From Gallionella sp. (GTDB lineage: Bacteria > Pseudomonadota > Gammaproteobacteria > Burkholderiales > Gallionellaceae), in NCBI GenBank assembly GCA_030645535.1, contig JAUSNM010000012.1, positions 1-40,867 on the forward strand: a stretch of 40,867 bases of DNA, read 5' to 3'. The position numbers and the translations under genes were made by a program. Of the stretch, positions 1-40,867 are shown piece by piece. How positions within the stretch are numbered: the stretch's first letter is position 1; every line of letters starts with the position of its first letter. Below the pieces are notes generated by a model, which saw nothing but the letters and a program-made list of their open reading frames with translations, was not told where the DNA came from and did not search any database.

Positions 1-263
1 AACACCGGCGTGATGGACAGATCGGTAATCGTCTGATTATTGCCGACACTGCTGCGACCTTGCCAACGGCCTGCCGCAGCTTCCCAGAAACCGCCAACTT
101 GCCAGTCACCCTCGGTGAACCACTTACGTTCAAAATTAAAAATGGCGCCGACGCGTGCGGTGTCCGTCTGGTCACCGTTACCGACTTCCAGCGATACCCC
201 ATCCACCGCAAACACATTGCCACTGAACAACAGTGCGCAAAGAAACCAGATCACCTTCTTCAT
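1..263 (-). CDS. PagL-like lipid A 3-O-deacylase, 5' part only
   Basis: The gene runs off the left edge, so only the first 87 codons are visible. Two ATGs are adjacent at 266 and 263. I chose 263 because GGAGGG at 271-276 lies 7 nt upstream of it. Residues 1-19 form a signal peptide (MKKVIWFLCALLFSGNVFA). The mature start is VDGVSLEVGNG followed by TDTARVGAIFNFERKW, then GGFWEAAAGRWQGR and NNQTITDLSITPV. This pattern is typical of the N-terminal strands of betaproteobacterial acyloxyacyl hydrolase (PagL family) outer-membrane barrels, which remove the 3-O acyl chain of lipid A. The catalytic His/Ser region lies in the C-terminal half, outside the window, so activity cannot be judged. It follows the SRP RNA gene by about 30 nt. 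Confidence 0.75.
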   Translation of the reverse strand, partial: MKKVIWFLCALLFSGNVFAVDGVSLEVGNGDQTDTARVGAIFNFERKWFTEGDWQVGGFWEAAAGRWQGRSSVGNNQTITDLSITPV

Positions 264-293
264 CATCACGCCCTCCAATGGCACTACATAGGG

Positions 294-391
294 AGGCGAG
301 CCTTACCCCCGGCACTTGCAGTAATTAGCTGTGGCTGCTTCCTTCCGGACCTGACCAGATTCACTACCCTGCAATGCGGGGAGACCCGCCA
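294..391 (-). ncRNA. ffs: Signal recognition particle 4.5S RNA (small bacterial type)
   Basis: The minus strand carries the diagnostic SRP domain IV core GGTCAGGTCCGGAAGGAAGC followed by AGCCA. This is the GGAA tetraloop and asymmetric loop that bind Ffh. The ends close into a helix: GGCGGGTC at 383-390 pairs with GGCTCGCC at 295-302, counting G-U pairs. The inferred transcript is about 96-98 nt, normal for the short bacterial form. The RNA is part of the co-translational targeting particle with Ffh. The ends are estimated from the closing helix and could be off by a few bases. Confidence 0.95.
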
Positions 392-400
392 ATTCTTTGA

Positions 401-422
401 AATTTTTGCACAGGCAAAAATT
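401..422. repeat. A/T-rich inverted repeat between fumarase and ffs
   Basis: AATTTTTG and CAAAAATT form an 8-bp inverted repeat around a 6-nt loop. It lies 18 nt beyond the fumarase stop and just upstream of ffs. It may be a weak terminator for the fumarase gene or lie within the ffs promoter. The stem is too A/T-rich, and lacks a clear T-tract, to call it firmly. Confidence 0.3.
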
Positions 423-440
423 CGAAAACTTGTTAAATCG

Positions 441-1958
441 TTACAGTTCGCACCGCATGCCGATGCGCTTCTTCCATTCTGCCGGCCCGATGTCATGTAT
501 CGAACGCCCTTGCGTATCGACCGCGACCGTCACCGGCATATCCTCAACTTCAAATTCGTAGATCGCTTCCATACCCAGATCTTTGAAGGCAACCACTTTA
601 GCACTTCGGATCGCTTTTGACACCAGATAGGCTGCACCGCCTACCGCGATCAAATACACCGCAGCGTGTTTCCTGATCGCCTCGATGGCTGCTTTACCAC
701 GCTCGGCCTTGCCCACCATGCCCATCAATCCTGTCGCATCCAGCATGGTTTCAGTATATTTATCCATGCGCGTGGCCGTCGTGGGACCCGCGGGACCTAC
801 CACTTCGCCCTTCACCGGATCAACCGGCCCGACATAATAAATGAAGCGGTTGGTAAAATCCACGCCTTGCGGCAATTTTTCTCCACGGGCGAGCATTTCG
901 ACAATCCGCTTGTGCGCAGCATCGCGCCCGGTGAGCAACTTGCCGGAGAGTAACACGGTATCGCCCGGTTGCCACTGCGAAATTTGCTCACGCGTGATGG
1001 TATCCAGATTCACCCGCAGCGCATCTGTTGCCGGCTGCCACTGCACATCAGGGTAATCTTCCAGTTTAGGCGGCGTAAATTCAGCACGGCCCGTGCCATC
1101 CAGCTCAAAATGAATATGCCGCGTCGCCGCGCAATTGGGAATGATCGCGACGGGCTTGGATGCCGCATGGGTCGGGTAATCGAGTATTTTGACATCCATT
1201 ACCGTGGTCAGCCCGCCCAGGCCCTGTGCACCGATACCCAGCGCGTTGACCTTGTCGTACAGTTCGATGCGTAATTCCTCGATGTAATTCTGCGCTCCGC
1301 GCGCGCGCAGCTCATGCATATCCATAGGCTGCATCAAGGACTCCTTGGCCAGCAGCACCGCCTTCTCTGCCGTGCCACCTATACCTATCCCCAGCATACC
1401 GGGAGGACACCAGCCAGCCCCCATCCCTTGCACACTTTGCAACACCCATTCAACGATATCGTCGCCCGGATTCAACATCTTCATCACGGCCTTGTTTTCC
1501 GAGCCGCCGCCCTTGGCAGCAATGCGCACCTCGACCTTGTCGCCCTGAACCAGTTCGATATGCACCACGGCGGGCGTGTTGTCATTGGTGTTTTTACGCA
1601 GGCCGGCAGGATCAGCGACGATCGATGCACGCAGCACATTGTCGGGATTGAGATAAGCCTGGCGGACACCCGCATTGACCATCCCGACGACATCAAGATC
1701 AGCCTCCCAGCGAACCTGCATGCCCACCCGAACAAATGCCACCACGATGCCGGTATCCTGACAAATCGGACGATGGCCTGCCGCGCACATACGCGAATTG
1801 GTCAGAATCTGCGCCATCGCATCACGTGCGGCAGGCGACTGCTCGGCCTTATACGCGCAGGCCAACGCATGGATAAAATCCGCCGGATGATAGTACGAGA
1901 TAAACTGCAACGCATCGGCGATGCTGTCGATGAAATCTTGCTGGCGAATCACGGTCAT
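441..1958 (-). CDS. fumA: Fumarate hydratase, class I (iron-sulfur type)
   Basis: The protein has 505 residues, the usual length of single-chain class I fumarases, which interconvert fumarate and malate in the TCA cycle. The N-terminal domain (about residues 10-285) contains the three cluster-ligand cysteine motifs CQDTGIV, GWCPPGMLGIGIGG and PNCAATRHIHF, as expected for the oxygen-sensitive 4Fe-4S centre. The C-terminal beta domain contains GDTVLLSGKLLTGRDAAHKR, VGPAGPTTATRMD and KAERGKAAIEA. The ATG at 1958 follows GGAACAGCC. A TATAAT sits about 30 nt upstream. It is a housekeeping gene without functional links to the polysaccharide genes nearby, and the nearest upstream gene (lapD) is 82 nt away. 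Confidence 0.95.
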   Translation of the reverse strand: MTVIRQQDFIDSIADALQFISYYHPADFIHALACAYKAEQSPAARDAMAQILTNSRMCAAGHRPICQDTGIVVAFVRVGMQVRWEADLDVVGMVNAGVRQAYLNPDNVLRASIVADPAGLRKNTNDNTPAVVHIELVQGDKVEVRIAAKGGGSENKAVMKMLNPGDDIVEWVLQSVQGMGAGWCPPGMLGIGIGGTAEKAVLLAKESLMQPMDMHELRARGAQNYIEELRIELYDKVNALGIGAQGLGGLTTVMDVKILDYPTHAASKPVAIIPNCAATRHIHFELDGTGRAEFTPPKLEDYPDVQWQPATDALRVNLDTITREQISQWQPGDTVLLSGKLLTGRDAAHKRIVEMLARGEKLPQGVDFTNRFIYYVGPVDPVKGEVVGPAGPTTATRMDKYTETMLDATGLMGMVGKAERGKAAIEAIRKHAAVYLIAVGGAAYLVSKAIRSAKVVAFKDLGMEAIYEFEVEDMPVTVAVDTQGRSIHDIGPAEWKKRIGMRCEL

Positions 1959-1985
1959 GGCTGTTCCAATTTGATGCGACAGGAA

Positions 1986-1991
1986 ATTATA
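1986..1991 (-). promoter_or_regulatory. Candidate -10 element of the fumarase gene
   Basis: A perfect TATAAT on the minus strand lies in the 82-nt gap between lapD and the fumarase gene, about 27 nt from the fumarase start. No convincing -35 hexamer is present at 16-18 nt spacing, so this is only a candidate. Confidence 0.3.
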
Positions 1992-2040
1992 ACAGCATCA
2001 GAAAAAAGCCAGCTTTCAGTTTTCAGCTTTCGGTTCTTCT

Positions 2041-3987
2041 TTACTTCCATTCCGTCAAGCCACCGTTGACATAGCCCTGATAACCCTCGATGCCGAGCTC
2101 CTGCAGCAAGGGAAGCACGCTGATATCTTCCACGCCCAGCGCAAACACACGTATATCCAGAGACCGGGTGATGTTGACCACCGATGAGATGAAAAACTGA
2201 TTTTGCAGATTATCCTGCAAGTTGCGTATATAAGCGGGGCTCAGCTTCACATAGAGTGGCTTGAGTTTCTGCAAGTATTCAAATGCCGAATGGTGCAAGC
2301 CGAAATTATCGACCGCAAACTGACCGCCCAGTTTGCGCATATCAGCTACAAAATGTTCAATCCCGACTCTGTCCTGCACGATACCAAACTCGGTGAATTC
2401 GAACACCAGACGGTGCGCCACTGCAGGATGGGCGTGCATGGCTGCACCCAACCAGGTCAGCAACTCGACATCGTGTATCGAATGAATCGAAAAGTTGATG
2501 GCGACAAGCTCATCTCCACCTGCAGCCTCCATGCGCCCGAACAGTCTTTTAAGTACCGAGAGATCAAAGGCAGGCGTCAACTGGTAGCGATTGGCCATCG
2601 GAATAAAATGCTCGGCAAGCACGAGTTCGCCCTCGGCATTGACCAGACGCCCGACCACCTCGGACTGCAACTTGCGCTCCCCGATGAAATTCATCACAGG
2701 CTGAGCCAGCAGCATGACACGCTCAGCCGCAATCGCATCCAGAATTAATTCACGCCAGTACTGAGAACCTTTGCTGCGCTCATCATCCCGCAGATTTTCC
2801 AGCAGACTCAAGCCCGCACCATTCGCCATGGATTGCAACAACTCCAGATCGCACTGTGCCAGCAATGCATTCAGCGTCACTTTTTGTCCGGCAAAATAAA
2901 CACCTCCGCAGCCATATGCCATGGCAGGTTCGGTGCGAAGCGTGCCTACCGCAACCCCCAGCGCGGCGCACAAGCCATCGCCCAGCGCAACCGCCTCATC
3001 GCGCGAGATATTGAATACCATCACCGCAAACGTCGGGCCATTGATACGGCATCGCAACATTTCACGCTCAGGCCAAACACCACGCAAACCCTCCGCCACC
3101 TCTTTCAATAAGGCATCCCCGTCCTTATAACCATGGCGGACGTTGAACGCGTTGAAATCCGCAAGTTGCAGCAGGAACATCGCACCGGACACCATGTCTG
3201 CGCCATGCTCCAGCAGCGCATGAACGTGCTGCTCAAAGCCGCGCCGGTTATCCAAACCGGTGAGCAAATCACGTCTGGATTCATCACGGTAACGTGTCGC
3301 CTGACGCACTTCGTGCGCGATGATGGCAAACAGTTTTGCAGACATGGAATTGATCGCCTTCACCACGCTGCGCAATTCGCGTGCGCTCGGCAGAACACTG
3401 ATCTGCTGAAAGTCCCGTTCACTGATGGCATGAGCGACCCGCTCGATTTCCTTAAGAGGATGCAATATTCTGGACAGGAAAGAATGTATCGCGAACAAGG
3501 ACAAGACATACAACAAAAGCATGCCCGCAGTGGCCTCAACCGTGGTGCGCCACAATTGTTTATAGGCAAAATTCGGATGACTCGTCACGATGACGCGTCC
3601 CAGCTGCTGCCAACCTTTGCTGATCAGCGATTCGGCCGACGGCGCATTCATCGGAAAAAGCTGGGTAAACCACACCGGAACACCGTGAGGAGTTGGCGCT
3701 AGACTCTTCTCAAGCAACTTTTCACCGTTGGCGCTCACCACCAGGATGGATTGGTAAAAGCCACGAGCGAATACCGCATTCACGGTAATTTCAGCGAGCA
3801 GCACATCCTTGTCAGCCAATGAGGGCGGCAACACCAACCCCAGGGAGGTGGCCACATCCTGGGCGTGCGAAGTGAGTTGCTCCTGCATATACAGACGTGC
3901 ATTCGCGATATAGATGCTCTCCACCAGCGCCAGCAGCACCAGGAATGCGATGGAGGTACCGATAAACAACTGTCTGAATAAGGTCAT
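2041..3987 (-). CDS. lapD: LapD-type inner-membrane c-di-GMP receptor (degenerate GGDEF-EAL)
   Basis: The 648-residue protein has the LapD layout: N-terminal TM (about 5-27), periplasmic output domain to about 150, second TM, HAMP, GGDEF-like and EAL-like domains. The output domain contains KGWQQLGRVIVTSHP followed by a YKQLW motif, closely matching the LapD_MoxY_N family, where the Trp contacts LapG. Both catalytic domains look inactive: the GGDEF signature is replaced by NGPTF and the EAL signature by SEVVGRL. In the family, c-di-GMP binding to the EAL domain makes the periplasmic domain sequester the protease LapG. The ATG at 3987 has AGGAGA 5 nt upstream and lies 15 nt after the lapG stop, so lapG and lapD form an operon with the protease first. 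Confidence 0.92.
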   Translation of the reverse strand: MTLFRQLFIGTSIAFLVLLALVESIYIANARLYMQEQLTSHAQDVATSLGLVLPPSLADKDVLLAEITVNAVFARGFYQSILVVSANGEKLLEKSLAPTPHGVPVWFTQLFPMNAPSAESLISKGWQQLGRVIVTSHPNFAYKQLWRTTVEATAGMLLLYVLSLFAIHSFLSRILHPLKEIERVAHAISERDFQQISVLPSARELRSVVKAINSMSAKLFAIIAHEVRQATRYRDESRRDLLTGLDNRRGFEQHVHALLEHGADMVSGAMFLLQLADFNAFNVRHGYKDGDALLKEVAEGLRGVWPEREMLRCRINGPTFAVMVFNISRDEAVALGDGLCAALGVAVGTLRTEPAMAYGCGGVYFAGQKVTLNALLAQCDLELLQSMANGAGLSLLENLRDDERSKGSQYWRELILDAIAAERVMLLAQPVMNFIGERKLQSEVVGRLVNAEGELVLAEHFIPMANRYQLTPAFDLSVLKRLFGRMEAAGGDELVAINFSIHSIHDVELLTWLGAAMHAHPAVAHRLVFEFTEFGIVQDRVGIEHFVADMRKLGGQFAVDNFGLHHSAFEYLQKLKPLYVKLSPAYIRNLQDNLQNQFFISSVVNITRSLDIRVFALGVEDISVLPLLQELGIEGYQGYVNGGLTEWK

Positions 3988-4002
3988 GCCATTCTCCTGC
4001 GG

Positions 4003-4677
4003 CTACATTGCCCGCTCTTTTTCCATCTTATCCAGCAAATCGCGCCACAAACGAATTTGACTGGATTTTCCACCTGCAGCCGACACCCCTGGCAGCCACA
4101 AGTCTTCATCGTTGAAGCTGTAAACAGGAACAAGGTCAGTACGCTCAGATGCCCGCGACACGCTTCTGGATAAATTATCAAGAATATACGGGTCTGCATC
4201 CGGGGTTGGATAATACGCCAGGACCATGTGCGCCTCGTTCCAGCGCAAGGCGCGCACATAAGTGATGCGGAGATTTTGCACCGGGACACCCATTGCCTTC
4301 AGACTGAAATACTTGCCGATCGCATAATCTTCGCAATCTGCCCCTTCGGAGGCCAGCGTCTCAACGGGTGTCGCCCAGTAGTCCGGCACGCCCCAATGCC
4401 TCCCATCCGTGTAGTAACGGACCTTATTCCAGTACCAGTTGAAATCTTCCAGATCGCGCATGGTTTCTGAAGTTGAAGGAGCAGCACCACGCTGTTTCGC
4501 GTTATGTTGACGCAGCTCATTGCGCCAGTCGATCAATCGTTCAGGCGCATCCCTCCCCCAGCGCGTAGCAACATAGCGCAGCAGTCCCGGGGGGAATTCC
4601 ACGACTTCAGCCGCAATCACTGCCGTACACAGTACGGCCAGCAGAACAGCCCAGCGCAAGTTGAAAATGAATTGCAA
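4003..4677 (-). CDS. lapG: LapG-type periplasmic cysteine protease (transglutaminase-like)
   Basis: This is a bacterial transglutaminase-like cysteine proteinase of the LapG family, which cleaves RTX-type adhesins at a di-alanine site and so releases biofilm cells. The catalytic triad is visible: Cys in EGADCEDYAIGKY, His in NEAHMVLAYY and Asp in PYILDNLS. Family motifs WNKVRYYTDGRHWG and DYWATPVETL are present. An N-terminal hydrophobic export segment ends near VLCTAVIAA. The open frame extends to a TTG at 4701. I favour the TTG at 4677 (224 aa) because GGAG lies 6 nt upstream of it. No large LapA-like adhesin is in the window, so its substrate is either elsewhere or unconventional. Confidence 0.88.
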   Translation of the reverse strand: MQFIFNLRWAVLLAVLCTAVIAAEVVEFPPGLLRYVATRWGRDAPERLIDWRNELRQHNAKQRGAAPSTSETMRDLEDFNWYWNKVRYYTDGRHWGVPDYWATPVETLASEGADCEDYAIGKYFSLKAMGVPVQNLRITYVRALRWNEAHMVLAYYPTPDADPYILDNLSRSVSRASERTDLVPVYSFNDEDLWLPGVSAAGGKSSQIRLWRDLLDKMEKERAM

Positions 4678-4719
4678 TCTCGACTCCGAGTAAAACCTCA
4701 AGCAAAGGCTAGCGCAAAC

Positions 4720-4746
4720 AAAAAAAGGGGAGCCCAGGCTCCCCTT
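4720..4746 (-). terminator. Intrinsic terminator of the Ala-rich protein gene
   Basis: On the minus strand AAGGGGAGCC, a 2-nt loop and GGCTCCCCTT form a strong GC-rich hairpin directly followed by a run of seven Ts. It lies 20-45 nt after the stop of the Ala-rich gene and just before lapG. It therefore probably separates that transcript from lapG-lapD. Confidence 0.85.
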
Positions 4747-4764
4747 CCTTGAATCAACTAATTA

Positions 4765-5523
4765 TTAGGCAACGCTAACAGGAATTACTGAATTAGTCGT
4801 AGCAGGTGCTGTGCCTGGTGCGCCTGCCGGTGCGCCTGTACCTGTAGCGGCAGTGTTAGCCGCCACCGTAATTGCCGCTGCCTGATCAGGTGCCGCAGCA
4901 ATTGCAGCAGACGTGATATCAGCTGCAGACGCGGGAGCTGCCGTAATTGCAGCTGTCGTGATAACAACCGCAGCAGTTGGCGCCGCGGTTACCGCAGCAG
5001 TCGTTATAGTTGCTGCATACGCCGGGGCCGCCGTGACCGCAGCAGTAACAACCAACGCCGCCGCAGCATTGATCGATGCGGGAGTTGATCCTGTAGCCGC
5101 CGTTTCTACCGCAACCGCAGCATTAACCGCAGCCGTCGTAACTGATGCTACTGCAGCATTGATTGCCGCTGGTGATGCACCTGCTGCTGTCGCTGCTGCC
5201 ACTGTTGCATTTACCGCAGCGGCGGTTATGGCTGAGGTCAACTGTGGAGCCGCCGTGATAGCCGCAGAGGCAATGGCAGCAGCTGCTGATGGAACTGCTG
5301 CTATTGCCGCAGTCGTCATATCGACCGCATTGGCAGGATTAGCGGCTGCCGCAGAACCAACCAAAGCGGTAAGTTTAGCCACTTCAGCGGCCAGACCAGG
5401 ATCATTAGAGGCCAAACTCTGGATAAGCTGGATCTGAGCAGTTACGTTTACTGGCACTTCCGCAACGGAAAACCCTGATGAAGACATCAAAATCAACGCC
5501 AGAAACAGCGAACTAATTTTCAT
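4765..5523 (-). CDS. Secreted Ala-rich protein of 15-residue repeats, function unknown
   Basis: The 252-residue protein starts with a clear signal peptide (residues 1-21, cleavage after GFSVA). Residues 22-60 are a helical linker. Residues 61-224 are nearly all Ala, Thr, Val, Ile, Ser and Pro in a regular 15-residue repeat of the form A-A-P-x-x-x-x-x-I-T-x-A-A-I/V-T. Units start at 61, 76, 91, 165, 180, 195 and 210, with two longer units of 29 and 30 residues at 106-164. The tail (225-252) is rich in Gly, Ala, Pro and Thr and has no membrane anchor or sorting signal. I do not recognise the family. The gene lies between the EPS machinery and lapG and has its own terminator, so an extracellular matrix or surface role is a reasonable inference but unproven. 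The ATG at 5523 lacks a clear close Shine-Dalgarno. Confidence 0.75.
   Translation of the reverse strand: MKISSLFLALILMSSSGFSVAEVPVNVTAQIQLIQSLASNDPGLAAEVAKLTALVGSAAAANPANAVDMTTAAIAAVPSAAAAIASAAITAAPQLTSAITAAAVNATVAAATAAGASPAAINAAVASVTTAAVNAAVAVETAATGSTPASINAAAALVVTAAVTAAPAYAATITTAAVTAAPTAAVVITTAAITAAPASAADITSAAIAAAPDQAAAITVAANTAATGTGAPAGAPGTAPATTNSVIPVSVA
4852..5343 (-). repeat. Coding tandem repeat (45-nt period) in the Ala-rich gene
   Basis: This stretch encodes residues 61-224 of the Ala-rich protein. Seven units are exactly 15 codons. The middle two are 29 and 30 codons and look like fused or diverged pairs. The nucleotide copies are well diverged, so selection appears to keep the protein pattern rather than recent DNA duplication. 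Confidence 0.75.
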
Positions 5524-5621
5524 ATTATTTTTCAGGATAATTCTCCCAATAAGGGGGTAAAAAAACGCAACAGGTTAAATTACACGTACGCGATTATGCA
5601 TACAAAAAATTAATTACACAA

Positions 5622-6245
5622 TCATATTTTGATATTCAGTTGTTTTGCGCGCGTTACAGCTTCATCAACGACTGACCTGTCTTCTGCGGAAAATTCCATG
5701 TAGCGCAGGGTTCCGAGCTTCACTATCTGTTGTAATACAGCCGGATTCCAGGGATCAAGCAACGCGGCACGTCTCAATGCCATTTTAATGACCGTCAATT
5801 CGGACTTATCGATTGGGTCGTTCCGCCCCAGCTGTGTATTAATCTCCAGCAACCAACTCCCCATCGTCATTCTGGCGGCCCACAGGTAGGCGGAATATGG
5901 GCGCAGCCCAATTGCTGAATCCAGATTTACAATAGCATTATGCAAAAATGTAGCTTGCATTGCCGGACTGAAGCTTACCAGCTGCGCAAGCATAAAATCA
6001 GTCTGCCCAAGATATTCAGGGATGATTGGATTGCTGGCATCCCATGAACGCGCCAGCTTTAAACGTACTCGCGTTTTGTCCAATTCTGCGGGCTCAAGTG
6101 GTACCGTCCCTTTATTAAGGGCGTCAATATAAGCACAGGGACTAAGCCGCAAAAAGTCAGCAACCCCGGCCTTAGTCAACCATGCCAAAGCAGGAAGAAG
6201 GAGCAAGGTGAGGATGATTTTAATCAGTAATCCGGATTTCATCAT
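5622..6245 (-). CDS. VpsP-like polysaccharide biosynthesis accessory protein
   Basis: The 207-residue protein has one N-terminal membrane anchor or signal segment (about residues 6-26). Its remainder is predicted helical, with TPR-like stretches such as AIGLRPYSAYLWAARM and ALLDPWNPAVLQQIVKLG. Small anchored proteins of this type (VpsP family) are commonly found next to Wzc- and EpsL-like genes in betaproteobacterial EPS loci. The biochemical role is unknown. It starts 13 nt after the phosphatase gene, so it is probably the distal member of the wza-wzc-phosphatase operon. Family assignment rests on size, context and pattern and is moderate. Confidence 0.55.
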   Translation of the reverse strand: MMKSGLLIKIILTLLLLPALAWLTKAGVADFLRLSPCAYIDALNKGTVPLEPAELDKTRVRLKLARSWDASNPIIPEYLGQTDFMLAQLVSFSPAMQATFLHNAIVNLDSAIGLRPYSAYLWAARMTMGSWLLEINTQLGRNDPIDKSELTVIKMALRRAALLDPWNPAVLQQIVKLGTLRYMEFSAEDRSVVDEAVTRAKQLNIKI

Positions 6246-6258
6246 GGACAGAGCTCTG

Positions 6259-6996
6259 CTACATCGACAAGCTGGCAGGGTTAATCCCTAAAATCTTAGC
6301 CGGCATTAAACAAGTCAGTTCATCAGCCCACTCTTGTCCGAAGCGACCAATCAGCGACTTTCTTGCAAGCGTCAATTTAGGTGCGCGATGTATCAAGTTA
6401 TGGGCATCAGTTGCAATCACAGATACCCAGCGTCGCTCCAGCATCAATGCAACACTATCCTGCGCAGCCTGACCAAAGTCACCAATCACCGATGCCGCCG
6501 TCACCTGTAACAGACAGCCCATTTCGACAAATGGCGCGATTTTCTCAATGTTTTGCATAATGATTTTATTGCGTTCGGGATGAGCAATAAGAGGGCGTAT
6601 TTGCCGGGTCAATAACCAGCGGGCCAGTTTTTCTGTACCCACGGGCAGTTGCCCATAAGGAAACTCCAGCAACAGGATACGATAGCTGTCCAGAATACCG
6701 AGAAAAGGCAATTCATTTTGATCCAGCAGCTCAAGAATTTCCGAGGTCAGGCGCACCTCACCGGCAGGAAATATTTGCAGCGGGATATGCGCTTCTGCAA
6801 GCGCAGATCGGAACTGATTCGTAGCCTCGACTACAGAAGAGCTAATATTTTCGTAACGCCCTGGATGGATATGTGGCGTCATCGCCGCATGCGTAATTCC
6901 ATCTGCCACTGACGCTCGCGCCAAATCAAGAGACTCTGCCATCGATTGAGATCCATCATCAATGGCGGGCAGATAGTGACAGTGCAGATCAATCAT
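6259..6996 (-). CDS. PHP-type protein tyrosine phosphatase (CpsB/YwqE family)
   Basis: The 245-residue protein shows the metal-binding motifs of the PHP phosphatase family: MIDLHCHYLPAIDDGS at the N-terminus, MTPHIHPGRYEN, GEVRLT, LLEFPYGQLP, PLIAHPERN and ATDAHN. Family members are manganese-dependent and dephosphorylate the C-terminal tyrosine cluster of the partner BY-kinase, so cycling polysaccharide polymerisation. The gene lies 73 nt after the Wzc-like kinase gene, which fits this pairing. Many Gram-negative loci use a Wzb low-molecular-weight phosphatase here instead. The shape of the motifs leaves little doubt about the family; the direct substrate is inferred. Confidence 0.9.
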   Translation of the reverse strand: MIDLHCHYLPAIDDGSQSMAESLDLARASVADGITHAAMTPHIHPGRYENISSSVVEATNQFRSALAEAHIPLQIFPAGEVRLTSEILELLDQNELPFLGILDSYRILLLEFPYGQLPVGTEKLARWLLTRQIRPLIAHPERNKIIMQNIEKIAPFVEMGCLLQVTAASVIGDFGQAAQDSVALMLERRWVSVIATDAHNLIHRAPKLTLARKSLIGRFGQEWADELTCLMPAKILGINPASLSM

Positions 6997-7028
6997 TTAA
7001 CGTGAGCTTCGCGCAGTGATTCGTTTGC

Positions 7029-7052
7029 CCCTCTCCCGCATGCGGGAGAGGG
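7029..7052. repeat. 24-bp perfect palindrome (REP-like intergenic element)
   Basis: CCCTCTCCCGCA followed by its exact reverse complement forms a perfect 24-bp palindrome, then a GGAGAGGGGGGAG box. It fills the gap between the kinase and phosphatase genes. Palindromes of this CCCTCTCCC/GGGAGAGGG type are common dispersed intergenic elements in proteobacteria. Here it could form an mRNA hairpin that reduces expression of the downstream phosphatase gene. It lacks a T-tract for efficient termination. Confidence 0.6.
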
Positions 7053-7069
7053 TTGGAGAGGGGGGAGCA

Positions 7070-9277
7070 TCAACCTTTGCTTGCCGCCTTATCTGCATTC
7101 TCGCCATAGTACGCATGGTAATTATATTTACCGTAGCCACCATAGTATTCTTCGTTCTTGAAGTTAGCCTGATTTAATACAATACCGAAAATGGATGCTC
7201 CGCCACGTTGCAAGGCGCGAATTGCACGACGCGCCAACTGGAATGGAGTTTCATCGGCCTTGAGAACAAACACCACGCCGGTTGCCATGCTGGCAAGAAC
7301 CACAGCATCACTCACCAATTGCACCGGCGGTGAGTCGATGATGATCGTGTCATAAGTATCTCCCAACTCGACAAGCAGCTCCCTGAATTTCTCGGACAGG
7401 AGCAACTCAAGCGGGTTGGGTGGAATACTCCCTGCCGTCAACACTTCAAGCGTAGAACCTTCAATCTTGTAGACACAATTCTCGACCTTCTGCATGCCCA
7501 ACACCAACATGGACAAACCGGGATGCGTATTATCCAGGCCGAGAACCTTGGCAATGGAAGGCTTGCGCATATCCCCGTCTATGAGCAACACACGCCTGGT
7601 CTGAGCATGCGCCAGCGCCAGATTGATCGCCACCGTAGATTTACCCTCCCCGGGAACAGAAGAGGTAACCACCAGCGTTTTTTTCGGGTGATCAATGCCA
7701 GATAACAGAATCCCGGTTCGCACTGTTTTAATCGCCTCGGAGAACAATGACTTGGGCGCATCACGGTAATGCAGACCTACGTTCTGGCCGACAGCAGGTT
7801 CAATCATCGGTACAGCAGCAAGCATGGGCAAACCCAACTTTCGTTCTGCATCCTCTGCTGAACGCACGCTGGTATCCAAATGTTCCAGCATGAATGCCAC
7901 CCCGATACCCAGCAGCAAACTCAGCAAAAGCGCGGAGCCAATTATCAACCTCTTGTTTGGCTTGATCGGCGCATCGCTGACTATGGCAGGATCAACCACG
8001 CGAGCCACCACCGTCTGCATATCGCTGACCGCAGTGGTTCCCTTCAACTGCCCCATGAACATATCATACAATTCACGGTTGGTTTTTACCTCACGTTCCA
8101 GAGCCGTCAGCTCGTATTCCTTGCGATTTGACCCTTGGATAGCCTGTTTGGCTTCAGCCACCGCACCCGCAAGAACGTTCTCATTCGCACGAGCCATTTC
8201 ATATTCGCGCTCAAAGCCGCTCACCACATCTGCGACTTGCAGACGCAGGTTTTCCTTGGCCTGCTTCAATTCTGCCTGAGCTTGTAGCAATTTTGGATGT
8301 TGATTTCCATAACGATTGGATAGTTCTGAGACTTTACGTTCATGCTCAGAAACAGCGCCCATCAAACCCGCTACCAGGGGGTTACGCTGAACAATCGGAA
8401 GTGTAAATTCCGTGCCTTTAGCATGCCTTACCTGCTCAAGATTGGTTTGAGCCTGCGCACGCGCCAAGCGGGCCGCAGTCAAATTCCCCAAAGATGCTCC
8501 GAGCTGACTGGTTGCCCCACCCAACTCCAGACCTTTGGTATCAATGATATTGTGTTGCTCACGATAAAGCTGCAAGGCACGCTCTGACTTATCCAGATTA
8601 TCCTTCAGCGACACCAGACGCACATTCATCCAGCTCGTCGCCTTCTGTGTCATCTTGTAGCGAGCCTCCAGATCCAGCTCGATATACGTATCTGCAACCG
8701 AATTAGCGATGGTTGCAGCCATTTCACGATCAGTAGACGCCACGCTTATTTTAATCAACTGACTGGTTCTGGACGGATCTATCGTTACCATACCAGCCAG
8801 CGTACCTGCGATACCTTTGCGAATCTTTGGCTCATCGCGAAGAGCCGGTTTGGCGTCATTCATCCCCAAACCTGACAGCAAATCATTCATAAATGAATGC
8901 CGAACAGGAGCATTAAACAATGGATGAGTCGTCAATTTGAGTCGATCAACCACCGCTTCCATCAACACACGCGATTTAAGCATTTCCACCTGTGTCTGGT
9001 AATAAGCCTGGTCAGATCCAGCGCCACCGTAGACAGCATCCATGGAGGACAATTTCGACTTATTTTGCTCCACCAATACCGACACGGAAGAGCTGTAGAC
9101 CGGAGTCATCATAAATACAACAACCGTCACCAGCAGCGTGATGAATACAGCCAGGCCAAATATACCCCACTTCCGCCGCTGTATGATGCGCAAATAATTT
9201 TTCAGATCCAGCGCTTCTGCCTCATCCCCTGCTTCAGTAACTTCAGTGGCATCCACCGTATCATTTAGTCGTTGCAT
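7070..9277 (-). CDS. Polysaccharide co-polymerase / tyrosine autokinase (Wzc-like)
   Basis: The 735-residue protein has a Wzz domain with TM1 (about 35-57), a long periplasmic coiled-coil region including NRYGNQHPKLLQAQAEL, a PNKRLIIGSALLLSLLLG TM2, and a cytoplasmic BY-kinase domain. Kinase motifs are Walker A SSVPGEGKST, Walker A' LLIDGDMRKP and Walker B TIIIDSPP. A tyrosine cluster (EEYYGGYGKYNYHAYYG) ends the protein. Such proteins control chain length and assembly of Wzy-type polymers through autophosphorylation. The ATG at 9277 shares one base with the stop of the export gene (TGATG), indicating translational coupling. An in-frame TTG at 9280 is less likely to be the start. Confidence 0.93.
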   Translation of the reverse strand: MQRLNDTVDATEVTEAGDEAEALDLKNYLRIIQRRKWGIFGLAVFITLLVTVVVFMMTPVYSSSVSVLVEQNKSKLSSMDAVYGGAGSDQAYYQTQVEMLKSRVLMEAVVDRLKLTTHPLFNAPVRHSFMNDLLSGLGMNDAKPALRDEPKIRKGIAGTLAGMVTIDPSRTSQLIKISVASTDREMAATIANSVADTYIELDLEARYKMTQKATSWMNVRLVSLKDNLDKSERALQLYREQHNIIDTKGLELGGATSQLGASLGNLTAARLARAQAQTNLEQVRHAKGTEFTLPIVQRNPLVAGLMGAVSEHERKVSELSNRYGNQHPKLLQAQAELKQAKENLRLQVADVVSGFEREYEMARANENVLAGAVAEAKQAIQGSNRKEYELTALEREVKTNRELYDMFMGQLKGTTAVSDMQTVVARVVDPAIVSDAPIKPNKRLIIGSALLLSLLLGIGVAFMLEHLDTSVRSAEDAERKLGLPMLAAVPMIEPAVGQNVGLHYRDAPKSLFSEAIKTVRTGILLSGIDHPKKTLVVTSSVPGEGKSTVAINLALAHAQTRRVLLIDGDMRKPSIAKVLGLDNTHPGLSMLVLGMQKVENCVYKIEGSTLEVLTAGSIPPNPLELLLSEKFRELLVELGDTYDTIIIDSPPVQLVSDAVVLASMATGVVFVLKADETPFQLARRAIRALQRGGASIFGIVLNQANFKNEEYYGGYGKYNYHAYYGENADKAASKG

Positions 9278-9861
9278 CAAAAGAAACTTTCTTCAACAGT
9301 AATCGTATCTCCGGGAAAAACAGGCCCATCCATACTGATTTTGGTTTGTTTGTGCTCGGAATCTGTCTCTTTAATCAGAAATATTTTACTCTCGGAGGCC
9401 CGCTCCTTTAATCCGCCCGCAAGCGCCACGGCCTTGCGTACCGACATGCCGGGCTGATAAGGATAGGCACCAGGAGTGCTTACCTGCCCGTTAATAAAAA
9501 ATGGGCGATACGCTTCCATGCTCACCGAGACGCGCGGGTTGATCAAATACCCCCCACGCAGTCCATCGGCGATCCGGCTTTCCAGTTCGATGAGCGACAA
9601 ACCCAAGGCTCTGACCTCACCGAAGGGAAAGGTGATCAGACCTGAATCAGGCAGCCGGTAATTTTGCCGGGACAAATCATCTTCGCCATAGACCGAAATA
9701 TTGATCACATCACCCGTACCGAGCCGATACCCTTTGCTGTCGATTGCAGCAGATTCTGCTCTGTCAGACAAATCAGCAGCATTGGTCACAGATGCCCACA
9801 GGCCGAGCATCAAGCCAAACAACACCAAAAGCATTTGCAAACAGCGTCGCAATTCGAACAT
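9277..9861 (-). CDS. Periplasmic/outer-membrane polysaccharide export protein (Wza/EpsE-like)
   Basis: The protein has a signal segment (LLVLFGLMLGLWASVTNA), then a Poly_export domain starting YRLGTGDVINISVYGEDDLS and containing GLITFPFGEVRALGLSL. An SLBB-type domain follows with FFINGQVSTPGAYPYQPGMSVRKA. At about 194 residues it is a short form compared with E. coli Wza (about 380) and has no lipobox cysteine, as in EpsE-type proteins. The start is uncertain: ATG 9861 gives a conventional signal peptide, but TTG 9888 has GGAGGGG about 4 nt upstream and would add 9 residues. It is followed at once by the kinase gene. Confidence 0.88.
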   Translation of the reverse strand: MFELRRCLQMLLVLFGLMLGLWASVTNAADLSDRAESAAIDSKGYRLGTGDVINISVYGEDDLSRQNYRLPDSGLITFPFGEVRALGLSLIELESRIADGLRGGYLINPRVSVSMEAYRPFFINGQVSTPGAYPYQPGMSVRKAVALAGGLKERASESKIFLIKETDSEHKQTKISMDGPVFPGDTITVEESFF

Positions 9862-9942
9862 ATGAACACCATTAGTTAAAGCGGACAAATCACCCCTCCA
9901 CAACTTTACCAGCCAACAATACCAACGGTATAAAACATGGAG

Positions 9943-11175
9943 TTACAAAGTACCATCCAAAACCAGCATCGTAATATTTTGCGTGTAGGTAAGAACCGGA
10001 TTTGTCGAATTCCGTTTTGTATTCTGATATTCGACTCCTGCATTCAACCAGCGATTAACCTCATAGCTAAGCTTCGCACCGTAAGTCTGACGTTTATTGA
10101 CCTGGTTTACAGCCTGATAGGTATCAACTCCGTCTCCAAACGACAGTTTTGATTTGATGTAGTTCGACCAACCATGAGTCCAGTCCACATTGGAATCCCT
10201 GCTAACCATAAAACTGCCGGTACCAAATGATTCCGCAGCCTTCTGTGAGAGCGAAGCATTCACAACCGAATAAGTCAGTGGCGACCAGGTCACAGCAGCA
10301 TCCCAGGCGGTGTTCGTAGCGGAAGGCTGCGCGCCAAGGCTAAAGGTTTTATTCACCTTACCGATTTTGAAACTTCCCGAAGTCTTTGCAGTCGCATCCC
10401 ACTTTACACCGACCATATATTGATTCTCGGTACTATCGCGATTATTAATGGCCAGTACGGGTGCAACACGGTAACTAATTTTCGTGGTTCCTGCCTGAAA
10501 AATCATATGGGTTGCCGGAGCAACCTTGTAAAAGAAGGCCCCCATCAGGTTGGTTGCATCATTATCCATCAATGAAGTACCTGTGCCGCCATTGTTAGTA
10601 TCATAACGTTTAGCCACTTGCCCTGCAGTCAATTCAAACTGCCCCTGCGCGCCATCTGCACCGTAATGCACCATACCCTTCAAACCTGTAGTATGCCAAA
10701 GCTGCTTGAATCCATTATTAACAATTCCCAGCGCATTGCGACCATCGTGCCCCTTGTTGTAATCAACATTTATCAGGGAATTGACGCGCGTGGACCAGTC
10801 GTTTTTTGCTGCCAGCCCGAAATTATGGTCGTTAAAATTATCGACGCTACTGCTGGAATAATTAGTATATATGCCGGAATAAGTTGCGCTGTATACCTGC
10901 CCCTGGGTTGGCATCTCAACAACAATCTTAGGACTCAGCTTGGTAAAGTTCGAAGAAGTCTTTGCCGCCAGAGCACCATTAGCCAAGCCGACGTTGTCGT
11001 TTTTACCGATCGCCAGGCTCAACGTAGGCCTGATCTCGAAGCCCCCTGCGTTAATCACGCCAGCAGCATTATTCTGTTTACCATTATCCTGTTGTTGCAC
11101 ATCTGCGGCAACAGCCCCGCCCGCAAACAACACACTCATGACAGCAATTGATATTTTAGAAAGTTTTAGCGACAT
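9943..11175 (-). CDS. EpsL-like outer-membrane beta-barrel protein
   Basis: The 410-residue protein has a signal peptide (cleavage near VLFAGGAVAA) and then alternating aromatic/polar strands typical of a beta-barrel. GGFEIRPTLSLAIGKNDNV is a usual start of the EpsL-type family. Repeated strands such as NQYMVGVKWDATAKTSGSFK and GAKLSYEVNRWLNAGVEYQ follow, and the C-terminus ends in a short strand. Barrels of this type are encoded beside Wza/EpsE in betaproteobacterial EPS loci and are thought to act in secretion across the outer membrane. The ATG at 11175 has GAGGGGAAAATC directly upstream. It is separated by 40-80 nt from both neighbours and may be cotranscribed with them. Confidence 0.8.
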   Translation of the reverse strand: MSLKLSKISIAVMSVLFAGGAVAADVQQQDNGKQNNAAGVINAGGFEIRPTLSLAIGKNDNVGLANGALAAKTSSNFTKLSPKIVVEMPTQGQVYSATYSGIYTNYSSSSVDNFNDHNFGLAAKNDWSTRVNSLINVDYNKGHDGRNALGIVNNGFKQLWHTTGLKGMVHYGADGAQGQFELTAGQVAKRYDTNNGGTGTSLMDNDATNLMGAFFYKVAPATHMIFQAGTTKISYRVAPVLAINNRDSTENQYMVGVKWDATAKTSGSFKIGKVNKTFSLGAQPSATNTAWDAAVTWSPLTYSVVNASLSQKAAESFGTGSFMVSRDSNVDWTHGWSNYIKSKLSFGDGVDTYQAVNQVNKRQTYGAKLSYEVNRWLNAGVEYQNTKRNSTNPVLTYTQNITMLVLDGTL

Positions 11176-11231
11176 GATTTTCCCCTCGGAAATAATTCAA
11201 AAAAACCGTCGTTCGATTGTAACTGAAATTT

Positions 11232-12752
11232 CTATCGCTTTGACAATGTTTCAATCGAATACGGCAGACTTAAAAAAATCATAAACAACATCGCATTGGC
11301 CGGATTCTGAAAATTAAAATCCACTGTCGCATGGATCAACAACGATGTCACCCCCATCAGACTTGCAAAAGCCATACCCCTTGCCAACTGATCGCGCCCA
11401 TGCACCAACAGTGTAACCGACTGCCAAGCGCTATGCACCACCAAGGCTGCCAGCAACATCAAACCCAGCAACCCAGCCTCACTGGCAAACTCAACATAAT
11501 CGTTATGCGGGTGATCGTAAAAACCATGCACATCTGCCGGACGATAGTGCGAAAAAGCCAGATGAAAGGTCCCACCACCTGTACCCAACCAGGGAAAATC
11601 TCGCACAATCTGAAGGGATGGGATGGCTGCCTCACCTCTTTCCTCGACAGACTGTTCATAATGATGCACCTGTACCGGCTTGGGCTTCACGCTTAGCTGG
11701 GCATCCTTTGAAGGCTCTTCCTGAAATTGCACTTGCGCAGACTGCGCTTGCAAATTGGTATTTTCGATGCGCTGAACAACTTTTTCAACGCCTACCATGC
11801 CACCGATGATGAACACATCAAGCACAATCAGGCTCGTAATAAATAAAATCGTCGAACGCATCATATTGGCGGGCTGGGATTTTTTAACCGGCGCGCGTTT
11901 CACCAATATTACGGTAAGCACGCCTATGATCAGTAAACTGGCGAAAAATGCCGAGTTTCCTCCCCGCGAACGACTGGCGACCAACCCCACCACCATAATA
12001 ATCAATGAAAGCCTGAGCATCGCCTTGCCGCTTAGCAGCACGGCAAGCCAGCCATGCAGTCGCTGACGCCAGTTTAAAGCAAGACGACCGTCCAGTTTTG
12101 CGATCATCAGTCCTACACCCATCGCCAACGTCAACTCCATGTAACCGGCGTAATGATTCGGGGAAACAAAAGTCGCATGCGCCCGCGCAGACTCTATTGT
12201 TACAAAAAACAATTGAAAGGTCGCCCCGCTCGCCATCACTACCACACCGATCAAAGCCTGTAACAGGCCTGAGAACACGACAACCTTTGCAAGCAACACG
12301 ATACGCCTGCGCGAATTCACCAAAGCAATCACCAGCCAAAATACCGCAGATAAAATACAGGTCTTTGCCAAATATAATCGGGTGGAATAGGGGTCGATCG
12401 AAATGGTGGCACGCCCACCTTCCTGAATTCCAAATCCATTTGCTGCACGATGATCCAGCATATTGATAAATGCTTCCGGCAATGGGAAAAGCTGCACAGC
12501 TAACAGCGCCATCCACAGACCTAACAATACCAAAGGTGTCTTTGCACTTTCCCATACCAAATCCATCGGACGGCCACCAGGACGCCAAACAGTCCACAAC
12601 AACAAGCTGCCAGTCAACAATCCCAGCATGGCCAATGCCCAGGGACGATTACTGGCCAATGGCAACGGTGTATAAACAATCAGCGCAAACAACGCCCAAA
12701 GTGGCACACGGTCTATTTCTTTAACCGATTGTTTTGTTGTATAAAAATTCAT
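11232..12752 (-). CDS. O-antigen ligase/polymerase family membrane protein (Wzy_C type)
   Basis: The 506-residue protein is highly hydrophobic with about ten to twelve predicted TM helices and one large periplasmic loop (about 330-400). Family motifs are TFVSPNHYAGYMEL, ASRSRGGNSAF, LGTGGGTFHLAFSHYRP, YDHPHNDYVEFASEAGLLG and HATVDFNFQNPANA. This family includes polysaccharide polymerases and O-antigen ligases and sequence alone does not separate them. A second, unrelated Wzy-like gene lies at 30187-31500, so one may polymerise and this one may ligate or polymerise a different product. Its ATG overlaps the TGA of an upstream manC-like fragment (ATGA), so its translation may depend on that fragment. 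Confidence 0.88.
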   Translation of the reverse strand: MNFYTTKQSVKEIDRVPLWALFALIVYTPLPLASNRPWALAMLGLLTGSLLLWTVWRPGGRPMDLVWESAKTPLVLLGLWMALLAVQLFPLPEAFINMLDHRAANGFGIQEGGRATISIDPYSTRLYLAKTCILSAVFWLVIALVNSRRRIVLLAKVVVFSGLLQALIGVVVMASGATFQLFFVTIESARAHATFVSPNHYAGYMELTLAMGVGLMIAKLDGRLALNWRQRLHGWLAVLLSGKAMLRLSLIIMVVGLVASRSRGGNSAFFASLLIIGVLTVILVKRAPVKKSQPANMMRSTILFITSLIVLDVFIIGGMVGVEKVVQRIENTNLQAQSAQVQFQEEPSKDAQLSVKPKPVQVHHYEQSVEERGEAAIPSLQIVRDFPWLGTGGGTFHLAFSHYRPADVHGFYDHPHNDYVEFASEAGLLGLMLLAALVVHSAWQSVTLLVHGRDQLARGMAFASLMGVTSLLIHATVDFNFQNPANAMLFMIFLSLPYSIETLSKR

Positions 12753-12862
12753 TTAATGGATTGCGGCATTCCTGACGCAGCATACCGCAAAAGTGGATAA
12801 AAGCGACTTCCGCTGCCACCAGCGAGGATAACTGCAAAAATTTCGTTATTTTCAATAGACAT
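12749..12862 (-). pseudogene. ManC-like nucleotidyltransferase N-terminal remnant, coupled to the ligase gene
   Basis: This 37-codon ORF begins MSIENNEIFAVILAGGSGSR and continues FYPLLRYAASGMPQSIK. The AVILAGGSGSRFYPLLR stretch is the nucleotide-binding N-terminus of mannose-1-phosphate guanylyltransferases or related sugar nucleotidyltransferases (family pattern VILAGGSGTRLWPLSR). The rest of the roughly 450-residue enzyme is missing. A start with AAAGAGAT upstream survives, and its TGA overlaps the ATG of the next gene. Inference: a deletion removed the enzyme body and left a leader ORF that may carry ribosomes into the ligase gene. The fragment cannot be catalytically active. Confidence 0.75.
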
Positions 12863-12940
12863 ATGTATCTCTTTCAATCTAAACCACCCCGCCCCTGCGT
12901 GAGGCTGAAGCAATTATGACTAACCATGTTCAAAACTCGA

Positions 12941-14290
12941 TTACGCGCCCTCACACCCTTGCTTAGCTTCTTTCACATTTTTGTGAGATGAACGCCTTTC
13001 ACTCTGACCTGAAGAACAGGCAGCTCGGTAAGCATTATGCGTTCGGGACGGGTCATGGCGACGGTTGCGCATAGTCAACCAGGGGGGAAGTCGAAGACGT
13101 ATAAACCGCACTGTATGAGCGGAACGCCTTTCACGCCCCCCCCCAACACCACAATCGCCAACAGACTCATTAGCAGAGGGCCTGTATCCACGTCTGTCGC
13201 GTTTTACCATCCAGCGAGGGGTTTTAAATTTTACGATACGCCAGTAAAGCCATATGTAAAACACCACGAACAGGAATGTCGAAGCAATCAAACCGATGGA
13301 ATTATCCCAAAACACAACCGCCAGCAAGGCCGTTGCAAGTTTTAGTAACCAGAAATACGGTGCAGTCATCGAATTGCACTGAACCTTATGCCGTGCATCT
13401 CTTGAAGCCCATTGGATATGATTCAAGCGCCTGAAAATCAAGGTATGAAGATGCAGCCCATCAGGATGCCAAGGCGATGTCCCATGCAAAAACTTTCTGC
13501 GATAAACAGAAAACAGCGTTTCGCAAACAGGATGAATCAATAGTAAGGCTGCAAACCATGGGGAAACCTCCGGGTGACGTACCACAATCAGCACAGCCAG
13601 TTCAGCCAGCCAAAAACCAATCAGATAGGAGCCGCCGTCACCCAGAAATATTTTACCGTAGGGATAGTTCCAGAACAGGAACCCCAGCAAAGCACCAAGC
13701 ATTGCCAGCGCAGCGTTCAATAAAAACCAATCATTTAACTGAAACGACACGAATGCGATTGCCAGCAACATAAAACCTGCGAATCCGCTAACGATTCCGT
13801 TAAATCCGTCAATGATATTCACCGCATTGACTACGCCGCCAACAGCAAAAAGCGTAAGCATGATAGCGACAAATGGCCATTGCAGTAGCCAGTCCAACGG
13901 AGCTATGCCCAGATGATTGACAACCGCTCCGAGCAACCATGCACCAATTCCGGCTGAAACCATAGATAGAACCAGCCGCTTTAACACGCTCACTCGTTTG
14001 GTTAAATCCTCCATAAAACCGCCTGCAAATGCAGGAATAGCCGCAAGAAGCAAATAGCCGAACTGGGTTATTACGATCGTATCCTGATTGCTGATCCTGT
14101 TATACAGATAAGCCGTTGCTAAACCAAGCGCAATCGCCAACCCGCCGATACGCGGTGTTGGTTGCACATGAAACTTTTGCGGCCCTGCATCACTGTGATC
14201 GTTGGACAGGTGCGCATGCAGACTATTGAAGCGCACCAATAAATAGCACGTAACAAAAGCCACAAACATTCCAAATAAAACAAATAGCAT
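12941..14290 (-). CDS. WecA/MraY-like polyprenyl-phosphate sugar-1-phosphate transferase
   Basis: This is a multi-TM priming transferase that loads the first sugar phosphate onto undecaprenyl phosphate. Motifs are VQPTPRIGG, GGFMEDLTKR, NAVNIIDGFNGIVSG, YPYGKIFLGDGGSYLIGF and WHPDGLHLHTLIFRR with its His motif. Normal family length is about 340-360 residues and this frame gives 449. After the last TM (VFYIWLYWRIVKFKTPRW, near residue 350) the extra tail is Arg-rich, of low similarity to anything I know, and crosses a G9 tract. The tail looks like read-through into non-coding DNA. The ATG at 14290 has a GGGG element about 9 nt upstream. It is the probable first committed enzyme of this locus, and no PglC/WcaJ-type primer is seen. 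Confidence 0.9.
   Translation of the reverse strand: MLFVLFGMFVAFVTCYLLVRFNSLHAHLSNDHSDAGPQKFHVQPTPRIGGLAIALGLATAYLYNRISNQDTIVITQFGYLLLAAIPAFAGGFMEDLTKRVSVLKRLVLSMVSAGIGAWLLGAVVNHLGIAPLDWLLQWPFVAIMLTLFAVGGVVNAVNIIDGFNGIVSGFAGFMLLAIAFVSFQLNDWFLLNAALAMLGALLGFLFWNYPYGKIFLGDGGSYLIGFWLAELAVLIVVRHPEVSPWFAALLLIHPVCETLFSVYRRKFLHGTSPWHPDGLHLHTLIFRRLNHIQWASRDARHKVQCNSMTAPYFWLLKLATALLAVVFWDNSIGLIASTFLFVVFYIWLYWRIVKFKTPRWMVKRDRRGYRPSANESVGDCGVGGGRERRSAHTVRFIRLRLPPWLTMRNRRHDPSRTHNAYRAACSSGQSERRSSHKNVKEAKQGCEGA
12990..13134. repeat. 13-bp direct repeat pair in the transferase tail
   Basis: GAACGCCTTTCAC occurs at 12990-13002 and again at 13122-13134, 132 bp apart, in the anomalous C-terminal tail. The second copy abuts the G9 tract. 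In the tail frame both encode an ERRS-type motif. It may mark an old duplication or a recombination join. Confidence 0.6.
13136..13144 (-). repeat. G9 homopolymer in the priming-transferase tail
   Basis: Nine Gs on the coding strand follow codon 382 of the transferase. With G9 the protein continues 64 more residues. With G10 the next codons are GCG TGA and it stops at 386 residues. With G8 it takes a third frame with a stop about 25 codons on. Tract slippage would therefore change only the C-terminus. Sequencing error is the plain alternative. Confidence 0.8.
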
Positions 14291-14336
14291 CTATAAACCC
14301 CAACCTGATTGGCTCAAGTACCCTTGAAAGGAAATT

Positions 14337-14386
14337 GACAGCCTGGCAGCCTGTCAGACTTCGGTTGTTGCCCCGGCAAAGCGGGG
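14337..14386. other. Two hairpins in the leader of the priming-transferase gene
   Basis: Within the 195-nt gap between the WbuB-like and WecA-like genes, GACAG/CTGTC (14337-14355) and CCCCG/CGGGG (14371-14386) form two short stem-loops about 50 nt upstream of the WecA-like start. No T-tract follows. They may shape the mRNA between genes. I see no gene in this gap. Confidence 0.35.
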
Positions 14387-14485
14387 GGATTCCACAAATA
14401 CGCTTAAGGTGTTGCAGAAAAAACTCTGACAGACTTCTTGCGGCAACTTTTGTAATACCAGCAATTTATAACTTTCCAGATCAAA

Positions 14486-15712
14486 TCATCCCGTGTACTT
14501 TTGCAAGGTATACTCCAACGCTTCCTCCCAATCCGCCATCGCCTTCGACTGATTCAATTTACCATCGAACAACCGCCGACCATTACTTCCCATACGTTCA
14601 GCCTCAGACGGCGTATCTCCCAGACGTTTTAATAGATTCGCCAAGCCTCGCGCATCACCCTGCTCTGCTACCACGCCGCAATCAGCTGAAGTAATTTGCA
14701 GCGCAAGATCGCCATCTGCTGCCCCGACGAACACAACCGGCCGTCCCGCGGCAAGCACACCATAGAACTTGCTCGGGACAATCAATCCCTCAAGCTCCGG
14801 GCGAAGTGAAATCAAATGAACATCTCCCACGGATAAACTTAAACCTAACTGATCCCTGGGCTGATACGGCCTGAACTGCACGTTAGCAAGGCCCAGAGAC
14901 GCAACCGCGTTACCCAGCGGTCCAAGTTGATTACCGCCACCCACGAACAAAAATACGAACCGCGTATCCGACTGTAACAACGTTGCGGCATCCAGAATTG
15001 TTGCAAATTCATGAGCGCGACCCATATTGCCTGAGTACATTACCACAAACTTGCCAGACAACGCCCACCCCTCCAGTAGCGGATTCACATCTGGTGAAAT
15101 CGGCGTAATCACACTACCATCCACCCAGTTGGCAATCACCCTCACCTTATCCGCCTCAACGCCACAGGCTCGAACCCTGAGCGCCATCCGCTCACCGATC
15201 ACCACATTCATGTCGGCCACCTGCAGCGAAGCATTCCGCAGTGTGCACACACAAGCGCCGAACCGACCCGCAAGCGCCTTGACACCCAATTTCACTGCCA
15301 CTTCCGGAAACACGTCCTGTAGCCAGTTCACCAGACAGGCTCCACGCCAGCGAGCCACCCAGGAAGCAGGAACAGAAATCAACGGCGGATCAGTCTTGGC
15401 CACCACCACGGTACTGCTATCGGCAAGCGAAAACAACTTGAGCGTTGCCGTAACATAAAAAGACAAGTAATCAGCGGCCCGTCCCGGCAAATTAGTTCGC
15501 CCAAAGCGCGATGTCCACACACGATGCACCTGAACGCCATGAACCTGCTCAAAACTGGCCAATTGAGCTTCAGGCGCATCATATAGCTGACGCGAACTGA
15601 TGACATGCACCTCATGCCCTCTGCCTGCCAGATAAAAAGCAAGATCCGACAGCAACTGACTGGTTGCGCTATGATCCGGAAAAAAATAGCGGTTAAGAAA
15701 AATCAATTTCAT
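14486..15712 (-). CDS. Glycosyltransferase family 4, WbuB-like
   Basis: The 408-residue protein is a GT-B fold glycosyltransferase. The N-terminus MKLIFLNRYFFPDHSATSQL with LAFYLAGRGHEVHVISSR is characteristic of the WbuB-like subfamily. The linker has GKFVVMYSGNMGRAHEF and the C-terminal donor domain has LEGLIVPSKFYGVLAAGRP. WbuB itself transfers an amino-deoxyhexose in O-antigen synthesis, but the sugar used here cannot be read from sequence. It precedes the priming transferase by 195 nt and follows galE by 62 nt. A decayed copy of its first 60 codons lies on the other side of galE (16779-16970). The Shine-Dalgarno before ATG 15712 is weak. Confidence 0.88.
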   Translation of the reverse strand: MKLIFLNRYFFPDHSATSQLLSDLAFYLAGRGHEVHVISSRQLYDAPEAQLASFEQVHGVQVHRVWTSRFGRTNLPGRAADYLSFYVTATLKLFSLADSSTVVVAKTDPPLISVPASWVARWRGACLVNWLQDVFPEVAVKLGVKALAGRFGACVCTLRNASLQVADMNVVIGERMALRVRACGVEADKVRVIANWVDGSVITPISPDVNPLLEGWALSGKFVVMYSGNMGRAHEFATILDAATLLQSDTRFVFLFVGGGNQLGPLGNAVASLGLANVQFRPYQPRDQLGLSLSVGDVHLISLRPELEGLIVPSKFYGVLAAGRPVVFVGAADGDLALQITSADCGVVAEQGDARGLANLLKRLGDTPSEAERMGSNGRRLFDGKLNQSKAMADWEEALEYTLQKYTG

Positions 15713-15774
15713 TTGTGGTTAACTCAGGCCTGCCGTTAGTCATGGTGTGAATCGAAATGCACACAATCTGTCCG

Positions 15775-16755
15775 CTACCCTTTAATATCTGTTTTTATTT
15801 CCCACTGCCAAGCATGTTCGACGATCTGCTCCAGCGCGGCGAAACGTGGCGTCCAATTCCAATCCTTGCGGATCTTGCCGGCATCGGCCACCAACCTTGG
15901 TGGATCACCCGCCCGGCGCGGGCCGTACTGCACAGGAACTTTTTTACCGGAAACGCGCTCAGCCACCTGAATCACTTCTTTCACTGAATAACCTTGTCCG
16001 TTACCCAGATTGTAAGCTCGGCTCTCACCGCCTGAAGCGAGATGCTGCAACGCCAGCACATGCGCATCACACAAATCCTCAATGTGGATGTAATCGCGGA
16101 TACAGGTGCCGTCCGCAGTATCATAATCGGCGCCAAACACCGTGAGTTCGTGTAATTCACCTTTGGCCGCGCGCAACGCCAGCGGGATCAAATGTGTTTC
16201 AGGATCATGCCGTTCGCCCAACGCCGCATCGGGGGCTGCCCCTGCCGCATTGAAATAGCGCAGTGCCACTGAGCGCAGCCCATACGCTGCATCGTAATCG
16301 CGCAGAATCCGCTCGGTGACCCACTTGGTCATGCCATAAGGGTTGATTGGTAGTTGTGGATGCTGCTCATCAATTGGCACATACTGCGGCTCACCAAAGA
16401 TTGCCGCAGTGGAAGAGAACACCAACTTATTCACCGCATGTGCACGCATCGCATCGAACAGATTCAACGTGCCGACAAGATTGTTCTGATAATACTTCGC
16501 CGGATCGCGCACCGACTCTCCCACCGCAATCGACCCTGCGAAGTGCACCACAGCGTCAAACTGATACGCACCGAACAATGCACTCAGCGCCGCCTTGTCA
16601 TGCAAACTACCCTGTACGAATTCACCGCCCAACACCGCATCGCGGAAACCAGCCGACAAATCATCAAACGTCACCACCGCATAGCCGAGTTCATCCAGCA
16701 TCCGCACCATGTGCGAACCGATATAACCTGCACCGCCTGTCACCAGAACTTTCAT
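15775..16755 (-). CDS. galE: UDP-glucose 4-epimerase
   Basis: The 326-residue extended SDR protein starts [20 protein letters not shown], the NAD-binding GxxGxxG motif. It has FSSTAAIFGEPQYVPIDE, the catalytic INPYGMTKW (YxxxK), LRYFNAAGAAPDAALGERHD and the C-terminal YNLGNGQGYSVKEVI. This is close to textbook GalE, which interconverts UDP-glucose and UDP-galactose. Location in the EPS locus suggests it supplies UDP-Gal for the polymer. ATG 16755 has GAGGAAACGCC upstream, a strong Shine-Dalgarno. Confidence 0.95.
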   Translation of the reverse strand: MKVLVTGGAGYIGSHMVRMLDELGYAVVTFDDLSAGFRDAVLGGEFVQGSLHDKAALSALFGAYQFDAVVHFAGSIAVGESVRDPAKYYQNNLVGTLNLFDAMRAHAVNKLVFSSTAAIFGEPQYVPIDEQHPQLPINPYGMTKWVTERILRDYDAAYGLRSVALRYFNAAGAAPDAALGERHDPETHLIPLALRAAKGELHELTVFGADYDTADGTCIRDYIHIEDLCDAHVLALQHLASGGESRAYNLGNGQGYSVKEVIQVAERVSGKKVPVQYGPRRAGDPPRLVADAGKIRKDWNWTPRFAALEQIVEHAWQWEIKTDIKG

Positions 16756-16778
16756 GGCGTTTCCTCAAATTTATTGAA

Positions 16779-16970
16779 TCATGTAATGAAAGCGACCAAA
16801 CTCTTGACCCAGTACAACGTGTGGATTCGTAACAATTGGGGCGAGCAAATAACGAGCACCCACGCCCTCTCCCTGTCAGATAGAATGCAATGCCTGATAG
16901 CAACTGGCTTGTAGGTAGCACTATGTTCCGGAAAGAAATAGCAGTTATGAAACACAACTTTCACAGACAT
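16779..16970 (-). pseudogene. Frameshifted remnant of a WbuB-like glycosyltransferase 5' end
   Basis: The first frame reads MSVKVVFHNCYFFPEHSAT, matching the intact WbuB-like protein (MKLIFLNRYFFPDHSAT). The similarity then moves to a second frame, SQLLSGIAFYLTGRGR (intact: SQLLSDLAFYLAGRGH), and returns to the first as VLVICSPQLL (intact: VHVISSRQLY). An apparent insertion of about 4-5 nt after the ACC codon causes the first shift. Similarity fades before galE. It is thus about 60 codons of a paralogue with at least two frameshifts, most likely left by duplication and deletion around galE. Confidence 0.8.
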
Positions 16971-17002
16971 TCCAATTTCAAGGTGAAATTAAAGCAGTGA
17001 CA

Positions 17003-18745
17003 CTAACTCCTGGAGATGAACCAGTTCCCCAGCACCAGCACATCCATCCTGGTACGCATGAAGCAATCCAACGCTTCGGCAGGAGTACAAACCACGGGCT
17101 CATTCTCGTTGAAGGAGGTATTCAGCAAAACGGGCACATCAGTCAGCGCACAGAATGATTCAATCAGCCGGTAATAACGTGGATTGGTATTTTTATCAAC
17201 GGTTTGCAAGCGTCCTGAACCATCTGCATGAGTAACAGCCGGAATCAGGGATCGCTGTTCTTCGCGAATCTGATAAACCTGCATCATGAATGGCACATCG
17301 TCATCAGTTTCAAACCATTCGGGCACAGCCTCGCGCAAGATGGAAGGGGCAAATGGACGAAAAGACTCTCTACGCTTAATCTTCAGGTTAAGAATATCCT
17401 TCATGTCCGCGCGGCGGGGGTCACCCAGAATCGAGCGGTTACCCAATGCGCGAGGCCCCCACTCCATGCGCCCCTGGAACCAGCCGATCACCTGACCTTC
17501 CGAAATAGCTTTTGCAGTGCGTGAACATAAAATATCTTCGTCGGACAAAAAATCACGCCGGCAGCCCTGCTCAGTCAGCTTTGTCGCATTGGCATCCAGC
17601 AGAAGTCCGATCTCGTCATTGTCATACTCAGGTCCCCAGTAGGCATGATTCATCACAAAACCGCGCTTGCCGCCTAGTTTGTGCCACACAGAGAAAGCGG
17701 CGCCAATAGCTCCACCCGCATCCCCTGCTGCCGACTGAATATACAGATGCTTGTAAGGTGTGTTGCGCAACACCTTACCATTCGCCACGGAATTCATTGC
17801 ACAACCGCCGGCCAAAGTCAGATTTTCACCACCATGCCGCTTATGCAGCGCATGCAATAAATGAAAAAAGGCTTCTTCGTACATTGCTTGTATCGAGCGG
17901 GCGATATCCTTGTGCCTTTGCGTGAGTTCTTCACCTTTCTGACGTGCGGGCCCGAGCAAATTATTCAACTCGGATGCATACAGTTCACCCACCTTCGGTT
18001 CACCATTCTCCCACTCATATTCAATTTTCTCTTTATGATGTCGGAAATATTCCAGTGCCAGACGATAAGAACCATCATCCTGCAGTTTCACAATGCGCCG
18101 CATCTCAGCCATGTATTTCGGCTCTCCATAAGGCGCAAGACCCATGACCTTATATTCATCACCGTAATTCGGGAAGCCCAGCCACTGAGTCAGTGCCTGG
18201 TAGAAGATACCCAGCGAATGCGGAAAATAGATTTTATCATCGATATCTATTTCTCCATCACGACCATAACCCCAGGCCGCGCTGGCGAAGTCACCGAAAC
18301 CATCCACAGAAACTATTGCGGCTTCTTTAAAGGGAGATACATGAAAAGCCGATGACATGTGCGCCAAGTGATGCTCCACGGCATGCACTTCACCAACGAA
18401 GCGCACGCCAGGAAACACAGCAGCCAACTCTTCAGCTACATTTGCACGCTCCTTCTTGTTCTTGATCCGGTCGATCACCAGGCTCAGATCAGGTCGCTTG
18501 GCGAGTGTAAAACCAATCTTCTTCCATAAGTTTGCGGTGGCATCCTGGTTCACGGCCACATGAGTTACATCGGCCAATGTAATATTTGCTTCGCTCAGAC
18601 AATATTTAATTGATTCAGATGGAAATCCAGCCCAGTGCTTGATGCGGCGGAAACGCTCTTCCTCTGCTGCGGCAAGCAGCATGCCGTCCTTGACTAAGCA
18701 AGCAGCGGAGTCACCGTGATACGCATTGATTCCCAATATCAGCAT
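17003..18745 (-). CDS. Carbamoyltransferase (NodU/CmcH family)
   Basis: The 580-residue protein starts LILGINAYHGDSAACLVKDG and has AEEERFRRIKHWAGFP, VEHHLAHMSSAFHVSPF and GFGDFASAAWGYG in the ASKHA-like N-terminal domain. The C-terminal YrdC-like domain has QGRMEWGPRALGNRSILGDP and LNTSFNENEPVVCTP. The family transfers carbamoyl from carbamoyl phosphate to hydroxyls of sugars or other metabolites, as NodU does on Nod factor. Here it probably decorates a polymer sugar. The open frame extends to GTG 18778, but ATG 18745 is preferred because it has AGAGGG about 9 nt upstream and matches the family start. The gene ahead of it is 264 nt away. Confidence 0.93.
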   Translation of the reverse strand: MLILGINAYHGDSAACLVKDGMLLAAAEEERFRRIKHWAGFPSESIKYCLSEANITLADVTHVAVNQDATANLWKKIGFTLAKRPDLSLVIDRIKNKKERANVAEELAAVFPGVRFVGEVHAVEHHLAHMSSAFHVSPFKEAAIVSVDGFGDFASAAWGYGRDGEIDIDDKIYFPHSLGIFYQALTQWLGFPNYGDEYKVMGLAPYGEPKYMAEMRRIVKLQDDGSYRLALEYFRHHKEKIEYEWENGEPKVGELYASELNNLLGPARQKGEELTQRHKDIARSIQAMYEEAFFHLLHALHKRHGGENLTLAGGCAMNSVANGKVLRNTPYKHLYIQSAAGDAGGAIGAAFSVWHKLGGKRGFVMNHAYWGPEYDNDEIGLLLDANATKLTEQGCRRDFLSDEDILCSRTAKAISEGQVIGWFQGRMEWGPRALGNRSILGDPRRADMKDILNLKIKRRESFRPFAPSILREAVPEWFETDDDVPFMMQVYQIREEQRSLIPAVTHADGSGRLQTVDKNTNPRYYRLIESFCALTDVPVLLNTSFNENEPVVCTPAEALDCFMRTRMDVLVLGNWFISRS

Positions 18746-18871
18746 ACTGTCTTTACCCTCTTCGTAAATTGCACGCACTTTTTGATTGTTTCCCTAGTAG
18801 CCTGTTCAGTATCTCGACCCATGTGAGCTCATCGGCTAACGAACTGCGCCTCACTGGAATCTAAGTCTCCT

Positions 18872-18959
18872 GCCAGGGCACGCAGAGCCCTGGCAACACC
18901 ACGACCTCGAAAATCGCAACAAACGCCCGAAGCATCCAGAAACCCGACGCATCCAGAAA
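18872..18959. other. Hairpin and short tandem repeat in a 264-nt gap
   Basis: GCCAGGGC and GCCCTGGC (18872-18894) form an 8-bp GC-rich stem with a 7-nt loop and no T-tract on either strand. Just beyond, GCATCCAGAAA is repeated at 18932-18942 and 18949-18959, a 17-nt period. No intact gene lies in 18746-19009. One minus frame here (GRGVARALRALAGD) vaguely resembles an SDR N-terminus, too weak to call. Confidence 0.4.
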
Positions 18960-19009
18960 AGAGTGGAGGAATTTCTGTGACGAAGGACCGTGGCGCAAGT
19001 CATCGTTTT

Positions 19010-19675
19010 CTATAATCGGGCCAATAAACCTTCATTCACAAAAAATTGCGAAGGCGCAAAATCGACAAAATATTTTAGTGTCCCGGATCGTTCGTTGACT
19101 GCTTGAATCAGCAGATTCTCAGCCACCCTGATATCCCCATCAGGGTCATTGGCGTATTTATCAGAATTGTCCAAATAAATATACCCGCCTTTTTTTATTT
19201 TTTTTATGACTTGACGCATACAATCTGCACGATTCCAACCGTCAACCAACGCAAAGTCCAGCGAACAATCATCAACCTTCGAAAGATCCGAATAGTCACT
19301 GTCAGACCTTAGCTCATATCTGACATTGCTTATCTTGCCCTTGTCCAGCTCTTGAGAAATCATGCGATACCAATCTTCGTTGTTCTCGATGCTGTACAGG
19401 AACCCACACCTTTTCGCTACCCACGCAGTAGAACTGCCTGACCCGAACTCGACGACTTTCCAGTCTGAGCGCATCAACTTTTCGATTTCACTGATAGCCC
19501 GGTAAGAAATCCAAGGTACTTTAGGCCTACGTTTAAAAATTACTCGCAGAAAACCTGAGACGATTACTTGCGGGAGATAACAAAGTCCCGCGAAATCGAC
19601 GAGATTGCCTTTTTCGTCATGTAACCGACTTTTTCTCAAGTCGCTGGCCCTTAAAATCTTTTTAACAATTCCCAT
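19010..19675 (-). CDS. SAM-dependent methyltransferase-like protein
   Basis: The 221-residue protein has a class I methyltransferase core: VVEFGSGSSTAWVAKRCG (motif I), LYSIENNEDWYRMI (acidic motif II) and LDFALVDGWNRADC, then KGGYIYLDNSD. This kind of protein is often found in polysaccharide clusters, but its acceptor is not known. I chose ATG 19675 because GGAG lies 6 nt upstream. An ATG 12 nt earlier lacks a site. It overlaps the stop of the preceding glycosyltransferase by 14 nt, indicating coupling. The codons are more A/T-rich than those of the flanking machinery genes, consistent with a separately acquired cassette. Confidence 0.75.
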   Translation of the reverse strand: MGIVKKILRASDLRKSRLHDEKGNLVDFAGLCYLPQVIVSGFLRVIFKRRPKVPWISYRAISEIEKLMRSDWKVVEFGSGSSTAWVAKRCGFLYSIENNEDWYRMISQELDKGKISNVRYELRSDSDYSDLSKVDDCSLDFALVDGWNRADCMRQVIKKIKKGGYIYLDNSDKYANDPDGDIRVAENLLIQAVNERSGTLKYFVDFAPSQFFVNEGLLARL

Positions 19676-20906
19676 TCTTAACTCCATTGCTATCTAAACC
19701 ACCAAATATATCCAGCAAATCTTCTGCCATCCGTTTCGTAGAAAAATACTCAACAAATTGGGCCCTCGCTGATCGCGCCATTTCCTTTTGAGTCGAAAGC
19801 TTGCTCACCTTTTCCGCAATCATTCGACCAAGCGCATTGACGCTATTCTCTTCAAGAACATCCACCCAACCGGCGCGGGCTGCAATATCCGAAGCGCCAT
19901 TGAAATTTGAAACTATGGTGGGAATCCCCATCCCGACCGCTTCAATCAATGTCAAAGGCAAACCTTCAAAACGGCTCGGCATGATGAAAATATCCAAATT
20001 GGACAGGTATTCGGCGTAATCTTTGGTCCATCCCGTGATATGCCACAAACCTGTGTCCGCAACACCAGCCAACTTGCGTTCAATTCTCTCTTTATCCGGC
20101 CCATCACCAATTAGCAATAATCGCGTTTGTACGCCGGAAGATGTCGCCCATAACCAACCATCGATTAGCAGATCAATATTTTTCTGGTGCACAAACTGTC
20201 CTGCAAAGCCAATTATTGGCAGATGCCCTCGTTTTTCATCGCCGATGAAAGTCGACCACCTCCCATCTGCATCCTGGATCACCTGACTGCAATCAGGAAT
20301 CGCAGAGGAAAAAGGGATCCCGCTAAGTACAACGGAGGTAGAGATGTTGAGCCGATAATAATTTAAAAACTCTTTTTTACCTGCCTCAGAAGAAAAGATT
20401 ATCGAATACGAGTGTTTTCTGTACCAATAACGAAGGAAGCACCCGCGCAATTTTCCAAAAGGGCGTTTATCCTTATCGGCTGTCATCGGCATATGAATCA
20501 CTCCTGCAACAGGAGCCACATCCGCCTTAAGAGCGCCCAGAACAAAATCCAGGCCGTCTTCATCATATTGCTGATTAACTAGAATGGCATCCGGTATAAT
20601 TTCACGGCAAGATTCAGCGACAAGATTCTGCTGCCCGATGTCGGCTATGGCTTGCAAAAAACGTAAAGGTCGATCCCGCAGGTTTATAAATTGTTTTCGA
20701 TGTACAACCGCACCGGCACCTTGTAGTTCCGACGCCCAATAATCCATATAATCAGACGAGGACAAGAGTGCATGCACTTTGCATCCAAGCTTAGTCAAGC
20801 CCTCTGTCATGAAAACCAGATATCGCTCACCACCGCCTCGTGGACTTGAATTGGAGCTTATCAACAAGACAGATCGACAGCCCTCGTTCGCACTATGCTC
20901 CGCCAT
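19662..20906 (-). CDS. Glycosyltransferase family 4
   Basis: The 414-residue GT-B protein has the N-terminal loop SSPRGGGERYLVFMTEGL. The linker has LPIIGFAGQFVHQKNIDLLI and the donor domain has IFIMPSRFEGLPLTLIEAVG with the paired glutamates of the E-x7-E motif. Donor and acceptor are unknown. ATG 20906 is preferred (GGGAAAGTG directly upstream) over an in-frame TTG at 20927. It begins 22 nt after the SDR epimerase gene and its end overlaps the methyltransferase gene, so the three form one transcription unit. Confidence 0.9.
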   Translation of the reverse strand: MAEHSANEGCRSVLLISSNSSPRGGGERYLVFMTEGLTKLGCKVHALLSSSDYMDYWASELQGAGAVVHRKQFINLRDRPLRFLQAIADIGQQNLVAESCREIIPDAILVNQQYDEDGLDFVLGALKADVAPVAGVIHMPMTADKDKRPFGKLRGCFLRYWYRKHSYSIIFSSEAGKKEFLNYYRLNISTSVVLSGIPFSSAIPDCSQVIQDADGRWSTFIGDEKRGHLPIIGFAGQFVHQKNIDLLIDGWLWATSSGVQTRLLLIGDGPDKERIERKLAGVADTGLWHITGWTKDYAEYLSNLDIFIMPSRFEGLPLTLIEAVGMGIPTIVSNFNGASDIAARAGWVDVLEENSVNALGRMIAEKVSKLSTQKEMARSARAQFVEYFSTKRMAEDLLDIFGGLDSNGVKNGNC

Positions 20907-20927
20907 CACTTTCCCGTCTCCGTGCAA

Positions 20928-21875
20928 TCAGTTATTTTTCATTCCGAAGATCACTCTGCCGATACCTTCATCCAGAGAGACACAAGGACGCCAGCCCGTC
21001 TCTCTCTGCAACAAGGTCGAATCAAGTATATTTACCGGCACATCGAAACCCCGAGCTGATTTATGAATTACTTCCGGAATGGTTCCCAACTGATGCCGCA
21101 GGCTGTCAAGTATATCCAGGACGGAATGGCCTTCGCCGCTCCCGATATTGAACGTCCTGCTAGTCCCCCTATACCTTAAAATACTCAGTATGGCCGATAT
21201 CATATCATCCACAAAAATGTAATCCCTCAGTACCTCCCCACTCCCCCACACTTCTAATGACTCCCCACGCAACGCACGGCTCGCCAAAGTCCCGATAACG
21301 CCTTGCCCCTTATCCAATCTTTGCCCTTCCCCGTAAATATTTGAAGGCCTTATGGTGAAGTTTTCGATTCCATGCATCAACGCATACATGGAAAAATATT
21401 TTTCAATTGCAAGCTTCGTAATCCCATAAGAACAAATCGGGTCAGTAGGATGGCTTTCCGAAATTTTGTTATCCTGCGGAATGCCATACACAGTGCCGCC
21501 GGAGGAAACGTAAACGATCCTGCGAACATTGGTTTTATCGAAACAAGATGCCCATTGAGCTGTTGCAGCTACATTGCTGCATATGTCATAGAAAGGATCG
21601 GTCATCGACGATCCTGGCGACGTAGTATGGACGAGATGAATGACAACATCCGTGTTTTCAATTGCGCCCAGCACATCCTCGGGGCAGGTAATATCACCTA
21701 TTACAATCTCCAACTGGGAGCGGATATCCTCCATCAGGGGCGGCACAGAGTCTTGCCTGCTAAACACCCTTACTTTGTAGCCATCCAAAAGCAACGCGCG
21801 GCAAAGATGACTCCCGATGAACCCCAATCCTCCGAGTACGGTGACATGCTTGAAATGAATTTCTTCCACGTTCAA
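20928..21875 (-). CDS. NAD-dependent epimerase/dehydratase (extended SDR)
   Basis: The 315-residue protein starts with VTVLGGLGFIGSHLCRAL (nucleotide-binding loop). It has the catalytic set YVSSGGTVYGIP and YGITKLAIEKY (YxxxK), then TIRPSNIYGEGQ and RDYIFVDDMI typical of nucleotide-sugar epimerases. It probably changes a UDP- or dTDP-sugar, but substrate cannot be assigned. It differs clearly from the galE in this window. The start is probably TTG 21875, since AGAGG lies 7 nt upstream and the protein has no ATG before the dinucleotide-binding loop. A GTG two codons later is possible. Confidence 0.85.
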   Translation of the reverse strand: MNVEEIHFKHVTVLGGLGFIGSHLCRALLLDGYKVRVFSRQDSVPPLMEDIRSQLEIVIGDITCPEDVLGAIENTDVVIHLVHTTSPGSSMTDPFYDICSNVAATAQWASCFDKTNVRRIVYVSSGGTVYGIPQDNKISESHPTDPICSYGITKLAIEKYFSMYALMHGIENFTIRPSNIYGEGQRLDKGQGVIGTLASRALRGESLEVWGSGEVLRDYIFVDDMISAILSILRYRGTSRTFNIGSGEGHSVLDILDSLRHQLGTIPEVIHKSARGFDVPVNILDSTLLQRETGWRPCVSLDEGIGRVIFGMKNN

Positions 21876-21892
21876 GGCAATACCTCTTTCAA

Positions 21893-22666
21893 TTAGCGAT
21901 CAACATTAATTCGTTGTGCCTCTGACTGTTTTCTCGCAATCACCAGTAGCGTATGCGTCTTTTTCCAAGGTCTGAAGAGCCAATCAATCATCACCAGCAC
22001 AGGGAAAAACGCAATCATTACCAGGTCATTCATCCTTAGAATGTTTACCTGTATCCAGCCGACGACAGCCGTACCAAGAGTACCGTAGCGCCTGCGATCT
22101 ATGGGCTCAAACCCTGCGCTTTCGAGCAGGCGTTCCAGTTGTTCAAATGTGTAGCCATGACGTACATGCCAGCCGTTCTCAAACCGAGTCACGTGCGATG
22201 CTTTCTTATCGAACTCGAAATCCCTGTTTGGCACGCTTACAAACAGAAGGCCATCCTTGGAGAGCAAATCATGAGCTTGTTTCAATGAACCAATATCATC
22301 CAGTACATGCTCAAGCATATCAATCATGAGGATTTGATCAAAACTATGCCGAAATACAGTTTCCTGACTGAAAGAACTCAATCTGCTTACTCGGAATTCG
22401 AGTCGTTCAGGTGAAATGGAAAGCGCATCCCGCATCTCTTCACATTTCTCTTTTTCCCATTCGTGAATCGTTATACCCACACAACTGTTTCCGCGCTGCG
22501 CAGCTTGCGTTGTAAAAAATCCATTCCCACATCCAATATCAAGGGTCCTAATCTTGTTTTCATTGTCATCACTCAGCATCAAATTGACCAGTTTCGCTTT
22601 ATCGCGACTTACCCAATTGAGGCCAGGCCACAGCATTTTTTTCAGTGTCAAACGTAAAGATTTCAT
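21893..22666 (-). CDS. Class I SAM-dependent methyltransferase
   Basis: The 257-residue protein has motif I RTLDIGCGNGFFTTQAA and post-I CVGITIHEWEKEKCEEM. QILMIDMLEHVLDDIGSLK and DGLLFVSVPNRDFEF complete the Methyltransf_11/23 core. A hydrophobic stretch near 205-230 (NDLVMIAFFPVLVMIDWLF) may associate with the membrane. It probably methylates a sugar or lipid-linked intermediate of the polymer. It lies 17 nt ahead of the epimerase gene. A 142-nt gap with a TATAAT precedes it, so a transcript may start here. Confidence 0.85.
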   Translation of the reverse strand: MKSLRLTLKKMLWPGLNWVSRDKAKLVNLMLSDDNENKIRTLDIGCGNGFFTTQAAQRGNSCVGITIHEWEKEKCEEMRDALSISPERLEFRVSRLSSFSQETVFRHSFDQILMIDMLEHVLDDIGSLKQAHDLLSKDGLLFVSVPNRDFEFDKKASHVTRFENGWHVRHGYTFEQLERLLESAGFEPIDRRRYGTLGTAVVGWIQVNILRMNDLVMIAFFPVLVMIDWLFRPWKKTHTLLVIARKQSEAQRINVDR

Positions 22667-22687
22667 TTTATTGTCAAGTAATTAAAA

Positions 22688-22693
22688 ATTATA
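22688..22693 (-). promoter_or_regulatory. Candidate -10 element before the methyltransferase gene
   Basis: A perfect TATAAT on the minus strand lies 22 nt before ATG 22666 within the A/T-rich gap 22667-22808. Upstream TTGCTT or TTGCCG hexamers fall at 19 and 15 nt, not the ideal 17. It is a possible internal promoter of the locus. Confidence 0.35.
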
Positions 22694-22808
22694 GTAAGCG
22701 CATATTATCGGCAAGCAATATCCTTACCAAACAATCTCTGAAAAACATGTCAGCGGTATGAATTTCTACCATTTTGCAGACGTTCGTTAATCATCAGCCA
22801 GAATTTCA

Positions 22809-23915
22809 TTATTTTTCCAAAATATCGCGGTAAACGCATTCCAGTTCCGAGAGCAGAACATCGCTTCGATATTTTTCGACAATCAGTTTTTTAGCATTCG
22901 ATGACATTGCCATTCTAAGAGACTCATTGCCGGCAAGTTTTGTGATCCCAGCAGCGACCTGATCTATGTCAGTGTCGCATACTATGCCGGCCATGCTGTC
23001 CTGGACCTCATGAAGATGACAAGCATAGGTAATCAAAACCGGAAGACCTGCTGCAAGCGCTTCTTTCACTGCAACCGAATCGCCTTCCTGATAGGACGGC
23101 AGCACAAAGAAATCGCAGTTTTTGAGCAAAACGTGCTTTTTTTCGTCGTGCACTTCCCCTGTAAAAGTGACAGCATGTCGAACGCCGTATTGATCAACCA
23201 GCCTTTCTATTTGGCCCTGATATCCACCCTCGTCCGGTCCTGCTATCAAGAGGTGCACATCAACTCCCTGATCCAGAGTTTTCTTCAACGCCGGGATCAG
23301 GATATCCAATCCCTTCTTTTCATGGATCCTGCCCAGGAACAATACTACTGTGCTAGCTCGAATATCAGGATAAATGGTTTGCAAATCAATTGCGCTTGGT
23401 GCTTTCGAAAATACGGCCATATCGATACCGTTCGGAATCACAAACGTCTTTTGTTCACCAATGAAAGAATGAGCTTCTGCCGCTTCCTCATCGTTCAAGA
23501 AATGCAATCCCGCACAAAGCTCAATATTTCTACGTTCTAGCAGCGCTGCATACAGCCCTTTTTTTAGCCTGCTCCTCTTCATGCTCCATTTATCGAGCAT
23601 GCCATGAGGGGTAATCACATATGGCCGTCCTTGAGCATACGCAAATCTACCGGCCATCGTTGTCGGCAATGTCCACAAACCGTGGATATGTACAATATCA
23701 GCCTTACTGATCTTGCCCATCAGCTCCCGCATACCATCGAAGCCCGGCCAGTACAAGAATCTCCCCCTGTGCTCCACAAGACCTGGCTCCCGTGCCGAAG
23801 GAAATATATCCACCTCATGCCCGAGCCTTTCCAGGCCGGCTTGCATTGTCCGCGCAACCCGCACCGGTCCGCCATAAGCCGAATGCAACGTAGGAAGTAC
23901 ATGCAGAATTTTCAA
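22809..23915 (-). CDS. Glycosyltransferase family 4
   Basis: The 368-residue GT-B protein begins MKILHVLPTLHSAYGGPVRV, with the glycine loop typical of GT4. It has YVITPHGMLDKWSMKRSRLK, a hallmark of one GT4 subgroup, then VVLFLGRIHEKKGLDILIPA and FFVLPSYQEGDSVAVKEALA. Donor and acceptor are unknown. The start appears to be TTG 23915, with AGG 8 nt upstream. The preceding glycosyltransferase gene ends only 8 nt before it, so the two are cotranscribed. Confidence 0.9.
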   Translation of the reverse strand: MKILHVLPTLHSAYGGPVRVARTMQAGLERLGHEVDIFPSAREPGLVEHRGRFLYWPGFDGMRELMGKISKADIVHIHGLWTLPTTMAGRFAYAQGRPYVITPHGMLDKWSMKRSRLKKGLYAALLERRNIELCAGLHFLNDEEAAEAHSFIGEQKTFVIPNGIDMAVFSKAPSAIDLQTIYPDIRASTVVLFLGRIHEKKGLDILIPALKKTLDQGVDVHLLIAGPDEGGYQGQIERLVDQYGVRHAVTFTGEVHDEKKHVLLKNCDFFVLPSYQEGDSVAVKEALAAGLPVLITYACHLHEVQDSMAGIVCDTDIDQVAAGITKLAGNESLRMAMSSNAKKLIVEKYRSDVLLSELECVYRDILEK

Positions 23916-23923
23916 TCTATTAC

Positions 23924-25114
23924 CTAGCCTTTGCCGTCAGATTTCGCATTAAACGCTAAAGCAGCGTGAACTGCATAGACGGCCCCCATACCGAATCTTT
24001 CCGGGCCAAAGGAGCGCACAATATTTCTGCTCATTTGGCCCATCTGGGAACGCGTAATTGCATCCAGGCGATGTAATTTCAGCATCGCATTCGCTATATC
24101 CGGTGCATCGTAAGGGTCAAAAAAGAAGCCATTTTCATTTTCCCTGACCAGTTCCGCACTCGCGCCCACCGTCCGGCTTGATAAAATCGGCAGGCCCGCC
24201 GCACAAGCCTCATTGACCACCAGACCCCATTGCTCCACAAAAGCCGGGTGGATCAGCGCCGAGGCTCTGGCAAAGAACATCGGCAATTGTTGATAGGATA
24301 CAAAACCAGGCAAGTGGACAAAGCTATCCAGACACCGGTCTTTCAACAGTGAGCGAATTTCATTTTCCTGATTACCGCTACCACATATCACCAAATCCAA
24401 TGCTCCATCTGGAACCCTGTTTCGATATATCTCGTAAGCCGCAATAAGGCCGGGAAGGTTTTTTCTCGGCATCATCCGCGTTACGCAAAGAAAGTATGGT
24501 TTGCGTGTAATGAACGATGCAAAAGCCGCGTCTCCCTGACCGCGGAAGTAGTCGGTCGATTGTATGAAATAGTTGTTGTCCACCGCGTCATAGCCGAGAA
24601 AAATATTTTCCGCAGGCATGCCCAGGCCAACGAGGTAATCCTTATGAGCCTCCCCGCCAACCAGCGCGGAAGAGAACTTCCTCACAAAAAATCTTGCCTT
24701 TATAGCTTCTCTAATTACTGACCTTACAGCGTCGTCCTTTTTGCTCTCACTCATCAGTATGGCGGCACTAGAATTTTTTCGGCACCAGTTGAGAATTGCT
24801 CCTGCTGCAGGGAACCCCCAACCAGGAACAAATACGACCTGTGGCCGAAGCTGGTCGAGATGGCGGGCAATTCCAGAGCTGACTTCCTTCCATTCCTTGC
24901 TACTGAGACTTGATGATGCCCCGTCTCCAGGAAGTAAAGTTTCGATGGAAAAAGTAATTGCCTGGCTCAGATCTCCCCAGGGGTGCTCAAACGTATTATT
25001 GGAGACCTGTATCGCGATCAGCTCCCATCCTTCGTCGGCAAAAGCTGCCTGGGCAGCGCGCAGTCTGGCTGCATGATAACTACCTATATTGGTAAATAGT
25101 ATGGCTATCTTCAT
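23924..25114 (-). CDS. Glycosyltransferase family 4
   Basis: The 396-residue protein begins MKIAILFTNIGSYHAARLRA. The acceptor domain includes VVFVPGWGFPAAGAILNWC, and the interdomain region has KPYFLCVTRMMPRKNLPGLI. The donor-binding domain contains ALIHPAFVEQWGLVVNEACA with the glutamate pair of retaining GT4 enzymes. It is the middle one of three close glycosyltransferase genes, 43 nt after the one at 25158-26420. Substrates are unknown. Confidence 0.88.
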   Translation of the reverse strand: MKIAILFTNIGSYHAARLRAAQAAFADEGWELIAIQVSNNTFEHPWGDLSQAITFSIETLLPGDGASSSLSSKEWKEVSSGIARHLDQLRPQVVFVPGWGFPAAGAILNWCRKNSSAAILMSESKKDDAVRSVIREAIKARFFVRKFSSALVGGEAHKDYLVGLGMPAENIFLGYDAVDNNYFIQSTDYFRGQGDAAFASFITRKPYFLCVTRMMPRKNLPGLIAAYEIYRNRVPDGALDLVICGSGNQENEIRSLLKDRCLDSFVHLPGFVSYQQLPMFFARASALIHPAFVEQWGLVVNEACAAGLPILSSRTVGASAELVRENENGFFFDPYDAPDIANAMLKLHRLDAITRSQMGQMSRNIVRSFGPERFGMGAVYAVHAALAFNAKSDGKG

Positions 25115-25157
25115 CGATTATTGAACGACTTCGTCAGATTTTCACAAGAAAACATAA

Positions 25158-26420
25158 CTATGCGTGGCTCAGCAACTCTCCTGATCCGAATATATGCGAT
25201 AGTCTATGGGCATAGGATTTCAAGGTATATTCTTCAGCGCGCTTACGCGCATTTTGTGACATGCTAGCATATAAATCCGGGTTCGCTGCAATAAAGGCCA
25301 GTTTTTCAGCTACCGCAAACCCATCCCTTATTGGGACAATGAAACCCTCCTGTCCGTTTCGGATTACGCTACCGGTATTTTCCGTACAGATTACAGGCAA
25401 ACCATAAGCCAACGCTTCGTAAACCACAGTCGCGGATCCTTCGCAAATCGAGGGCAACACAAACACGTCAGCCCACATAAATTGCTGCAACATTTCTGAC
25501 CGCGGAATTGGCCCCACTAAATCAATGTATTCTCTGAGTTTCGACTCGGCCTGCGGCAGCACATTGATTGAACCAATCATCCTGAAATCAGCCTTACCTT
25601 TCAATTCCCTTGCAGCACTCAAGATATAGGGCGCGCCTTTGCGCAACCCGACTTCACCGACAGTAAGAACCTTCAACGGACCGCCTCGTAGCTTCCGGTC
25701 GATCCTTTCGATGTCCACATCGACGCCGTAAGGAATGACGCGGCATCTTTCAGCAGGCCCCCCCGATGCCGCAATACCATCTTTCACGAATTCGGATCCG
25801 CACAGAATCATGTCTGAATTATCCCATTCTTCCCGTTCACGTTTGGCAATTTCCTTGACGTGAACATCTTCAGGGAGAATATTCTGCCAATCCGGGAACG
25901 CCTCATGTTCCTCCTTCATTAAGCGTCGCTCGACCGCACATGGCGCAATGGTTTGCTCCATGACCGCAAATAAGCCATTGCGGCGCGCAGCCTGCAAAAG
26001 TTCCAAACCAGCAGTGTTAAATGTGTATATCGCCGTCGCATTGCCGAAACCCTGTTGAAGCACAAGCTCACAAAACCTTTTTCCTGCCCAGAGAAACTCG
26101 GCCGTCGATTCAGAAGGGTTATTAGCCTTCGCTAGCCGCCTGGCATACTCCCATCCGAATCGGGTGAACGAGGTAATAAGATTTCGCGGCACACCTTGCG
26201 GCACACGATTCAAAAGCCGCTTCACGCCCATTGGCCTGATGAATGCAGGCAATAAGTTCAGCAGCCGCACCCCCCCTACGGCACAAATATCCGTGTACAA
26301 GCGCTCCAACTGCCCTGAATCATGCAACATTCTAGGCACGGCATAATGCATACGCGCTCCCAGTTGAGCAACACAAACCCGGTGCACAAACAAGCTGTTA
26401 GACAATTTGCTCACAGTCAC
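25158..26420 (-). CDS. Glycosyltransferase family 4
   Basis: The 420-residue protein has a GT4 C-terminal domain: PLKVLTVGEVGLRKGAPYIL, VFVLPSICEGSATVVYEALA with the E-x7-E pair, and GLPVICTENTGSVI. Its N-terminal domain (AQLGARMHYAVPRMLHDSGQ, then AIYTFNTAGLELLQAAR) belongs to a less common GT4 branch. The start is GTG 26420, overlapping the TGA of the split glycosyltransferase in GTGA, so its translation is coupled to that gene's frame. If the G12 tract upstream is out of frame, ribosomes may not reach this start normally. A G7 run occurs at 26270-26276 near the 5' end. Confidence 0.87.
   Translation of the reverse strand: MTVSKLSNSLFVHRVCVAQLGARMHYAVPRMLHDSGQLERLYTDICAVGGVRLLNLLPAFIRPMGVKRLLNRVPQGVPRNLITSFTRFGWEYARRLAKANNPSESTAEFLWAGKRFCELVLQQGFGNATAIYTFNTAGLELLQAARRNGLFAVMEQTIAPCAVERRLMKEEHEAFPDWQNILPEDVHVKEIAKREREEWDNSDMILCGSEFVKDGIAASGGPAERCRVIPYGVDVDIERIDRKLRGGPLKVLTVGEVGLRKGAPYILSAARELKGKADFRMIGSINVLPQAESKLREYIDLVGPIPRSEMLQQFMWADVFVLPSICEGSATVVYEALAYGLPVICTENTGSVIRNGQEGFIVPIRDGFAVAEKLAFIAANPDLYASMSQNARKRAEEYTLKSYAHRLSHIFGSGELLSHA
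26270..26276 (-). repeat. G7 run near the 5' end of a glycosyltransferase gene
   Basis: Seven Gs on the coding strand encode part of AVGGVRLLN in the GT4 gene 25158-26420, about 145 nt after its start. The frame is intact as read. It is a third homopolymer in 1.5 kb with the G12 and G8 tracts. Confidence 0.7.
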
Positions 26421-27487
26421 TTTCTCAATGTTGAAATTCCATCCTGCACGGTTTCTTGTGCCCCCGATGGAATGATGGTTCTTGACTCAGGGTCAGGAGT
26501 AATGACAGACCGGATGTACTCCAACTGCAAGTTTGTGAACCTGCGGTATTTCCTGGATGTTGCCAGCGCGCCATTGTGCAAATGTTCCCAGGAATTTATG
26601 TTTTCAACAGCCATTTCCAGGCACTTCAGCAAACTGACTTTATCCCGGAATTCATACGAATAGCCGTTCCAGCCAGACTTTACGAAGCAGGAACTTCCTG
26701 TTCTTGTGGGCACGATGGCCGGGGTACCCAGATCAAAGCCCTCAATAACCGAGCCAGCCAGTGGCTCCTCCCACATAGCAGGGTTGACAACGAAATGCGC
26801 CTGTCTGTGCAGGTCAACGAACTTTTGATCGTCCAGTTTTCCATAAACCATATCGATATCAAACCCATTCTCTTGCAGCCTTGCCACTTGCCTCTCTATT
26901 CTTTCTCCCGCAGCATCGCATCGCACCACCAACTTGAGCATATTCTTTCTGTGGGTCAATTCGGACCAGGCATCCAGCAAGAAATGGAGCCCACGGTCGA
27001 AACTTGCTCGAGCTGCAAACATGAAAATGATTTTCCCTTTGCCAACCGACAGCCGCCGCGTATCTTTTTCCGATTCATAAATCAGATCTCTGTTGGCGGG
27101 GATGACCAATGAAGTACGGACCGAGATCCGGCCCCCAATCGCGCGCTCGAACAATTGATGCTGATGCGGCGACTGGAATAAAACCAGCACATTGTCGTCT
27201 TGCAAAAAGCGTTTTGCAGACTCGAGCCGAGCCATCCCTTCTTTTTCGGACAAGAGCGCATGCTTAGACTGAAACAATTCGGCAAGTGCCCAGAGCGCAT
27301 ATTTTTGCAGGCTGGCCGGCAGCCAACTGGTCATTCGAAAGAATAGTCGGAAACGCCCTGAATACCACAGTCGATTAGTCGGCATGGAATGCGAAAAAGG
27401 TTCGATGCCATGCGTACAGTTTGCACATCCCCCCCCCCCCGTCAGGCCCTGAACAAGCTGATCCGGAAGGATTGAGAAAAAATCCAA
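26417..27487 (-). CDS. Glycosyltransferase, C-terminal part (downstream of the G12 frameshift)
   Basis: This frame holds the last 336 residues of a GT4-type enzyme: CANCTHG right after the G-tract, GKGKIIFMFAARASFDRGLH as the interdomain segment, and NPAMWEEPLAGSVIEGFDLG with the donor-domain glutamates. Its first 20 codons (from ATG 27487) are the upstream gene read in the wrong frame, so this is not an independent gene start. With G11 in the tract it would join in frame with 27441-28043 to give a protein of about 530-540 residues. Its end overlaps the next GT4 start (GTGA). Confidence 0.8.
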   Translation of the reverse strand: MDFFSILPDQLVQGLTGGGGCANCTHGIEPFSHSMPTNRLWYSGRFRLFFRMTSWLPASLQKYALWALAELFQSKHALLSEKEGMARLESAKRFLQDDNVLVLFQSPHQHQLFERAIGGRISVRTSLVIPANRDLIYESEKDTRRLSVGKGKIIFMFAARASFDRGLHFLLDAWSELTHRKNMLKLVVRCDAAGERIERQVARLQENGFDIDMVYGKLDDQKFVDLHRQAHFVVNPAMWEEPLAGSVIEGFDLGTPAIVPTRTGSSCFVKSGWNGYSYEFRDKVSLLKCLEMAVENINSWEHLHNGALATSRKYRRFTNLQLEYIRSVITPDPESRTIIPSGAQETVQDGISTLRK

Positions 27488-28043
27488 GGTGGCATACCGA
27501 CGAATGTTCCGTCGGGATAAATATGACCGGTTTACCGAAACGGAGACAGGCCTGCCAGATGATCATCCCAGTCGATATCCAGTTGATCAAAATAATGGAG
27601 CCAACCCTCTCCTTTTCGAAAATGTTCAGCAACATGTCTTCAATAACCCTGGCTTCCTTTGGGTAGGACAATCCATGAGCATTCGCCTCACGCTCCATTT
27701 GGAAAACCCTCTTTTTATCATCCAGGTGGAGCACATATATATTTCCGTGTGTGTTTTCAATCTTGTTCTGCCCCCCCCAAACAAAATAAATTTCCACCAG
27801 GTTTAGCCCCATACTCCTGAGAAGAAGCAAATAGTTTCTTTGCCATATTTCCAATCCTGAAACTCGATTGTCGTCACCTTGCCCTGGAGGTTTTCCGTAA
27901 AGGGTCACGCAAACTTTGCTACCGACACCATTGATCACCAGCTTTCTCCGTTTGAGTTGCCCCACCGCACTGCTGAATTTATCCCTAATGATCTTACCGC
28001 CACCCACCCCGACTTCCATAGCAGGTGCTACGCTCCCCCACAT
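27375..28043 (-). CDS. Glycosyltransferase, N-terminal part (upstream of the G12 frameshift)
   Basis: This frame holds the N-terminal acceptor domain: SKVCVTLYGKPPGQGDDNRV, IILINWISTGMIIWQACLRF, then PVIFIPTEHSSVCHLGFFL and SGSACSGPDGG up to the G12 tract. The cysteine motif C-x-GP-x(n)-C-x2-C, common in GT4 enzymes of this type, is completed only by the other frame (CANC) beyond the tract. As read, the frame continues for 18 codons of nonsense (MCKLYAWHRTFFAFHAD) and stops at 27375. ATG 28043 sits against a GAGGA. ATG 28019 with GGGGGAG about 12 nt upstream is an alternative start. It follows the methyltransferase gene by 3 nt. Confidence 0.8.
   Translation of the reverse strand: MWGSVAPAMEVGVGGGKIIRDKFSSAVGQLKRRKLVINGVGSKVCVTLYGKPPGQGDDNRVSGLEIWQRNYLLLLRSMGLNLVEIYFVWGGQNKIENTHGNIYVLHLDDKKRVFQMEREANAHGLSYPKEARVIEDMLLNIFEKERVGSIILINWISTGMIIWQACLRFGKPVIFIPTEHSSVCHLGFFLNPSGSACSGPDGGGGMCKLYAWHRTFFAFHAD
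27429..27440 (-). repeat. G12 homopolymer that splits a glycosyltransferase gene
   Basis: Twelve Gs on the coding strand follow GAC of the upstream frame. GAC plus G12 leads to ATG TGC AAA in frame with the upstream half and an early stop. A count of 8, 11 or 14 Gs would give GGA TGT GCA AAC TGT and restore the full enzyme. This is the classical form of a slipped-strand contingency tract. A homopolymer sequencing error is the alternative and cannot be excluded here. Confidence 0.85.
27771..27778 (-). repeat. G8 run in the glycosyltransferase N-terminal domain
   Basis: Eight Gs encode part of VWGGQNK. Protein similarity appears continuous on both sides, so the frame is probably correct at G8. 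It lies 330 nt upstream of the G12 tract in the same gene. Confidence 0.7.
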
Positions 28044-28046
28044 TCC

Positions 28047-28802
28047 TCAAACTGAGGAAGATTGCTGGTCATCTTTACTTATCCGTCCAAACGCGAATAG
28101 TGATGGCTTCATAAACCGGGGAGCAAATCGCTGATGTAAAACACCCAGGAAATAGGCGATCTTTGAAAATGAGAGGTACGTTGGCTCGGCATCATGTCCA
28201 TACACAACACAAGCAAATCCGCTGTCCTTCATGGTATTCCTCAATTTCCGGACACTGTTGCATTTGTAAACAGTTGGAAAGACATCCTCATCACTCCTTC
28301 CCTCCTGAACGACAGATGTCACTTTCGAGTGGTATCTGTTTGGAATAAGGGTCGCGGCTATCGCAATATAGCTCCATCGATTTGGAGTTCGTAAGCACAA
28401 GTAACCACCATCTTTCAGAACACGGCGAATTTCCCTGAAAAGGCGATCCGTATCTTCAATGTGCTCCAATACGTTGTCGCAGACAATTAGATCCACGGAA
28501 TTGCTCTGAACAGGCCATGAATCACCTTCTATGAGAAGAAACTGATCCAGGAAGGGATTGTCTCGGGCACCGTTATCAACATCGATTCCGATCACTTTGG
28601 CGACTTTTCCTTTGAGAATTCTCAGACTCCTGCGAACGGGCACTGGATCTTCACTGTATGCGCCTCGTCCGCAGCCAACATCAAGGACGACAAAAGAGGG
28701 ATCAAGAAGCGAATTGACCCTGTTAAAGAACGCCACCGTTCCATCAACATCTGTGAAGCCGCCGAATCTCGCTTCTGGATAAAATATTTCTTTGTAGTTC
28801 AC
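28047..28802 (-). CDS. Class I SAM-dependent methyltransferase
   Basis: The protein has the Methyltransf_11 core: FVVLDVGCGRGAYSEDPV (motif I), KVIGIDVDNGARDNPF, VDLIVCDNVLEHIEDTDRLF and KDGGYLCLRTPNRWSYI. The N-terminus NYKEIFYPEARFGGFTDVDG is that of a subgroup common in polysaccharide loci. I prefer GTG 28802 because AGAGGA lies 7 nt upstream. The ATG at 28826 has no ribosome site and adds 8 residues. The acceptor is unknown. It is 3 nt from the split glycosyltransferase, so they are cotranscribed. Confidence 0.85.
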   Translation of the reverse strand: MNYKEIFYPEARFGGFTDVDGTVAFFNRVNSLLDPSFVVLDVGCGRGAYSEDPVPVRRSLRILKGKVAKVIGIDVDNGARDNPFLDQFLLIEGDSWPVQSNSVDLIVCDNVLEHIEDTDRLFREIRRVLKDGGYLCLRTPNRWSYIAIAATLIPNRYHSKVTSVVQEGRSDEDVFPTVYKCNSVRKLRNTMKDSGFACVVYGHDAEPTYLSFSKIAYFLGVLHQRFAPRFMKPSLFAFGRISKDDQQSSSV

Positions 28803-28941
28803 TGTAGAATCCTCTGCATGGTGCATGTAAGTTAATGTACACCTGGTTCATGACGGAATCGGCACTGCCTGATTAATATACTTAACGATCCTGGCCGGAC
28901 ACTACGGAATCCGATACCTTGGTAATTGCTGGGATTGCCCA

Positions 28942-30135
28942 TTAGCGCATTCCTGCCCCGGATTCGTGAACTGGAGATTTCAAGCTCCATTGCTCGACAG
29001 CAAAAAAACACAACAAACCAGCCAACAGTGACACCATTACACCCAGCGCCGTCGGAGCCAGTGTCTCCATGGAAATTCCCAAAGCGACAATTGCTGATTT
29101 ATATAATAGTAAAACGGGGACATGTATCGCATAAAGCGAATAGCTAAATACCCCCACTTTCGCCAGGAACCTCCCCGGAATACCGTCTAAGAACTCCTTT
29201 CCCCTGCGGGTCGTGCTCCAGCTTACTAATCCACCAAACGCCACTGCAGTACAAATGGTTGTCACCGAGTCGTAAAAAAAGGTATCGACCATTTGTTTAT
29301 ATGCAAATTTTCCCAACAACACAAGGACAATCGCAGTCAGTGCCGACAACAGGGAAATTCGATAAAACCCAGCTGGGAGGCTGCTTCTGCCCGCATTAAC
29401 TTCTGCTAAATAGAACCCCAACGTCCAGGTAAACCAATATGACAAAAATACAGGACCAATTCCGTAAGGGGCAGGGAGTCGTTGCCTGACACCCAGCAGA
29501 TCATCAATAAATATATAAGCCAAACTGACAAGCAGAGTAAAAATGAGGGTGCGTTTGGCGTCAAATTTGCGCGACAGGTAATAGAGAATCGGGTAAACGG
29601 CATAAAGATGCATCTCAAGAGACAGTGTCCATAAAACGCCATTGCTGCCGAATGTCGGCGCAAGCAAACCCTGCAAAGACAACAGGTTCGCCAGAAAAGT
29701 GAACAAAGTGCGATCCTGGTTGTTGTCTAACTGAACAAGTCCGTTCGAAATAACCAACGAATCCACCAGAACCGTAACGCACAATGCGGCAAAATAAACC
29801 GGATATATTCGAACAAAGCGGCGCAATGCGAACGCCTTCACAACTAGCGGTGTATCCGTATTTTCCGCCAAATTATGTGCGCCACGATAATGAATGCAAT
29901 ATCCGCTCAAAACGAAGAAAAGATAGACGCCCAGATACCCGAAGAGTGTGGGTGCACTGAGGTAACCCAGCCACGCATTTGGTTCGAATCCAAGACCATA
30001 TTTAGCCCACGTCGCTGAAGTCCCGACCCACAACATGCCTTTGGCATGCAGTAGGACAACAGCCAAAGCAGCCGCACCTCGCAAAGAGTCAATCGCGTTG
30101 GCGCGCCCCATAATGCGGTTCATTCGAACAATCAT
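28942..30135 (-). CDS. Acyltransferase family 3 membrane protein (OafA-like)
   Basis: The 397-residue protein has about ten TM helices. Near the N-terminus it carries AIDSLRGAAALAVVLLHAKG with the catalytic-type His. Further on are LSGYCIHYRG, the RRFVRIYPVYFAAL motif and GVLWTLSLEMHLYAVYPIL. Such enzymes O-acylate, usually O-acetylate, sugars of extracellular polysaccharides at the inner membrane. There is no fused SGNH domain. The ATG at 30135 has GGGGGAACTT upstream, a strong site. The 139 nt between it and the methyltransferase start hold no gene I can see. Confidence 0.9.
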   Translation of the reverse strand: MIVRMNRIMGRANAIDSLRGAAALAVVLLHAKGMLWVGTSATWAKYGLGFEPNAWLGYLSAPTLFGYLGVYLFFVLSGYCIHYRGAHNLAENTDTPLVVKAFALRRFVRIYPVYFAALCVTVLVDSLVISNGLVQLDNNQDRTLFTFLANLLSLQGLLAPTFGSNGVLWTLSLEMHLYAVYPILYYLSRKFDAKRTLIFTLLVSLAYIFIDDLLGVRQRLPAPYGIGPVFLSYWFTWTLGFYLAEVNAGRSSLPAGFYRISLLSALTAIVLVLLGKFAYKQMVDTFFYDSVTTICTAVAFGGLVSWSTTRRGKEFLDGIPGRFLAKVGVFSYSLYAIHVPVLLLYKSAIVALGISMETLAPTALGVMVSLLAGLLCFFAVEQWSLKSPVHESGAGMR

Positions 30136-30186
30136 AAGTTCCCCCTAGATCGACAGCGAGCCATTAAGTTGAAGCAACTTCTTTAC

Positions 30187-31500
30187 TCATGCCCTTTGTC
30201 TGGTTGCAGTTGAAGTTAAGCGTGCCGTTCCCGGTCGAGAAGAAAGTTTAATGATCATCGTTATGATGAGAAAATAAATAAGCATGGGAATGAATGCCGC
30301 CGCCACACCCTGGGACGCCAGCCAATGGCTCCCTGCGAGAATGGTGATGAACTGGGCGCGTTTCAATATAGAGGATACGTCGACGAACCGACGGCCCATT
30401 GCGAATCCGAGTGCAAACCATAAAAACGGAGCCAAAAAACCAAGCTCCATGAAAGTTTCAGCAACGCCACCCGCGGCGGCGCCCGAAGAAAGTTGCCATC
30501 CCAAGACCTGTGGCATGAGGCTCGGTGTCCAGGGAAACAACCCTTGCCCCAAATTGGGCTTGTCCGGCCATAAATATCTCGGAATAAAGTGGGTCAACAA
30601 CGACAAGTATCCTGTCCCATATTGGTAATTTCCCAGTGCAGTGGCCGTAGCCACCATACCCATGTGATAAAGCGCTTCGTTGTCCCCATCTTGCTTGCTC
30701 TTCTCAACGGTTACCGACTCGATCGAGAGCGCCTGGACGGACTCCTCATTCCAGGCATGCATACCCCCTTCGCTATAATTTCGAACTAAGGGAAAAACCA
30801 GCATCGCAGCGCCTATCACCAGGATTGACGTTACCAGTACAAGTTTCTTCGGCTTAGTCGCCTGCATCAGACCAAATCCATAAACCACCATTATAATGAT
30901 AGGAAAAGTAGGCCCCCTTCGTGCGGTAAGAAAAAAAACATAGGTTAGCCCAAAGCACAGAGCAAACAGAATCAATTTATGCAAATATGATTGATACCTC
31001 TTATCTTTGACGATTGCGATGACGCACGCCAGAATTCCGGGGTACCCGATGTGATAAAGCATGTACACATATGCTGAAGTCCCCTCATAGTCATATTTCT
31101 CGTCTCTGAAGTCGACAAATTGCATGGAAACAATCGCAACCAATGCGGCAAAAATCCCAAAGCCCCACATTCTCGCGTAATTCAAGGAAGGTTCCTTGTC
31201 GATTATTCGTACTCTGTTGCCCCCTTTTTTCAAGGCCAATTTCCAGCCATGCAGGAATGCCAGAAAACAGACTAGCGCCAGCGCCTGGCCCAGCTCGAAC
31301 ATCCAGGGCTTAAGCAAGTAATCCAGATTAGTTGCCACAACATAGGTTTGAAAAACATAAAAATACCCGAACATCAGGCTGAAAAGAAACGGAGCCCCAT
31401 AAATATTCTTGTCGGTTACATAGCTGTGCACAACGGTGCGGACAATCACCAACAGGGTAGCCATCCACAACATCCAGAATACCGTAAGATCATCAGCCAT
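30187..31500 (-). CDS. Wzy-like oligosaccharide repeat-unit polymerase
   Basis: The 437-residue protein has about eleven TM helices and a large periplasmic loop with GNYQYGTGYLSLLTHFIPRY and LWPDKPNLGQGLF. Both motifs recur in Wzy/oligosaccharide repeat-unit polymerases, as does TARRGPTFPIIIMVV. These polymerise undecaprenyl-linked repeat units in the periplasm. The WEC-type core shared with O-antigen ligases (seen in 11232-12752) is not present, so the two are different families. ATG 31500 has GGAGTTTCGA upstream and overlaps the end of a 32-codon ORF. Confidence 0.85.
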   Translation of the reverse strand: MADDLTVFWMLWMATLLVIVRTVVHSYVTDKNIYGAPFLFSLMFGYFYVFQTYVVATNLDYLLKPWMFELGQALALVCFLAFLHGWKLALKKGGNRVRIIDKEPSLNYARMWGFGIFAALVAIVSMQFVDFRDEKYDYEGTSAYVYMLYHIGYPGILACVIAIVKDKRYQSYLHKLILFALCFGLTYVFFLTARRGPTFPIIIMVVYGFGLMQATKPKKLVLVTSILVIGAAMLVFPLVRNYSEGGMHAWNEESVQALSIESVTVEKSKQDGDNEALYHMGMVATATALGNYQYGTGYLSLLTHFIPRYLWPDKPNLGQGLFPWTPSLMPQVLGWQLSSGAAAGGVAETFMELGFLAPFLWFALGFAMGRRFVDVSSILKRAQFITILAGSHWLASQGVAAAFIPMLIYFLIITMIIKLSSRPGTARLTSTATRQRA

Positions 31501-31591
31501 TCGAAACTCCGTAATAGCGCAAGCGACGACGCAATCGATTCATGCCAGCGCGCAGGGCGCGCTGCACAAGCTGCCTTGAAAAACCATACAT
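31493..31591 (-). CDS. Possible small Arg-rich leader ORF coupled to the polymerase gene
   Basis: A 32-codon ORF starts at ATG 31591 with AAGG about 9 nt upstream. It begins MYGFSRQLVQRALRAGMNRL, continues with an Arg-rich stretch, and ends 8 nt inside the polymerase gene in a different frame. I do not recognise it. It could be a real small peptide, a translational coupler, or the remains of a lost gene. Support is only the start, ribosome site and overlap. Confidence 0.35.
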   Translation of the reverse strand: MYGFSRQLVQRALRAGMNRLRRRLRYYGVSNG

Positions 31592-31610
31592 ATCGAACTA
31601 CCTTTTAGTA

Positions 31611-32711
31611 TTAAAGTATCAACTCTCGCCATCGTATGGACAGCACTTCAACCCCATAGCGGCTTTTTGCCCATCTGGAAAGCCTTTGTTGATCAATTTC
31701 GCCATTGCGCAATTTGTAAGCCATGGAATGCACCGCGGCCACAAAATCCGCATTGTTGATCGGTGTCACCATAACATCCGGGTTATCTTCCAGGAGCGAA
31801 GCGATACCACCTGCGTTCATGGCAACGAAAGGTACGCCATGCTGCACCGCTTCCAGGAGAACCAGAGGGAGCCCTTCGACCCTGCTGGGCAGTAGCACCA
31901 AGTCAGTGTTATCCAGCAGGCTCAAATCATTGTGATCATAAGCGCCATGCAGCGCTACCTGATTCTCCAAGCCCTGCTCCCTGACAAACCCACGCAAAGA
32001 TTCAAGCATCGGGTCGTCAGGATAATCCGCTCCGTATACGTCGAGACGGGCAGGAGCCAAAGGAAACTGATTTGCAATTTTGGACCATTCACGTACCAGC
32101 CAGTCGGGTTGCTTGTGTTTTACCAGACGTCCAAAATAGGCGACTCGTAATTCCCGTTTCTCAGGAGGACTAGCGAACTTTCGTTCGGCAACTGGATACT
32201 CGGTTGAGAAGAAAGGAATAACGCATATCCGGCAAGGGCCGACCGCATCAACTACCCGCTCAGCAATAGTTTCAGTAGGCGCAATGATCATATCCATTGA
32301 ACTTGCAACCCGCGCCATCATGCTTCCAGACTTGGGCGCTTCGATAAGTTCATGGTATATGCATATCCCATCCTTATGAAGAAACCGCCGCATCCACAAA
32401 TGCATGCGCCCATGCCCATGACAATACAGAACATCAAAATTTCTTTTCAGACGAAACGGCCAGGTCATTAGTGCTTCCGCCTTGGCCAGTCTCGACTGAT
32501 TTCGCATAGCAGTAAAAGTAGGAAGCACCACCCGCACCCCTGCGTCCCGCAGGTCATCCAAGGCACTGGCTGGCCAGTTCGAAGCCGAGGCCGCAACGGT
32601 GACCTCGGCACCTGCCGCCCTCAACACCCTGCTCAGCATGGTCACATGAGTTTGCACGCCTCCTACAGCCAACCCACCGCTGATCAGCACACGTAGTGCC
32701 TTAGCCGCCAT
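31611..32711 (-). CDS. Glycosyltransferase family 4
   Basis: The 366-residue protein starts MAAKALRVLISGGLAVGGVQ, the glycine loop with VQTH typical of GT4. It has LRVAYFGRLVKHKQPDWLVR and LVLLPSRVEGLPLVLLEAVQ with paired glutamates. The open frame extends further to 32837 but that part is the ABC-transporter end read in another frame. ATG 32711 overlaps the transporter stop by 11 nt, which implies translational coupling. Sugar specificity is unknown. Confidence 0.9.
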   Translation of the reverse strand: MAAKALRVLISGGLAVGGVQTHVTMLSRVLRAAGAEVTVAASASNWPASALDDLRDAGVRVVLPTFTAMRNQSRLAKAEALMTWPFRLKRNFDVLYCHGHGRMHLWMRRFLHKDGICIYHELIEAPKSGSMMARVASSMDMIIAPTETIAERVVDAVGPCRICVIPFFSTEYPVAERKFASPPEKRELRVAYFGRLVKHKQPDWLVREWSKIANQFPLAPARLDVYGADYPDDPMLESLRGFVREQGLENQVALHGAYDHNDLSLLDNTDLVLLPSRVEGLPLVLLEAVQHGVPFVAMNAGGIASLLEDNPDVMVTPINNADFVAAVHSMAYKLRNGEIDQQRLSRWAKSRYGVEVLSIRWRELIL

Positions 32712-34575
32712 TACGCACACCCATTGCCGCCCGCTCCAATAAACTGCGCGGACTTGACGGTTCGGCTGACGCATCAATACATCCCGTTTGACTGCTACCA
32801 GACAAACCCGATCCCTGTTGGAGTTTAAAGAAATCACCTCCCCTGTCCATCAATTCCTGATAGCTTCCCTGTTCCAGTATCTTGCCATGTTTCATGAAAA
32901 CAATCATATCTGCCTGCCGAATGGTGGAAAGCCTGTGCGCAATTACCAATACCGTTCTGTCTTTGCTGGCTAGTTCTATAGCTGATTGCACCGACTTTTC
33001 GGATGCAGTATCCAAAGCGCTGGTCGCTTCATCAAATATCAAAATTTCAGAGTGATGAATGATTGCCCTCGCTATGGCAATTCGTTGCCGCTGTCCTCCG
33101 GAAAGCATCGTCCCACGATCACCGACAATCGTAGCAAACCCGTTTGGGAGATTCTGGATAAACTCATAGGCATACGCATTCTTTGCCGCCGCAATGATTT
33201 CAGATTCTGATATGGAATCCATTCCATAGGCTATATTGTCGCGAACCGACGCATTAAATAGAAAGGTATCCTGGCTGACCAGGCCGATCGCCCGACGCCA
33301 GGTACCACGGCTGATATTACGCAAATCAATGCCATCGACTGTGATTTTGCCCTCTTGCGGTTCATCGAAGCCCATCAACAAATCTGCCAAAGTGGATTTT
33401 CCACTTCCCGAAGGCCCCACCAATGCAACCACGCTCCCTTTTTTTATTCGCAAAGTCAGATTGCAAATTGCCGGCACGTCATTGCCAGGAAAAGCATATG
33501 TTACGTTCTCGAAATCAATCTGGAACTGCATGCCCTGAAATAGTGTTTCCCCATCTGCAGTTTCGACCAGATCGGATTTCGACAGCATATCGGAAATCGC
33601 GGTCAAGCTCCCACCCAACTGTGATACTTGGGCACGAACCCCGGCCAGGTGAGTTAGCCTGGGCCACAGGCGCATCAATGCGATGAGATAGGCCGCTACA
33701 AGTGGCAACACATCCGCCTGATTCGAATAGATGAAGGCACCGGCAGCCAGGATACTCAAGACAAGAATGGTTCCAACCGTTTCCGTGCTCGGGCCGACTG
33801 CAGACTGGCGCATCCACGCTGTCAATTCAGCATCGTAACGTTCCTTCAGAGCAATATCGGAGCGGCGAATCTCGGCGGCCTGACCATTTCGTGCCTTGAT
33901 AACGCGCATGCCGCTGATAATTTCGGTAATCACTGATGAGAAGTTGCCGATACTACTGGCTGCCTTGTTGCCCGACACAGCCACAGACCTGAACACTTTG
34001 CGCAGCGACAAACCCAACACTCCGATGGTGACAACAACAAAAGCAGTCAACCCCGGCGACAACATGATAAGGAAAATCATAAGAAACGTGATGATGAACA
34101 GGCTGTTCACCATGCTTATCATAAGGGCAACCAGCATTTCACTCCGCTGAACCTGCTCGTTGACACAACTAAGCAAGTCACCCATCCTCGATTTACTATA
34201 AAAACAGAGCTTTTGGGTTAAAAAAAACTCTACGCACCGTCGCCGAAGCGAGATGCCCACATCCAGCATCAACCTGTTTATCGAAATATTGGAAAAGTAC
34301 AAGCTCAGGTTTTTCATCACCGTCAGAACCAAAATGGCAACAACGATAGCCGTGAACTTGTGTTGCTCGGGGACGCTTTCAAAAAAGCTCATGATGCTGT
34401 TTGTCATCTGCGAGTATCCCGATCCCGAGGCATTCGAAGTAGTGCTGAGGAACAGAATGAGCGGCATCATCAGCGCCGCCGTAATTGCCTCAAGGACAGC
34501 CACGATCAATCCCAGGACAAGCCCCAACGCGGCCAGGCTTTTATGCTCTTTGACAAAAACGAGCAACAATTTCAT
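32701..34575 (-). CDS. ABC exporter with fused membrane and ATPase domains (possible lipid-linked oligosaccharide flippase)
   Basis: The 624-residue half-transporter has six TM helices in about residues 1-310 and an ATPase domain at about 345-590. The ATPase motifs are GPSGSGKST (Walker A), MLSGGQRQRIAIARA (signature), ILIFDEATSALD (Walker B) and VIAHRLST (H-loop). Its layout is that of MsbA and PglK. PglK of Campylobacter flips a lipid-linked oligosaccharide, and no Wzx/MATE-like flippase is visible in this window. I infer it may flip the repeat unit, but MsbA-like lipid or peptide export is not excluded. Its ATG overlaps the FkbM gene stop (ATGA) and its end overlaps a glycosyltransferase start. 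Confidence 0.88.
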   Translation of the reverse strand: MKLLLVFVKEHKSLAALGLVLGLIVAVLEAITAALMMPLILFLSTTSNASGSGYSQMTNSIMSFFESVPEQHKFTAIVVAILVLTVMKNLSLYFSNISINRLMLDVGISLRRRCVEFFLTQKLCFYSKSRMGDLLSCVNEQVQRSEMLVALMISMVNSLFIITFLMIFLIMLSPGLTAFVVVTIGVLGLSLRKVFRSVAVSGNKAASSIGNFSSVITEIISGMRVIKARNGQAAEIRRSDIALKERYDAELTAWMRQSAVGPSTETVGTILVLSILAAGAFIYSNQADVLPLVAAYLIALMRLWPRLTHLAGVRAQVSQLGGSLTAISDMLSKSDLVETADGETLFQGMQFQIDFENVTYAFPGNDVPAICNLTLRIKKGSVVALVGPSGSGKSTLADLLMGFDEPQEGKITVDGIDLRNISRGTWRRAIGLVSQDTFLFNASVRDNIAYGMDSISESEIIAAAKNAYAYEFIQNLPNGFATIVGDRGTMLSGGQRQRIAIARAIIHHSEILIFDEATSALDTASEKSVQSAIELASKDRTVLVIAHRLSTIRQADMIVFMKHGKILEQGSYQELMDRGGDFFKLQQGSGLSGSSQTGCIDASAEPSSPRSLLERAAMGVRNGG

Positions 34576-35294
34576 CGACGCCCCAAAACGGCAAGCTGAA
34601 ATCCATGCGCATTGATTGGCCGAACGATCTCGAAAAGGCCCTTTGTTTCGAGACTTGCAAACATATCGCGCTGCACGTTCAGCGGCGCATCATGAACCTC
34701 GATAAACAGTAATTTGACCCGCTCAAACAAATTCAGGTTCGATCTGACGAAATTGAATTCGCCCCCTTCGATATCGATTTTCATGAGGTCAATTGACCTT
34801 TCGCCAACCGCTTGCTCCATATCCAGAAAAGGAATGTCATATTTCTTGGTGTTGGCTGCCTCACTCATGCTGGAAGCCAAAAAATTGCTCTTGTTGATCC
34901 AAAGGGAAGCCGCACCGGTTTTCTCACCCAGTAGCGCATGCCTGATCGAAGCCCTCGATGAAATGCCGCTATTCTTTAGATTCCTTTCGATTACCGGGAT
35001 TAAATAGGGGTTTGGTTCGACGAGGATAAATTCAGAATCGGGTTCCCCAAACTTCGTGCGGCAGCATATATCCGCCAAAATACTGAAGTGTCCGCAATTT
35101 GCGCCGCAATCGACGATCAATTTCGGGCATTCATTCAGCAATTGAAACATCTGCCAATAAAAGGGCTGACAAAAAACATCCTGAAAACTGGCTACATCGT
35201 ATTTGCTCTGAAGCGAAATTGTTCCGCCTTCCACGCCCAATACGCATGTGATCCACCTGGCTAAACGTCGATAGGCAAAAAACTGCAAATTCAT
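34572..35294 (-). CDS. FkbM family methyltransferase
   Basis: The 240-residue protein has the FkbM core: LIVDCGANCGHFSILADI (SAM binding), FILVEPNPYLIPVIERNLKN and RSIDLMKIDIEGGEFNFVRS. FkbM-type enzymes O-methylate hydroxyls of sugars and polyketides. The C-terminus ends GFQLAVLGRR. ATG 35294 has AAGGAATCCATT upstream, a good site, and the stop overlaps the transporter start. It is the first gene of the block FkbM-ABC-GT. A degraded fragment of another FkbM gene lies at 36747-36986. Confidence 0.9.
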   Translation of the reverse strand: MNLQFFAYRRLARWITCVLGVEGGTISLQSKYDVASFQDVFCQPFYWQMFQLLNECPKLIVDCGANCGHFSILADICCRTKFGEPDSEFILVEPNPYLIPVIERNLKNSGISSRASIRHALLGEKTGAASLWINKSNFLASSMSEAANTKKYDIPFLDMEQAVGERSIDLMKIDIEGGEFNFVRSNLNLFERVKLLFIEVHDAPLNVQRDMFASLETKGLFEIVRPINAHGFQLAVLGRR

Positions 35295-35587
35295 AATGGA
35301 TTCCTTTTCAACATCTTTACCATTTACGTCAAATCAGGGCAGCAACCAGAAGCGGTTAGTCCCGACAGTTTCATCCCTAAGGAAAAAAGAAGGGGCAGCA
35401 CACAGCTGCGCCGTTGATCGCCAGCGTGATCGACTGGGATATTTAATCTGTCTGCGTCAACCGATCGGCATGGACAGCGGCACTATCGACCTGGCTTATT
35501 CTTACCAATCAGGTCTCATCCAACACACTGCCCGGCAAGTCTTTAAAAGGAAGATACCCAAAGCATTCCACTCGCCGATTATTCTAA

Positions 35588-35666
35588 TTAAATCGTGTGT
35601 TTGGGCCGCCTGGAGGTTTCTTTGCTAATACGCGTACCTAATCCACCTGCAAAAATGTGCTTTCAT
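35588..35666 (-). pseudogene. RfbF-like sugar-phosphate nucleotidyltransferase 5' remnant
   Basis: ATG 35666 starts MKAHFC, then the next frame reads IFAGGLGTRISKETSRRPK followed by HTI and a stop. This matches the N-terminus of glucose-1-phosphate cytidylyltransferases and related enzymes (family pattern MKAVILAGGLGTRISEET, then RPKPM). A small deletion after the third codon explains the frame change. The remaining roughly 230 codons are absent. The rest of the 408-nt gap 35295-35702 shows no gene I can support. Confidence 0.65.
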
Positions 35667-35702
35667 GTTTGAGCCATGCGCAGCCCTATTGGATGTAATC
35701 GC

Positions 35703-36689
35703 TCATGCCTGGTGCCGCCCCTTGGTAGCCGGCTTCAATTGTAGCAACCGATCAAAATACGCAATGGTCTGGACGAGTCCTTGTTCAAGTTGAACTTTCG
35801 GCTCCCAGCTTAGCTTCTGGCGAGCTAAAGAAATATCGGGCTGACGCTGCTTCGGATCATCGGCGGGTAGCGGATGGAGAACCAGCTTTGAAGTCGATCC
35901 GGTCAACTCAATCACCGCTTCAGCCAATTCACGGATGGTGAACTCAACTGGGTTTCCCAAGTTGACCGGTCCGGTGAAACCAGCCTCGCTGTCCATTAGA
36001 CGCACAAAGCCTTCGATCAAGTCATCCACGTAGCAGAAAGAGCGCGTTTGATTGCCTTCACCATAAATGGTGATCGGCTCCCCCTTCAGCGCTTGCACGA
36101 TAAAATTGGACACGACGCGACCATCATTGGGGTGCATGCGTGGACCGTAGGTATTAAAGATGCGTGCCACTTTGATATCCACCCCATACTGGCGATGATA
36201 GTCGAAGAACAGAGTCTCGGCACAGCGCTTGCCCTCGTCATAACAGGAACGCGAACCGATGGGGTTGACGTTACCCCAATAATCTTCTGTCTGAGGATGG
36301 ACGATCGGGTCACCATAGATTTCGCTGGTGGATGCCTGGAGAATTTTTGCCTTTACCCGCTTTGCAAGCCCCAGCATATTGATGGCGCCATGCACAGAGG
36401 TCTTAGTAGTCTGAACCGGGTCAAACTGATAGTGAATGGGCGAGGCCGGGCATGCCAGGTTATATATCTCATCCACCTCAACGAAGAGTGGGAAGGTAAC
36501 ATCGTGGCGCATCAGCTCGAAGTTGGGGTTGCCAAGCAGATGAGCAATATTATCCTTGGTGCCAGTGAACAAATTGTCTACGCAGAGTACATCGGCACCA
36601 TCAGCGAGCAGGCGCGAGCAAAGATGCGACCCCAGAAAGCCTGCGCCGCCGGTAACTAAAACACGCCGCCTAATTGAATAGTTCTTCAT
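35703..36689 (-). CDS. UDP-glucuronate decarboxylase (UDP-xylose synthase, UXS)
   Basis: The 328-residue SDR protein starts [20 protein letters not shown]. It has [37 protein letters not shown] and [20 protein letters not shown] (catalytic Tyr and Lys). [20 protein letters not shown] and [20 protein letters not shown] follow. These are the signatures of bacterial UXS, which converts UDP-glucuronate to UDP-xylose. The Ugd gene upstream supplies its substrate. I prefer ATG 36689 (GGAAA upstream) over ATG 36743, which would add 18 unconserved residues next to a pseudogene. Confidence 0.93.
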
Positions 36690-36746
36690 ATTTTTCCAAG
36701 TTATTTCCACGACCGTTGAACGCAGTAGCGAATGATCACTCATTTC

Positions 36747-36986
36747 TCAAACTGACATTGCAGCATTAACAATCCAATACTGCTGCACACCCCTAAGACG
36801 ACTTGACACCTCGTCCACATTTCTCACATAAAGCGTATTTCCTAACTGATTCTTCTTGCCTTTCAGAGAAATAAGCTAATGATTCAATGACGCATAGACG
36901 TAGGTATTAAAACCAAACGACAACATTTTTTCGTGCAACGATTTCTCGTCAAAGCCATACCGTTCGCTACTTCCATTCAATTCCAT
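36747..36986 (-). pseudogene. FkbM methyltransferase 3' remnant with an in-frame stop
   Basis: From ATG 36986 the frame reads MELNGSSERYGFDEKSLHEK, then MLSFGFNTYVYASLNH, a TAG at 36876-36878, and then in the same frame LISLKGKKNQLGNTLYVRNV ending near IVNAAMSV before a TGA. The whole matches the C-terminal third of FkbM-type methyltransferases, whose pattern is LHxxLxxxGFxxYxY, then LIxLxG, then GNTLYIRD. The body with the SAM site is missing. Readable similarity across the stop points to a recent nonsense change in an already truncated gene. The remaining bases to 37082 (about 95) hold nothing I recognise. Confidence 0.7.
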
Positions 36987-37082
36987 AATACAGCTAACAG
37001 CGATAACCTGGATAATGCGTAGAAACAAGGTACAAGGGGCAAGAATCAAGTTGATGCCAAAGGTAAAAAGTGAAAGAGCATA

Positions 37083-38249
37083 TCAATCCTTGCCAAACAA
37101 ATCGCGGCTATAAATCTTGTCCGCCACGTCGCGAATGTCGTCGGTAATGCGGTTGGCGACGATAACGTCAGCCTGCTGTTTGAATTGCGCCAAGTCATTC
37201 ACCACCCTGGAGTGGAAGAATTCAGACTCCTTGAGTTCAGGTTCATAAACGATGACTTCGACACCCTTGGCTTTGATGCGCTTCATGATGCCCTGAATGC
37301 TGGAAGAACGGAAGTTGTCAGAGCCGCTCTTCATAATGAGGCGGTGGATGCCAACGATCTTGGGGTTGCGCTTGAGAATACTGTCGGCGATGAAATCCTT
37401 GCGTGTGGTGTTTGCCTCGACAATGGCGTGAACGAGATTCTGCGGGACATTTTGATAATTAGCGAGCAGTTGCTTGGTGTCTTTGGGCAGGCAGTAGCCG
37501 CCATATCCGAACGAGGGGTTGTTGTAGTAATCACCGATGCGCGGATCAAGGCTGACGCCTTGGATGATCTGTCTGGTATCCAGTCCATGTGTGGCGGCGT
37601 AGGTGTCCAACTCGTTGAAATAGGCGACGCGCATAGCGAGGTAGGTATTGGCAAACAGCTTGACCGCCTCGGCCTCGGTTGAATCAGTAAACAGAACGGC
37701 GATATCTTGCTTGACCGCACCTTGTTTGAGCAGGTTGGCAAAGGTTTCTGCGCGCCTGGAGCGTTCGCCGACGACGATGCGCGAGGGGTGCAGATTATCG
37801 TGCAAGGCACGACCTTCACGCAGAAATTCGGGAGAAAAAATCAGGTTGTCGCAGTTAAATTGAGCACGTGCTTTAATGGTATAGCCCACTGGCACGGTGG
37901 ATTTGATGACCATCACCGCCTGTGGATTGATGCTCATGACATCCTGAATCACAGACTCAATCGAGCGGGTGTTGAAGTAGTTGGTCTCGGGGTCGTAGTC
38001 GGTGGGCGTGGCGATGATGACGTAATCTGCCCCGGCGTAGGCTTCATGTTTGTCGAGCGTGGCGCGAAAGTTGAGAGGCTTGTGCTTCAGGTAGTCTTCA
38101 ATCTCGACATCTTCAATAGGTGATTGTCTGCGGTTAAGCATCTCGACCTTTGCAGTGAGAATATCGAGCGCCACCACTTCATTGTGCTGTGCAAGCAGGA
38201 TAGCATTCGAGAGTCCTACATACCCGGTACCTGCGATGGCGATTTTCAT
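37083..38249 (-). CDS. ugd: UDP-glucose 6-dehydrogenase
   Basis: The 388-residue protein, the same length as E. coli Ugd, oxidises UDP-glucose to UDP-glucuronate with two NAD+. It begins [20 protein letters not shown] (Rossmann motif). [12 protein letters not shown] and [20 protein letters not shown] follow. The catalytic cysteine is in [20 protein letters not shown], and [20 protein letters not shown] is in the C-terminal domain. It lies upstream of UXS, separated by an FkbM remnant. The 277 nt before its start (38250-38526) are A/T-rich, hold no gene I can recognise, and may carry a promoter. Confidence 0.95.
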
Positions 38250-38526
38250 AAATTCTTTTTCTTAAATACAGCCTGACAAAAAAATCAACCTGAAAGTTTG
38301 AATACTTAAGGTAAAAAGGCACGTTACAAGCAAGCTGATATTACATGAACAGGATTTTAAAATATATAGGCCAAAATGCATATAAAATTCAGGGCGACAC
38401 CTCTTGGCAAATCGATTATTGGCTGTATCCCGGTGTACTTTTGCGGATCTGACGCGCACTACCAGCAGGAGTTAACAGAAGGACAACCCAACGCAGGCAT
38501 GACAGATTTCAGCTCCATCACCTGAC

Positions 38527-39957
38527 TCACTTCTCAGACTGACACCGCCGTGATGCCAGAGCCTTCAATGGCATACTGGCCTCTTCGGCGGTCAGGTAAC
38601 GGCTCCACGACACCGCGCCGATACGTTTATTGTCATAGTCGTTGACGCGCGACCACAGCATGCGATCTTTGGTGAAGCGCATATCCCGACCGTAATTCGT
38701 ATCCTCGAGGAACAGCCCCCCATCTGGAAGCAATCGCGCACGCCCCTCGGTGACGCTGACCGGGCGTGCCTGGGCAAGCAGGGCGGCGAAGGGTTGCGAC
38801 ACCTGCTTGGTATCAAAGTCATAGACCAGCACCTGATTAGTGTCGCCGGGTTTCATGAACATTTGTTTTCCGGTTATGGGGCCTGAAACAACGTTGTTAT
38901 TGAACACCGAGATACTATGGTCATCGACGAAATCCACCGAATGCTGATTCATCCACGGCCCGGTCTGGTGCCAGATAATCTTGTCAGTCGAAGGTCGATA
39001 CAAAAACAGTGTACTGAGATGCCGCGCCGAGATCAGCAAGTCGCCTCGCTGCCAGTACCTGGAATCTTGATGAGCGGCTTTGATCTGGTTAATGTGGATC
39101 GGATCACTGTTAATTTGCAGTCCAGACATACCCAGCAGCATCGACTCCATGCCATTGTCACGCAGGATACGGGCGAAGGAACGTTTTTCAAGTAGTCGAC
39201 CATCGGTAGAAACGTGTGCCAGAGCATCGTCTCTAATTTTGTCGCGCAACCATGGGTTGTCGGCGAGACCATCCTGCGCAACAGAAGGCACCCAGAGAGC
39301 ACTGCCACTTTCATCAATTTCATTCGAGTGGTGCATCACCTCGTCGAACACCCAGACAGGTTTGGAGTTGCATGGACTCAGCCGCACCAGGGACGTAAAG
39401 TTATTGAATATAATGTCGCCGTCAGCAAGCAACACGGGATGCATTGCCCGAGCCTCTAACGGACTGCCTTTTGACTCAAGCTTCTTCTCTGTGATCGTTT
39501 CGAAGATCGCTACCCAGTCAGGATCCCAGCGTGCAACTTGCGCTCCATCCGAAATCCGGATCAGTTGCACGATACTGTGTTTTGCTACCGGGTCGACACC
39601 GGAAAACAGCAGGTAGCCGGTATCCTTCGGGGAGGGAAAGCTGCGCACCCAATATGGCTGCTCGGTCGTCTTCCGATCCATGAGCAACGGTGACGGATCG
39701 TCTCCGAACCGATCCCTGACCTCTTTAACTGCCGAAAAAACGAGTCCCGGAAATTCGGCGACTGCAATGACCATGCGAGCTTGGTTTTCTGAAAGTCGAA
39801 CACCACCTTTTATGATGACATGCCGGACTGCCCACGCCGTACTGATGACTGCGACGATGAGCACAGCCGACACAGCCGCCGTCAACCAAAGCCAGAACTT
39901 CCAGCCAAAGGCATGATTATCTCGATATGGGGTGGTCGTGGAATGCGCTTTCTTCAT
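38527..39957 (-). CDS. Arylsulfotransferase-family (ASST-like) membrane-anchored protein
   Basis: The 476-residue protein has an N-terminal TM (about 18-44: FWLWLTAAVSAVLIVAVIST) and a large periplasmic domain of predicted beta-propeller type. MHHSNEIDESGSALWVPS and MNQHSVDFVDDHSISVFNNN contain the conserved histidines and blades of the Arylsulfotran family. DGGLFLEDTNYGR is near the end. Classical ASST moves sulfate from aryl sulfates to phenols through a sulfo-histidine. Whether this branch is active, and on what acceptor, is not known. The start overlaps the sulfotransferase gene by 41 nt (GGTG 8 nt upstream), so the two are coupled. Confidence 0.8.
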   Translation of the reverse strand: MKKAHSTTTPYRDNHAFGWKFWLWLTAAVSAVLIVAVISTAWAVRHVIIKGGVRLSENQARMVIAVAEFPGLVFSAVKEVRDRFGDDPSPLLMDRKTTEQPYWVRSFPSPKDTGYLLFSGVDPVAKHSIVQLIRISDGAQVARWDPDWVAIFETITEKKLESKGSPLEARAMHPVLLADGDIIFNNFTSLVRLSPCNSKPVWVFDEVMHHSNEIDESGSALWVPSVAQDGLADNPWLRDKIRDDALAHVSTDGRLLEKRSFARILRDNGMESMLLGMSGLQINSDPIHINQIKAAHQDSRYWQRGDLLISARHLSTLFLYRPSTDKIIWHQTGPWMNQHSVDFVDDHSISVFNNNVVSGPITGKQMFMKPGDTNQVLVYDFDTKQVSQPFAALLAQARPVSVTEGRARLLPDGGLFLEDTNYGRDMRFTKDRMLWSRVNDYDNKRIGAVSWSRYLTAEEASMPLKALASRRCQSEK

Positions 39958-40867
39958 TTGATTTCACCATGTCAGTAGGGAGTACGATATTTTTCGGGCT
40001 GTCCAGCAGTGCGCGGTGTGTAGCCTCGGCACGGCTCAGCAATTCGGGACAGAAATCGTCGGTGCTCTGAACTCCTGGGGCCGGTGCGTTGATCCGCTTT
40101 GCCAGTGATATGGCGTCAGCCTGCACTCCAAGCACATTGAAGATTGCAGCTAGAGTTTCTACTGGCTCAGCGCACAAAGCATCATAATTAACCAGGTAAA
40201 ATCGCAGCTCCCGCTGCGCCAGTACGTGGAGGTATACTGCATTCCAGTAGTCGAGCCAATAGTTCAGATCTTCTGGTTTACGCGACATTTCCATCTCGGG
40301 CACTGCAAAACAAAACGGAAGATGATCAAGCCCGAATTCGTGATGCGCAAGCCAACCCATGTAGGTTCGCGTAAAACGGTCTCCGGTTTGGGCGGCGCAA
40401 AAATTTACGTGCTGTCGATATAATGAGCGTGCTGTGGCAACCGGGTTCCGGTATACCAGCAACAACGTCGCCGTCTGGTCAACACAGAGACTACGCAGGC
40501 GCAACAGATTGTTGTTGTTTTTTGACAAGTAGCGCCTCAGGACGCCACTTTCTGAAATTGGCTCCGTTCGCGGATTCGCCACGAGCGCGCGATAGTCCGA
40601 AAAGGTGGCGAGCGCCTCCGAAGAGGGTTCTTCGACACTAAAACAGCGGGGATCCGACGTTCGCGCACCAAACGTACGCCAAAACACCTCTTCAAAACCC
40701 TCCGGGCTATCGAAATCGATATACACCCCATCGCCGTGAGCACGTTCCGCAAGCACCGAAACCTGCGGCGCATGTCTTGTCATTTGCTTCCACAGATTAG
40801 GCGCCAGCACAAACGGCATGTTCCGGTATGTCAGCGACCGAAACACATCAACCTGGTCGAGAATATG
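39917..40867 (-). CDS. Sulfotransferase family protein, N-terminus beyond the window
   Basis: The frame is open to the right edge (its first visible residues are ILDQVDVFRSLTYRNMPFVL), so the start lies outside. A GTG at 40846 is not a credible start because conserved sequence precedes it. SKNNNNLLRLRSL and LLLVYRNPVATARSLYRQH match the PAPS 3'-phosphate-binding motif (R-x-P-x(5)-S) of sulfotransferases. LNYWLDYWNAVYLHVL and FYLVNYDALCAEPVETLAAI follow as usual. The PAPS 5' loop (KSGTT-like) must be upstream. Location beside the ASST-like gene in a polysaccharide locus suggests sulfation of the polymer or its lipid carrier; this is inference. Confidence 0.78.
   Translation of the reverse strand, partial: HILDQVDVFRSLTYRNMPFVLAPNLWKQMTRHAPQVSVLAERAHGDGVYIDFDSPEGFEEVFWRTFGARTSDPRCFSVEEPSSEALATFSDYRALVANPRTEPISESGVLRRYLSKNNNNLLRLRSLCVDQTATLLLVYRNPVATARSLYRQHVNFCAAQTGDRFTRTYMGWLAHHEFGLDHLPFCFAVPEMEMSRKPEDLNYWLDYWNAVYLHVLAQRELRFYLVNYDALCAEPVETLAAIFNVLGVQADAISLAKRINAPAPGVQSTDDFCPELLSRAEATHRALLDSPKNIVLPTDMVKSNEESAFHDHPISR

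Follow-up and report, generated by a model that had tools for sequence, protein, structure and literature searches.

A twelve-guanine tract at a frame change in an exopolysaccharide-cluster glycosyltransferase gene is consistent with phase variation

A G12 tract sits at a frame change inside one glycosyltransferase gene

The stretch of DNA that we analyzed (the window; 40,867 nucleotides) holds an exopolysaccharide gene cluster (minus strand, 6259..40846), as judged from Pfam and NCBIfam matches. The cluster contains genes for CpsB/CapC, a Wzc-like kinase, an EpsE-like export protein, Wzy_C, an initiating transferase and several GT4 enzymes, together with GalE, UDP-glucose dehydrogenase-like, and methyl-, acyl-, carbamoyl- and sulfotransferase-like genes. 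The "-like" labels are used because several NCBIfam matches fall below the curated cut-off. The initiating enzyme, a WecA/MraY-like sugar-phosphate transferase (minus strand, 12941..14290), has an in-frame G9 tract at 13136-13144. The predicted gene content is that of a Wzy-type exopolysaccharide cluster, which agrees with the surface-polymer context assigned in the initial annotation.

Within this cluster, the plus strand reads twelve C's at 27429-27440, that is, a G12 mononucleotide tract on the coding (minus) strand. Two minus-strand open reading frames (ORFs), one of 222 aa at 27375-28043 and one of 356 aa at 26417-27487, overlap at the tract in different frames. In a profile search, genomic positions 27432-27920 matched positions 4-165 of the model and 26495-27451 matched positions 159-474, indicating that the two ORFs encode consecutive parts of one protein family that join at the tract. 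In particular, the N-terminal piece of the enzyme (27375..27938; translation, alignment of relatives, start-site context and profile match) runs to a stop at 27375-27377, 17 codons past the tract, and the C-terminal piece (26417..27487; translation, Pfam families PF00534 and PF13692, relatives and profile match) comprises the rest of the N domain and a GT4-like Glycos_transf_1 domain. The G12 tract therefore sits at a frame change inside a single glycosyltransferase gene, and the profile matches and the alignment indicate that a change in tract length shifts the reading frame between the two parts. Thus, the direct read, the ORFs and the profile matches all agree with the initial annotation that two frames of one GT4 enzyme are parted here. 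The same gene carries a second G tract, an in-frame G8 at 27771..27778 (minus strand).

The start of the split gene is likely the GTG at 27938, which has GGAG just upstream and lies approximately where the relatives begin; the ATG at 28043, from which the gene had originally been drawn, is probably too early. At the other end, the stop codon (TGA, 26417-26419) overlaps the GTG start (26418-26420) of the next gene, another GT4-type glycosyltransferase (minus strand, 25158..26420), in the GTGA arrangement described before. An ATG of the downstream frame (27383..27385, minus strand) overlaps the end of the N-terminal piece and, from its sequence context, may serve as a re-initiation site when the gene is out of frame, so that re-initiation could carry translation toward the next gene. 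That the off state might lower the amount of the second GT4 enzyme through a polar effect is conjecture.

Both halves of the split gene look maintained at the protein level

We found 11 relatives of 434-499 aa, each of which covers both the N-terminal and the C-terminal pieces. All 11 contain the stretch C-x-GP-x5-C-x2-C, and the G12 tract falls in its five-residue spacer. The initial annotation held that 8, 11 or 14 G's would complete this motif; the motif itself is borne out by the relatives, but because the spacer is exactly five residues in every one of them, just one of these three lengths fits. Runs of glycine in the relatives never exceed two residues, from which it follows that the G12 tract arose in this lineage.

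Identity to the closest relative is 63.9% (106/166) for the N-terminal piece and 63.6% (204/321) for the C-terminal piece, and residues conserved across the family are kept at 29 of 33 positions in the former and 67 of 71 in the latter, inside the range of the relatives compared with each other. At the protein level, then, both flanks of the tract are under constraint, and by identity and conserved residues relative to the family neither half of the gene shows any sign of decay. One departure from the family lies in the motif: the residue preceding the CxxC pair is K in eight relatives, R in two and A in one, and is glycine in the split gene. The glycine in place of K or R might weaken the in-frame product.

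The C-terminal piece matches PF00534 with 38.5 bits (cut-off 26.4) and PF13692 with 35 bits (cut-off 27), placing it in Glycos_transf_1. Both glutamates of E-x7-E, a motif of retaining GT4 enzymes, lie in the C-terminal piece, and every one of the 11 relatives has them (E391 and E399 in the relative P0004). A structure model of P0004 made from 11 sequences (pLDDT 86.6, pTM 0.87), which superseded an earlier three-sequence model (pLDDT 59.3), predicts a GT-B fold over the full length of this relative, as distinct from the split gene itself. A Foldseek search with the AlphaFold model of P0004 returned GT4-like GT-B structures (E 2e-14, TM 0.60 by query length), the top hits being GT4-type enzymes. 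The nearest solved folds are sucrose-phosphate synthase (6kih) and MshA (3c4q), both GT4-type GT-B retaining glycosyltransferases. A sequence search of the PDB found no chain at E<=0.001. The split gene shares Glycos_transf_1 with other GT4-type enzymes but belongs to its own subfamily, which has the C-x-GP-x5-C-x2-C stretch.

The initial annotation described the gene as off. The frame is indeed lost at the G12 tract, but the off state is uncertain, as slippage of RNA polymerase or of the ribosome could leak product. A G12 tract is a slippery template, and programmed or tolerated slippage on it would yield some full-length enzyme; alternatively, termination and re-initiation could produce both pieces, given that an ATG in the downstream frame shortly precedes the N-terminal piece's stop and that the downstream half is conserved. 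We regard either form of decoding as improbable: the 11 relatives all lack the tract, which leaves no slippery site that is conserved, and inspection of the sequence revealed no good Shine-Dalgarno element before the ATG.

The G12 tract is the longest G tract in its genome

The genome to which the window belongs (2.68 Mb in 116 contigs, 86.6% complete) is probably metagenome-derived. It contains 18 tracts of at least eight G's (nine G8, eight G9 and one G12), and the G12 tract is the only one of at least ten. Markov models of order 1, 2 and 3 predict 0.18, 0.016 and 0.022 G12 tracts per genome, respectively, and by these expectations the tract is longer than chance would place in a coding region; such models, however, understate long G runs, since tracts of at least 12 G's occur in 29 of 76 genomes of the genus. 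Three of the 18 tracts lie in the 41 kb window, two in the split gene and one in the WecA-like gene, each of them within a sugar-transferase gene and on its coding strand; the expected number is 0.27 (Poisson P(>=3) 0.003, for a count made post hoc).

Long G runs are difficult to assemble, and we considered the alternative that PCR, sequencing or consensus error has given the assembly a wrong tract length and that the gene is in frame in most cells, in which case the tract would still be slip-prone and the off state an artefact. The contig number, completeness and probable metagenomic origin of the genome are compatible with such mis-sizing, as are the maintained look of both gene halves and the finding that, in other genomes, poly-G lies next to N runs or at the end of a contig (5 of 37 inspected genus tracts of at least 12 G's). 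Against it, the remaining 31 ORFs that we took to be genes cover the window, and the ORF map shows no second evident split among them; nor does it show a break between long ORFs at any of the 16 G8-G9 tracts outside the split gene (10 of these 16 genes were scanned against Pfam). On balance, we consider mis-sizing unlikely.

Somewhat less likely still is a recent one-way loss, in which a slip in the tract abolished the enzyme and the gene has yet to decay. The out-of-frame consensus, the replacement of the basic motif residue by glycine and the accessory nature of the gene, which is missing from the other 75 genus genomes searched, would all fit such a loss; the downstream half, however, is free of decay, and slippage at this length should run in both directions, as judged from tract-mediated switching in C. 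jejuni (PMC6321876).

Long G tracts are widespread in the genus and the order

A profile search found the split gene in 1 of 76 genus genomes, namely its own, and in 1 of 399 genomes sampled across the order (at most four candidates per genome scored); with the gene in a single genus genome, conservation of a switch cannot be demonstrated. Among named genomes, the C-terminal piece gave only a weak partial match, to a Methylophilaceae metagenome-assembled genome (30%, query residues 259-347). The N-terminal piece alone retrieved only its own window protein in a search that admitted proteins up to 1.75 times the query length, probably because that limit excluded the longer relatives. A plasmid collection contained no match.

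Among 37 distinct tracts of at least 12 G's that we inspected, a subset of those in the genus, 26 are neither in a long sense frame nor at the break of one. The classifier used scored the G12 tract of the window as "same frame" because the downstream frame is open for 40 codons upstream as well; we counted it as split from the ORF and profile evidence. A second species of the genus (G013) has an intact GT4 gene, unrelated to the split gene and situated in a polysaccharide cluster, that contains a G12 tract in frame; this is the state that an ON gene would show.

Tracts of at least nine G's occur in 59 of 61 genus genomes, but all 16 of the genomes that represent the order's other families have them too, and we therefore rejected long G tracts as a special mark of the genus. 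The median density of overlapping G9 words, with no correction for base composition or assembly fragmentation, is 4.4 per Mb in the genus and 1.9 per Mb in the other families (5.3 versus 3.5 when pooled). Genes with G9-G11 tracts in the genus are mixed and mostly not surface genes; they include FixG-like, HisA/F-like, cytochrome c, GGDEF, Wzy_C-like, DNA polymerase I and aminotransferase genes, among others. Of the ORF pairs in sister genomes that looked split at a G9 tract, the two most convincing were rejected as switches, being ordinary neighbors: in each, an ABC ATPase gene is followed by another gene, CcmB in one (L083) and FtsX in the other (L058).

Slipped-strand phase variation is the most probable explanation of the split gene

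We consider slipped-strand phase variation of the exopolysaccharide-cluster glycosyltransferase to be the best explanation, and one that is somewhat probable. In such a switch, replication would add or remove G's by slipped-strand mispairing at the tract. One length class in three would allow both halves to be read as one GT-B enzyme; at the other lengths the frame would be lost at the tract and the C-terminal sugar-nucleotide-binding domain would not be made. Cells of one clone may thereby differ in adding a sugar to the polymer, provided that tract length differs between living cells and that the enzyme is active in frame, as we infer.

Several observations argue for phase variation: the frame changes exactly in the tract, both halves are equally kept, and the tract is the only one of at least ten G's in the genome and derived in this lineage. 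The G8-G9 tracts without frame breaks, the three tracts of the window, the in-frame G12 of G013 and the likeness to Campylobacter point the same way. Against it stand the lack of any observed length variation, only one sequence of the locus having been found, the presence of the gene in one genus genome of 76, the glycine before CxxC, the frequent location of genus tracts of at least 12 G's outside genes, and the commonness of tracts of at least nine G's across the order. Of the probable phase variation put forward in the initial annotation, what stands is one enzyme in two frames that meet at a tract of hypermutable type, free of decay and in a polymer context, as read from one consensus sequence.

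Most known cases of slipped-strand switching of surface sugars come from host-associated bacteria; in Campylobacter, Cj1295 is reportedly a poly-G phase-variable surface-glycan gene. According to one report (PMC6321876), poly-G is the main tract type in Campylobacter, the tracts lie mostly in ORFs, many of the genes modify surface structures, and C. jejuni switches through tracts of eight or more. The split gene resembles the poly-G genes covered there in that its tract lies on the coding strand of a surface-structure ORF, exceeds the PhasomeIt cut-off of at least 7 G's, and decides by its length whether the frame is lost or restored (PMC6321876). Its G12 tract surpasses the Campylobacter peak of 9-10 G. 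Whereas C. jejuni has a median of 20 tracts per genome and length variation is documented for the Campylobacter genes (PMC6321876), the genome studied here has one tract of at least ten G's, not a phasome, and the split gene is known from one consensus sequence. In Bordetella, as in our genome, G/C tracts are longer than a Markov model predicts, but nine tracts were genotyped there in 90 isolates as against a single genome for the split gene (PMC1891110). Unlike Campylobacter, the organism carrying the split gene appears to be on the betaproteobacterial side.

In titles and the beginnings of abstracts of the open-access literature, we found no case of phase variation in environmental, Gallionella, metagenome-assembled Betaproteobacteria or iron-oxidizing exopolysaccharide contexts. 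The genus is probably Gallionella and probably consists of iron-oxidizing betaproteobacteria. An identity as ammonia oxidizers was rejected: AMO (PF02461) gave no match in the genome studied here or in six near-complete genus genomes, although the control set gave none either. If phase variation holds in such a free-living, probably iron-oxidizing bacterium, it would point to phage attack or attachment to surfaces and minerals rather than host immunity as the selection behind it, and strain-level variation of environmental slime polymers would become testable through tract lengths in reads. A broader and more tentative possibility is that poly-G contingency tracts arose independently in the genus in non-homologous exopolysaccharide glycosyltransferase genes, perhaps also where genes for PAS-domain sensors begin (5' ends), and could give clonal polymer mosaics in free-living cells with no animal host.

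As a separate observation, seven of the ten PF13692 matches in the genome of the relative G071 fall into two groups, near 1.39 and 3.03-3.05 Mb. Two large polysaccharide clusters are described for Gallionella ES-2 (PMC3770913).

A G12 tract separates two frames of one glycosyltransferase gene

Twelve consecutive C's are read directly on the + strand at 27429-27440, giving a G12 tract on the - strand of the gene. Two - strand open reading frames, an N-terminal one at 27375-28043 (222 aa; N piece) and a C-terminal one at 26417-27487 (356 aa; C piece), overlap at this tract, and the placement of the run at a frame junction in the initial annotation agrees with both the sequence and the ORF overlap. 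By Pfam, the C piece contains a Glycos_transf_1 domain (PF00534, 38.5 bits; PF13692, 35 bits); a Pfam scan of the N piece returned no match. Translation from the N piece ends, out of frame, 17 codons past the tract. The likely start of the split gene is GTG 27938, which has GGAG upstream and lies near the starts of its relatives, making it more probable than the originally proposed ATG 28043. The GTGA overlap between the end of this gene and the start of the next GT4 gene, also described at that stage, is seen in the sequence.

Apart from the window's own protein, a search with the C piece recovered three relatives (491-499 aa; 64, 45 and 40% identity). A profile built on these three extended the set to 11 relatives of 434-499 aa (12 hits including the window's C piece, the scored sequences being the 7,991 candidates with most words in common). 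In the alignment, the N piece tracks the relatives as far as C-x-GP, and the C piece resumes from C-x2-C. Run against genomes, the family profile matched the window twice, in neighbouring stretches (model positions 4-165 and 159-474) that join at the tract; together with relatives that span both pieces, this bears out the proposal that the two frames make one complete enzyme. All 11 relatives contain C-x-GP-x5-C-x2-C, and in every one of them the spacer measures exactly five residues. Of the 8, 11 or 14 Gs that had been put forward as completing the motif, this spacer fits one length and excludes the other two. Immediately ahead of the CxxC pair, 10 of the 11 relatives have K or R, and the window's gene has glycine. 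Because glycine runs of more than 2 residues are absent anywhere in all 11, the G12 tract is, on this sequence comparison, a derived feature of the window's lineage. The family occurs in 1 of 76 genomes of the genus and in 1 of 399 sampled genomes of the order (at most four candidates scored per genome), a rarity that marks the split gene as accessory.

Conservation extends across both sides of the tract

At family-conserved positions (at least 90% agreement among relatives), the N piece retains 29 of 33 residues and the C piece 67 of 71. When single relatives are compared with the rest in the same way, they retain 26-30 of 30-35 positions in the N part and 63-71 of 71-77 in the C part; one of them, P0011, has a short N end. 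The closest relative is identical at 106 of 166 residues (63.9%) before the tract and at 204 of 321 (63.6%) after it. Had the downstream half been dead for long, it should have fallen behind in conservation; at the protein level it has not, and it appears free of decay. A recent one-way loss of the enzyme is one of two main rival explanations; the other, that assembly mis-sized the tract, concerns the single consensus sequence from which the length of twelve is read. On that sequence, the split gene fits slipped-strand phase variation and is a good candidate for it.

In Campylobacter, poly-G tracts of at least 7 are the working cut-off for phase variation, and surface modification is a common role of phase-variable genes, as described in PMC6321876. 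The window's G12 exceeds this cut-off and lies in a surface-polymer gene; what defines the class is variation of the tract among cells. As a candidate, the split gene would add to the poly-G contingency genes, a kind itself already known; some added interest comes from the probable free-living host and from another GT4 gene with a G12, found in a sister species.

G tracts in the genome and the genus

The window's genome (2,682,241 bases, 116 contigs, 86.6% complete) has 18 tracts of at least eight Gs (nine G8, eight G9 and one G12), the G12 being its sole tract of ten or more. Markov models of order 1, 2 and 3, trained on 84.5 kb of this genome, predict 0.18, 0.016 and 0.022 G12 tracts per genome. 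By ORF map, none of the 16 tracts outside the split gene coincides with a gap separating two long ORFs. Pfam searches at 10 of these 16 assigned families to nine (M16 peptidase, CoaE, EamA, PilY1, LapB-like TPR, WecA-like transferase, S13 peptidase, MMPL and MCP) and none to one. The 41 kb window holds 3 of the 18 tracts versus 0.27 expected (P 0.003, post hoc), and in all three the coding strand of a sugar-transferase gene carries the Gs. Against reading the tract as more than chance, long G runs are no rarity across the genus: 29 of 76 genomes have runs of at least 12, and 59 of 61 have runs of at least nine, as do all 16 of the genomes taken from other families of the order. Median G-run density in the genus is about twice that of other families as a raw figure that ignores composition.

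The split gene lies in an exopolysaccharide cluster

The window contains an exopolysaccharide cluster of the Wzy kind. Its genes encode CpsB/CapC, a Wzc-like kinase, an EpsE-like export protein, a Wzy_C protein, a WecA-like initiating transferase, several GT4 enzymes, a UDP-glucose dehydrogenase-like protein, GalE, and methyl-, acyl-, carbamoyl- and sulfotransferase-like proteins. Family matches identified no flippase in the cluster. An in-frame G9 lies at 13136-13144 in the WecA-like initiating transferase, where slippage could influence the polymer as a whole. A sulfated, carbamoylated polymer is suggested by arylsulfotransferase-like genes, weaker sulfotransferase-like matches and a NodU-like carbamoyltransferase at 38527-40846 and 17003-18778.

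The predicted structure of P0004, a relative spanning both pieces (pLDDT 86.6, pTM 0.87), resembles GT-B, GT4-type enzymes (6kih, E 2e-14, TM 0.60). The residues encoded by the tract map to roughly 167-170 of 491 in this model, where a short helix bearing the CxxC pair begins, far ahead of the C-terminal nucleotide-sugar domain. Loss of frame would lead to the stop 17 codons on and to a product that, lacking this domain, should be inactive. The next GT4 enzyme might be lowered in the out-of-frame state, or it might not, since a downstream-frame ATG at 27383-27385 overlaps with where the N piece ends and could allow re-initiation.

Long G tracts in sister genomes

We inspected 37 distinct tracts of 12 or more Gs in the genus, a subset of those existing. 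Five of the 37 are next to N or at the end of a contig, 21 are in no long sense frame, 9 were classed inside such a frame and 2 at a split; one of the nine is the window's own, properly a split. A Pfam scan covering 8 of these 11 genes found two GT4 genes, the split gene and one in genome G013, from another species of the genus (L153:6859-8058, contig C97). The latter has its G12 in frame within an intact 401-codon frame (PF13692, 68.3 bits; PF00534, 65.4 bits). It lies in a polysaccharide cluster whose scanned ORFs (10 of the 12 that reach 200 aa, the tract gene separately) have domains of the GT2, GT4, methyltransferase, epimerase and sulfotransferase kinds. No close relative of this gene turned up in the other 75 genomes, its sole further match at 1e-30 being its own neighbour (30% identity); it is another candidate contingency glycosyltransferase and is not related to the window's gene. 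PF13692 matches number 9, 14, 10 and 5 in genomes G000, G013, G071 and G055; since such genes make up well under one per hundred, two GT4 genes in eight is more than expected, in small numbers and among tracts not randomly drawn. Among the remaining scanned genes at G9-G11 tracts, surface genes are a minority, and two seeming split pairs at G9 in other genomes were rejected as ordinary neighbouring genes.

Three PAS-domain genes, at L074, L110 (G071) and L145 (G016), have poly-G tracts (11, 14 and 13 Gs) at the very beginning of their long open frame or close to it, possibly as switches of start or early frame. Poly-G runs of 12-26 at L140, L141, L111 (G077) and L121 (G016) lie outside long frames and share a similar right flank (taac/tagc ... 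gtcaag), as if parts of a repeated intergenic element; L111 is beside a run of N. At L136 (G091), an apolipoprotein N-acyltransferase gene is seemingly split at a G12 between its LNT_N and CN_hydrolase parts, and at L066 (G010) a DNA polymerase I gene contains an in-frame G11 in its coding strand.
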